A DNA stretch of 28,322 nt from a virus, in the IMG/VR virus record IMGVR_UViG_3300042698_000013, positions 1 through 28,322 of that record, one strand, 5' to 3'. Within the stretch, counting starts at the first letter, position 1, and every line of letters begins with the position of its first letter. Positions 1-28,322 of the stretch are shown piece by piece. The position numbers were made by a program, and so were the translations under genes. The notes under the pieces were generated by a model. The model worked only from the letters and a program-made list of their open reading frames with translations. It did not search any database and was not told where the DNA came from.

Positions 1-1849
1 CCTCAATCGTGCCGAGCGTGCCTGAAATAAGGTTACTAATAATCGTCCATGCGCCGCTTAAGATGCGCTGTATTTCGCTGCTATGCTCATCAATGAAGCC
101 AGCAATCGCATTCAGCACAGGCGGAACGATACTGTTATAGATGTCAAGTCCAAGGTTGACGATCCGCACAATTGAATCCCATGCCGTTTGAAAGAACGCG
201 CTGATCTCATCGCCGTGTTCTTTGACAAAGCCAGTCACGACAGGCAACACCGCATTGGCGATGTTCTGATAGCCCGCCATGACATTGCCCACGACCGCAA
301 TCGCCTTATTCCAAATGCCGGTTAAGTCGTCAACCGCGCCGCCCAGGTCGCTTGTCTTATCGCTGGCCGTGCTAAACCATTTGACCAAATCTTGCGCCGC
401 AAAGACGATATCTTGGATCAGTTCACCCGGTAGCCCTAAGTCACTGGCAAGCCCGCCAATCGATTCGCCAAACTCGCTTGACATGGCCCCGGCTTCGTCA
501 AACGCGCCGACAATGTTCATCACATCGTCAACCAGCACGCCAATGCCGCTCACCACATCTTGGAGCGCGGGCGATAGGCGATTGAACGCCTCTTCATTCC
601 CAAACAGCGCATCGGCCATATCGGTCAAGGTGTTGACCGCTGGCGCGATCACGTTATTCATCAGGTCAGTTAAGATGGGCAGCAGCGCCGATCCGATCGT
701 AATCTGCAACGCTTCAACTGATCCCTTGGCGTTATCCATCGCCGTGTTAAAGCCTTGCTGTTTGAGTGCGGCATTCTCGGCAACGCCGTTCGCCTCTCCC
801 ATGGCTGCGGCCATGTTCTGGTAGCCCTTTGCGCCCATATCGGCCAAAGCCGCCGCGCTGCCCATGGCATCGTTGCCAAAGATTTGCTGGAGGGCTGCGG
901 CTTTCTGCTCTTTGGTCAAGCCGACAAGGCTATCTTGTAGGAGCTGTGCGGCCTGTTCAAAGCCGACAAAATTCCCCTGAGCATCGTAAAACTTGCTGCC
1001 CGTCTCTTCCGTGTATAGCCCTAGCCCCTCCATGGCGCTAATCGCCGGATCGGTCGTGGGCTGTAAGCGGGCGATCATATTCTTGAGACTGTTACCCGCT
1101 TCGGAGGATGAAGCGAAGCGCGGCGCAAGCGCGGCGAGTGTGGTTGTCAGATCGTCAAACGAGACGCCGGCAGTCTTGGCGATGCCTTGCGCGTTGAAGA
1201 TACCGAGCGACAGCCCTTTCACGTCAACCGCGCTGGCGTTCGCCGCCTTGGTCAGAAGGTCAGTTGAGTGCGTGAGAAAGTCGGCCTTTTGGGCGGCGGT
1301 GGCATTAGCATCAGACCAGCCGCCGAGTATCTTGCTGGATATCTCAGCCGCTGCAACGAGATCGCCCTCCATCGCCGCCGCTGCAAACTGGATATTCTGA
1401 CGTAAGCCGCCCGATGCCACGATGGCCGGATCAATGCCGCCCTTGATCATTTCGATCGCGGCCTTTTGCACGTCGGCGGTTGATACGGGCAACTCCTTGC
1501 CAATCTGAAGAAAGAGATCGCGGAACTGTTCTAGCCCCTTCGTGTCAACATCTTTGCCGGCAACCGCTTGGAAGTTGAGCATGCCCGCTTCAAAGTCGCC
1601 GGCCAGGTTGATACTATCGCCTACAAAGGCGGCGGTAGCTTTGGCGGCTTGCGCCAAAGCGTCAACCGCGATCGTGCCAATCTGACGCAGCGCACCGATC
1701 ATCACTTGACCAGCGGCGTTCACCTTGCCGCCGCCCTGATCGGCGCTATTCACAAAGGAATTGACCGAGTTCGTAGCGGCTTTCATATCCGCGCCGAATG
1801 CGTCATCCCCTTGCGCTATCAGTTGTACACCGGCCTGCTCTAGTGCCAT
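1..1849 (-). CDS. Tail tape measure protein, 3' end missing
   Basis: The reading frame starts at ATG 1849 (MALEQAGVQLIAQGDDAFGA) and stays open to the left edge, so only the first 616 residues are present. Tape measure proteins set tail length and are threaded inside the tail tube. Seen here: an Ala/Gly-rich, mostly helical protein with long low-complexity stretches, a central part typical of TP901-type minor tail proteins (residues about 70-390, with repeated GLG, AAAL and KQQGFNTAMDNAKGS-like segments), and hydrophobic segments after residue 400. Its start lies one base after the TAG of the tail chaperone extension frame (1850-1852), the usual order chaperone then tape measure. No tail-fused lytic domain is visible in this part. 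The family call is confident; the C-terminal half cannot be judged. Confidence 0.9.
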   Translation of the reverse strand, partial: MALEQAGVQLIAQGDDAFGADMKAATNSVNSFVNSADQGGGKVNAAGQVMIGALRQIGTIAVDALAQAAKATAAFVGDSINLAGDFEAGMLNFQAVAGKDVDTKGLEQFRDLFLQIGKELPVSTADVQKAAIEMIKGGIDPAIVASGGLRQNIQFAAAAMEGDLVAAAEISSKILGGWSDANATAAQKADFLTHSTDLLTKAANASAVDVKGLSLGIFNAQGIAKTAGVSFDDLTTTLAALAPRFASSSEAGNSLKNMIARLQPTTDPAISAMEGLGLYTEETGSKFYDAQGNFVGFEQAAQLLQDSLVGLTKEQKAAALQQIFGNDAMGSAAALADMGAKGYQNMAAAMGEANGVAENAALKQQGFNTAMDNAKGSVEALQITIGSALLPILTDLMNNVIAPAVNTLTDMADALFGNEEAFNRLSPALQDVVSGIGVLVDDVMNIVGAFDEAGAMSSEFGESIGGLASDLGLPGELIQDIVFAAQDLVKWFSTASDKTSDLGGAVDDLTGIWNKAIAVVGNVMAGYQNIANAVLPVVTGFVKEHGDEISAFFQTAWDSIVRIVNLGLDIYNSIVPPVLNAIAGFIDEHSSEIQRILSGAWTIISNLISGTLGTIE

Positions 1850-2158
1850 CTATTTCTTGTTCCGTTGCCGATAGGCATGATAGTTGACCACGGCTTCTGT
1901 TTGCATATGCGTGCGGTACGCCGCAACCACGAAGGCCATATCATCGCCGTCAAGATCGTTGAAGTCTGAGAACCAATCGATCCCTGCCCAGCGCGCCGCA
2001 AGAAACCATTCAAGAATGATGTTATAGCGAATGCCCGATCGCGGTATTTGCGGATAGTCGAATACCGATCGCCCTTTATAGGTCGCGTTGAAACGTGGCG
2101 ATCTGCGCCTGAACCGCTTCCTCGGTCGGTACCGAACGGCGCAATACGGCGCTAGCAA
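1850..2158 (-). CDS. Tail assembly chaperone, frameshift extension (T part)
   Basis: An open frame in the +1 register relative to the chaperone gene at 2076-2642, ending one base before the tape measure start. Read alone it would need a TTG start at 2158 with no clear ribosome binding site, and its first 20 or so residues are Arg-rich and look like out-of-frame sequence. From about 2089 onward the protein looks natural (NATYKGRSVFDYPQIPRSGI and so on, rich in Tyr, Trp and Asp). The simplest reading is that it is made as a fusion: ribosomes slip from TTT to TTC at 2093-2090 and continue in this frame, giving about 263 residues. Overlapping chaperones before the tape measure gene are the rule in long-tailed phages (the lambda G/GT arrangement, where the shift is -1). 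The +1 direction here is my inference. Confidence 0.65.
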   Translation of the reverse strand: MLAPYCAVRYRPRKRFRRRSPRFNATYKGRSVFDYPQIPRSGIRYNIILEWFLAARWAGIDWFSDFNDLDGDDMAFVVAAYRTHMQTEAVVNYHAYRQRNKK

Positions 2159-2642
2159 ACTCGGTCAAGTCATCAGGCGTTCCGGCTGCAACATGCATAA
2201 TAAAGAAAACGCGCTCGTTTTCCTCATCATTTAGGTTTGGATCAGGTTCGTATGGGGTTTGCGCTAGCTCTAATGACCGCTTGCGCCGCGCTATATCAGC
2301 GCGGGCGCGATCGTCTATCACCACATCGGCTTCAACTGCTGCAATCAGCAGCGTGCGGCGTGATAGCTCGACACGAATTTCTTGATCCCACTTTGCCTTA
2401 GCCGCGATGTAAGCCGGATCAGCCGGGTTTGCTTCCTGCCCTAGCTCCGTATCGAGCATGGGCGGCTGCGGCTCTGGCATATCGCGCATAATGCGCTGCG
2501 CAATGCTCTGCTGCGTGGCCGGGCCGACTTTGCGAAAGCCGATCGTGATGCCCGTATCACGAAAGGTATGCTGCGGCAGAGCGGGGACTGTTCGCCCCCG
2601 CTGCCCGCTTGTGCCGTTGATATGTTCCATCAGTTGTGTCAT
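2076..2642 (-). CDS. Tail assembly chaperone (G-like)
   Basis: A 188-residue acidic, helical protein with no membrane segment or enzyme motif. It lies between the probable tail tube gene and the tape measure gene, the position of the lambda gpG-type chaperone that holds the tape measure protein before tube polymerisation. ATG 2642 has an AAGGA nine bases upstream. Residues 1-45 look like an N-terminal beta-rich part; residues 75-185 are predominantly charged helix (KAKWDQEIRVELSRR, DEENERVFFIMHVA). The gene ends with TAA at 2076-2078, inside the downstream +1 frame. Function is inferred from position and size rather than from a diagnostic motif. Confidence 0.7.
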   Translation of the reverse strand: MTQLMEHINGTSGQRGRTVPALPQHTFRDTGITIGFRKVGPATQQSIAQRIMRDMPEPQPPMLDTELGQEANPADPAYIAAKAKWDQEIRVELSRRTLLIAAVEADVVIDDRARADIARRKRSLELAQTPYEPDPNLNDEENERVFFIMHVAAGTPDDLTEFASAVLRRSVPTEEAVQAQIATFQRDL

Positions 2643-2782
2643 GTGCTATAATCCTTATTGGGAGAGCGGCGATTGTGCGGCAGAACATCTCTATTCTGCG
2701 ACCATTGCCAGCCAGGAGGCACTACTCTGAGCGGAGTAATTACCGCCGAAAGTAGGCACAGGCCATCGCCGCACCCATCCAC
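2639..2782 (-). CDS. Small ORF between tail tube and chaperone genes
   Basis: A 47-codon frame begins with GTG directly after the TAA of the tail gene (TAAGTG) and ends with a TGA that overlaps the ATG of the chaperone gene (ACATGA). The product would be a Trp/Pro/Arg-containing peptide with two Cys near its N-terminus and no recognisable domain. In favour: it fills the only 140-base gap in this region and shows the same overlap style as its neighbours. Against: it has no convincing ribosome binding site and no family resemblance. It could equally be an untranslated spacer; the RNA has a short hairpin at about 2673-2698 (GCAGAA/TTCTGC arms). Confidence 0.35.
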   Translation of the reverse strand: MDGCGDGLCLLSAVITPLRVVPPGWQWSQNRDVLPHNRRSPNKDYST

Positions 2783-4342
2783 TTACACCCGGTTTGCAAT
2801 CCCAAGCTCCAAGATGCCATCAGTCCCGCCGCCCGAGAGCCCGCCCAATGCGATCGTGTTGCTATCCGTGGTCGGTTGCCCCGTGCGCGGTACTGCAATG
2901 CGGTTGAAGCGGCTCGCGGTCGGAAAGTTCTGAATGCGCTGGGTCACGACCGCCGAGCTAGCCCACTTCTGGCCGCCGTTCCACGAGGTGATCAGCCGGC
3001 CAGTCGGCGTTGCGGTACGCGCCGAGATGTGCAACACCTCGTCAGTCGCGCTCACGATGTCATCAATCACGGTCAACGCGCCGCCTGGAAGCGTAACCTC
3101 TGTAAAGGTTTCGCCGCCATCGGCGGTGTAATACACCTTGCCGCCGCTGGTGCCAATCCAGTAGCGATACTCGTCAAGCACGAGCACGGCGCGCACGGTG
3201 GCGCTGGTCGGACTGAGGGTCACGTTTGCCCAGGTCTGACCACGGTTGCCGCTCTTGACGATCTTTCCGCTATCGCCTACCACCACAAGCGCATCGTCGA
3301 GGCCGTGAATGCGCTGATAGTTGCTGGTGTTGACGTTGCCCGCGTCCAAGACGGTTACGCCGCTCGCCACATCAGTTGACTTATAAATGTAGCCGCCGTT
3401 CGCGCTGAAGTACAGCTCCGATGCGCCAGCGACAAAGATATCGGTCGGTTGCTTGCTGGCAACAAAGCCGGCGGTTACGTTCGTCCACGTGCCTGGCACG
3501 CCCGTAAGCTGGTTGATCTCCGCGAACCAGTAGCCGTTGCCCGTGGTATCCAGCACGATCAGGGTGTTGCCCGCAATGGCGATGCCGGTCGGATCAACCG
3601 TGCCGCCCATTCCCGTGATGTTCTGCTGCGCGAACGTCGCCCCGCCGTTGACCGTGTACACAATCTCGGCAGGCGTGCCAGGGCTGGCCGCGCCGCTTGA
3701 CTTCGTAACCGCGTACAGTCGGCTTGTGCCATTGTCGCCCGGCCCGCACGCGCCACAGTCGATACCGCCGCCCCATACCAGCCCTACCACTTCGCGCTCG
3801 ACTTCGCCCGCGCCTTTTTCGCCAAACAAAAACGCGCCGATCTTATAGATCGCGGTGCATTCAGCCGGGAGCGATGTCATGCTGGCATCATCGCTCTCTT
3901 GCGTGGTCAGGCCGGATTCGCTCTTGCTATCTGGCCGGGCGTAGCTGTAGATTTTAACGAAGTCTGACCAGCCGTTGATAAAGTCATCAGGCCGCTTGCA
4001 CACACCGACGCCTTCGTAGAAGTTGCTGGGACATCCGCCCTCAAAGTCAACCCACGGCACGCCGCCATGGCGCTCCATAAAGTTGATCGTGACAGTCGGG
4101 AAGCCGGGCGCGTCAACCGTTTCACCAATGCGCCGGTACGCGCCGCCAGCGCGGCGCAGCGGGTCATGGAAGTTGATCGGGTTGCGCCCGCCCGTGATGG
4201 GGTTTTCATCGTCCTCGAATACCATGTAGGTTTCATCCGCGCCCGCATACCGGGTCGGATTGAGCGGCGATGGCCCGCCGCGCTGGCTAAACGCCCGCCG
4301 ATGCTTCTGCGTAACAACCAAGTCTGCGCCTGGCTTTGCCAT
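2783..4342 (-). CDS. Probable major tail (tube) protein with C-terminal beta-propeller
   Basis: A 519-residue protein. Residues 1-190 are a compact N-terminal part without repeats. Residues about 205-519 form a beta-propeller-like region with four Asp-box-like motifs: TVNGGATF (230-237), SGNRGQTW (364-371), TADGGETF (406-413) and SWNGGQKW (453-460), each followed by hydrophobic strands, as in BNR/YCF48-type propellers. ATG 4342 has AAAGGAG seven bases upstream, among the strongest ribosome sites in the window, which fits an abundant virion protein. It precedes the chaperone and tape measure genes, the normal place for the tail tube protein. The tube assignment is from position; the propeller is seen directly. 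It could instead be a separate decoration protein with the tube elsewhere. Confidence 0.65.
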   Translation of the reverse strand: MAKPGADLVVTQKHRRAFSQRGGPSPLNPTRYAGADETYMVFEDDENPITGGRNPINFHDPLRRAGGAYRRIGETVDAPGFPTVTINFMERHGGVPWVDFEGGCPSNFYEGVGVCKRPDDFINGWSDFVKIYSYARPDSKSESGLTTQESDDASMTSLPAECTAIYKIGAFLFGEKGAGEVEREVVGLVWGGGIDCGACGPGDNGTSRLYAVTKSSGAASPGTPAEIVYTVNGGATFAQQNITGMGGTVDPTGIAIAGNTLIVLDTTGNGYWFAEINQLTGVPGTWTNVTAGFVASKQPTDIFVAGASELYFSANGGYIYKSTDVASGVTVLDAGNVNTSNYQRIHGLDDALVVVGDSGKIVKSGNRGQTWANVTLSPTSATVRAVLVLDEYRYWIGTSGGKVYYTADGGETFTEVTLPGGALTVIDDIVSATDEVLHISARTATPTGRLITSWNGGQKWASSAVVTQRIQNFPTASRFNRIAVPRTGQPTTDSNTIALGGLSGGGTDGILELGIANRV

Positions 4343-4354
4343 TGCTTTGCTCCT

Positions 4355-5656
4355 TTAAGCTAGAATGCCGGTTAGTTGCTGTTGATCCATGATGAATTTC
4401 CAGGCATAGACTTGGCCGCGCCTGGTACCGAAAGGGTTATTAAGATTTTCAGGTGAAATGCCAAACAATTCATCGCCGCGTGCGGTTTGGCTCAGATCGA
4501 ATTGCCAGTAATAGAGCGCCCGGTTTGCTTGCTCACAGCCGCAGACGTTGCGTGCCAGGTCAGCGGCGGCAAGCCGCGCTACCACGGTACGATATGGCTC
4601 TTGCATCAGGCCATCATTGCCCAGCGGAAAGCCGGCCAGGTAGCGCACCGTGACCCGATCGGGCTGGCTACAGACGTTCCAATCCAGCGCTGACCATACC
4701 TGGCTGGTGCTGTCATAGCTCGCTTGCGCGGGCGTGATCAAACCGTGGCGTGCATCGCGTATGCCTACCCGCGCTACCGCATTGGCGGTAGCCGCTGGAT
4801 CATATGGCGAGCCGCTATATGGGTCGGATACGCTACACCCGCTACAGCAGCACCACCAGCCATGGCTCGGATACGTCTCCCAGGTGATCACCGCTTGCGC
4901 CGTGCTGACCGTATTCCCATCGGTTGCGGTATAGCGCCGGTAGATATCCAGCGTGGTTACGAAGTTGCTAGCCGTATCCGGATCAATGCCGTTCGCCCCG
5001 ATGTTGATCGCGCCCTCGTATTTAATCGGCTTGACGCATAACTGCTTTGGCCCGCGTATCGTTACCGTGCCGCCGCTAATTGAGACAGTGACGGGCTGCA
5101 AGCGCCAGCGCGAGCTAAGCGCGGTGCTGGATTGCCAGCCATTAAACCTATCTGCCGAACTGAAGTACACCGCGATTTGCGAAACGTCGGTTATAGATGT
5201 GGCCGCGCTCACGGTAAACGTATCGTCAAAGCCATCGCCGTCACTATCGCTATAGGTTACGGTTGCATTCGTGCTGATGGATGCGACCGTTTCAACCCCT
5301 ACGGCGCGTACCTCCCCCTCGGTCAACTGCATGCTGAGCCATCGCCCATCGCTCCCCCATGGGCCGACTGACGCGGGCCATGGCAAGGTTTCCACCACAT
5401 AATGCGGCGCGGGTGAGTAGCCCAGGTAGTTGCGGAGTTTCGTTTCCGCATCTTCGATGGCTTGCATGACTGAGAGCGCGCCCGCCGCATCGCTGTTTTG
5501 CCATTCGTAGCGGCGCACGAGCGTATTGCAGCCGGTATCCACACGCAGATCGCCCGTGCCCGCGATGCCAAAGGCATGCCAGGGGTGCATGCCCATCATC
5601 TCCCAAAAGGTGTACAGCGGTAGCATGTTCTTAGGTGTCATATCGATATTCGCCAT
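4355..5656 (-). CDS. Phage structural protein, possible head-tail connector, with Ca-binding-like loop
   Basis: A 433-residue protein between small connector-region genes and the probable tail tube gene. Residues 40-100 contain a Tyr/Trp-rich segment with LRNYLGYSPAP; residues 137-145 read DSDGDGFDD, a thrombospondin/EF-hand-like calcium loop; around residue 268 there is an unusual WWCCCSGC cluster; the C-terminal 110 residues contain a helical part (RTVVARLAAADLARNVCGC). Start ATG 5656 overlaps the previous gene by 26 bases; ATG 5641 (residue 6) is an alternative. There is no enzyme signature. Gene order suggests a neck, completion or connector role, but I do not recognise the family with certainty. 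Confidence 0.6.
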   Translation of the reverse strand: MANIDMTPKNMLPLYTFWEMMGMHPWHAFGIAGTGDLRVDTGCNTLVRRYEWQNSDAAGALSVMQAIEDAETKLRNYLGYSPAPHYVVETLPWPASVGPWGSDGRWLSMQLTEGEVRAVGVETVASISTNATVTYSDSDGDGFDDTFTVSAATSITDVSQIAVYFSSADRFNGWQSSTALSSRWRLQPVTVSISGGTVTIRGPKQLCVKPIKYEGAINIGANGIDPDTASNFVTTLDIYRRYTATDGNTVSTAQAVITWETYPSHGWWCCCSGCSVSDPYSGSPYDPAATANAVARVGIRDARHGLITPAQASYDSTSQVWSALDWNVCSQPDRVTVRYLAGFPLGNDGLMQEPYRTVVARLAAADLARNVCGCEQANRALYYWQFDLSQTARGDELFGISPENLNNPFGTRRGQVYAWKFIMDQQQLTGILA

Positions 5657-5864
5657 CTAATACGGTGCCACCAGCGATCGATCCAGTCGGGCTATCTTGA
5701 TCAGGGCCATCTAAGATCGTGCCGCCTATCACCGATCCGGTACCGCTTGCCGCATCATAGATATAGGCATCGCCCTGGAATGGGAGATTATCGGGTGGCG
5801 GCGCATCAGCGCCGATCCCGATCTGGAACGGAATGCGGCCTTCGCTCAGGCGTGGCTTTGCCAT
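5631..5864 (-). CDS. Small virion-region protein with internal repeat
   Basis: A 77-residue acidic, Gly/Asp/Pro-rich protein. Its start overlaps the previous stop as TAATG at 5864. The C-terminal half contains two copies of a short motif, GSVIGGTILDGP and GSIAGGTVLDGE (about residues 43-72), seen at DNA level as an imperfect repeat between about 5660 and 5745. There is no membrane segment. The repeat looks like short beta-turn units, as in virion surface peptides or linkers, but I do not recognise a family. Confidence 0.6.
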   Translation of the reverse strand: MAKPRLSEGRIPFQIGIGADAPPPDNLPFQGDAYIYDAASGTGSVIGGTILDGPDQDSPTGSIAGGTVLDGEYRYDT

Positions 5865-6139
5865 TACTGATCAAGTCCCTGCTGAATAAGCAAGTCGGCC
5901 AGCCCATCACAGAGCTTCCCAAACCGATCGAACAGTGCGCGGAGTTGCGCGGCGGTAGGCGTACCGCCCGCCGCGCTGACCGCTGCCGCATCAATCGACC
6001 ATTGGCGCAATGCGTTATAGGACGTGCGCAGCCGGGTCGGCGCATCGCGGCGCTGGATCTCGGCGTCCGAGATGGTGCGCTGGGTGCGCTTTTTCAGCAC
6101 GCCATTTTCGTATTCTTCATCAAAGGCTTGTTCGGGCAT
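5864..6139 (-). CDS. Hypothetical phage protein (91 aa, helical)
   Basis: The chosen start is ATG 6139, which overlaps the upstream TAA as TAATG; a longer frame to 6214 would run through the upstream gene and is less likely. The protein starts with an acidic segment (MPEQAFDEEYENGVLKKRTQ) and then forms two or three amphipathic helices ending LIQQGLDQ. It is one of three small genes between the fibre-like gene and the 433-residue gene. Possible roles are head-tail completion or a small structural component; nothing in it is diagnostic. Confidence 0.65.
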   Translation of the reverse strand: MPEQAFDEEYENGVLKKRTQRTISDAEIQRRDAPTRLRTSYNALRQWSIDAAAVSAAGGTPTAAQLRALFDRFGKLCDGLADLLIQQGLDQ

Positions 6140-6384
6140 TAGCTCACCTGTACCGCGCCGCCAAATATTGTTACTGCCTGATCGGTGTCGATGTTCTCGC
6201 TGTTCTCTCGACACTTGCCCCGCGCCGCTTCAGCGATGGCGCTGTTCAAATCCTCGGCGGTCGCGTTGTCATCGACAAACACTTCAAACCCGGTATTCGT
6301 GCCGCCCGATGAAACCACGGTTCCCTGAATGTTGTATGCGCCGGGGTTGTAGTTGATCTGGATAGCCGATACTGCGATATACAT
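6139..6384 (-). CDS. Hypothetical small phage protein (81 aa)
   Basis: ATG 6384 is preceded by AAGGAG eight bases upstream, a strong site that marks a fresh translation start after the fibre-like gene. The protein begins MYIAVSAIQINYNPGAYNIQ, has beta-rich N- and C-terminal ends and a central acidic helix with one Cys. The TAA overlaps the next ATG. The strong ribosome site suggests a fairly abundant product such as a small virion component, but that is inference only. Confidence 0.7.
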   Translation of the reverse strand: MYIAVSAIQINYNPGAYNIQGTVVSSGGTNTGFEVFVDDNATAEDLNSAIAEAARGKCRENSENIDTDQAVTIFGGAVQVS

Positions 6385-6396
6385 GCGGGTTTCTCC

Positions 6397-7677
6397 TTAT
6401 GGGAAGCTTGCAATGCGAACCATCACGCCAAAGTCAAAACCATTCGCCGCCGTCGCTGATGCCGTCCATGTCGTACCAGTCCCAGGGAACGTGCCATATG
6501 CTTGCGCTACACGATAGCTGGTCAAATATGGCGATGAACTGATCGCGTCATTCACATCGCTGCCAGGTATATTGCCACGCTCAAATCGAATTGTTGGCGT
6601 ACCATCGCTATTTAGCGCGAGTAGATACAGCCCAGGCGCAAGTTGCTGGCTAATAGATGCGCTCTTAAAGCCGAGCGAATCCGCCGCAACCGTGCCACCG
6701 TCAACGACAAGGCTTGTCGGCTGGCGGTTCACATCGGCATTGTAAATCGCCATACGACATGTTGTGCCGCCCGCGCCCGCTGCCGTTACCTCAAGGGCCA
6801 GCCGATCGATCGTCATGGTATTCCAGACAATCATCGGAAAATAGCGCGCCTGATTGGCAACAATCGCTGCCGCCGCCGATGAAAGGAATACCACGCCCGG
6901 TACACAAAGCTGCGCCGATCCGCCGAATAATGCGCGCCCCTGTGGCACGGCTGCTTGCGCCCCCGCAATGCTCAGCACCTGCGCACCGGTCAATTCCTCC
7001 ACATCGCCCGCGTTGACCGTGGCCCGCCCAAGGATGCGCGACGTGGCGCTGACGTTCTGGATCTTGGCGTAGGTTACGGCGTCGTTGTCGATATTGGCCG
7101 TGGCGATGCTGTTGAGCAGGGCAATCGTTCCAAGCGAAAGCAGCCCGCGCATCGTGGCATAGTCGGCAGCCGTGATTAGGCTGCGCCCGTTCGCGCTGGC
7201 ATCGCTGATCAAGCTAGCCGTGATGCTGTTGAGTAGCGCCAGCGTTCCGAATGACGGCTTATTCGGCAGCGTTGACCAGTCATAGTTACTGATCAGCAGG
7301 CGTAGTAAAATCGCGTTCGATAGGGTTATATCATCAGCGGCCCGCGTCCCCGCCTCACTCGCAATCGCCGCCGCATTCGTGCTATCCGCGGCTTGCAAGT
7401 CGGTAAAATCGCCCGCAATCGCCGCGTGCCTGACTGTCGCCCCCGCGCTGTGCGCGCTGGCGCTCGTGCCATCGAATGCGCGTGTTACCGTAAATGTGGT
7501 ACCGGCCTTTACGGTAACTTGTACTACCTCTTCAGTCGCCAGGCCGGGATCAAGCACGGCGGCGAACGGCGCAGCCGGCCAGCCGCTTGCGCTGGCAACC
7601 ACAAAGCTACCATCGCCCGCGCCTATCGCGCCGGTTAAGGTCGTATCAACAGCGGTGTTGCTGTAGTTACGCGCCAT
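6397..7677 (-). CDS. Phage fibre / appendage protein
   Basis: A 426-residue Ala/Ser/Thr-rich protein. Residues 10-90 match the widespread fibre-anchor pattern (TTLTGAIGAGDGSFVVASAS, then EEVVQVTV and FTVTRAFDGT followed by AHSAGATV). The middle has repeated short units such as ALLNSI and the fibre motif SRILGRATVNAGDVEEL (about residues 213-229). The last 190 residues form a beta-rich C-terminal domain (TTCRMAIYNADVNRQP, GLYLLALNSDGTPTIRF), which may be the host-contact or glycan-binding part. The start overlaps the end of the kinase gene by 11 bases. It is not known whether it sits on the head, neck or tail; its place on the head-proximal side of the tail genes leaves a head fibre possible. 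Being Ser/Thr-rich and next to the glycan cassette, it is a candidate acceptor for glycosylation. Confidence 0.75.
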   Translation of the reverse strand: MARNYSNTAVDTTLTGAIGAGDGSFVVASASGWPAAPFAAVLDPGLATEEVVQVTVKAGTTFTVTRAFDGTSASAHSAGATVRHAAIAGDFTDLQAADSTNAAAIASEAGTRAADDITLSNAILLRLLISNYDWSTLPNKPSFGTLALLNSITASLISDASANGRSLITAADYATMRGLLSLGTIALLNSIATANIDNDAVTYAKIQNVSATSRILGRATVNAGDVEELTGAQVLSIAGAQAAVPQGRALFGGSAQLCVPGVVFLSSAAAAIVANQARYFPMIVWNTMTIDRLALEVTAAGAGGTTCRMAIYNADVNRQPTSLVVDGGTVAADSLGFKSASISQQLAPGLYLLALNSDGTPTIRFERGNIPGSDVNDAISSSPYLTSYRVAQAYGTFPGTGTTWTASATAANGFDFGVMVRIASFP

Positions 7678-8611
7678 ACACTACCTCGCAACCTGGCACG
7701 CCGACGCGGATCGGCACATGCCGCAAGCCGAGCGCCTGAGTTATCGCCTGATGCCGCTCAGGCGGCGCTAAGAACAGCAGGAAGCCGCCGCCGCCCGCGC
7801 CGCAGAGCTTGCCGCCCCATGCGCCCGCGTTCCGTGCTGCGGCGTACCACAAATCGATCTGATGCGACCCGGCATACTGGCGCTTGATACGCCATGCCAA
7901 GTCCATAATTGCGCCACAACCACGAAAATACCCGTTGCCCAAATCTTCTGCGAAGTGGGGGGCTAGTCGTGCCAGTTCACGCACGTCATCCCTGTCATGC
8001 TGTTGCGCGGCTAGCACCGCGCCCGCATCGCCCGTTCGGGCCAGGCCAGTGTCGATCAACAGGCAATGCGACGAAAGCGCGTCAAGGTCGCACGCGATCG
8101 GGTCAACGCTCACGCCTTTGGACGTAAAGCCCAAGAGGTTCACGCCGCCATAGGCTGCGGTGTACTGATCCTGCTTGCCAATCGGCTTGTGGCACATATC
8201 CAGCTCAATGCCGCATGCGACCGCTGCGAGGTTGGGCCGGTTGTAGACCGTGTGTACGCCGGTGCGGTACGCTTCAAGGGCTGCGACCAGTCCAGCCGTA
8301 AAAGCACTACTGCTGCCCAAACCAGTGCCGCCTGGAATATCGGCTATGCTGTGAATCTCCACACCGCGCACCTCGGTTAGTTGAAGCGCTGCGCGTATCA
8401 ACTCGTGCTGCAGCTCGTCAACGCTGCTGACGTTCTCAGTCACGCTATACGCCGCCCTGATCGAGCCGTCATATTTCGGATTGACCGCCACATAGACATA
8501 CTTGTCAATCGCCGCCGCCACGCACGCGCCTGGCTCTTCCTGATAGAAGATCGGTCGGTCGCTGCCGCCGCCGACGAACGATATACGAAGTGGTGTTTTT
8601 GTCAGGATCAT
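7667..8611 (-). CDS. hddA: GHMP-family sugar kinase, HddA-like (heptose 7-phosphate 1-kinase)
   Basis: A 314-residue protein that starts at ATG 8611 inside an ATGA overlap; the longer frame to 8752 runs through the preceding gene and is not used. GHMP motifs are intact: an N-terminal TPLRISFVGGGSD (residues 6-18), the phosphate loop IPGGTGLGSSSAF (92-104) and the C-terminal GAGGGGFLLF loop. The LRISFVGGGSD signature is that of D-glycero-D-manno-heptose 7-phosphate kinases, which phosphorylate the anomeric position to give the 1,7-bisphosphate. A related fucokinase-like specificity cannot be excluded. A GmhA-like isomerase lies 5.4 kb upstream in the same cassette, which supports the heptose reading. 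It is a little shorter than typical bacterial HddA. Confidence 0.8.
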   Translation of the reverse strand: MILTKTPLRISFVGGGSDRPIFYQEEPGACVAAAIDKYVYVAVNPKYDGSIRAAYSVTENVSSVDELQHELIRAALQLTEVRGVEIHSIADIPGGTGLGSSSAFTAGLVAALEAYRTGVHTVYNRPNLAAVACGIELDMCHKPIGKQDQYTAAYGGVNLLGFTSKGVSVDPIACDLDALSSHCLLIDTGLARTGDAGAVLAAQQHDRDDVRELARLAPHFAEDLGNGYFRGCGAIMDLAWRIKRQYAGSHQIDLWYAAARNAGAWGGKLCGAGGGGFLLFLAPPERHQAITQALGLRHVPIRVGVPGCEVVYGA

Positions 8612-8913
8612 GCTTTTGCGTTCCAGTATCGATGCCCGATTATTGCCGCGCCGCCGATGCCTGCCCACCAGACCGGAAACAACCATGCATCCCAGCCGCC
8701 GAAGATGACCAGCCATGCCGCCGCCGCAAGAGCAGCCCACCACGATACGCAATAGAAACAGCGGATGCCCACATCAAAGCTGCTCTTGCTATCGTCGTGG
8801 CTATCACGAAAGCGCTTGAAGAGGAACCACGGCCCGTCCTCTTCAGTGATCATGCGCGCTACCCGCATCACGGCCAGCGCTGCTATAATGAATGTTAGCC
8901 AGTCATAGTGCAT
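8608..8913 (-). CDS. DUF1360-like small membrane protein
   Basis: A 101-residue protein starting at ATG 8913 with AAGG six bases upstream; an ATG at 8937 would add eight residues. It has an N-terminal hydrophobic helix (WLTFIIAALAVMRVARMIT), a charged loop (KRFRDSHDDSKSSFD), then CFYCVSWW followed by two hydrophobic segments. A first helix with RxxR after it, a charged loop and a CxxCxxxW in front of further helices is the DUF1360 pattern. The function is unknown in the family. It sits at the divergent junction with the only plus-strand gene and is coupled to the kinase by ATGA. Confidence 0.75.
   Translation of the reverse strand: MHYDWLTFIIAALAVMRVARMITEEDGPWFLFKRFRDSHDDSKSSFDVGIRCFYCVSWWAALAAAAWLVIFGGWDAWLFPVWWAGIGGAAIIGHRYWNAKA
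8881..8889 (+). promoter_or_regulatory. Extended -10 promoter-like site
   Basis: The plus strand reads TGCTATAAT, a perfect -10 hexamer (8884-8889) with the TG extension one base upstream. No clear -35 is seen around 8861-8866, which is tolerated by extended -10 promoters. A transcript starting near 8896 would have a leader of about 28 bases carrying GGAG six bases before ATG 8924. This is the main support for the lone plus-strand gene. Confidence 0.6.
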
Positions 8914-8923
8914 GGAGTGCCTT

Positions 8924-9133
8924 ATGGATTTATACATTCGCCACCATACGGTAAGCGAAGTATTAGTAGCCGATCGTGATACTGGATACGCCGTCGCTAA
9001 GTTCTTCTATCAGTGTGGCGATGACGGCAAGCCGAAATTTAATGCTCTGGCGCTTGCGCTTGCTTTTATAAATGACCAGCACACAGAAGATATTGCCGCT
9101 CTATCGACATCTGTAAAGCATCGAAGAGATTAG
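8924..9133 (+). CDS. Small plus-strand protein, unknown function
   Basis: A 69-residue frame on the strand opposite all other genes. ATG 8924 has GGAG six bases upstream and an extended -10 about 35 bases upstream. The protein (MDLYIRHHTVSEVLVADRDT onward) has a natural beta-beta-helix pattern with GYAVAKFFYQ and ALALALAFIN segments and normal residue composition, unlike the shadow frames elsewhere. The minus strand has no gene here, so this fills a gap of about 190 bases. It ends four bases inside the glycosyltransferase gene (convergent). I do not recognise the family; small regulators, anti-defence proteins or other late-acquired genes are possible. Confidence 0.6.
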   Translation: MDLYIRHHTVSEVLVADRDTGYAVAKFFYQCGDDGKPKFNALALALAFINDQHTEDIAALSTSVKHRRD

Positions 9134-11967
9134 CGCTTGCGACCTCTCGGAGCCGCTGTGGCCTGCTGTACCGTAGCCATCGGCATATCTTCAGCGCTTG
9201 CGGCCTGGGCCAATAGCTCAGGCGGTACCACGCGAAACAGTTCCATACCTGCAAGATGCTCCACATCACGCGGGTCAACATCGTGGTAACGGCTGTCTGT
9301 GTCGCGGCCAGCTTTGTACACCCGTCCGCTGGCCTTGCCGATATAGGTCTGCGCGCCCCATGAGTTGCCAATAAACTCCATTCGCACGGTGCCAGAAGTC
9401 GGCACGCTGGCAACATTCAGCATGCCACCTGTTGCCATTCCCAGCATACTATCAAGCGCCTGTTGCGCGGCAATGACGGTACTCTGCCCGCCGCAAGTGC
9501 CACATGGCATGACGATTTCCTCTCCTGATCGATAGGCCGCGTATCGGTCAAACAGCGCGGCTGCGGTTTCTTCTCCCAATGGCGTATAGGCGTGCGTGTT
9601 TTCATCGTCGCCCGGTTGCCGCGCCCTGAGCGCGGCGCGGGTGCGCTTGCCGGTTTCACGCCGGTAGATCAACATCGGCTGCGGTACACGGGTGCCACAT
9701 GCGCCGATAATCGCCAGCTTACAGAACAAATCCCAATCCTCGAAACATTTCAGCTTCTCGTCAAAGCCGCCGACTGAGCGCACCACATCGGTAGGGATCA
9801 GCGCCGTAACCGCGTGCATCAGCCCGCGCAGCATCTTGCGCTGGTCGTACTCTTCAACCTCATGCACGCCCATCGCGCCATCGATGCGCGTCTCATCGTC
9901 AAGCGTCAACCAATCGCTATAGGTGTACGTGCCGCCGCTTTCCACAAAGCCTCTCAGCAGCGCTTCCAGCGTGCGGGGTACAATCACATCGTCGGCGTCT
10001 AGGAACAGCACTAGCGGGGCGCGTGCGGCCTTCAGGCCTATGTTGCGCGCCGCCCCTGCCCCTGTTCTTCCCTTTGTCGTGATCACCCGCGCCCATGGGT
10101 GCGCTGTTAAAAAGGTATACGCGGGTGCGCCGGTATCATCAATGACGATACATTCCCAAAAGGGCATGGTCTGGGCTTGCACGCTATCGAGCGCGTCAAT
10201 CAAGGCTTTCTCATGGCCCGGCCCCACGGGTATGATCACACTCACAATCGGGTGTTGATGATGATGGACAGGCCAGGCGCGGCGCGGCGCGGGCGGATCG
10301 CCCTGCGCGCCGAATGGTACGATCTGCGCGTTCGGCTGGCGATCTTGCTGGATAGCCCGCATACCTTCCCTTGGATCGCCGGCCAATCGCCACGGAAGCC
10401 ATGCTGTCCAATCGCCGTCGCCGTCCTCCCCCCGGCTCTTGCTATCCGAGCGCAGCCGGTAGATCAGCGTGCTTTCATCGGTCACTTTGGCGATGCGAAC
10501 GCCAAACGAGCTTAGGCGTGTCCATAGGCTCGCATCTTCGGCCCGCCAGTCCCTAGCGCGGTAGCCGCCTGAGCGCTCGAATACCTCACGCCGCATCATG
10601 GCCGCGTAGGGCAGTTGATTAAGATGGGCTATCTGCGCGTGCCAATCAAACCGATCGCCCGGCCATTGGTTGCGCTTTCGATCTTCGCCTCGGTCGTTGA
10701 CGGTATCGAGATGCCCAAAGGCCACGTGTATGTTTGTGGCGTTGTCCAAAGCGTTCGATAGAATATCGAGTGCATTGGGGTTGAGCATGTCATCGGCATC
10801 CAAGAAAAGGATATATTTGCCTTTTGCGTGGCTTGCTCCATAGTTGCGCGCTCCTGATAGCTTCAAGTTCGATGGCGTCTTGATATAGCGAAAGCGGGTA
10901 TCATTCGCTGCCTTCATCCATCCGGCGCATTGCTGTTCGGTTATATCGGTTGATTGGTCATCAATGATGAGGCATTCCCAATCCGTTGCCGTTTGCTGAA
11001 GAACACTCCCCAGCGCATCGGGCAGGTAGCGGGCAAGGTTGTGGCACGTTACGATGACGCTGACTTTGGGGCGCTGCTGCTTGAAGTCGTGGTATACACG
11101 ATGATATAGCGCGGCGTACTGACCAATCTTATCTTTCCATTGCCAGCGCGCTTGTATATCGGAGATGCAATTCTTTGACAAGCGATCACGTTCGGCCAGG
11201 CAGCGGCGAATGGCCCCGGCGAGGGCATCATAGTCGCCATATTCGGCCAGGTATCCGGTTTCGCCTTCAATGACAATCTCCTCTTGCCCGCCATAGCGCC
11301 AGCCGGCCACAGGCACGCCAGCGGCCATCGCTTCTAAGGTGCCAATGCCAAAGGTTTCGCGTGCGGTGGCAAGGTATACCCCGGCTTGCTGGATCAGCGG
11401 CTTCATGGTTTCATACGGCATTGCGCCGAGCAACGCGACATTGGACGATTGACGGCCAAATGTTGACAGGAACGGCACGTCAGGCAAGAGCGCAGCCACG
11501 TCTTGCATATCACGCGGGTCGCTCACTTGGTCAGCGCGGGCCTTGTTCCATAGCACATAGCCGAGATGCGGGCGATCGTGCGCCCAATCGTCAGCGTCAA
11601 CACCGTGGTACACGACTTCGGGGCTGACAAGCATGCCGCGTGTAATCGCGTGCGCAACCCACTTGGACGGCGCGGTAATCGCCTGGGCGCGGGCCATGGC
11701 TTCAATCACGTGCTTGTTGATATCATCGCCCCACACGCCAAAGTTATAGCTCTCCCACATCAGGCCGTGGTTGTGCGAAACCATCGGCACGCCTAGCCGC
11801 TCAACGATGCCCGCACCATGGTTTGCTATCAAGTCAGCTTCGTCGGGGTTGTCTGTCACTTGGATGCCAAACTCAGGCAGGTACTTCACCTGGGCATCGC
11901 TGACACGGCGGATACCACCATCGCCCCGATCGGCATTCTTGTAGATTGGATTGATGCATACGCGCAT
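9130..11967 (-). CDS. Multidomain glycosyltransferase: GT4-GT2-GT2 with C-terminal extra domain
   Basis: A 945-residue protein from ATG 11967, which overlaps the FkbM stop as TAATG; the frame open to 12009 is only an upstream extension. Residues 1-295 are a GT4 (glycosyl transferase group 1) domain with EAMARAQAITAPSKWV and the ETFGIGTLEAMAAG donor-site motif (204-217). Residues 301-510 are a GT2 domain (VSVIVTCHN, DDQSTD, DADD at 391-394). Residues 574-790 are a second GT2 domain (VSVIIPVGPG, DADD at 657-660, FEDWDLFCK near 742). Residues 820-945 form a Cys-containing linker (MPCGTCGG) and a small beta-rich domain (VRMEFIGNSWGAQTYIG onward). Each GT2 domain keeps its metal-binding DxD. It probably builds a glycan of several sugars in one polypeptide; sugars and acceptor are unknown. 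Confidence 0.88.
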   Translation of the reverse strand: MRVCINPIYKNADRGDGGIRRVSDAQVKYLPEFGIQVTDNPDEADLIANHGAGIVERLGVPMVSHNHGLMWESYNFGVWGDDINKHVIEAMARAQAITAPSKWVAHAITRGMLVSPEVVYHGVDADDWAHDRPHLGYVLWNKARADQVSDPRDMQDVAALLPDVPFLSTFGRQSSNVALLGAMPYETMKPLIQQAGVYLATARETFGIGTLEAMAAGVPVAGWRYGGQEEIVIEGETGYLAEYGDYDALAGAIRRCLAERDRLSKNCISDIQARWQWKDKIGQYAALYHRVYHDFKQQRPKVSVIVTCHNLARYLPDALGSVLQQTATDWECLIIDDQSTDITEQQCAGWMKAANDTRFRYIKTPSNLKLSGARNYGASHAKGKYILFLDADDMLNPNALDILSNALDNATNIHVAFGHLDTVNDRGEDRKRNQWPGDRFDWHAQIAHLNQLPYAAMMRREVFERSGGYRARDWRAEDASLWTRLSSFGVRIAKVTDESTLIYRLRSDSKSRGEDGDGDWTAWLPWRLAGDPREGMRAIQQDRQPNAQIVPFGAQGDPPAPRRAWPVHHHQHPIVSVIIPVGPGHEKALIDALDSVQAQTMPFWECIVIDDTGAPAYTFLTAHPWARVITTKGRTGAGAARNIGLKAARAPLVLFLDADDVIVPRTLEALLRGFVESGGTYTYSDWLTLDDETRIDGAMGVHEVEEYDQRKMLRGLMHAVTALIPTDVVRSVGGFDEKLKCFEDWDLFCKLAIIGACGTRVPQPMLIYRRETGKRTRAALRARQPGDDENTHAYTPLGEETAAALFDRYAAYRSGEEIVMPCGTCGGQSTVIAAQQALDSMLGMATGGMLNVASVPTSGTVRMEFIGNSWGAQTYIGKASGRVYKAGRDTDSRYHDVDPRDVEHLAGMELFRVVPPELLAQAASAEDMPMATVQQATAAPRGRKR
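9508..9526 (-). promoter_or_regulatory. Possible internal ribosome binding site in the glycosyltransferase gene
   Basis: On the minus strand, AGGA (within GGAGAGGA) lies seven bases before an in-frame ATG at 9510. Initiation there would release the C-terminal 126 residues (9130-9510), which is exactly the non-catalytic tail domain after the second GT2. The coincidence of a ribosome site and a domain border makes a separate short product plausible, but the bases also encode ordinary residues (SGEEIV) of the long protein. Confidence 0.35.
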
Positions 11968-12695
11968 TAGTCGCGCTCCCAAGCCGTCAGCATAACGCCA
12001 TACGTCCAAACGATGCGATAGCCCGCATCTTCTAGTTGCTGGTGTATCTTCGCCAGCGCCATACCGTACTCGTCAATGAAGGTGTGAAACTGTACCATGA
12101 GCCGCTTTGGCAAGATGCCCTTGCCCAGCATATGCGGTAGCAGCCTATACTCATCGCCCTCGATATTCATCAGCATCAGGTCAACCACACCAATCTCAAG
12201 CTCGCTGAATGCCGCGCCAATCTCACGAATTGCGCCGGTACCACCCGCATACTCGCCCGCATCGGCTTTGGTAAATGAACAGCCGTCAGTCTCCCAATCG
12301 GCCATATTGAATGTGCCACCGCGATCCCCAATCCCAAAGTTCACAACCGTAGCCGCATCGCCCAATGCCCGCTTGCATACCTCGTATGCCCATAGCTGCG
12401 GCTCGAATACGAACAAGCGCGGATGGTAGCGCTCGGCTATTTGCAAGGCCCAGCGTCCCTTGAAGCCGCCGACCTCCACAACCGTGCTCTCACTGGTCAG
12501 CGGCCAATCAATCGCCTTCTGATCCCAAACATGCTCAGGATTGGCGGCGGCGGCTTTCGCTTCGCGTACTAGCTCATCCATGCGATGTGCGTGCGGATTC
12601 TCTGCCACGTCATCATCTTCTTTCCAGTGTTCCATGCGATCGGGGTCTTCGGGCAATGACCCTAACCAAAGCATTGGATTGACAACACTGCTCAT
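11967..12695 (-). CDS. FkbM-family SAM-dependent methyltransferase
   Basis: A 242-residue protein coupled by ATGA to the upstream methyltransferase. After a 60-residue N-terminal extension it has the Rossmann methyltransferase core: STVVEVGGFKGRWA (about 70-83, SAM-binding glycine loop), LFVFEPQ (acidic residue after strand 2), GGTFNMADWETDGCS, then VVDLMLMNIEGDEYRLLP (strand 4 and FkbM-type DxxKxDxE-like region, here with NIEGDE) and LMVQFHTF. FkbM enzymes usually O-methylate sugars or polyketides. In this cassette it may cap or modify a glycan. The family call is firm; the substrate is not known. Confidence 0.85.
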   Translation of the reverse strand: MSSVVNPMLWLGSLPEDPDRMEHWKEDDDVAENPHAHRMDELVREAKAAAANPEHVWDQKAIDWPLTSESTVVEVGGFKGRWALQIAERYHPRLFVFEPQLWAYEVCKRALGDAATVVNFGIGDRGGTFNMADWETDGCSFTKADAGEYAGGTGAIREIGAAFSELEIGVVDLMLMNIEGDEYRLLPHMLGKGILPKRLMVQFHTFIDEYGMALAKIHQQLEDAGYRIVWTYGVMLTAWERD

Positions 12696-13366
12696 CGTAG
12701 CCCCGTATCGAATACCTGCAAATTAGAAGCAAGCCAATGACTGGCCGGCCCGGTCACGTACCCAAACAGGTGCGCGATCTGGCGCGTCAAGTCCTCCCGG
12801 TAGCTGATGCCGCGCTCATGGAACATACCGCGCCATTCGTGCGCCGGCCGGCAGCCGACGTGATGCTCGCCGCGCTGCCCTGGAGGTGCCGCGCTGAAGA
12901 GCACGTAGCCGCTGGCGTCAAGCATATTGGGCTTGGGCCTGAGATGCCGCGCTATTGTGTCAACCAAAGTCTCATGGCTTTCAAGCGGTAAGTGCTCGGC
13001 AACTTCCATGCAGGTGATGAGATCAAACATCTTGAATGGCCCATCGGCGTCATGCTTGCCTATGCCGTTTGTCCAGATGATATGCTCGTCACGAATGGAT
13101 TCGTAGATATACATCGGGCGCGTCAAGTCCTCGTGTACAAACCAATGTTCTGGCCCATTGATCAGGTCAACCCCATAGGCATCGCTGCCGAGCTTGCGCG
13201 CACAGTTGACCATCGCGCCCGTGCCGCTGCCCAGGTCAAGGTAGCTCTGCGGTATGCCCATCCATGCCACGATCTGACAGAAGGCGCGTTCGTTCCATCC
13301 ATCGAACGGCGCAAGCGCAGCGCGCCGGGCGGCGATCTCGTCTGCTGTGGGCTGGGTATAGCTCAT
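12692..13366 (-). CDS. Class I SAM-dependent methyltransferase
   Basis: A 224-residue protein from ATG 13366 (ATGA overlap with the Cys-rich gene). SAM-binding motif SYLDLGSGTGAM lies at about residues 41-52, followed by DAYGVDL (acidic end of strand 2) and the strand-4 motif KMFDLITCMEVAEHLP. The C-terminal half has VLFSAAPPGQRGEHHVGCRP, which resembles methyltransferases associated with glycan and nucleotide-sugar clusters. The substrate is unknown; the context suggests a sugar or a glycosylated virion protein. Confidence 0.85.
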   Translation of the reverse strand: MSYTQPTADEIAARRAALAPFDGWNERAFCQIVAWMGIPQSYLDLGSGTGAMVNCARKLGSDAYGVDLINGPEHWFVHEDLTRPMYIYESIRDEHIIWTNGIGKHDADGPFKMFDLITCMEVAEHLPLESHETLVDTIARHLRPKPNMLDASGYVLFSAAPPGQRGEHHVGCRPAHEWRGMFHERGISYREDLTRQIAHLFGYVTGPASHWLASNLQVFDTGLR

Positions 13367-13611
13367 GGCTTTGCTCGATATTCAATACAACCAAAGTCGC
13401 CGCGTGTGTTCAGGTTTGTGTCGATTGGTGTGATCGGTGCCAGCGTGCCTGCAATAAATCCATGATTGCCGTAGCGAATGTCAACAAGTGGCTTTCCATT
13501 CGCGTGCGATGCCAATAAACATATGCCCCACACACCATCAGAGTGTGCCGTACCAGATTGCCAGTATCGACATGTGTTACATCGGCCCTCTTGCGGCTCG
13601 TTATAGCTCAC
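13363..13611 (-). CDS. Small Cys-rich, zinc-knuckle-like protein
   Basis: An 82-residue protein starting with GTG at 13611 in a GTGA overlap. It has CNTCRYW near the N-terminus, GICLL in the middle and DFGCIEY near the C-terminus, four Cys in the C-x2-C...C...C arrangement of many short phage proteins that may bind zinc. No enzyme motif is present. It lies between the SIS isomerase and the first methyltransferase and may be an accessory to the cassette or simply a passenger. Confidence 0.65.
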   Translation of the reverse strand: MSYNEPQEGRCNTCRYWQSGTAHSDGVWGICLLASHANGKPLVDIRYGNHGFIAGTLAPITPIDTNLNTRGDFGCIEYRAKP

Positions 13612-14090
13612 TTGCTCAACTCCTCAGTCAGCCAATGGCCGATGGCAAGATGGCAATCTTCGATAATGCCGTAATGCGTGTGTGGTACGCGCACCATCAG
13701 CGCATTCGAGTAGTACGGCGATAGTACGCTGGTCACGAGCGCAATTGGCATGTCGTGACAAATAAGCGTCTCGATATTGTCAGAGGTGCCAGAACAGCTC
13801 AGGCATATGATCGCATCGTTTGGGCGCGCAAGCCTGTGCATTTCTTCGCTTAGCGCATCGCCGTAGCTCTTGTCATTCGCCCAAGCGGTCAGCACTGCCG
13901 GATTACTCCCCAGCGCCTGTACGCGCCGCCCTGCCGCTTTGGACAGGTCGCATGCCCAATGCTGCGCGGTTGACGCGCTACCGCCGTTCCCAGCAAGCCA
14001 CAGCGTACCTTCACACGCCCATACAAAGTCAAGGAGCGGCGTGGGATCAAGCTTGGCAAGCGTGGCTTGTAATTCGTCAAAGTACTTCAT
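13608..14090 (-). CDS. gmhA: SIS-domain sugar isomerase, GmhA-like (sedoheptulose 7-phosphate isomerase)
   Basis: A 160-residue single SIS domain. Motifs: GNGGSAS (34-40), the phosphosugar-binding SCSGTSDN (98-105) and the C-terminal IIEDCHLAIGH (142-152), an order and spacing matching GmhA, which converts sedoheptulose 7-phosphate to D-glycero-D-manno-heptose 7-phosphate. His152 lines up with the catalytic His180 of E. coli GmhA. The helix after GNGGSAS reads AQHWACDLSK, placing Asp48 where the catalytic Glu65 of E. coli lies, so activity may be altered. It is somewhat shorter than the E. coli enzyme (192 residues). The pairing with an HddA-like kinase supports a heptose role; other SIS isomerases remain possible. 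Confidence 0.8.
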   Translation of the reverse strand: MKYFDELQATLAKLDPTPLLDFVWACEGTLWLAGNGGSASTAQHWACDLSKAAGRRVQALGSNPAVLTAWANDKSYGDALSEEMHRLARPNDAIICLSCSGTSDNIETLICHDMPIALVTSVLSPYYSNALMVRVPHTHYGIIEDCHLAIGHWLTEELSK

Positions 14091-14248
14091 GGGTAGATAT
14101 ACTCCCAGTCAATCACGCCACCATGCCATTGGCCGATCTTTGCGCCGTGGATACAGTTGCGTAGGCATCTCGGCAGCGCGAATGCCGCTGCCGGTAACGC
14201 TCGATAGGCGCGTATGCCGATAGCATACTCAGGTATGAAACAACTCAT
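14087..14248 (-). CDS. Small ORF in glycan cassette (53 aa)
   Basis: A 53-codon frame that starts at ATG 14248 in an ATGA overlap with the glycosyltransferase stop and ends in a TGA overlapping the ATG of the SIS gene. Both junctions match the coupling style of the operon exactly, which is the main reason to accept it. The product (MSCFIPEYAIGIRAYRALPA onward) has three Cys and a Trp-rich C-terminal end (KIGQWHGGVIDWEYIYP). No family is recognised. Confidence 0.6.
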   Translation of the reverse strand: MSCFIPEYAIGIRAYRALPAAAFALPRCLRNCIHGAKIGQWHGGVIDWEYIYP

Positions 14249-14913
14249 AGCATTGTCTCAGTCTTGACCGCGCCGATGTGAGCGAAATAGCCATCAGTCG
14301 GATAGCCCTCCGGCCAGACAATCAGCGGGCCATGCCCCGTGCGGTACTGAAATGCATAGGCTAATTCTGTATCGCCGGGTATCAGCCCGATCGGATAATC
14401 GCCATAGGCAGCGCGATAGCGCGCATGCCGCAAGCTGGGATGGCCTGTAAAGGCATAGAACGACGTATCCGGCCAATCACGCGGGATCGTATGGTAGCGC
14501 CGCCCTGCGAACGTCTGCGGCGGCGCAAGCTTGCTGCCATCGATATAGCCCAGGCGGATCATACCAAGCTCATCACTATCCATCAGCGCATAGGCGTGCG
14601 GCGTCAAGTCAAGTGGCTGCGTGAGTACAAAGTCATCTTCAAGCCAAAAGGTCAAGGCGCTCACGGTATCAGCCGCATCCCATGCGGCTATGGCGTTGCC
14701 GCCATAGCCGCGCCGCAGTGTGTGCCCGCCGACGAATGGTACATCGTCAAGCATGTCCCAAATCGCCGCCCAATGGTCAACCGAGCTGCCATCATCAGCA
14801 ATGTACCATAGTAGCTCACCGCCGTAGCGCACGTTCTCACGCGCCGCCGCAATCGTGCGTAAGGCGTATTCGGTACGCTGCCAGGTTTGCAAGATGATCG
14901 TAATCGGTTCCAT
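14245..14913 (-). CDS. GT2-like glycosyltransferase
   Basis: A 222-residue protein joined to the preceding gene by TAATG. It begins MEPITIILQTWQRTEYALRT, the usual first strand and helix of a GT-A fold, has the nucleotide-sugar acidic pair YIADDGSS (about 37-44) and the metal-binding LEDDFVL (about 91-97). The C-terminal part is Tyr/Trp-rich (YAFTGHPSLRH, PEGYPTDGYFAHIG). It is a single-domain, soluble enzyme without membrane helices. The sugar and acceptor are not known. Confidence 0.8.
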   Translation of the reverse strand: MEPITIILQTWQRTEYALRTIAAARENVRYGGELLWYIADDGSSVDHWAAIWDMLDDVPFVGGHTLRRGYGGNAIAAWDAADTVSALTFWLEDDFVLTQPLDLTPHAYALMDSDELGMIRLGYIDGSKLAPPQTFAGRRYHTIPRDWPDTSFYAFTGHPSLRHARYRAAYGDYPIGLIPGDTELAYAFQYRTGHGPLIVWPEGYPTDGYFAHIGAVKTETML

Positions 14914-15827
14914 TACTCGTGACTTTCAGCTTCGGCCAGCATGCGCCGGAACTCCGCTGCCGCTAAGCGCGGCGCGTCGTAGCTGGTGTAGGATCGCCCT
15001 GTCGCGCCAGTTATTGGGTAAATCCAGAAATGCTCTGCCATCTCATCGGCGGTTTCGTCAGGGTGTACCAAGTCCTCGTGCTTCTTTTCGACTGAGCGCA
15101 GCCCTGTCTCATGGATATCCGCACCCGGCGCAATGATATGGGCCATCTCGGATAGGCTCAGCGAGCGCATCTTTGGTACAACAATCACGCCTGCTAGGTG
15201 TGTAGCCGCTTCGGATATGAGCGCAACCGCATCGCTCTCGCCCATCCAAAAGCGCGTCATCTCAGGATCGGTTACGGTCAACGGCTGGCCTTGCTCGGCC
15301 TGCTTGCGCCAGATCGGGATCACGCTGCCGTTGCTGGCAACCACGTTGCCATACCGGCAGAGTGTGAAGATACACGGGATATCCGCTTGCGCCTGGAACA
15401 GCTTTTCCATCGCGAGCTTACTCGCGCCATAGGCACTGATGGCCTTGCACGCCTTATCGGTGCTGATGCCGATGCAGCGCTTGACGCCGCCCGCAATACA
15501 AGCGCGCACGACGTTGACCGAGCCGGTAACGTTCGTATCGTAGCAATTGATCGGCTGCTGCTCGGCGTCAGGCAGGCGCTTGACGGCTGCGGCGTGAATG
15601 ACCATATCGTGACCAGCAACAGCGGCATTCAGGCGCTCAGCATCGCGCACGTCGCCTAGCACGTAGCGCAACTGGCCGTAGCTCTGGCGCATCTGCGCTT
15701 GACGTAGCTCAGAACGTGAATAGATTGTGAAGGTGCAATCCCATCGCTCAGCCAGGGCCGTGCGTACAATCGCATGGCCGAGCGTGCCGCTGCCGCCTGT
15801 GATCAAGATGTTGCCGCTCAGGCTCAT
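14913..15827 (-). CDS. NAD(P)-dependent nucleotide-sugar dehydratase/epimerase, PseB/CapD-like
   Basis: A 304-residue extended SDR protein from ATG 15827 (ATGA overlap). The Rossmann motif LITGGSGTLG is at residues 8-17, the active site is carried by STDKA (122-126) and YGASK (133-137), and AAAVKRLPDAE (79-89), RYGNVVASNGSVIP and TDPEMTRFWM are hallmark segments of the UDP-GlcNAc 4,6-dehydratase (inverting 5-epimerase) group that includes PseB, FlaA1 and CapD-like proteins. These enzymes make activated deoxy-amino sugars for surface glycans. No membrane segment is present, so it is of the short soluble type. The exact sugar is uncertain. Confidence 0.85.
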   Translation of the reverse strand: MSLSGNILITGGSGTLGHAIVRTALAERWDCTFTIYSRSELRQAQMRQSYGQLRYVLGDVRDAERLNAAVAGHDMVIHAAAVKRLPDAEQQPINCYDTNVTGSVNVVRACIAGGVKRCIGISTDKACKAISAYGASKLAMEKLFQAQADIPCIFTLCRYGNVVASNGSVIPIWRKQAEQGQPLTVTDPEMTRFWMGESDAVALISEAATHLAGVIVVPKMRSLSLSEMAHIIAPGADIHETGLRSVEKKHEDLVHPDETADEMAEHFWIYPITGATGRSYTSYDAPRLAAAEFRRMLAEAESHE

Positions 15828-16102
15828 GGGTGATCCTCTGGGCGGATATTACCGGCGACATACCCCGGCGCGTATTCGTCAACAAGCCTGCTGAGTTTAG
15901 CGATCAAGAGATGCGCGCCATGGCCCGGTACACCAGCACTTGCGAACTGCACATCATAGGCAAGCGCATGATCGATCATTGTTTGTTCACGTGGACTGAG
16001 AGCGGTATACCATGGGCCGTGCGGCGGGCCGTGCGGGTTTGGCTTTCGCGTGCCTGGGTAGTCGATAGGAAGCTCGATAGTTGTTTTTGGCTTGGTATCC
16101 AT
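15824..16102 (-). CDS. Hypothetical protein at the head of the glycan cassette (92 aa)
   Basis: Start ATG 16102 has GGAGG eight bases upstream, so this start was chosen over an upstream one at 16141 that lies in the hairpin after the capsid gene. The protein starts MDTKPKTTIELPIDYPGTRK, is Pro/His-rich in its first third (NPHGPPHGPW) and helical in the rest. It leads the cassette and is coupled to the dehydratase gene by ATGA. I do not recognise a family. Confidence 0.7.
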   Translation of the reverse strand: MDTKPKTTIELPIDYPGTRKPNPHGPPHGPWYTALSPREQTMIDHALAYDVQFASAGVPGHGAHLLIAKLSRLVDEYAPGYVAGNIRPEDHP

Positions 16103-16129
16103 CGGTTGATCCTCCCTTTGGATTGTTGT

Positions 16130-16154
16130 GCGGAGCGGCATTGCGCCGCTCCGC
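16130..16154 (-). terminator. Perfect 10-bp hairpin after the capsid gene
   Basis: GCGGAGCGGC and its exact complement flank a five-base loop. On the minus strand it begins about 14 bases after the capsid stop codon. The stem is very GC-rich, but the sequence after it (ACAACAATCC) has no U tract, so it is not a canonical intrinsic terminator. It may act as a partial terminator or as a 3' stabiliser that raises capsid mRNA relative to the downstream glycan genes. Confidence 0.5.
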
Positions 16155-16168
16155 CTTTCCGACGCCTC

Positions 16169-17719
16169 TTAGCCGACTGACGTATTCGGGCTGAAGAATG
16201 ACGGCACGTTCTGGGTTGTGCGCCCGCCGTTGAGGAAGTAGTACACGTTGCTGGCGGTGCTCCAATCGTCCTCGTGCGCAAACGGGGTGTACGCGACATT
16301 GGTCAAGCGCGCCGCAAGCTGCGGCGTGCGGAGGATCAAACGCGGCTCGGTCTTGACCTGGCTCTGCACACAGTAGGCCGTAGGGGGTCGCTTGTGCCAC
16401 AGGAAGCGCCCGCCGTCTGTGGTGAAATAGCTATCGCCGGGGGCCATCAGCTTAGCGGCAGCCATCGCGCCCTGGGGCGTGTCGTAGTTGAAATACTCCA
16501 TGTACGTCGCCTGGAAGCCACCGATAACCGTCAGCGGTACCCAGTAGATTGACGAGTTGAATGCGCCGGCGGATAGCGCCGTCTCAGGGATCGTATCGTC
16601 AATCACGACTTCGCGCTTGATCCCGTCAATCCAGAGGAATTGACCAGTTCTGGCATCCCAATCGCCGCGCATATCGCTGCGCATCTCTTGGAGCCGCAAG
16701 CTATCATTGACGGCCGGCTGCGCCGCGCTCAGGCCGGTATCCGTGGTAATGCAGCGGTAGGTCGAGTACGCGCACGGCCAAACCTCGGTCAACTGATAGA
16801 AGGCTGACCAGCGCATGACCATGACCCAGCGCACGGGTGCCAGGCCCATCTCAATGGCGCGATAGCGAAGCTGGCGATCGATGCCGGTGATCACGCTGAC
16901 AATACCGCTTTTGGTGGCTGGGCTGGTTTCCACATTCTGACTACGGAAGTTATACACGAGGCTATCCGCACGCGGGCAGAGCGTACCCGTGCCGCCGACT
17001 GGGACATCACTATCGCGGTAGCCGGTGTTGATTAGGCCGTCAAGGCCGTTGTATTCCTGAATGATGCCGCCGCCCGTGTTATTCGTGCGGTTGCCGGTAA
17101 ACAGGAATGGGCCGAAGTTGCGCACCCAATCGTTTGCCAGTTCATAGCTGACTTTCGCCACCTCGAAGTTGAGCGCGTCGGCAATGCCGCCATTGCCCGG
17201 TACGGTCGGTGCGCCCTCCATATTGGCCTGGTATGGCCCGCCGATCAGGCGATAGTCGGTGAACTCCGAGCGGTTATTGATGCGCCCTACCCGGTCAAGC
17301 TCAATCACCGGGGTCATCATGCTCTGCCGGCCAAAGCGGTACATCTGAGTACACAACTTCAGCAGGCCAGCGGTCGGAGGATCACCGCACACGCCCTGGC
17401 TATTGGTACCGTTAAAGGTGCCCGTTGCCGCCGTTTGGCCGGTCAAGATGCCATAGAACGCGAAGTCCTCAGTTGATGGCCGGCTGGGAAGCATCCGCAT
17501 CAATCCAAGATGCGGCAGGATCATGGCGTTGATGACATCACGCGACATGCCCGGCGCGCTCATCAGACCCGCCGCGCCATGCGCGTAGCCGCTTGCGCGT
17601 GGCGTACCGCTCACGGCCTTATAGGTCTGGCCGTTCGCGCCGCCCGCGCCCTGCATATTCTGCGCCATCACGGCAAACGCCTGGGCTAGCGCATTAACAT
17701 CGATTGCTTGTGGTTCCAC
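16169..17719 (-). CDS. Major capsid protein
   Basis: The chosen start is GTG 17719, which has AAGGAG six bases upstream; the upstream ATG 17752 falls in a repeat-containing leader and has no ribosome site. This gives 516 residues (MEPQAIDVNALAQAFAVMAQ). There is a short helical N-terminal arm, a Gly/Ala-rich linker, then a long mixed alpha/beta body with no enzyme motif and many aromatic and Asn residues, as in HK97-fold capsid proteins. It directly follows the protease-scaffold gene and is itself followed by a strong hairpin, both typical of the capsid gene. The identity rests on size, position and expression signals more than on a specific motif. Confidence 0.8.
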   Translation of the reverse strand: MEPQAIDVNALAQAFAVMAQNMQGAGGANGQTYKAVSGTPRASGYAHGAAGLMSAPGMSRDVINAMILPHLGLMRMLPSRPSTEDFAFYGILTGQTAATGTFNGTNSQGVCGDPPTAGLLKLCTQMYRFGRQSMMTPVIELDRVGRINNRSEFTDYRLIGGPYQANMEGAPTVPGNGGIADALNFEVAKVSYELANDWVRNFGPFLFTGNRTNNTGGGIIQEYNGLDGLINTGYRDSDVPVGGTGTLCPRADSLVYNFRSQNVETSPATKSGIVSVITGIDRQLRYRAIEMGLAPVRWVMVMRWSAFYQLTEVWPCAYSTYRCITTDTGLSAAQPAVNDSLRLQEMRSDMRGDWDARTGQFLWIDGIKREVVIDDTIPETALSAGAFNSSIYWVPLTVIGGFQATYMEYFNYDTPQGAMAAAKLMAPGDSYFTTDGGRFLWHKRPPTAYCVQSQVKTEPRLILRTPQLAARLTNVAYTPFAHEDDWSTASNVYYFLNGGRTTQNVPSFFSPNTSVG

Positions 17720-17736
17720 TCTATGCTCCTTTGTGG

Positions 17737-17761
17737 ATTGCAGATTGAACATTGCAGATTG
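17737..17761. repeat. Two direct 11-base repeats in the capsid gene leader
   Basis: ATTGCAGATTG occurs at 17737-17747 and again at 17751-17761, a 14-base period. A related TGCAATG follows at 17762-17768. The repeats lie between the protease stop (17780) and the capsid ribosome site. They could be a protein-binding operator or an RNA element; no function can be shown. Confidence 0.6.
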
Positions 17762-17779
17762 TGCAATGTCTATTGCTAC

Positions 17780-18514
17780 TTACGCCTGCCCAGGCGTACC
17801 GTTGATATTTCCAAACAGGTTTGTGACCAGATCGCCAAACTCGAATTGTTGATCGGCGGGTACCTGACCTTTAACCGCGCCGAGTAGTTGCTGATCCTGT
17901 GGTATCCACGGATTGACAAGCGTACCGCCGCTCTCGCTTGGTCGCTGCACAATCTCAGGTTGCAGGCCCATCAGCTCGTCAAGCTGTGCCTTCAGCGCGG
18001 TTTGCCGCGCCTCGTGATCCTTCAGCGATGCTTGAAGCGTTGCGATCTGCTCTGCCTTTTCGGCATCACTGGCGTCCTTCGTAGCCTGATAGGGTTGCAT
18101 CAGCCCTTGCACATGGCTTGCGACCTTCTTTTCGAGGTCAAGCGCGCCCATGACCTGGGATAGTCCAGCCTGAATTGCGCCCGCTACCGCTTCGCTAATC
18201 GCGGTCAAGTCCTCCGGCGATAGGGTCAAGCCGCCTTCGGCTGGCTCTTCCTCCATCGGTTCTTCGGCCATAACCTCCATATCGCCTTCCCCATCGTCCT
18301 TTTCTTCGACAACGGGCGGCACGGGCGGCATAGCCTTATAGGTCACGCCGTTGATCACCACATCGGGCAGCTCGATAACCGGCTCTTCAGCCTTATAGGC
18401 CACGCCCTGATCGGTTGCGGTCTTCTCGGTTGCCGATGCCTGCGATAGCAACCACGTCACGTCATCATCAGTGAAGCCATGCGCCTTCAGGCCTTCAATC
18501 TTCACTTTATCCAT
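17780..18514 (-). CDS. Nested scaffold protein from internal start
   Basis: An in-frame ATG at 18514 (residue 534 of the fusion) has AAGGAG nine bases upstream (18524-18529), a strong ribosome binding site lying exactly between the protease and scaffold domains. The 244-residue product (MDKVKIEGLKAHGFTDDDVT onward) would be a free scaffold protein: acidic middle (EEKDDGEGDMEVMAEE), a coiled coil and a short C-terminal tail likely to contact the capsid protein. The same nested design is known for lambda C and Nu3. The AAGGAG also encodes KE of the long protein, so translation needs proof. Confidence 0.6.
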   Translation of the reverse strand: MDKVKIEGLKAHGFTDDDVTWLLSQASATEKTATDQGVAYKAEEPVIELPDVVINGVTYKAMPPVPPVVEEKDDGEGDMEVMAEEPMEEEPAEGGLTLSPEDLTAISEAVAGAIQAGLSQVMGALDLEKKVASHVQGLMQPYQATKDASDAEKAEQIATLQASLKDHEARQTALKAQLDELMGLQPEIVQRPSESGGTLVNPWIPQDQQLLGAVKGQVPADQQFEFGDLVTNLFGNINGTPGQA

Positions 18515-20113
18515 AGTGGGTAGCTCCTTAACTGAGAACGCGGTAAAGCGATTTGACGCCTTACCACGAGGGACTAATGATCGTTCAAAGCGCCGTATAT
18601 GATGAAAGACGCCATCAGCGTCTGGTTCTGTGGGAAGATGGAGAAAGCCCAGTGATATTTCAAGCTCGCTGGCCGCTCGTGCGACCTTATGAGCAATGGC
18701 AGGGGTGCGAAACGTGCCGCTCTCAATCAGTACCCGCCCGTGCATCGCGTTAAAATCACAATCGCCTAAGTCAAGGCCGGGCGAATGCCACCAGCGCAGC
18801 GGGCCATAGCTGCCCGTTTCATCGGCAAAGGCGCAATCATCGGCCAGCGCCTTGGTTGATACAATCTCTTTGTCCCGGTCTTGGAACGCGGTTGACGATT
18901 GTGCGACCCAGCGATACTTGCCGCTGGCGTCTTTGAACACACGAAAGGTTTTGAGCGTGGCACGCTGGCCGGCTGCGGTCAAGACAATCTCACCCTTGAC
19001 GATGCGCGCTAGCCCGTTGCGGATAAGCGCCTGCGTATCCGCGTCGGATAGTTCCTTGCCATCGCTCAGGCTCTGCGCGGCTTCTCGCAACGCGGGCGCG
19101 ATCTGCTTAGCTGGCGCTTTCTCAGGCGTTTCTTTGGCAGGCTTGGCAGGCGTAACCGGCTTCTTGTTCGCTGCGGCACCCGCTACCCCGCCGACGCTTG
19201 GCGCGCTGCCGCGTGCGCCGCGCTTGGGCATGTCAACCTTCAGTGGCTTCTCAGCAGCGGGCTTCTCTGGTTTCTTCTTGCCACCCGCTGCGGCTTTGGA
19301 CGGCTGGCGCTTGGCTAACTCGCGCCCCATCTGTGCAGCGGCGCGCTTACCGGCCGCGTCTTGCTGGCGCTTGGCAGTGGCATCACGCCGCGATTGCTGC
19401 GCGGTCGCACGCTCTTGGCGCTTGGCGCTGGCATCGGTGCCGCGTGAGATGGCGTCAACGGCGCGCTGGTAGTCACCCGCCTGCATAGCGCTGACCACGG
19501 CGCGGCCTGTCGGCGTCATGCGATAGGTGCCATCGCTTGCGCGCTCGGCCAGGCCCATTTGCGCCAGCCCCGCGCCTTGTGTTGCGTCCGGCTGTTGCCC
19601 CTTGGCGAATGCCACCAGCGCTTTACTGCCCGATGGAGAGAGGCCGGTATCGGTATCGGCCATGCGCTTGGCTACGGCGTCAACGTTCTGAGCACGCTTA
19701 GCATCACGTTCCTGGGCGCGCTGCGCGTCGGTTTTCTTTGGCGCGGCTGGCTTGCGCCCCTTCGGCTTCTTGCCGGCCTTGCCACCGTCGCATGGGCCAT
19801 AGCGCCCGTGTACGTTACAGAGGTTGCCACGGATACGCCGCACGCCAGGGCTGATCAGTTCGCCATCTGCGCCCGCTGCCTTCAGCGCTGGCACGTTCAT
19901 CGCAATCAGGTCAGCGGTATGCGGATCGTAGGCATCGCTACTGACAAAGGCTTCAAGCTGGTCAAGGGTGAATGCTTTCGTGCGCTTGCCGAGCGGCTTG
20001 CGCTTGGCGCGTTTGGGGAGTTTCGAGAAGTCGGTTTCATCGGCCCACCGCTTAGCCCACGGTTGCCCGGTTGCGAATGCAAATCGTTGTTGAGCAGTAG
20101 AGCGAAATGGCAT
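17780..20113 (-). CDS. Prohead protease fused to scaffold
   Basis: A 777-residue protein. Residues 1-35 (MPFRSTAQQRFAFATGQPWA) are a conserved phage N-terminal motif, which fixes the start. Residues 97-108 hold a Cys/His knuckle (NLCNVHGRYGPC). Residues 110-340 are Lys/Ala-rich with two short winged-helix-like segments (about 155-215 and 340-388). Residues 388-530 are an HK97-type serine protease: FRVFKDASGKYRWVAQSS, WWHSPG with the probable catalytic His near 443, and ELEISLGFLH with the probable catalytic Ser near 487. Residues 534-777 are an acidic, coiled-coil scaffold (EKAEQIATLQASLKDHEARQ). The fusion cleaves itself and the scaffold during head maturation. It is unusually long at the N-terminus. 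No ribosome site precedes its ATG. Confidence 0.8.
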   Translation of the reverse strand: MPFRSTAQQRFAFATGQPWAKRWADETDFSKLPKRAKRKPLGKRTKAFTLDQLEAFVSSDAYDPHTADLIAMNVPALKAAGADGELISPGVRRIRGNLCNVHGRYGPCDGGKAGKKPKGRKPAAPKKTDAQRAQERDAKRAQNVDAVAKRMADTDTGLSPSGSKALVAFAKGQQPDATQGAGLAQMGLAERASDGTYRMTPTGRAVVSAMQAGDYQRAVDAISRGTDASAKRQERATAQQSRRDATAKRQQDAAGKRAAAQMGRELAKRQPSKAAAGGKKKPEKPAAEKPLKVDMPKRGARGSAPSVGGVAGAAANKKPVTPAKPAKETPEKAPAKQIAPALREAAQSLSDGKELSDADTQALIRNGLARIVKGEIVLTAAGQRATLKTFRVFKDASGKYRWVAQSSTAFQDRDKEIVSTKALADDCAFADETGSYGPLRWWHSPGLDLGDCDFNAMHGRVLIESGTFRTPAIAHKVARAASELEISLGFLHLPTEPDADGVFHHIRRFERSLVPRGKASNRFTAFSVKELPTMDKVKIEGLKAHGFTDDDVTWLLSQASATEKTATDQGVAYKAEEPVIELPDVVINGVTYKAMPPVPPVVEEKDDGEGDMEVMAEEPMEEEPAEGGLTLSPEDLTAISEAVAGAIQAGLSQVMGALDLEKKVASHVQGLMQPYQATKDASDAEKAEQIATLQASLKDHEARQTALKAQLDELMGLQPEIVQRPSESGGTLVNPWIPQDQQLLGAVKGQVPADQQFEFGDLVTNLFGNINGTPGQA

Positions 20114-20122
20114 ATGGGTAGC

Positions 20123-20154
20123 AAAAAGGCCCAGCGCGCTTATGCGCGTGGGCC
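20123..20154 (-). terminator. Intrinsic terminator
   Basis: On the minus strand GGCCCA-CGCGC, loop ATAA, GCGCG, one bulged C, TGGGCC is followed by TTTTT. The 11-bp GC-rich stem with a U run is a classic rho-independent terminator. It ends the transcript that carries the tRNA island and stops about 10 bases before the ATG of the protease gene, so readthrough or a hidden promoter is needed to express that gene. Confidence 0.85.
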
Positions 20155-20188
20155 GTAGGCTTTGCAGCGTAGGGCGGTATTCAGTTTT

Positions 20189-20306
20189 GCCGTATTGCGT
20201 ATCACTACTTACGTAGCGGCGCTCACGGGATACGGCACTCCATTGGTGTAGCCAGCTACGCCGTGTGATTACACGTCACTCGCCCGCACGCGATTGGCGT
20301 AGCTGG
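20189..20306 (-). ncRNA. Structured non-coding stretch downstream of tRNA-Trp
   Basis: Two hairpin elements lie between the tRNA and the terminator, with no ORF on either strand that looks coded. The first has 11-bp perfect arms at 20252-20262 and 20296-20306 (CCAGCTACGCC and its complement) enclosing a CGTGT-GATT-ACACG hairpin. The second has 7-bp arms at 20189-20195 and 20230-20236 (GCCGTAT and complement) enclosing CTAC-TTAC-GTAG (20205-20216). A short motif, GCTACRCCAAT on the minus strand, occurs twice. The regular nested stems suggest a functional RNA; the family is not recognised. Confidence 0.5.
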
Positions 20307-20308
20307 AC

Positions 20309-20385
20309 TGGTCGGGCCGGGGGATTTGAACCCCATCTCCGCCGACTTGGAGGCGGCATTCTACCGGATTAAACTACTTGCCCGA
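20309..20385 (-). tRNA. tRNA-Trp (CCA anticodon), structurally degenerate
   Basis: Minus strand. The D arm (TAGTTTAATCCGGTAGAAT), the anticodon loop CTCCAAG with CCA, and the T loop TTCAAAT with a GGGG/CCCC stem are all clear. The anticodon stem has four pairs and a C-U mismatch next to the loop. The acceptor is odd: TCGGGC pairs with GCCCGA over six bases but leaves no discriminator before an encoded CCA, and two extra bases lie between acceptor and D arm. It may be a working divergent phage tRNA, a decaying copy, or a tRNA mimic. Confidence 0.65.
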
Positions 20386-20398
20386 TGAAAGGTGATCT

Positions 20399-20479
20399 GG
20401 TATGCCAGGCCGGCTTCAACGGCCTTGGGATTCTGCGGCCACAGCGCGGGCCGTTTGGGAGGTACCAAACCAGCATACC
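20399..20479 (-). ncRNA. tRNA-like cloverleaf RNA
   Basis: Just upstream of tRNA-Trp on the same strand. Arms GGTATGC (20479-20473) and GCATACC (20405-20399) form a 7-bp closing stem. Inside are three hairpins in tRNA order: GTTTGG/CCAAAC with a 6-base loop, CGGCC/GGCCG with an 8-base loop CGCGCTGT, and GGCCG/CGGCC with a 7-base loop TTGAAGC. An 11-base stretch separates the last two. It has tRNA size and layout, but lacks T33, the D-loop GG and the TTC of the T loop, so it is not a normal tRNA. Confidence 0.5.
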
Positions 20480-20519
20480 CGATCGAAATGGCTAACAACC
20501 AAACCCCATGTCCAATGTG

Positions 20520-20528
20520 AGTATAGCA
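20520..20528 (-). promoter_or_regulatory. Extended -10 promoter-like site for the tRNA island
   Basis: Minus strand TGCTATACT: -10 TATACT with a TG extension, the same form as the plus-strand site at 8881-8889. It lies just after the stop of the 45-residue gene (20535). A start near 20513 would transcribe the cloverleaf, tRNA-Trp, hairpins and terminator. A TTGACA at 20538-20533 is too close to serve as its -35. Confidence 0.5.
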
Positions 20529-20534
20529 TATGTG

Positions 20535-20672
20535 TCAAACCCGATCCCGGCGCTCTTTACGAGTGACGATCGGGCTGGGCTTGCCGAGTACCTTGGCAAG
20601 CTGGATCACCGCTGCAACAAGACGGCGGTAGAGCTGTTCTAACTCGTCTTGGCTGGCATCAGGCGGGATCAT
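20535..20672 (-). CDS. Small ORF, last gene before the RNA island (45 aa)
   Basis: A 45-codon frame starting at ATG 20672 in an ATGA overlap with the upstream stop. The product is one amphipathic helical protein (MIPPDASQDELEQLYRRLVA) with a basic C-terminus (VTRKERRDRV). Its first four residues, MIPP, equal those of the gene before it, perhaps because both begin with the same coupled initiation sequence. Function is unknown. Confidence 0.6.
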   Translation of the reverse strand: MIPPDASQDELEQLYRRLVAAVIQLAKVLGKPSPIVTRKERRDRV

Positions 20673-20881
20673 ATCTTGTGCCCTGTTTTCAGCAAGCGTA
20701 CAAAGTCAGCGAACGATAGCGGCGATTGTGCGGCGGCGGCGCGTATCTCGGCTTCACTCTTGCCCGTAATGAAGCGCGCTTCTACCATTAGTTCGGCGTT
20801 GCGGCGCGCTTCTTCAATCCACGGTGCTGCTGCTATCGATCCAAGGCTAAACATTGCCGCTATCTTCTTAGGCGGGATCAT
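20669..20881 (-). CDS. Hypothetical small protein (70 aa)
   Basis: ATG 20881 overlaps the upstream TGA, and its own TGA overlaps the next ATG. The protein (MIPPKKIAAMFSLGSIAAAP onward) is helical, with RRNAELMVEARFITGKSEAE in the middle and a C-terminal SPLSFADFVRLLKTGHKI. It lies after the gp10-like gene, where small assembly or tail-completion genes often occur, but no family is recognised. Confidence 0.65.
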   Translation of the reverse strand: MIPPKKIAAMFSLGSIAAAPWIEEARRNAELMVEARFITGKSEAEIRAAAAQSPLSFADFVRLLKTGHKI

Positions 20882-21108
20882 GCGTATGCTTCTCCTGCTG
20901 CAAACGTCGGCGGCGGTACTTCAGCGGCGATCGTATCGAGCATCTTAATCAACTCGCTAATGATTGCTTGCTCATCGGTCAAGATGGCTTGATCGCCATC
21001 GCGCTTGACGCGCTCTTCAATCCGTCGCATGATCAGTTCGCCCCGATGGCCGAGCGTGGTATAGACGTATCCACGCCAGCCAAGCCAGTGATTGTCTGCG
21101 GTGATCAT
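20878..21108 (-). CDS. Hypothetical small protein (76 aa)
   Basis: Starts at ATG 21108 in an ATGA overlap with the gp10-like gene. It reads MITADNHWLGWRGYVYTTLG, then a charged helix (RRIEERVKRDGDQAILTDEQ) and a Pro-containing C-terminus. There is no membrane segment or known motif. Position suggests a minor structural or assembly component. Confidence 0.65.
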   Translation of the reverse strand: MITADNHWLGWRGYVYTTLGHRGELIMRRIEERVKRDGDQAILTDEQAIISELIKMLDTIAAEVPPPTFAAGEAYA

Positions 21109-21572
21109 ACCGCCTCCTTGATCCGCTTGCTGATAAACGTTTGAAGCTGAGCGCGGTACTTCGTGCCGATGAGCTTTGACCAGCTTCTTGCCTTCGTGCC
21201 AGGGTGATTGACGCTCTGCCGAAACACCACGCCGCCCGATGCGCCACCCGCTTGCGAGCCGATGAAGCCAGGGCGCGTCTTGGCGCGATAGCCGCCAAAG
21301 AAGCGCAGCCGCTTGGCGCGACGTGCGACGATCCGATGGGCGCGTGTGCCCTTGTCAAGCATATTCCACACGTCATCATTGACCGTCAAGCTGTAGCCGT
21401 CTGAGCGCTCTTTCACGTCAACCGTAGGCTTGTGCGACCACGTTTCAAACGTCGCCTCAATATCCTTCTTGGCGGCTTCGGCGGCGTCCTCCATACCCTT
21501 CTTTGCGGCTGGCGCAAAGCGAGTGAAGTTGATCGCCTTAGCCGAAGGCTTGATAGCGGTTAACTTTATCAT
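21105..21572 (-). CDS. HK97 gp10-like head-tail protein
   Basis: A 155-residue protein with an N-terminal helix rich in Ala/Lys (KKGMEDAAEAAKKDIEATF), a central beta part (YSLTVNDDVWNMLDKGTRAH, WNMLDKGT being the usual core motif) and a C-terminal HPGTKARSWSKLI followed by a helix. The 'LDKGTRAH ... HPGTKAR' combination is the signature of HK97 gp10-like minor proteins at the head-tail junction. ATG 21572 overlaps the upstream gene by 35 bases. It lies in the packaging/portal block rather than after the capsid gene, which is less usual. Confidence 0.85.
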   Translation of the reverse strand: MIKLTAIKPSAKAINFTRFAPAAKKGMEDAAEAAKKDIEATFETWSHKPTVDVKERSDGYSLTVNDDVWNMLDKGTRAHRIVARRAKRLRFFGGYRAKTRPGFIGSQAGGASGGVVFRQSVNHPGTKARSWSKLIGTKYRAQLQTFISKRIKEAV

Positions 21573-21744
21573 TGCGCCCGTTCCTGCGTATCATCTTGAC
21601 CACGCGCCAAACGTGCTCAATCACCAGCATCGTCATCACAACCATACCGATGCGCCAATCTGACCAGAACGCCCATGCCCATGCCGCTCCGATGGTTACA
21701 GCAACCACGGAAAGATAGAAGATAAGAGCCTTGCGTACCGTCAT
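21538..21744 (-). CDS. Small membrane protein (68 aa)
   Basis: Start ATG 21744 overlaps the TGA of the preceding 44-codon gene (ATGA), so it is preferred over the longer frame to 21816. It has two hydrophobic stretches, ALIFYLSVVAVTIGAAWAWA and the segment MVVMTMLVIEHVWRVV, separated by a short charged loop, and a basic C-terminus (RRNGRNDKVNRYQAFG). A holin or other membrane role is possible, but it is far from the endolysin, so the function is open. Confidence 0.65.
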   Translation of the reverse strand: MTVRKALIFYLSVVAVTIGAAWAWAFWSDWRIGMVVMTMLVIEHVWRVVKMIRRNGRNDKVNRYQAFG

Positions 21745-21875
21745 TTGATCCTCACATTCCAGCCGCGTATCATGATGCCCTGTCGCATATAGGGGTACTG
21801 CTGCGGGTCTGACCACAGCAGCATACGCCGCCTGATGCGTATCCAGCCAAAACGGAAGCCAATGTAGTAGCTCAC
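21741..21875 (-). CDS. Small ORF (44 aa)
   Basis: GTG 21875 follows the upstream stop by four bases and has GAAGG about 11 bases upstream; the TGA overlaps the next ATG. The product is very basic and aromatic (MSYYIGFRFGWIRIRRRMLL) with a C-terminal RGWNVRIK. It fills an otherwise empty gap in a tightly packed operon. No family is recognised. Confidence 0.5.
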   Translation of the reverse strand: MSYYIGFRFGWIRIRRRMLLWSDPQQYPYMRQGIMIRGWNVRIK

Positions 21876-21879
21876 TTTA

Positions 21880-22080
21880 CTAGTGACCTTCTGCTATCGC
21901 ATCTTCAATCCGGCCAAACACATCGCACTCGATAATGTTTATTGGCGCGATTGGGCCGAGTGTTTGTTGCGGGGTTTCATCTCGCATCCGCTTGTATGCT
22001 TCGGCGGCATCTCGATTGGTAAACACCGGCCCCAATGTGATATGTTCATGCTTCCCAAATGTGACCAAGAATACTATCAT
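21880..22080 (-). CDS. Hypothetical small protein (66 aa)
   Basis: Starts at ATG 22080 (ATGA overlap with the head protein gene) rather than at the longer frame's 22137. The order is strand, strand, helix, strand: MIVFLVTFGKHEHITLGPVF, then NRDAAEAYKRMRDE, then INIIECDVFGRIEDAI. It resembles the many short phage proteins with a beta-beta-alpha core whose function is not known. Confidence 0.65.
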   Translation of the reverse strand: MIVFLVTFGKHEHITLGPVFTNRDAAEAYKRMRDETPQQTLGPIAPINIIECDVFGRIEDAIAEGH

Positions 22081-22679
22081 GCTATCCTCTTTCGCTTGAC
22101 CTCGTAGCTGCCGACCAGCGCGGGGCATTCGGTACAATGCTTCTCAGGCTTGCCCATCACGCGGGTCAACGTGCCTGTGTCGCTGTCCTCGCCTTCAGCC
22201 TTGACGGATATCGAGCAACCGCAATTCGTCTTGCATATCTGGTTGCCCGGTAGCAGATGCTCAGGGATAATCCAATCGCCCCAGCGTGCCACGTAGTACG
22301 CCTGCTTGGTTGCGCCCGCATACAAGTTCGCTCGTGCCGTGGCCTGGGCCATCGTGAGCTTGCCAGCCTTCAAGTCAGCCACGAAGCCGTCAAGGTACTT
22401 CAGTTGCGCCCGTATGCGCTCGTCAAGCTCCTTGCGCTCGGCCCGGCTCAATCCCTTGATCGCGCTAGGGCTAACGCCCAGGCGCTCGGCTGTGGCCGCG
22501 ATATAGGCGGCGGTTTGCGAGCGCTTGATCGCCAGCTCCATTTGCTTGCGCCATGCGCCGATGCTGCCACCGTTCGCCAGCGCCTGCGTGGCCGGTTGGA
22601 TCAGCGTGAGCGGCTGCGCGCGGAGGGTGTCAAGGTTGGTCGGCAAGGTACTTCTCGCGCCTTCGTGCGTAGATATCAC
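22077..22679 (-). CDS. Mu F-like minor head protein (head morphogenesis)
   Basis: A 200-residue helical protein directly after portal and the small HTH gene. The last 60 residues hold the features of the phage Mu gpF / SPP1 gp7 group: ARWGDWIIPEHLLPGNQICK, then CGCSISV and, after a charged loop, HCTECPALVG, a Cys/His cluster likely to bind metal. Starts with GTG 22679, overlapping the HTH gene by 50 bases; a TTG at 22646 would overlap by only 17. Short for the family (often 250-350). It probably goes into the head near the portal. Confidence 0.75.
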   Translation of the reverse strand: MISTHEGARSTLPTNLDTLRAQPLTLIQPATQALANGGSIGAWRKQMELAIKRSQTAAYIAATAERLGVSPSAIKGLSRAERKELDERIRAQLKYLDGFVADLKAGKLTMAQATARANLYAGATKQAYYVARWGDWIIPEHLLPGNQICKTNCGCSISVKAEGEDSDTGTLTRVMGKPEKHCTECPALVGSYEVKRKRIA

Positions 22680-22818
22680 TACAATGTTTGTGGGCTATTT
22701 GCGATACTCTCGTGGGCGAAATACCATACTGCTGTGCAATGTCTTTATACATCACCCCAGCACGTATCTTCGCAATAACTGCGATCGTCCGTTGTGATAT
22801 CTTGCCCTGCTCACCCAT
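22630..22818 (-). CDS. Small helix-turn-helix DNA-binding protein
   Basis: A 62-residue protein starting at ATG 22818, eight bases inside the portal gene's end. Residues 8-45 read as a homeodomain/resolvase-type HTH: helices RTIAVIAKIRAG, YKDIAQQYGIS and the recognition helix PTRVSQIAHKHCSD, followed by a basic tail (YARRREKYLADQP). It is encoded between portal and the Mu F-like gene, an odd place for a regulator. It might control late transcription or help packaging. Confidence 0.75.
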   Translation of the reverse strand: MGEQGKISQRTIAVIAKIRAGVMYKDIAQQYGISPTRVSQIAHKHCSDIYARRREKYLADQP

Positions 22819-24415
22819 CCTTGCTCGCCTCCTCTGCCCACTTGACCGCTTCGGCCCAATCTTCCTCTTTGGCCTTTGTTGCCATCTCAATATCGGATAG
22901 GCGCTTCCATCCTGAGAGATCGGCAGGGTGATTGACGGCGTATTCGTATGCCTCTTCATACGCTTTACTTGCGGCCCGCTCCATTTGGGCGCGCATATAC
23001 TCCATATTCGCAGCAACAAGGCGCGATACCATATCAGGATCATCGGCCTTCGTCGCTGGCACCGGTGCGACCGGCGCGGGCAACTGCCCCGCGTAGGGCG
23101 CGCGTGGCGTAGCTTCAACCGGCTTCGACTGATCGCCGCTATCAGTCAGCGTGCCTTGCGGCGTCACGTCTTGCGGCAAGAACTCAGGCGGTACCAAGCC
23201 CTCGTCAACCGCAATCTGGAGGGCCATGTCTTGCGTGATGATCGGCTGGTTGCCATTGAGCACAACAAGGGTATCCGCCTTCAGTTTGTTGAGCGTGGCC
23301 TTCATTTGCTGATCCCTGATATCGTTTGTCTTGACCTGAAAGATGGTTGCCTTTGGCATCACGAGGAAGTTAAGCTTATCTTCCAAGTCTTTGACGAAGT
23401 ATGGCAGCCCGCCCGCCTCTTCGGCGGCTTGCTCGGCAACCTGGGCCGATGCGCCGCTGTTCAGGCCGGCTGCGCGCTCGACCAGCTCATCGGGGTTGAG
23501 GCCGATCGCAATGGCATAGGTGCGCAAGCTGGACTTCTCAACCTGATCCACATCAAAACCATCGGCCACGCCGGCCAGGTCAAGCGGTGCGACGTTGATC
23601 GGCTGGTCGGTCTGAATAGGTACCATGACCGCGCCCTTATAGACAACGTGCCCCTTCCTGATCTTCTCGGCTTCGCTTGTTTCCATCGCATCTTGCAACT
23701 GCCTGCGCGACACGCCCGTGATGAAGTACAGCGTCAAGGCACGCGAGCCGGTGATCTTCTCACGGTAGTACGTCTTGGTTGCCGAGAGGGTTGTAATCGT
23801 CTGGAACGCACGCCGGGCGGCACAGCGGCCAATGCCCCAGAGCCTGGTTCGCGGACTAGGCATGTCACTCCCAAAGATCACCTGATCGCCTCTCAGCTTG
23901 TGCCAGCCGCCCTCCCAATCGATATACAGCACGGGGTAGTTAAGGTTGCCCGTGCGGTAGCAGCGGAAGCTATCAAGGTGGTACAGGCCCATGACCTTGC
24001 CATTGGCCTTGTTGCCCGCCCGCACAACCTCAATGAACCAGCCGTTATCCGTGGTCAGGAAGTCCGTCACCGTCTTGACCACGCCCTCACGGTACCTAGC
24101 CGGCCCGTCAAGGTTGCGGATCAGCCCCTGGCCGTATTCCGTGCGGCGCGTGCTATCGTCGCTATCGGATATCTCATAGCCGCGTACCGCGATCTTCGTG
24201 ACAGCCTTAGCGATGGCCGATGCCCACATATCCTCTAGGTCAAGCGTGGCCGCTAGCACCCGATCGCCGCCTCTGCTGCCGTGTACCGGCAGCGTGGCGA
24301 CGGGGCTGGTCATAGCGCCGGGGTCAAACACCGTCCATGCCCATACGCCCTGATCGGGCGATTGCACGAAGTCTTGCTTGGTGACGCTCCCCTTGCGGTC
24401 TATTAGGTCGGTCAT
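22811..24415 (-). CDS. Portal protein
   Basis: A 534-residue protein at ATG 24415 (ATGA overlap). Portals form the dodecameric ring at the head vertex for DNA entry. Seen here: alpha/beta wing and stem-like parts in a typical order, with MWASAIAKAVTKIAVRGYEI (about 63-82), WFIEVVRAGNKANGKVMGLY (about 125-145), a segment HLDSFRCYRTGNLNYPVLYI with FGSDMPSPRTRLWGIG, the helix KTYYREKITGSRALTLYFIT, and AGLNSGASAQVAEQAAEEAG. The last 90 residues are Pro-rich then helical and charged. Immediately after the terminase genes, as usual. Strong family resemblance by pattern and position. Confidence 0.85.
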   Translation of the reverse strand: MTDLIDRKGSVTKQDFVQSPDQGVWAWTVFDPGAMTSPVATLPVHGSRGGDRVLAATLDLEDMWASAIAKAVTKIAVRGYEISDSDDSTRRTEYGQGLIRNLDGPARYREGVVKTVTDFLTTDNGWFIEVVRAGNKANGKVMGLYHLDSFRCYRTGNLNYPVLYIDWEGGWHKLRGDQVIFGSDMPSPRTRLWGIGRCAARRAFQTITTLSATKTYYREKITGSRALTLYFITGVSRRQLQDAMETSEAEKIRKGHVVYKGAVMVPIQTDQPINVAPLDLAGVADGFDVDQVEKSSLRTYAIAIGLNPDELVERAAGLNSGASAQVAEQAAEEAGGLPYFVKDLEDKLNFLVMPKATIFQVKTNDIRDQQMKATLNKLKADTLVVLNGNQPIITQDMALQIAVDEGLVPPEFLPQDVTPQGTLTDSGDQSKPVEATPRAPYAGQLPAPVAPVPATKADDPDMVSRLVAANMEYMRAQMERAASKAYEEAYEYAVNHPADLSGWKRLSDIEMATKAKEEDWAEAVKWAEEASKDG

Positions 24416-24615
24416 GGCGTGTCCTCAATATCCGGTTCATGCCGGCCTTCAAGTTGAATAATCGGCACACCATCTAAGCTATGCCGCCATACAACCGGCT
24501 CGGACTTCCATCGGCGTAGTGCCGCTTGAAGCGCGGCGCGCTCTTCATCGGTTATGGGAGCGACGAACGACATATATACAATCCGCCCGTTCTGATCAAT
24601 CGTAGGCTCTATCAT
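24412..24615 (-). CDS. Hypothetical protein between terminase and portal (67 aa)
   Basis: ATG 24615 overlaps the terminase TGA, and its own TGA overlaps the portal ATG. The protein (MIEPTIDQNGRIVYMSFVAP) has two strands, a helix (DEERAALQAALRRWKSE), then two more strands and an acidic tail. No family is recognised. The position suggests a packaging or portal accessory role. Confidence 0.65.
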   Translation of the reverse strand: MIEPTIDQNGRIVYMSFVAPITDEERAALQAALRRWKSEPVVWRHSLDGVPIIQLEGRHEPDIEDTP

Positions 24616-26015
24616 GTATTCCTCAGCTTCCAGCACAAATAGCGCAGCGCATCAGGCCCGTGGTTGTGCGCGTCGATTGGTTCACCACGGTCATTCAAGC
24701 GATACGCGCCCATCTCATAGCGCAAGTGTGTGCAGCGCGGATGGACATACACCCGCCGCCTGCCGTTCGTATCCTTTGCCAGAAAGCGGCGGGTTGTCTT
24801 GATACTCTCGTCAATGCTCTCAGGCTTGCCATAGGAGCCAATGCCATAGGTTTGCAGCCGCCCGCGTAATGCGGCGGCTGCACTATCAATCACGGCAAAC
24901 TCTGGCGATGGATAGCCCAGCGCAAGTACGCGCTCGATATGCGTTTCTTCAAGCAACTTGACCGCGTAATCTTCGTAGAATACATTCAACCCGCCATCGT
25001 CGCGCTCTTGCACGAGCAAGAATACACGCGGGCTGCTGCCTTCGGTGTACTGCCCGGATTGCGGATCAAGCTGGCCGTGATAGCCATCATCGCCCGCCCA
25101 CATGATTGCGCCGCCGTTCGGGTCAAACTCTGCCGCTTCAGTCACGTTGCCATCGTCGGGGCCATCGCTCCAAATATCATACACCAGACCGGATGCCGCT
25201 GTGAATGCCTCCAGGTCATTCGCCGGGTACTCACGTAGCACGCTGGCCGTATCGCCTGATGCTTCGATGATCTTCTGATCGCGCCAGCCCTCACCCCGAT
25301 CAGGGTGCGCAAACCACGGCAGGAAGATCGCCTTGTAGCCGTTCGCACCAGCCTTGGCGTGTTGCCAGAACTGATGATAGGCCGTCCCTGGGCCATCGGC
25401 GCTACTGATAATGAAGAGCTTGCCGCCCGCGTCGATGGTCGGCTTGACGGCGGCTAAGGTTTGACGCGGCCATGCCATAAAGGCCCATTCGTCAAGGATA
25501 GCCAGGGCTGCGGTTAACGATCGGCCTGCGTTCTTGGTCGCAGCCAGGCTGACCACGCTACTTGCGTTCGACCATTCCAGATCGGCGGTGTTATCTTTAA
25601 CGAGCTTTGGCATAAGCGCAACATCGTCGTGGTGATGGTGCATAAAGCTTATGCGGTGGATAAGCTCGTCAGCTTCGAGTTGACCACGCGACAGGCAGAG
25701 TACCGGCTGACCGGCATACAGTGTACACATACGCAAGGCATACAGGCACGCCAGCCAGGATACGCCGAGCTGGCGAGCCTTCAACACAACAAGGAGTTGC
25801 GTATCCGCCATCGTTTGTAAAAGTGCTGTTTGCTCTTCCCAAACAATAAAGCGAACGTGAGCTATCTCGCTCCCATCTGGTACCTCAATCTGCGTGCGTG
25901 CGGCGAATGCGCCAGCCGTCTGCTCGCGCATCTTGGCTTGCCAGGCTGCACGCCGCCGACGTAACTCTAGCTCAGCTTGTGCTCTTAGCTTCAGTGATGG
26001 CGAGTAGTTCAGCAT
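24612..26015 (-). CDS. terL: Terminase large subunit
   Basis: A 467-residue DNA-packaging motor. The ATPase domain has a Walker A-like VVLKARQLGVSWLA (76-89, the deviant K/R-x-R-Q-x-G form common in phage terminases), Walker B LAILDEWAF (171-179) and the coupling segment IISSADGPGTAYHQFW. The C-terminal nuclease domain carries AVIDSAAAALRG and NHGPDALRYLCW. N-terminal residues 1-50 are helical and likely contact the small subunit. ATG 26015 overlaps the small subunit gene by 44 bases in another frame. All key residues of the ATPase look intact. Confidence 0.93.
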   Translation of the reverse strand: MLNYSPSLKLRAQAELELRRRRAAWQAKMREQTAGAFAARTQIEVPDGSEIAHVRFIVWEEQTALLQTMADTQLLVVLKARQLGVSWLACLYALRMCTLYAGQPVLCLSRGQLEADELIHRISFMHHHHDDVALMPKLVKDNTADLEWSNASSVVSLAATKNAGRSLTAALAILDEWAFMAWPRQTLAAVKPTIDAGGKLFIISSADGPGTAYHQFWQHAKAGANGYKAIFLPWFAHPDRGEGWRDQKIIEASGDTASVLREYPANDLEAFTAASGLVYDIWSDGPDDGNVTEAAEFDPNGGAIMWAGDDGYHGQLDPQSGQYTEGSSPRVFLLVQERDDGGLNVFYEDYAVKLLEETHIERVLALGYPSPEFAVIDSAAAALRGRLQTYGIGSYGKPESIDESIKTTRRFLAKDTNGRRRVYVHPRCTHLRYEMGAYRLNDRGEPIDAHNHGPDALRYLCWKLRNT

Positions 26016-26484
26016 CGGTTAGTGCGCCTATATCGACCTTGCCACTATGCCGCACGTCGGCGCGTTCGCGGTACTTCTCAGGCCGGATACCCTTTAGGAG
26101 AAAGATAGCAAGCGTATCGCTGTATTCGTGTTCGATATACGGAACCATAATCGGTTCGTTCTTATCGTTCACCAGCGGAATACCTTCGGGACTAAGGGCT
26201 TGTACCATAATCGCCGCGCCGTTATGAAACTTGAGGCGCTGTACGCCTTGCTCTGCGCGCCGACGCACCTCTTGTTCCAATAGGTCAGCCGATTCGTCAA
26301 GCGCCTCTAGCCAATCGGCGGCGAATGTCGGATCGGATTCTCGCAAGGCATAGACTGTTGTGCGTCCTATCTCTGCCGCTTCGCACGATTGGCGAATGTT
26401 GCCAGTCCTGGCAAGCGCAGCAAGGAACGCCTTTGCCCAGCGTGGGCGCTTTTTAGGTGTGCTGTTTTGTTCTGTGTCGCTCAC
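25972..26484 (-). CDS. terS: Terminase small subunit
   Basis: A 170-residue protein starting with GTG 26484 in a GTGA overlap. The N-terminal part is a helix-turn-helix (WAKAFLAALARTGNIRQSCE, then IGRTTVYALRESDPTF), the middle is an oligomerisation helix (ALDESADLLEQEVRRRAEQG) and the C-terminal part holds FLLKGIRPEKYRERADVRHS, the usual small-terminase segment. It recognises the packaging site on phage DNA. It directly precedes terL, as expected. Confidence 0.88.
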   Translation of the reverse strand: MSDTEQNSTPKKRPRWAKAFLAALARTGNIRQSCEAAEIGRTTVYALRESDPTFAADWLEALDESADLLEQEVRRRAEQGVQRLKFHNGAAIMVQALSPEGIPLVNDKNEPIMVPYIEHEYSDTLAIFLLKGIRPEKYRERADVRHSGKVDIGALTDAELLAITEAKSTS

Positions 26485-26648
26485 GGCAGCTTAATCAGCG
26501 GGCCGGCCAGAATGACCACAGCCAAGCCAATGCCAAACAGAAGCATACACAGCCATTCGGCCAGTGCCAGGCGCTTGCCAATCCACCAGAGCAAGGTAGC
26601 GAGCGCGGCGGCGATAATCGCCATCAGTGTTGCTGGGCCAATTGTCAT
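26481..26648 (-). CDS. Small membrane protein, possible holin (55 aa)
   Basis: The chosen start is ATG 26648, with AAGGAG six bases upstream; the same frame is open to GTG 26780, which has no ribosome site. Two hydrophobic helices are seen (LMAIIAAALATLLWWIG and WLCMLLFGIGLAVVILAGPL) joined by KRLALAE. Size, two membrane spans and proximity to the endolysin suggest a class II holin, but the region has two other membrane proteins and the choice between them is open. Confidence 0.6.
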   Translation of the reverse strand: MTIGPATLMAIIAAALATLLWWIGKRLALAEWLCMLLFGIGLAVVILAGPLIKLP

Positions 26649-26699
26649 GATGGTCTCCTTATGAATGTGGAGCCAATGGGCCGTATCGAGCGGCTTAAC

Positions 26700-26726
26700 G
26701 TACCGTGCCTTATCATTCCACGGTAC
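26700..26726. repeat. 8-bp inverted repeat upstream of the terminase operon
   Basis: GTACCGTG (26700-26707) and CACGGTAC (26719-26726) flank 11 bases. It sits in the 150-base gap between the lysis and packaging genes, about 50 bases before the 26648 start on the minus strand. It could be an operator or RNA hairpin; the U run needed for a terminator is missing. Confidence 0.5.
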
Positions 26727-26767
26727 ATCACCTACGGGCATCTGCGGATAAGGATCGATAGCCCGCC

Positions 26768-26830
26768 TGGCATATCTCACTATGCTGCCATTGGCATACT
26801 ACCGAAGGTACCTCCATACGAGATATGCCA
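26768..26830. repeat. 11-bp inverted repeat at the end of the lysis genes
   Basis: TGGCATATCTC (26768-26778) and its exact complement GAGATATGCCA (26820-26830) enclose 41 bases that contain TATGC/GCATA-type arms of their own. One arm lies in the last codons of the 38-residue membrane gene and the other in the gap before the packaging genes. It is a likely stem in the mRNA or a binding site. Confidence 0.5.
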
Positions 26831-26915
26831 TACTGCCGAGCCACCAGAACGCAGCCCACAGGATGAACAGTCCTATGATAGCACACACACGCAAGAAGCA
26901 CGATGGGCGCTTCAT
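26799..26915 (-). CDS. Small membrane protein (38 aa)
   Basis: A 38-codon frame starting at ATG 26915, in an ATGA overlap with the previous gene. A short basic N-terminus (MKRPSCFLR) is followed by a hydrophobic helix (VCAIIGLFILWAAFWWLGSM) and a basic aromatic end (YLVWRYLR). This is a one-span membrane protein of the size of small holins or lysis accessory proteins. It is accepted because of the exact overlap and clear membrane segment. Confidence 0.55.
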   Translation of the reverse strand: MKRPSCFLRVCAIIGLFILWAAFWWLGSMAYLVWRYLR

Positions 26916-27256
26916 TGTTGCATACCTGCTCGAAACGCAAAGAACGCCGCAACAATCACAATCACGGCCACAATCTCTATCACGACCCGTATATACTGCC
27001 ATCGCTGAATAGCCGCCTGCCCATCATCGATCTTTTGGAGCTTGGCGTCAATCTGTGCCTGGCGATCGATCCGTGCCTTATCGTCAATGTCAAGCCGCTT
27101 CTCAAATCGAAAGACTTCATCGGCTAACAGTCCAATGGCACGGTTGACCGTCTCACGATGCACGCGCCATGCATCGTGCAGCTCGCTTAACGTTTTGAGC
27201 ACAGCACGATAGGCATCGTCATGCGAGTTCTCGGTTAGGCGATCATCATTCGGCAT
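26912..27256 (-). CDS. Coiled-coil protein with C-terminal membrane anchor, possible holin
   Basis: A 114-residue protein with a long charged helix (about residues 20-85, heptad-like, ending RQAQIDAKLQKIDDGQAAIQ) and a single C-terminal hydrophobic segment (VVIEIVAVIVIVAAFFAF, about 91-108). Tail-anchored coiled coils of this kind occur beside endolysin genes and are often labelled holin-like or hemolysin XhlA-like. It overlaps the preceding gene by 11 bases. Function is inferred from architecture and position. Confidence 0.6.
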   Translation of the reverse strand: MPNDDRLTENSHDDAYRAVLKTLSELHDAWRVHRETVNRAIGLLADEVFRFEKRLDIDDKARIDRQAQIDAKLQKIDDGQAAIQRWQYIRVVIEIVAVIVIVAAFFAFRAGMQQ

Positions 27257-27644
27257 CGCCTACCTGCTGCGCCTTCAGTTGCTCAATCTCGTTTGCGAGC
27301 TGGTACATCGTGCGCGATAGTTCGCCTACCTGGCCGGCGTCCAAGAATTGATCCTCTAGTCCATGTACGCGAAGTGCAATCTGGTCAAGGTCAAGCTGAA
27401 GATCACGCAACCGATCGCCGCGTGCCTTATCAAGCCTATCCACCTTATTGTTAACCGCAACCACCGCGCCAGCCGCCATAACGGTGGCACCGCTCAGGGT
27501 TGACGCAAGCAGGTTGCCCAGCGCTTCTCGAAAGCGGATCGCCAGATTAGGATCGGCGTCACTCGGTAACATCTCGGCCACGACACGGGCTAGCTCATTG
27601 CTGGCTTTGGTCAGCTCAGATTCTTTTCTCGGCTCGGTTGTCAT
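27246..27644 (-). CDS. Coiled-coil protein with a central hydrophobic stretch (132 aa)
   Basis: ATG 27644 overlaps the amidase stop. Residues 1-45 are a charged N-terminus with a helix (RFREALGNLLASTL), residues about 46-66 are weakly hydrophobic (LSGATVMAAGAVVAV) and may span the membrane, and residues 75-128 form a charged coiled coil (RLRDLQLDLDQIALRVHGLE). Lying between endolysin and the tail-anchored coiled coil, it is probably another lysis or membrane component, though no family is recognised. Confidence 0.6.
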   Translation of the reverse strand: MTTEPRKESELTKASNELARVVAEMLPSDADPNLAIRFREALGNLLASTLSGATVMAAGAVVAVNNKVDRLDKARGDRLRDLQLDLDQIALRVHGLEDQFLDAGQVGELSRTMYQLANEIEQLKAQQVGDAE

Positions 27645-28322
27645 ACGATCAAATCCCCATCAGCGATGAATCCGACGCCGCTCGCGGCGTGGCGATAGCC
27701 ATTCGTATGAAAGGTATCGATCGCAATTTCCGTACCGGGCGCATAGTACGCTGCGGCCTTGCCTGATGCCTGATAGTCCTGCCGGGCGATGGCCCCATAC
27801 GGGCCAGCGCGCACGATACGCGGGCCGGCGGCATTCGCCGCCGCCGCGAGTGCAGCATAGTTGACGTGCGGGCCGGGGCAGTTTGGTTTGCTGACCGGGC
27901 TAATATGACAGTGACCAATGAGTGACCGCATAAACGAGTAGGGCGCGAGCTGGGGAAACTCAAGCGCACACCATTGCATAATCTTGACCACGCCGGCATT
28001 CTGGGCATCGGTCGGAATGTCCTGATAGAAGCCTTCACACTCAACACTGATCGTGGTTAGATTAGGGTTGATCGGCGGGGTAAGTTCCGGCCATGCCGGC
28101 GTGGGGTTTGGCGCTCGCAGCTTATGGCCTTGCGGGTCAACCCAGCAGTTGAGTGCTTCATTCCAGCTCAGGCCGTTCGCATAGGCGCTATCATCGGTAC
28201 TGACACATTGCCAGATCAGACCGGACTTGCTCACAATAAAGTGAGATGACTTTTGACTGTTGCCCCTGCGAAAGACGCTCAGCGCCGACGCTACTGATCC
28301 TTCAATGATACGCCGACCGACG
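27641..28322 (-). CDS. N-acetylmuramoyl-L-alanine amidase (endolysin), 5' end missing
   Basis: The frame is open beyond GTG 28234 to the right edge, so the true start lies outside the window. Visible upstream of that GTG is FRRGNSQKSSHFIVSKSGLI, where SSHFIV carries the first zinc His of the Amidase_2 fold. The second zinc site is GHCHISPVSKPNCPGPHVNY, with the His and Cys in the usual place. SVECEG matches the mid-domain strand. The C-terminal 60 residues (after about 28322-27830) look like a small SH3-like wall-binding domain ending SGVGFIADGDLIV. It cleaves the amide bond between muramic acid and the peptide stem to release phage. Confidence 0.85.
   Translation of the reverse strand, partial: VGRRIIEGSVASALSVFRRGNSQKSSHFIVSKSGLIWQCVSTDDSAYANGLSWNEALNCWVDPQGHKLRAPNPTPAWPELTPPINPNLTTISVECEGFYQDIPTDAQNAGVVKIMQWCALEFPQLAPYSFMRSLIGHCHISPVSKPNCPGPHVNYAALAAAANAAGPRIVRAGPYGAIARQDYQASGKAAAYYAPGTEIAIDTFHTNGYRHAASGVGFIADGDLIV

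Follow-up and report, generated by a model that had tools for sequence, protein, structure and literature searches.

A variable slot of sugar genes behind the capsid gene of a phage clade and its probable role in virion glycosylation

INTRODUCTION

Why should a phage keep a long run of sugar genes between its capsid gene and a fiber gene, and what would these sugars decorate? The question is raised by the virus record IMGVR_UViG_3300042698_000013, of which a stretch of 28,322 nucleotides (the window, taken at its full length) was analyzed, and in which a minus-strand run of genes (16141-7667) sits between the gene of an HK97-fold capsid protein and a fiber gene. A preliminary description had seen there an inserted, complete-looking and unusual glycan cassette, which would act on the virion or else on the host surface. 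To our knowledge, glycosylation of phage virions has been demonstrated in few cases only, chiefly in mycobacteriophages. Judging from the sequences of the window and its relatives, we consider it quite probable that the run occupies a virion-glycosylation locus with serotype-like turnover, in which a core glycosyltransferase is docked at the head and gene swaps change the glycan.

RESULTS

Genes of the window

Profile searches (Pfam, NCBIfam, PHROG) and PDB matches bore out the identities and positions of all eight glycan genes named in the preliminary description, as well as the capsid gene at one end and the fiber gene at the other (Table 1). The capsid gene has no Pfam, PHROG or PDB sequence match; the AF2 model of its product (pLDDT 76, pTM 0.75) superposes on 7f38_A with Z 19.7 (rmsd 3.6, 308 aligned) and on HK97 (1ohg) with Z 14.3, and at the level of this predicted structure its assignment as the HK97-fold major capsid protein is confirmed. 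It is 86-87% identical to the capsid proteins of two relatives, G001 and G002. For the putative connector-like protein beyond the fiber gene, Pfam and PHROG profile searches gave no match.

Table 1. Features of the capsid-adjacent gene run and its flanks, in positions of the window
Feature	Position	Strand	Basis
HK97-fold major capsid protein; bounds the slot upstream	16169..17752	-	predicted structure
105-aa protein, first gene of the slot	15824..16141	-	relatives at the equivalent position in G015, G009, G008
Predicted PseB/FlaA1-type UDP-GlcNAc 4,6-dehydratase	14913..15827	-	TIGR03589; PDB 2gn4
Small GT2-like glycosyltransferase	14245..14913	-	via G001 homolog (72%)
53-aa gene absent from the ORF list	14087..14248	-	ATGA overlaps at both ends; similar 80-aa frame at the matching position of G001
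GmhA-like sedoheptulose-7-phosphate isomerase (SIS)	13608..14090	-	TIGR00441 4.6e-11; PDB 1x92
82-aa protein with CxxC	13363..13611	-	position taken in G001 by GmhB-like phosphatase
SAM-dependent methyltransferase	12692..13366	-	PF13489 1.2e-10
FkbM-family methyltransferase	11967..12695	-	TIGR01444 9.5e-9; PF05050 8.8e-5
GT4-GT2-GT2, single protein	9130..11967	-	PF00535 2.1e-51 (2 stretches); PF00534 1.4e-16
CxxC/CCGG motif and small beta-barrel domain, C-terminus of the GT4-GT2-GT2 protein	9130..9465	-	alignment of 38; AF2
DUF1360-like small membrane protein	8608..8937	-	phrog_781 4.7e-8
HddA/WcbL-like D-glycero-D-manno-heptose-7-phosphate kinase (GHMP)	7667..8611	-	NF049969 1e-24; PDB 4usk (WcbL), 3k85
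Fiber-like virion protein; bounds the window's cassette downstream	6397..7677	-	phrog_38058 tail fiber 1e-23
Conserved downstream protein, putative connector-like; second slot marker	4355..5656	-	present in 40/40 slot contigs

The placement in the late operon with coupled overlaps also holds, and the coupling is tighter than first noted, since the unlisted 53-aa gene closes one gap with an ATGA overlap on each side; the sole uncoupled spot within the run is a 192-bp gap (8938-9129). The start of the HddA-like kinase is the ATG near 8611 and not the TTG at 8752. By sequence the cassette genes appear functional, because they contain no internal stops and their dN/dS values against G001 (0.13-0.27) are similar to those of capsid and tail genes. 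The condition under which the preliminary description would have failed, namely genes broken or lacking in every relative, does not hold.

Sugar-precursor genes

The dehydratase (Pfam Polysacc_synt_2, 1.2e-69) has FlaA1 (2gn4, 5.5e-58) as its closest solved relative and conserves the SDR catalytic STDK and YxxxK motifs, and is predicted to be of the PseB/FlaA1 type, with a TIGR03589 score (260.1 bits) under the equivalog cut-off of 407.75. No enzyme to aminate or reduce this product was found in the window. The neighboring small GT2 has no Pfam or NCBIfam match of its own; its homolog in G001 (43272-43931) scores above the PF00535 cut-off.

The GmhA-like protein is a clear homolog, with GmhA (1x92, 2e-11) as its best PDB match, and falls short of the TIGR00441 equivalog cut-off. 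Its metal/catalytic motif H..D / E..H carries two conservative replacements, among them Glu to Asp, which are invariant in all 8 members. The HddA-like kinase, best matched in the PDB by WcbL and HddA, has an intact PGGTGLGSSS GHMP motif and reaches 87.6 bits with NF049969 against a cut-off of 600. The two genes are linked, HddA being present in 8/8 GmhA-bearing phages (Fisher 2e-6).

The set is nevertheless less complete than it had looked. GmhB was not found in the window (G001 has a GmhB-like HAD phosphatase at 44568-45116), and HddC or any other NTP-transferase (PF00483) occurs in 0/8 contigs searched, so that a complete heptose pathway in the window is rejected. The missing final nucleotide-transfer step of the heptose stands against the explanation preferred here.

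A clade-wide slot

Among related IMG/VR contigs, 40 carry both markers, that is, the capsid gene and a homolog of the connector-like gene, and in every one of them the capsid gene is followed by a variable slot (1.1-12.7 kb) and then by the same downstream protein. The survey of relatives for conserved placement that had been proposed thus finds the same position in 40/40 contigs; a one-off insertion in this phage is rejected, and the word "inserted" is misleading for what is a near-universal core with variable extra genes. All 54 GT2 matches in 31 contigs fall inside the slot, which makes up 14% of the bases, and this is beyond chance; across 33 GT2-bearing contigs, too, each GT2 match lies there. 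Slots of ~2 kb, such as that of IMGVR_UViG_3300042335_000666, retain a glycosyltransferase, a second glycosyltransferase-like gene and DUF1360, and around this core vary heptose, dehydratase, aminotransferase/acetyltransferase, extra glycosyltransferase and methyltransferase genes. DNA methyltransferases occur in a few slots. The confinement of the glycosyltransferases to a capsid-adjacent slot supports virion glycosylation as the likeliest role, one that the preliminary description had also named.

Core glycosyltransferase, barrel domain and DUF1360

The last GT2 of the GT4-GT2-GT2 protein, together with its C-terminal domain, constitutes the core glycosyltransferase of the clade, with relatives in 38/40 slots. 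The C-terminal domain itself (CCGG motif plus small barrel) is present in all 40, fused to the glycosyltransferase in 38 and encoded as a standalone protein in the two phages that lack the enzyme. It is modeled by AF2 with pLDDT >93 across residues 30-80, and its fold comparison returned weak small-barrel matches only (GINS, ribosomal proteins, gpFI), so that it is assigned to no family; a PHROG scan of the barrel gave no convincing match. The core glycosyltransferase is probably held at the capsid by this domain, a docking suggested by position and fusion only, as no known structure matches the barrel with confidence (best Z 4.6). Some core glycosyltransferases end in basic RGR/KRGRPK-like tails.

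A DUF1360-like protein was found in 40/40 slots with a custom HMM, and the PHROG scan of these proteins pointed to phrog_781. PF07098 (DUF1360) is over its cut-off in 4 relatives and at E<=0.001 in 9/36; unlike these, the copy of the window has no PF07098 match. DUF1360 is the only slot protein that is consistently membrane-spanning, all others being predicted cytoplasmic.

Exchange and inheritance

The identity of the core glycosyltransferase follows that of the capsid, exceeding it by 15 points in 0/672 distant pairs, whereas GmhA does so in 12/12 and HddA in 20/38. In the GmhA tree, a clade of the window and G001 is rejected (p-AU 0.013); in the HddA tree, a single clade of the window, G001 and G002 is not rejected (support 64/30). 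The divergence of the heptose genes does not follow the capsid phylogeny and that of the core glycosyltransferase does, on these sequence comparisons, although identity gaps alone are no proof of exchange, since enzymes may evolve at rates unlike those of capsids.

Cultured relatives and host

The capsid protein has no match among 50,697 phage records; in the search for cultured relatives the DUF1360-like protein gave no match and the barrel domain a single weak one (E 0.09). When 84,980 genomes were scanned for the capsid protein, a single contig of 7.6 kb came up, in a MAG of the Ardenticatenales; the contig is probably a phage that was co-binned, and the MAG has no close HddA.

DISCUSSION

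Proposed mechanism

Late in infection, the dehydratase would turn host UDP-GlcNAc into a 4-keto-6-deoxy-HexNAc nucleotide sugar, and the GmhA-like and HddA-like enzymes would yield heptose bisphosphate, to be carried on to GDP-heptose by GmhB (from the host, or from the phage in G001) and host HddC. Soluble glycosyltransferases would then act in the cytoplasm and link a short glycan straight onto a virion protein during its assembly, the core enzyme being held at the capsid or head through its C-terminal domain, and the methyltransferases would complete the sugars. Gene swapping would alter the glycan, as in serotype loci. Such a purely cytoplasmic scheme leaves the universality of DUF1360, a membrane protein, unexplained. 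A fuller history, which we put forward tentatively, is that the core glycosyltransferase originated when an enzyme was fused to a small protein from beside the capsid gene, the one still standing alone in two relatives, and is delivered by it to the growing head, and that sugar genes, including those for heptose, were traded between lineages and the fused core was inherited with the capsid, which would make the slot a dedicated, serotype-like virion-glycan locus throughout the clade.

Alternative roles

Remodeling of the host surface, in which the enzymes would alter lipopolysaccharide or another host glycan and so block superinfection or benefit a lysogen, as in O-antigen conversion, is unlikely. 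Surface polysaccharides of hosts ordinarily contain heptose and FlaA1/PseB-type sugars, the GT2 domains give GtrB-like PHROG matches, and a minority of relatives carry integrases (6/25, plus one resolvase). However, the flippase PF01943 is found in 0/25 contigs, and none of the 40 slots encodes a protein with at least 6 membrane spans, as a Gtr-type transferase or a polymerase would have; these absences weaken the host-surface role that had been offered as an alternative. (The 4-5-span "cluster 22" frames were rejected as flippases, as they look like antisense frames.) Moreover, the genes are placed among those for the head rather than with morons, two probably complete genomes (G001 and G013) have large sugar-gene sets and neither recombinase family, and the glycosyltransferase forms one protein with a domain whose coding sequence lies beside the capsid gene.

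Somewhat less likely still is that the barrel protein is a mere head-assembly factor, fused by chance to a glycosyltransferase that targets one fiber protein and leaves the capsid bare. Fiber, Ig-like or LamG-like proteins do commonly follow the slot in relatives, and small packaging proteins that adjoin the capsid gene and associate with the capsid are known (lambda gpFI, PMC4493119); the C-terminal domain of gpFI (2lsm) is among the weak fold matches (Z 3.4), but it matches no better than unrelated barrels, and the fusion in 38/40 slots would be left unexplained.

That the glycosyltransferases put sugars on phage DNA bases against restriction is very improbable: phage glycosyltransferases act so elsewhere (Pyle 2024, as cited in PMC12619734), and the basic tails and the DNA methyltransferases of a few slots would fit, but no thymidylate-synthase/hydroxymethylase homolog (PF00303) occurs in 8 contigs, two of them with terminal repeats, the genes stand in the structural operon rather than beside replication genes, and this role does not need a methylated multi-sugar assembly.

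Significance

If the virion-glycosylation reading is true, a locus that keeps its place across 40 phages would make virion glycosylation a lasting, evolvable trait. Changeable sugar coats would be relevant to phage persistence and to receptor and antibody recognition, the slots would be a possible source of compact cytoplasmic protein-glycosylation enzymes, and both DUF1360, an orphan family, and the CCGG-barrel domain would gain a context.

Comparison with known systems

With the GDP-D-glycero-D-manno-heptose pathway of capsule loci (GmhA, HddA/WcbL, GmhB, HddC), the slot shares GmhA-like and HddA-like enzymes, linked in 8 phages, but HddC is absent from all contigs searched, GmhB is absent from the window with a GmhB-like protein in G001, and Asp replaces Glu in the GmhA-like metal/catalytic motif. 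HddA-like kinases are also borne by Caulobacter phage Cr30 and cyanophages (35% and 30% identity), which are large phages (156-205 kb) and, as far as examined, have them outside such a capsid-linked slot. Fixed flanks and exchangeable sugar genes are shared with bacterial O-antigen and capsule loci (serotype islands), whereas the slot carries no flippase or polymerase and is flanked by capsid and virion genes.

A precedent for glycosyltransferase and methyltransferase genes within the head-gene operon is given by the Cluster O mycobacteriophages (Corndog), which have an O-methyltransferase, two glycosyltransferases and a GlcNAc-transferase between the portal and protease genes (PMC4351075). 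Later work showed that the virions of Corndog, Che8 and Myrna are glycosylated (Freeman 2023, as cited in PMC12363180). With this precedent, the description of the cassette as unusual is only partly right: an O-methyltransferase and three glycosyltransferases among head genes are found there too. In Corndog, capsid and tail proteins were proposed as the substrate and, going by the same citation, later shown to be so. The present locus differs in lying behind the capsid gene, in its nucleotide-sugar and heptose enzymes, in the barrel domain fused to its core glycosyltransferase together with DUF1360, and in its modular variation over 40 phages.

Gene content and borders of the cassette

The 28,322-base IMG/VR record is a fragment of a tailed phage and carries, nearly all on the minus strand, an endolysin gene, the small and large terminase genes, a gene at the portal position, a long head-region gene, and the capsid, cassette, fibre and further virion genes. 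Profile and PHROG/sequence searches recovered, in place, every glycan gene named in the preliminary description, functions being assigned from homology and genomic place. While identities and places in that gene list stood, the kinase start was corrected to an ATG near 8611, the GT4, GT2 and GT2 domains were found to lie in a single protein starting near 11967, and a 53-residue gene had been missed. With this gene counted, all cassette junctions but one touch or overlap. The dN/dS values (0.13-0.27) indicate purifying selection on all cassette genes. A 73-codon plus-strand ORF, with no match among phage records, exactly spans the sole uncoupled gap.

Features of the window discussed in the text
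Feature	Position	Strand	Remark
BNR/sortilin/YCF48-like repeat protein	2783-4342	-	virion region
"Connector"	4355-5656		label of convenience only
Protein with tail-fibre N-terminus	6397-7677	-	1e-23; downstream border of cassette
HddA-like kinase	7667-8611	-	
DUF1360-like protein	8608-8937	-	
73-codon ORF	8912-9133	+	
Core GT C-terminus	9130-9160	-	
GT4-GT2-GT2 protein	9130-11967	-	contains core GT
GmhA-like isomerase	13608-14090	-	
53-aa gene	14087-14248	-	between GT2 and isomerase; part of longer frame in G001
PseB/FlaA1-type dehydratase	14913-15827	-	
Capsid protein	16169-17752		upstream border
777-aa protein	17780-20113	-	precedes capsid gene
tRNA-Trp (CCA)	20309-20384	-	head-gene region
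Large terminase	24612-26015	-	

The upstream border protein has no match in Pfam, PHROGs or PDB sequences. Its AlphaFold2 model, built from 44 relatives (pLDDT 76, pTM 0.75), has the HK97 capsid fold: it aligns to the capsid of cyanophage A-1(L) (7f38) with Z = 19.7 across 308 residues and to HK97 itself with Z = 14.3. The 777-residue protein seems to unite several head-morphogenesis parts in one fusion; it has relatives in every contig checked and no clear family match. We also noticed that the repeat protein shares 81-83% identity with the related contigs G001 and G002, above the conservation of its neighbors, and that the tRNA-Trp gene is a lone one, with no tRNA gene in any of 17 related stretches scanned.

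A constant core in a variable slot

Scanning with alignments of the capsid and connector proteins gave 80 loci, and in 40 contigs both markers occur in the same order and on the same strand, 1.1-12.7 kb apart. These contigs come from metagenomes, some being fragments. In G001 (IMGVR_UViG_3300005535_000021) the slot between the markers crosses the contig ends. Both G001 and the related G013 end in exact terminal direct repeats (120 bp and 123 bp) though classed as linear, and each is probably a whole genome (about 52 kb and 48 kb, respectively). The capsid has no match among 50,697 phage records, and one co-binned match is its only host lead.

Of the 35 contigs searched end to end, 33 contain GT2 (PF00535). 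All 54 matches from 31 contigs fall inside the slot, which makes up 14% of bases, as do, by inspection, the other five (G001, G002). The smallest GT-bearing slots (~2 kb) encode a 370-residue GT2, a 220-residue second GT-like protein and a 90-residue DUF1360 protein. Some slots also hold DNA N6/N4-methyltransferase genes (G001, 46278-47057; 3300025934_000283).

The C-terminal module is conserved in all core GTs: it combines a CCGG-like cysteine motif with a small β-barrel domain, and the model reaches pLDDT >93 across the barrel. By profile, DUF1360 and the barrel are each found in 40/40 slots, although the sequences behind the barrel profile came from these phages themselves, all but 3300042196_000315 (L062, also G046) and a duplicate, so that L062 is the only independent match. 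The GT2-free contigs, G046 and G034 (3300013027_000022), are precisely those with a stand-alone barrel protein. Most simply, the element that stays constant would be a small protein whose gene follows that of the capsid, with the glycosyltransferase fused to it. Small capsid-associated packaging proteins are known at the equivalent place, such as lambda gpFI (PMC4493119); the modeled likeness of the barrel to gpFI (2lsm, Z = 3.4) does not exceed its likeness to barrels of unrelated proteins and serves only as a hint. Many core GTs end in basic, proline-rich tails (e.g., APRGRKR, KRGRPKKN, RPKR), with RGR/GRP-like motifs in 9/39 core GTs vs 5/250 other slot proteins.

Variable sugar genes

The dehydratase is nearest to Helicobacter FlaA1/PseB (2gn4, 5.5e-58) with both catalytic segments, STDK and YxxxK, intact; it scores under the PseB equivalog cut-off, which assigns it to this type but not to one product stereochemistry. 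The SIS protein is nearest to GmhA (1x92), and its metal/catalytic motif reads H..D and E..H in 8/8 relatives, where GmhA has H..E and Q..H. The GHMP kinase is nearest to WcbL and HddA. G001, with the gene set and order of the window, additionally carries, between the isomerase and methyltransferase genes, a HAD phosphatase whose CxH...CxC spacing is GmhB-like. Since none of eight contigs searched has an NTP-transferase, the phage would provide the early heptose steps at most, and the last would have to be the host's.

HddA occurs in 11 of 40 slots and GmhA in 8, each of which also has HddA (p = 2e-6). The PseB type occurs in 5. DegT aminotransferase is present in 9, among them all 5 slots that carry GNAT (p = 2e-4). 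The window shares 72% (HddA) and 67% (GmhA) identity with the related contig G015, at only 37% for the capsid; with G001 the values are 66%, depressed by misplaced start extensions (73% for trimmed proteins), 62% and 86%. In distant pairs, identity exceeds that of the capsid by >15 points for GmhA in 12/12 and HddA in 20/38, and for the core GT in 0/672. A clade of the window and G001 is rejected for GmhA (p-AU = 0.013), whereas the tree of HddA lacks resolution. Taken together, these results indicate that core and capsid are inherited together and that at least the heptose genes appear to move between phages. The large terminase is mosaic: five relatives (G001, G008, G009, G012, G013) match over nearly full length (56-70%) and G002, G003 and G015 match only the C-terminal ~195 residues (45-53%), their N-terminal ATPase half seemingly replaced.

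Proposed mechanism and known systems

The cassette genes have a defined place, with a core and variable surroundings. On the scheme we propose, host pools would be converted to nucleotide sugars, soluble transferases would work in the cytoplasm, the barrel domain would recruit the core GT to the head or to some other virion protein under assembly, additional transferases would lengthen the glycan, and methyltransferases would finish it. Export of the glycan to the host surface is argued against by a flippase count of 0/25 contigs and the lack of a credible multi-span slot protein, and DNA as the target by the failure to find a thymidylate-synthase homolog in eight contigs. DUF1360, a small membrane protein in every slot, is the part that this cytoplasmic scheme leaves unexplained.

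Corndog-type mycobacteriophages encode an O-methyltransferase and three transferases, proposed in 2015 as capsid modifiers (PMC4351075), and virion-protein glycans of Corndog, Che8 and Myrna were reported later (Freeman 2023, as cited in PMC12363180), so this kind of system is already known. In those phages the set sits between the portal and protease genes, whereas in the window clade it lies behind the capsid gene. New here are an uncultured clade, a fixed slot, a GT joined to a domain encoded next to the capsid gene, and a modular sugar supply that includes heptose genes.

Follow-up and report, generated by a model that had tools for sequence, protein, structure and literature searches.

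A candidate late-promoter leader RNA ending at an intrinsic terminator, with tRNA-like elements in some members, upstream of head genes in a clade of uncultured phages

A non-coding island on the minus strand of an IMG/VR-type virus record of 28 kb (28,322 nucleotides, the whole stretch analysed, hereafter the window or W) lies at about 20113-20534 and, judged by comparison with related contigs, is not random spacer, being probably a regulated leader or small RNA instead of an empty junction. We lean slightly towards reading it as a late-promoter leader RNA, which would end at an intrinsic terminator before the head-morphogenesis operon in the manner of the pR'-tR' unit of lambdoid phages. The comparison supports the promoter-leader-terminator architecture, the homologous 3' module and the clade-wide position, and beyond these we infer transcription, late timing, control of readthrough and any function of the tRNA-like parts. 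In about 26 uncultured relatives a promoter is followed by 70-560 nt of untranslated sequence and then by a terminator ~8-20 nt before the 777-aa-type head gene; by sequence comparison, this uncultured phage clade has a concrete candidate RNA family that Rfam does not include. An earlier note, made from the letters of the window alone, had proposed one transcript of linked structures, a view supported by the retention of promoter and terminator at the same spot in these contigs; a close relative with random spacer at this position did not turn up among those inspected.

The ORF listing contains no minus-strand ORF longer than 45 aa in the island, in agreement with the earlier claim that 20123-20534 holds no credible ORF, and the predicted complete transcript of 392 nt is more stable than expected (z = -2.96; 0/100 shuffles equally stable). 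The placement of the island between connector and capsid genes was not sustained, as directly upstream lie small ORFs of 155, 76, 70 and 45 aa, and the downstream 777-aa gene (17780..20113, minus strand) is without demonstrated capsid identity. The ATG of this gene at 20113 is conserved in alignments of relatives; it has no Pfam or PDB match, and in our own reading it may resemble a prohead protease or scaffold gene. This head-protease-like gene is without a Shine-Dalgarno sequence, and most relatives have the terminator U-tract ~8-12 nt ahead of the ATG (L002, L007, L014, L016, L030, L041 and others). The 45-aa ORF (20535..20672, minus strand) overlaps the promoter with its 3' end, and L002, L007 and L186 have comparable ORFs in this position. 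A portal-like gene occupies 22811-24415, and among the head genes only the terminase gene (24612-26015) was backed by a database match; the major capsid protein (MCP), portal and protease identities found no backing in Pfam, PHROGs or PDB, and the functions of the downstream genes were assigned from gene order and motif reading. Structure models of the MCP-like protein (pLDDT 34) and the protease domain (pLDDT 42) were too poor for searching. Relatives were collected by scanning uncultured viral contigs with the 777-aa, MCP-like, 155-aa and portal-like proteins, and many were found; no cultured phage relative of the W head proteins was found, nor any relative in GTDB genomes.

The promoter (20520..20538, minus strand) consists of TTGACA at 20538-20533, a spacer of only 7 bp and TATACT at 20525-20520 (TTGACA-CATATGC-TATACT), and it overlaps the conserved 45-aa ORF at its stop codon. 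A TG before the hexamer makes the previously noted extended -10 site, TGCTATACT at 20528-20520, which holds. When TTGACR-Nk-TAYAVT was counted across all loci, which overlap and come from relatives that are not independent, k = 7 gave 11 distinct contexts and k = 8 gave 8, compared with 6 each at the classical spacings of k = 17 and 18, 5 at k = 19 and 0-3 at other spacings. A chance origin of the short-spacer promoter is strongly disfavoured, because a stricter pattern had 24 exact matches in 31 records and none for the reversed control. Ordinary N17 spacing is present instead in L002, L007, L012 and L015. The motif before the leader is conserved, enriched and position-specific, which gives the island the promoter ahead of a short untranslated stretch that a pR'-tR'-type unit would have; on these counts TTGACR-N7/8-TATAMT is an unusual promoter class. 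The same pattern, usually with TG before the -10 element, was also observed upstream of lysin/amidase-like genes in related phages (L046, L047, L190, L191, L196, L198, L201, L208, L217 and others), the amidase/lysin identity of these genes being our own reading. Since the same promoter type precedes such genes, it is probably a clade-wide late promoter class, and because head and lysin genes have this short-spacer promoter in common, how late transcription is turned on in the clade can be addressed directly in a laboratory strain.

The TTGACA box sits at about -25, the position at which lambdoid phages carry the Q-binding element, and in phage 21 the protein 21Q binds DNA as sigma region 4 binds -35 elements (PMC6606751). 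The correspondence offers a lead, as both are -35-like boxes lying downstream of the ordinary -35 site but ahead of the -10 element; the element of phage 21 is a TGAGCA direct repeat, whereas the island box is TTGACA and has no known binding protein. Searches for a sigma70 region-4 domain as reader of the box gave sub-threshold matches only, and the Q/antiterminator families PF06530 and PF03589 had no match in 15-16 relatives, some of them incomplete records.

The best conserved part of the RNA is its 3' end. In W, a linker, ACTGAATACC-CGCCCTACG, and a GNRA mini-hairpin (20155..20188, minus strand; GCT-GCAA-AGC at 20168-20159) are followed by an intrinsic terminator (20123..20154, minus strand), which has its stem at 20154-20128 and a T5 run at 20127-20123 that ends about 9 nt before the ATG. 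The same succession, ACAACTG-RATACC-n-CGCCC-ACGCTGNRAAGC and then a terminator, was aligned in W, L186, L002, L007, L124, L086 and L116; most of them show the GCT-GNRA-AGC mini-hairpin with hardly a change, L116 having a different loop. A covariance model, R1, built from seven members and run over 918 kb, matched 20121-20188 in W and recovered members outside the training set, with E-values of 5e-7 (L039), 7e-7 (L081), 7e-4 (L041), 0.007 (L078), 0.01 (L042) and 0.014 (L012) and weaker matches in L051, L050, L031, L059, L035, L072 and L038. By inspection, the matches lie just upstream of the 777-aa-type gene, except in L081, where an insertion intervenes. Because non-training members were found before the same gene, the 3' modules share ancestry and not just position, and on this evidence the linker, mini-hairpin and terminator are homologous across phages.

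The terminator, standing between the promoter and the first head gene as in a pR'-tR'-type unit, had been recognized earlier and is borne out by its fold (z = -3.72, -22.7 kcal/mol). In the alignment, 95.9% of the cells of its helix are paired and 7 of 14 pairs show two-sided changes; the covariation score of 0.537 is above all 500 shuffles (0.215 +/- 0.043), and slid registers do not exceed 0.156. The covariation proposed as a check on relatives was therefore obtained for the terminator helix and not for a wider fold, since any conserved terminator would show the same. It is very improbable that the hairpin and U-tract mainly help translation of the head gene to start, or stabilize its mRNA, and terminate little: such a role would suit the position of the U-tract, which most listed relatives have ~8-12 nt before the start codon with no Shine-Dalgarno sequence between, but long G+C-rich stems followed by T4-T6 are typical of strong intrinsic terminators, and a sub-clade without the hairpin still has the gene.

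Most complete relatives inspected have the promoter, an untranslated stretch and the intrinsic terminator. In our own delimitation, with island limits drawn by eye, the distance from leader to ATG ranges from 77 nt (L014) to 561 nt (L042). The middle of the leader is swapped freely among phages and is conserved in neither sequence nor length, and leaders of about 70-80 nt (L014, L030, L038 and L041) still keep promoter and terminator, which is why a gate on the head operon fits better than a specific ncRNA gene. As the terminator lies 8-20 nt before the conserved ATG, any mRNA of the 777-aa gene from an upstream promoter must pass it; leaky or regulated readthrough is hence the most economical assumption, and a short terminated RNA would be a necessary by-product. 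Against such a gate, neither of the Q/antiterminator families PF06530 and PF03589 was found in 15-16 relatives, whose records are fragments, and in one sub-clade (L017-L022, L028, L054, L065 and L071) the gene comes straight after the promoter, with no leader and no terminator, so that the gate would be dispensable there. An insulating terminator with an internal promoter is a possible alternative, the upstream late genes running in the same direction.

Under the favoured leader reading, the promoter would produce a short folded untranslated RNA (~390 nt in W), and polymerase that passes the terminator by leakage or antitermination would go on to make the head mRNA, with the protease-like gene first and the MCP-like gene after it. 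The terminated RNA would be an abundant by-product that could function as a small RNA or be processed into one, and the middle of the leader would tolerate exchange, so that tRNA or tRNA-derived elements could repeatedly have landed or been retained there. Head-protein expression in these phages is thus predicted to be gated by a terminator. Lambda 6S RNA comes from a pR'-tR' unit. The leader of this lambdoid unit is likewise known to become an sRNA, StxS of Stx phages (PMC7873438, PMC8065619), and Q lets polymerase read through (PMC6606751); by analogy, antitermination may act at the island terminator. Both systems share a promoter, a short untranslated transcript (predicted for the island) and an intrinsic terminator upstream of late genes. 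They differ in that the island lies within the head gene cluster whereas pR'-tR' precedes lysis genes, and in the unusual promoter spacing, the tRNA-like parts of the leader and the lack of a detected Q family.

Within the variable middle of W, two stem elements are each more stable than at least 199 of 200 shuffles. The 11-bp stem CCAGCTACGCC/GGCGTAGCTGG with inner hairpins (20252..20306, minus strand; z = -3.72) agrees with its earlier description, and the element described as a 7-bp stem with an inner hairpin is real in the same sense (20188..20237, minus strand; z = -3.98) but its stem, TGCCGTAT/ATACGGCA, has 8 bp. The latter is the positional counterpart of 8-10-bp stems in L002, L007, L116/L016 and L124, and also of a tRNA-like element in L186. 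A stem before the linker was considered as a general family trait and rejected, being clear in L002, L007 and L116, weaker in W, L124 and L186, and absent in L039, L050, L086 and L081. A tandem duplication of the two elements (GCTACGCCAATCGCGTGC / GCTACACCAATGGAGTGC, 15/18 identical) was matched by 2/40 simulated sequences and is not claimed. The 5' stretch (20396..20485, minus strand; closing stem GGTATGC/GCATACC), previously regarded as a cloverleaf, is not significantly stable (z = -1.54; 14/200 shuffles fold equally well), and it occurs in W only, with no counterpart in any relative.

Between these structures lies a degenerate tRNA-Trp with a CCA anticodon (20309..20384, minus strand), which was recognized as such in the earlier note and is confirmed by ARAGORN, by the T-arm+CCA motif and by Rfam family RF00005, at 31.2 bits just above the gathering score of 29. 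It resembles tRNA-Trp in this score, its anticodon, the intact T-loop TTCAAAT and the encoded ACCA end, and departs from it in having only five good acceptor pairs, a weak D-stem and a mismatch at 31-39, the closing pair of the anticodon loop; by alignment and direct reading, the acceptor has non-standard pairs, and the full set of intact stems (7-bp acceptor, D, anticodon and T) is not present. This is the only element that passes both ARAGORN and Rfam, the others in the islands being tRNA-like by anatomy only. tRNA-like elements ending in CCA were detected in at least four phages: W, L186, L042 (two) and L050 (3' half). In L186, whose portal protein is the nearest to that of W (74%), a non-canonical 77-nt element replaces the ~320-nt middle of W; it has a 7-bp acceptor, a 5-bp T-stem, the loop TGCAAGT and an ACCA end, together with a shortened D-arm and a 16-nt 'anticodon' loop. 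L042 contains a degenerate Met(CAU)-like tRNA at about 3375-3445 and a second element at 3544-3608, and L050 has a T-arm with CCA extending up to 4582. A strict T-arm+NCCA search, in whose listing W is entered as L001 and L042 as L013, gave 11 matches on both strands of 2.35 Mb of loci; five of them fall in the islands (W, L050, L186 and two in L042), which make up 4.8 kb and where ~0.01 would be expected by chance. The six matches elsewhere include one true tRNA-Met (L202) and an 86-nt element in L199 (3080-3165; loop TGCAAGT, ACCA end, not called by ARAGORN) that directly precedes a gene resembling the small terminase subunit; judging by the latter, tRNA-like leaders may also precede genes other than the head-protease-like one. 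Relaxed ARAGORN settings gave matches everywhere across the islands and were uninformative, and at the DNA level neither the island nor the tRNA resembled known phages beyond chance.

These elements bear on two further explanations. We regard as unlikely a stand-alone, moron-like ncRNA gene that carries a promoter and terminator of its own and works in trans through its tRNA-like and stem elements, for example by decoying host factors that bind or cut tRNA, or by base pairing in the manner of an sRNA. The strong promoter and terminator, the significant stems of W, and the CCA-ending elements in four island contigs, with nearly half of the T-arm+CCA matches inside islands, would be expected of such a gene; the middle is, however, unconserved in sequence and length and almost missing in several phages, most members are without tRNA-like parts, and no common structured core extends beyond the 3' module. 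It is similarly doubtful that the middle represents captured tRNA genes and debris in an ordinary promoter/terminator junction, with a decaying tRNA-Trp and only promoter and terminator of importance. The tRNA-Trp is indeed barely above threshold, with mismatches in acceptor and anticodon stem, the middle differs in every phage, and the 5' stretch is no more stable than shuffles, but sequence conservation extends beyond the terminator into the linker and GNRA mini-hairpin, and acceptor stem, T-loop and CCA are kept while D and anticodon arms vary, which neutral decay would not predict. As an improbable extension of the favoured leader reading, tRNA-like structures (acceptor/T-arm and CCA, with abnormal D and anticodon arms) might serve as functional modules in a terminated late RNA whose promoter, of a new phage late class TTGACR-N7/8-TATAMT, would be recognized by way of a phage factor contacting the box at about -25. 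The island provides a case of tRNA-like pieces entering the putative leader of a head operon.

A kinship with the large phage RNAs GOLLD and ROOL, raised earlier, is unsupported at the thresholds used: neither matched in W or in 22 relative loci, the searches being run at gathering score in W and relative loci, at E<=10 in five more of the loci and at E<=5 in the island. The Rfam check of the window thus returned the tRNA (RF00005, weakly) and no GOLLD, ROOL or any other family; a weak resemblance to the c-di-GMP-I riboswitch RF01051 (16.6 bits against a gathering score of 35, E 1.3), confined to the terminator stretch, was rejected. In GOLLD the 3' part is conserved and the 5' part variable, and the linker sometimes contains tRNAs (PMC12286853); the island RNAs share with GOLLD and ROOL that they would be phage-encoded structured RNAs associated with tRNA. 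The island RNAs are 70-560 nt long, most below 300, whereas many GOLLD members exceed 800 nt, and their conserved part comprises only linker, mini-hairpin and terminator.

Several other features were observed in these loci. The late region of W includes glycosyltransferase and nucleotide-sugar epimerase genes (9130-15827). The Rfam int-alpA RNA (RF02996) has no match at gathering score in W and is present in six related loci (L012 8338-8403, L011 9032-9097, L051 8783-8848, L086 1043-1111, L005 9273-9339 and L006 4568-4634), directly after the MCP-like gene in L012. In L081, a group I intron (RF00028) at 6771-6957 lies within the MCP-like gene region, and an insertion also splits the leader element from the protease-like gene.
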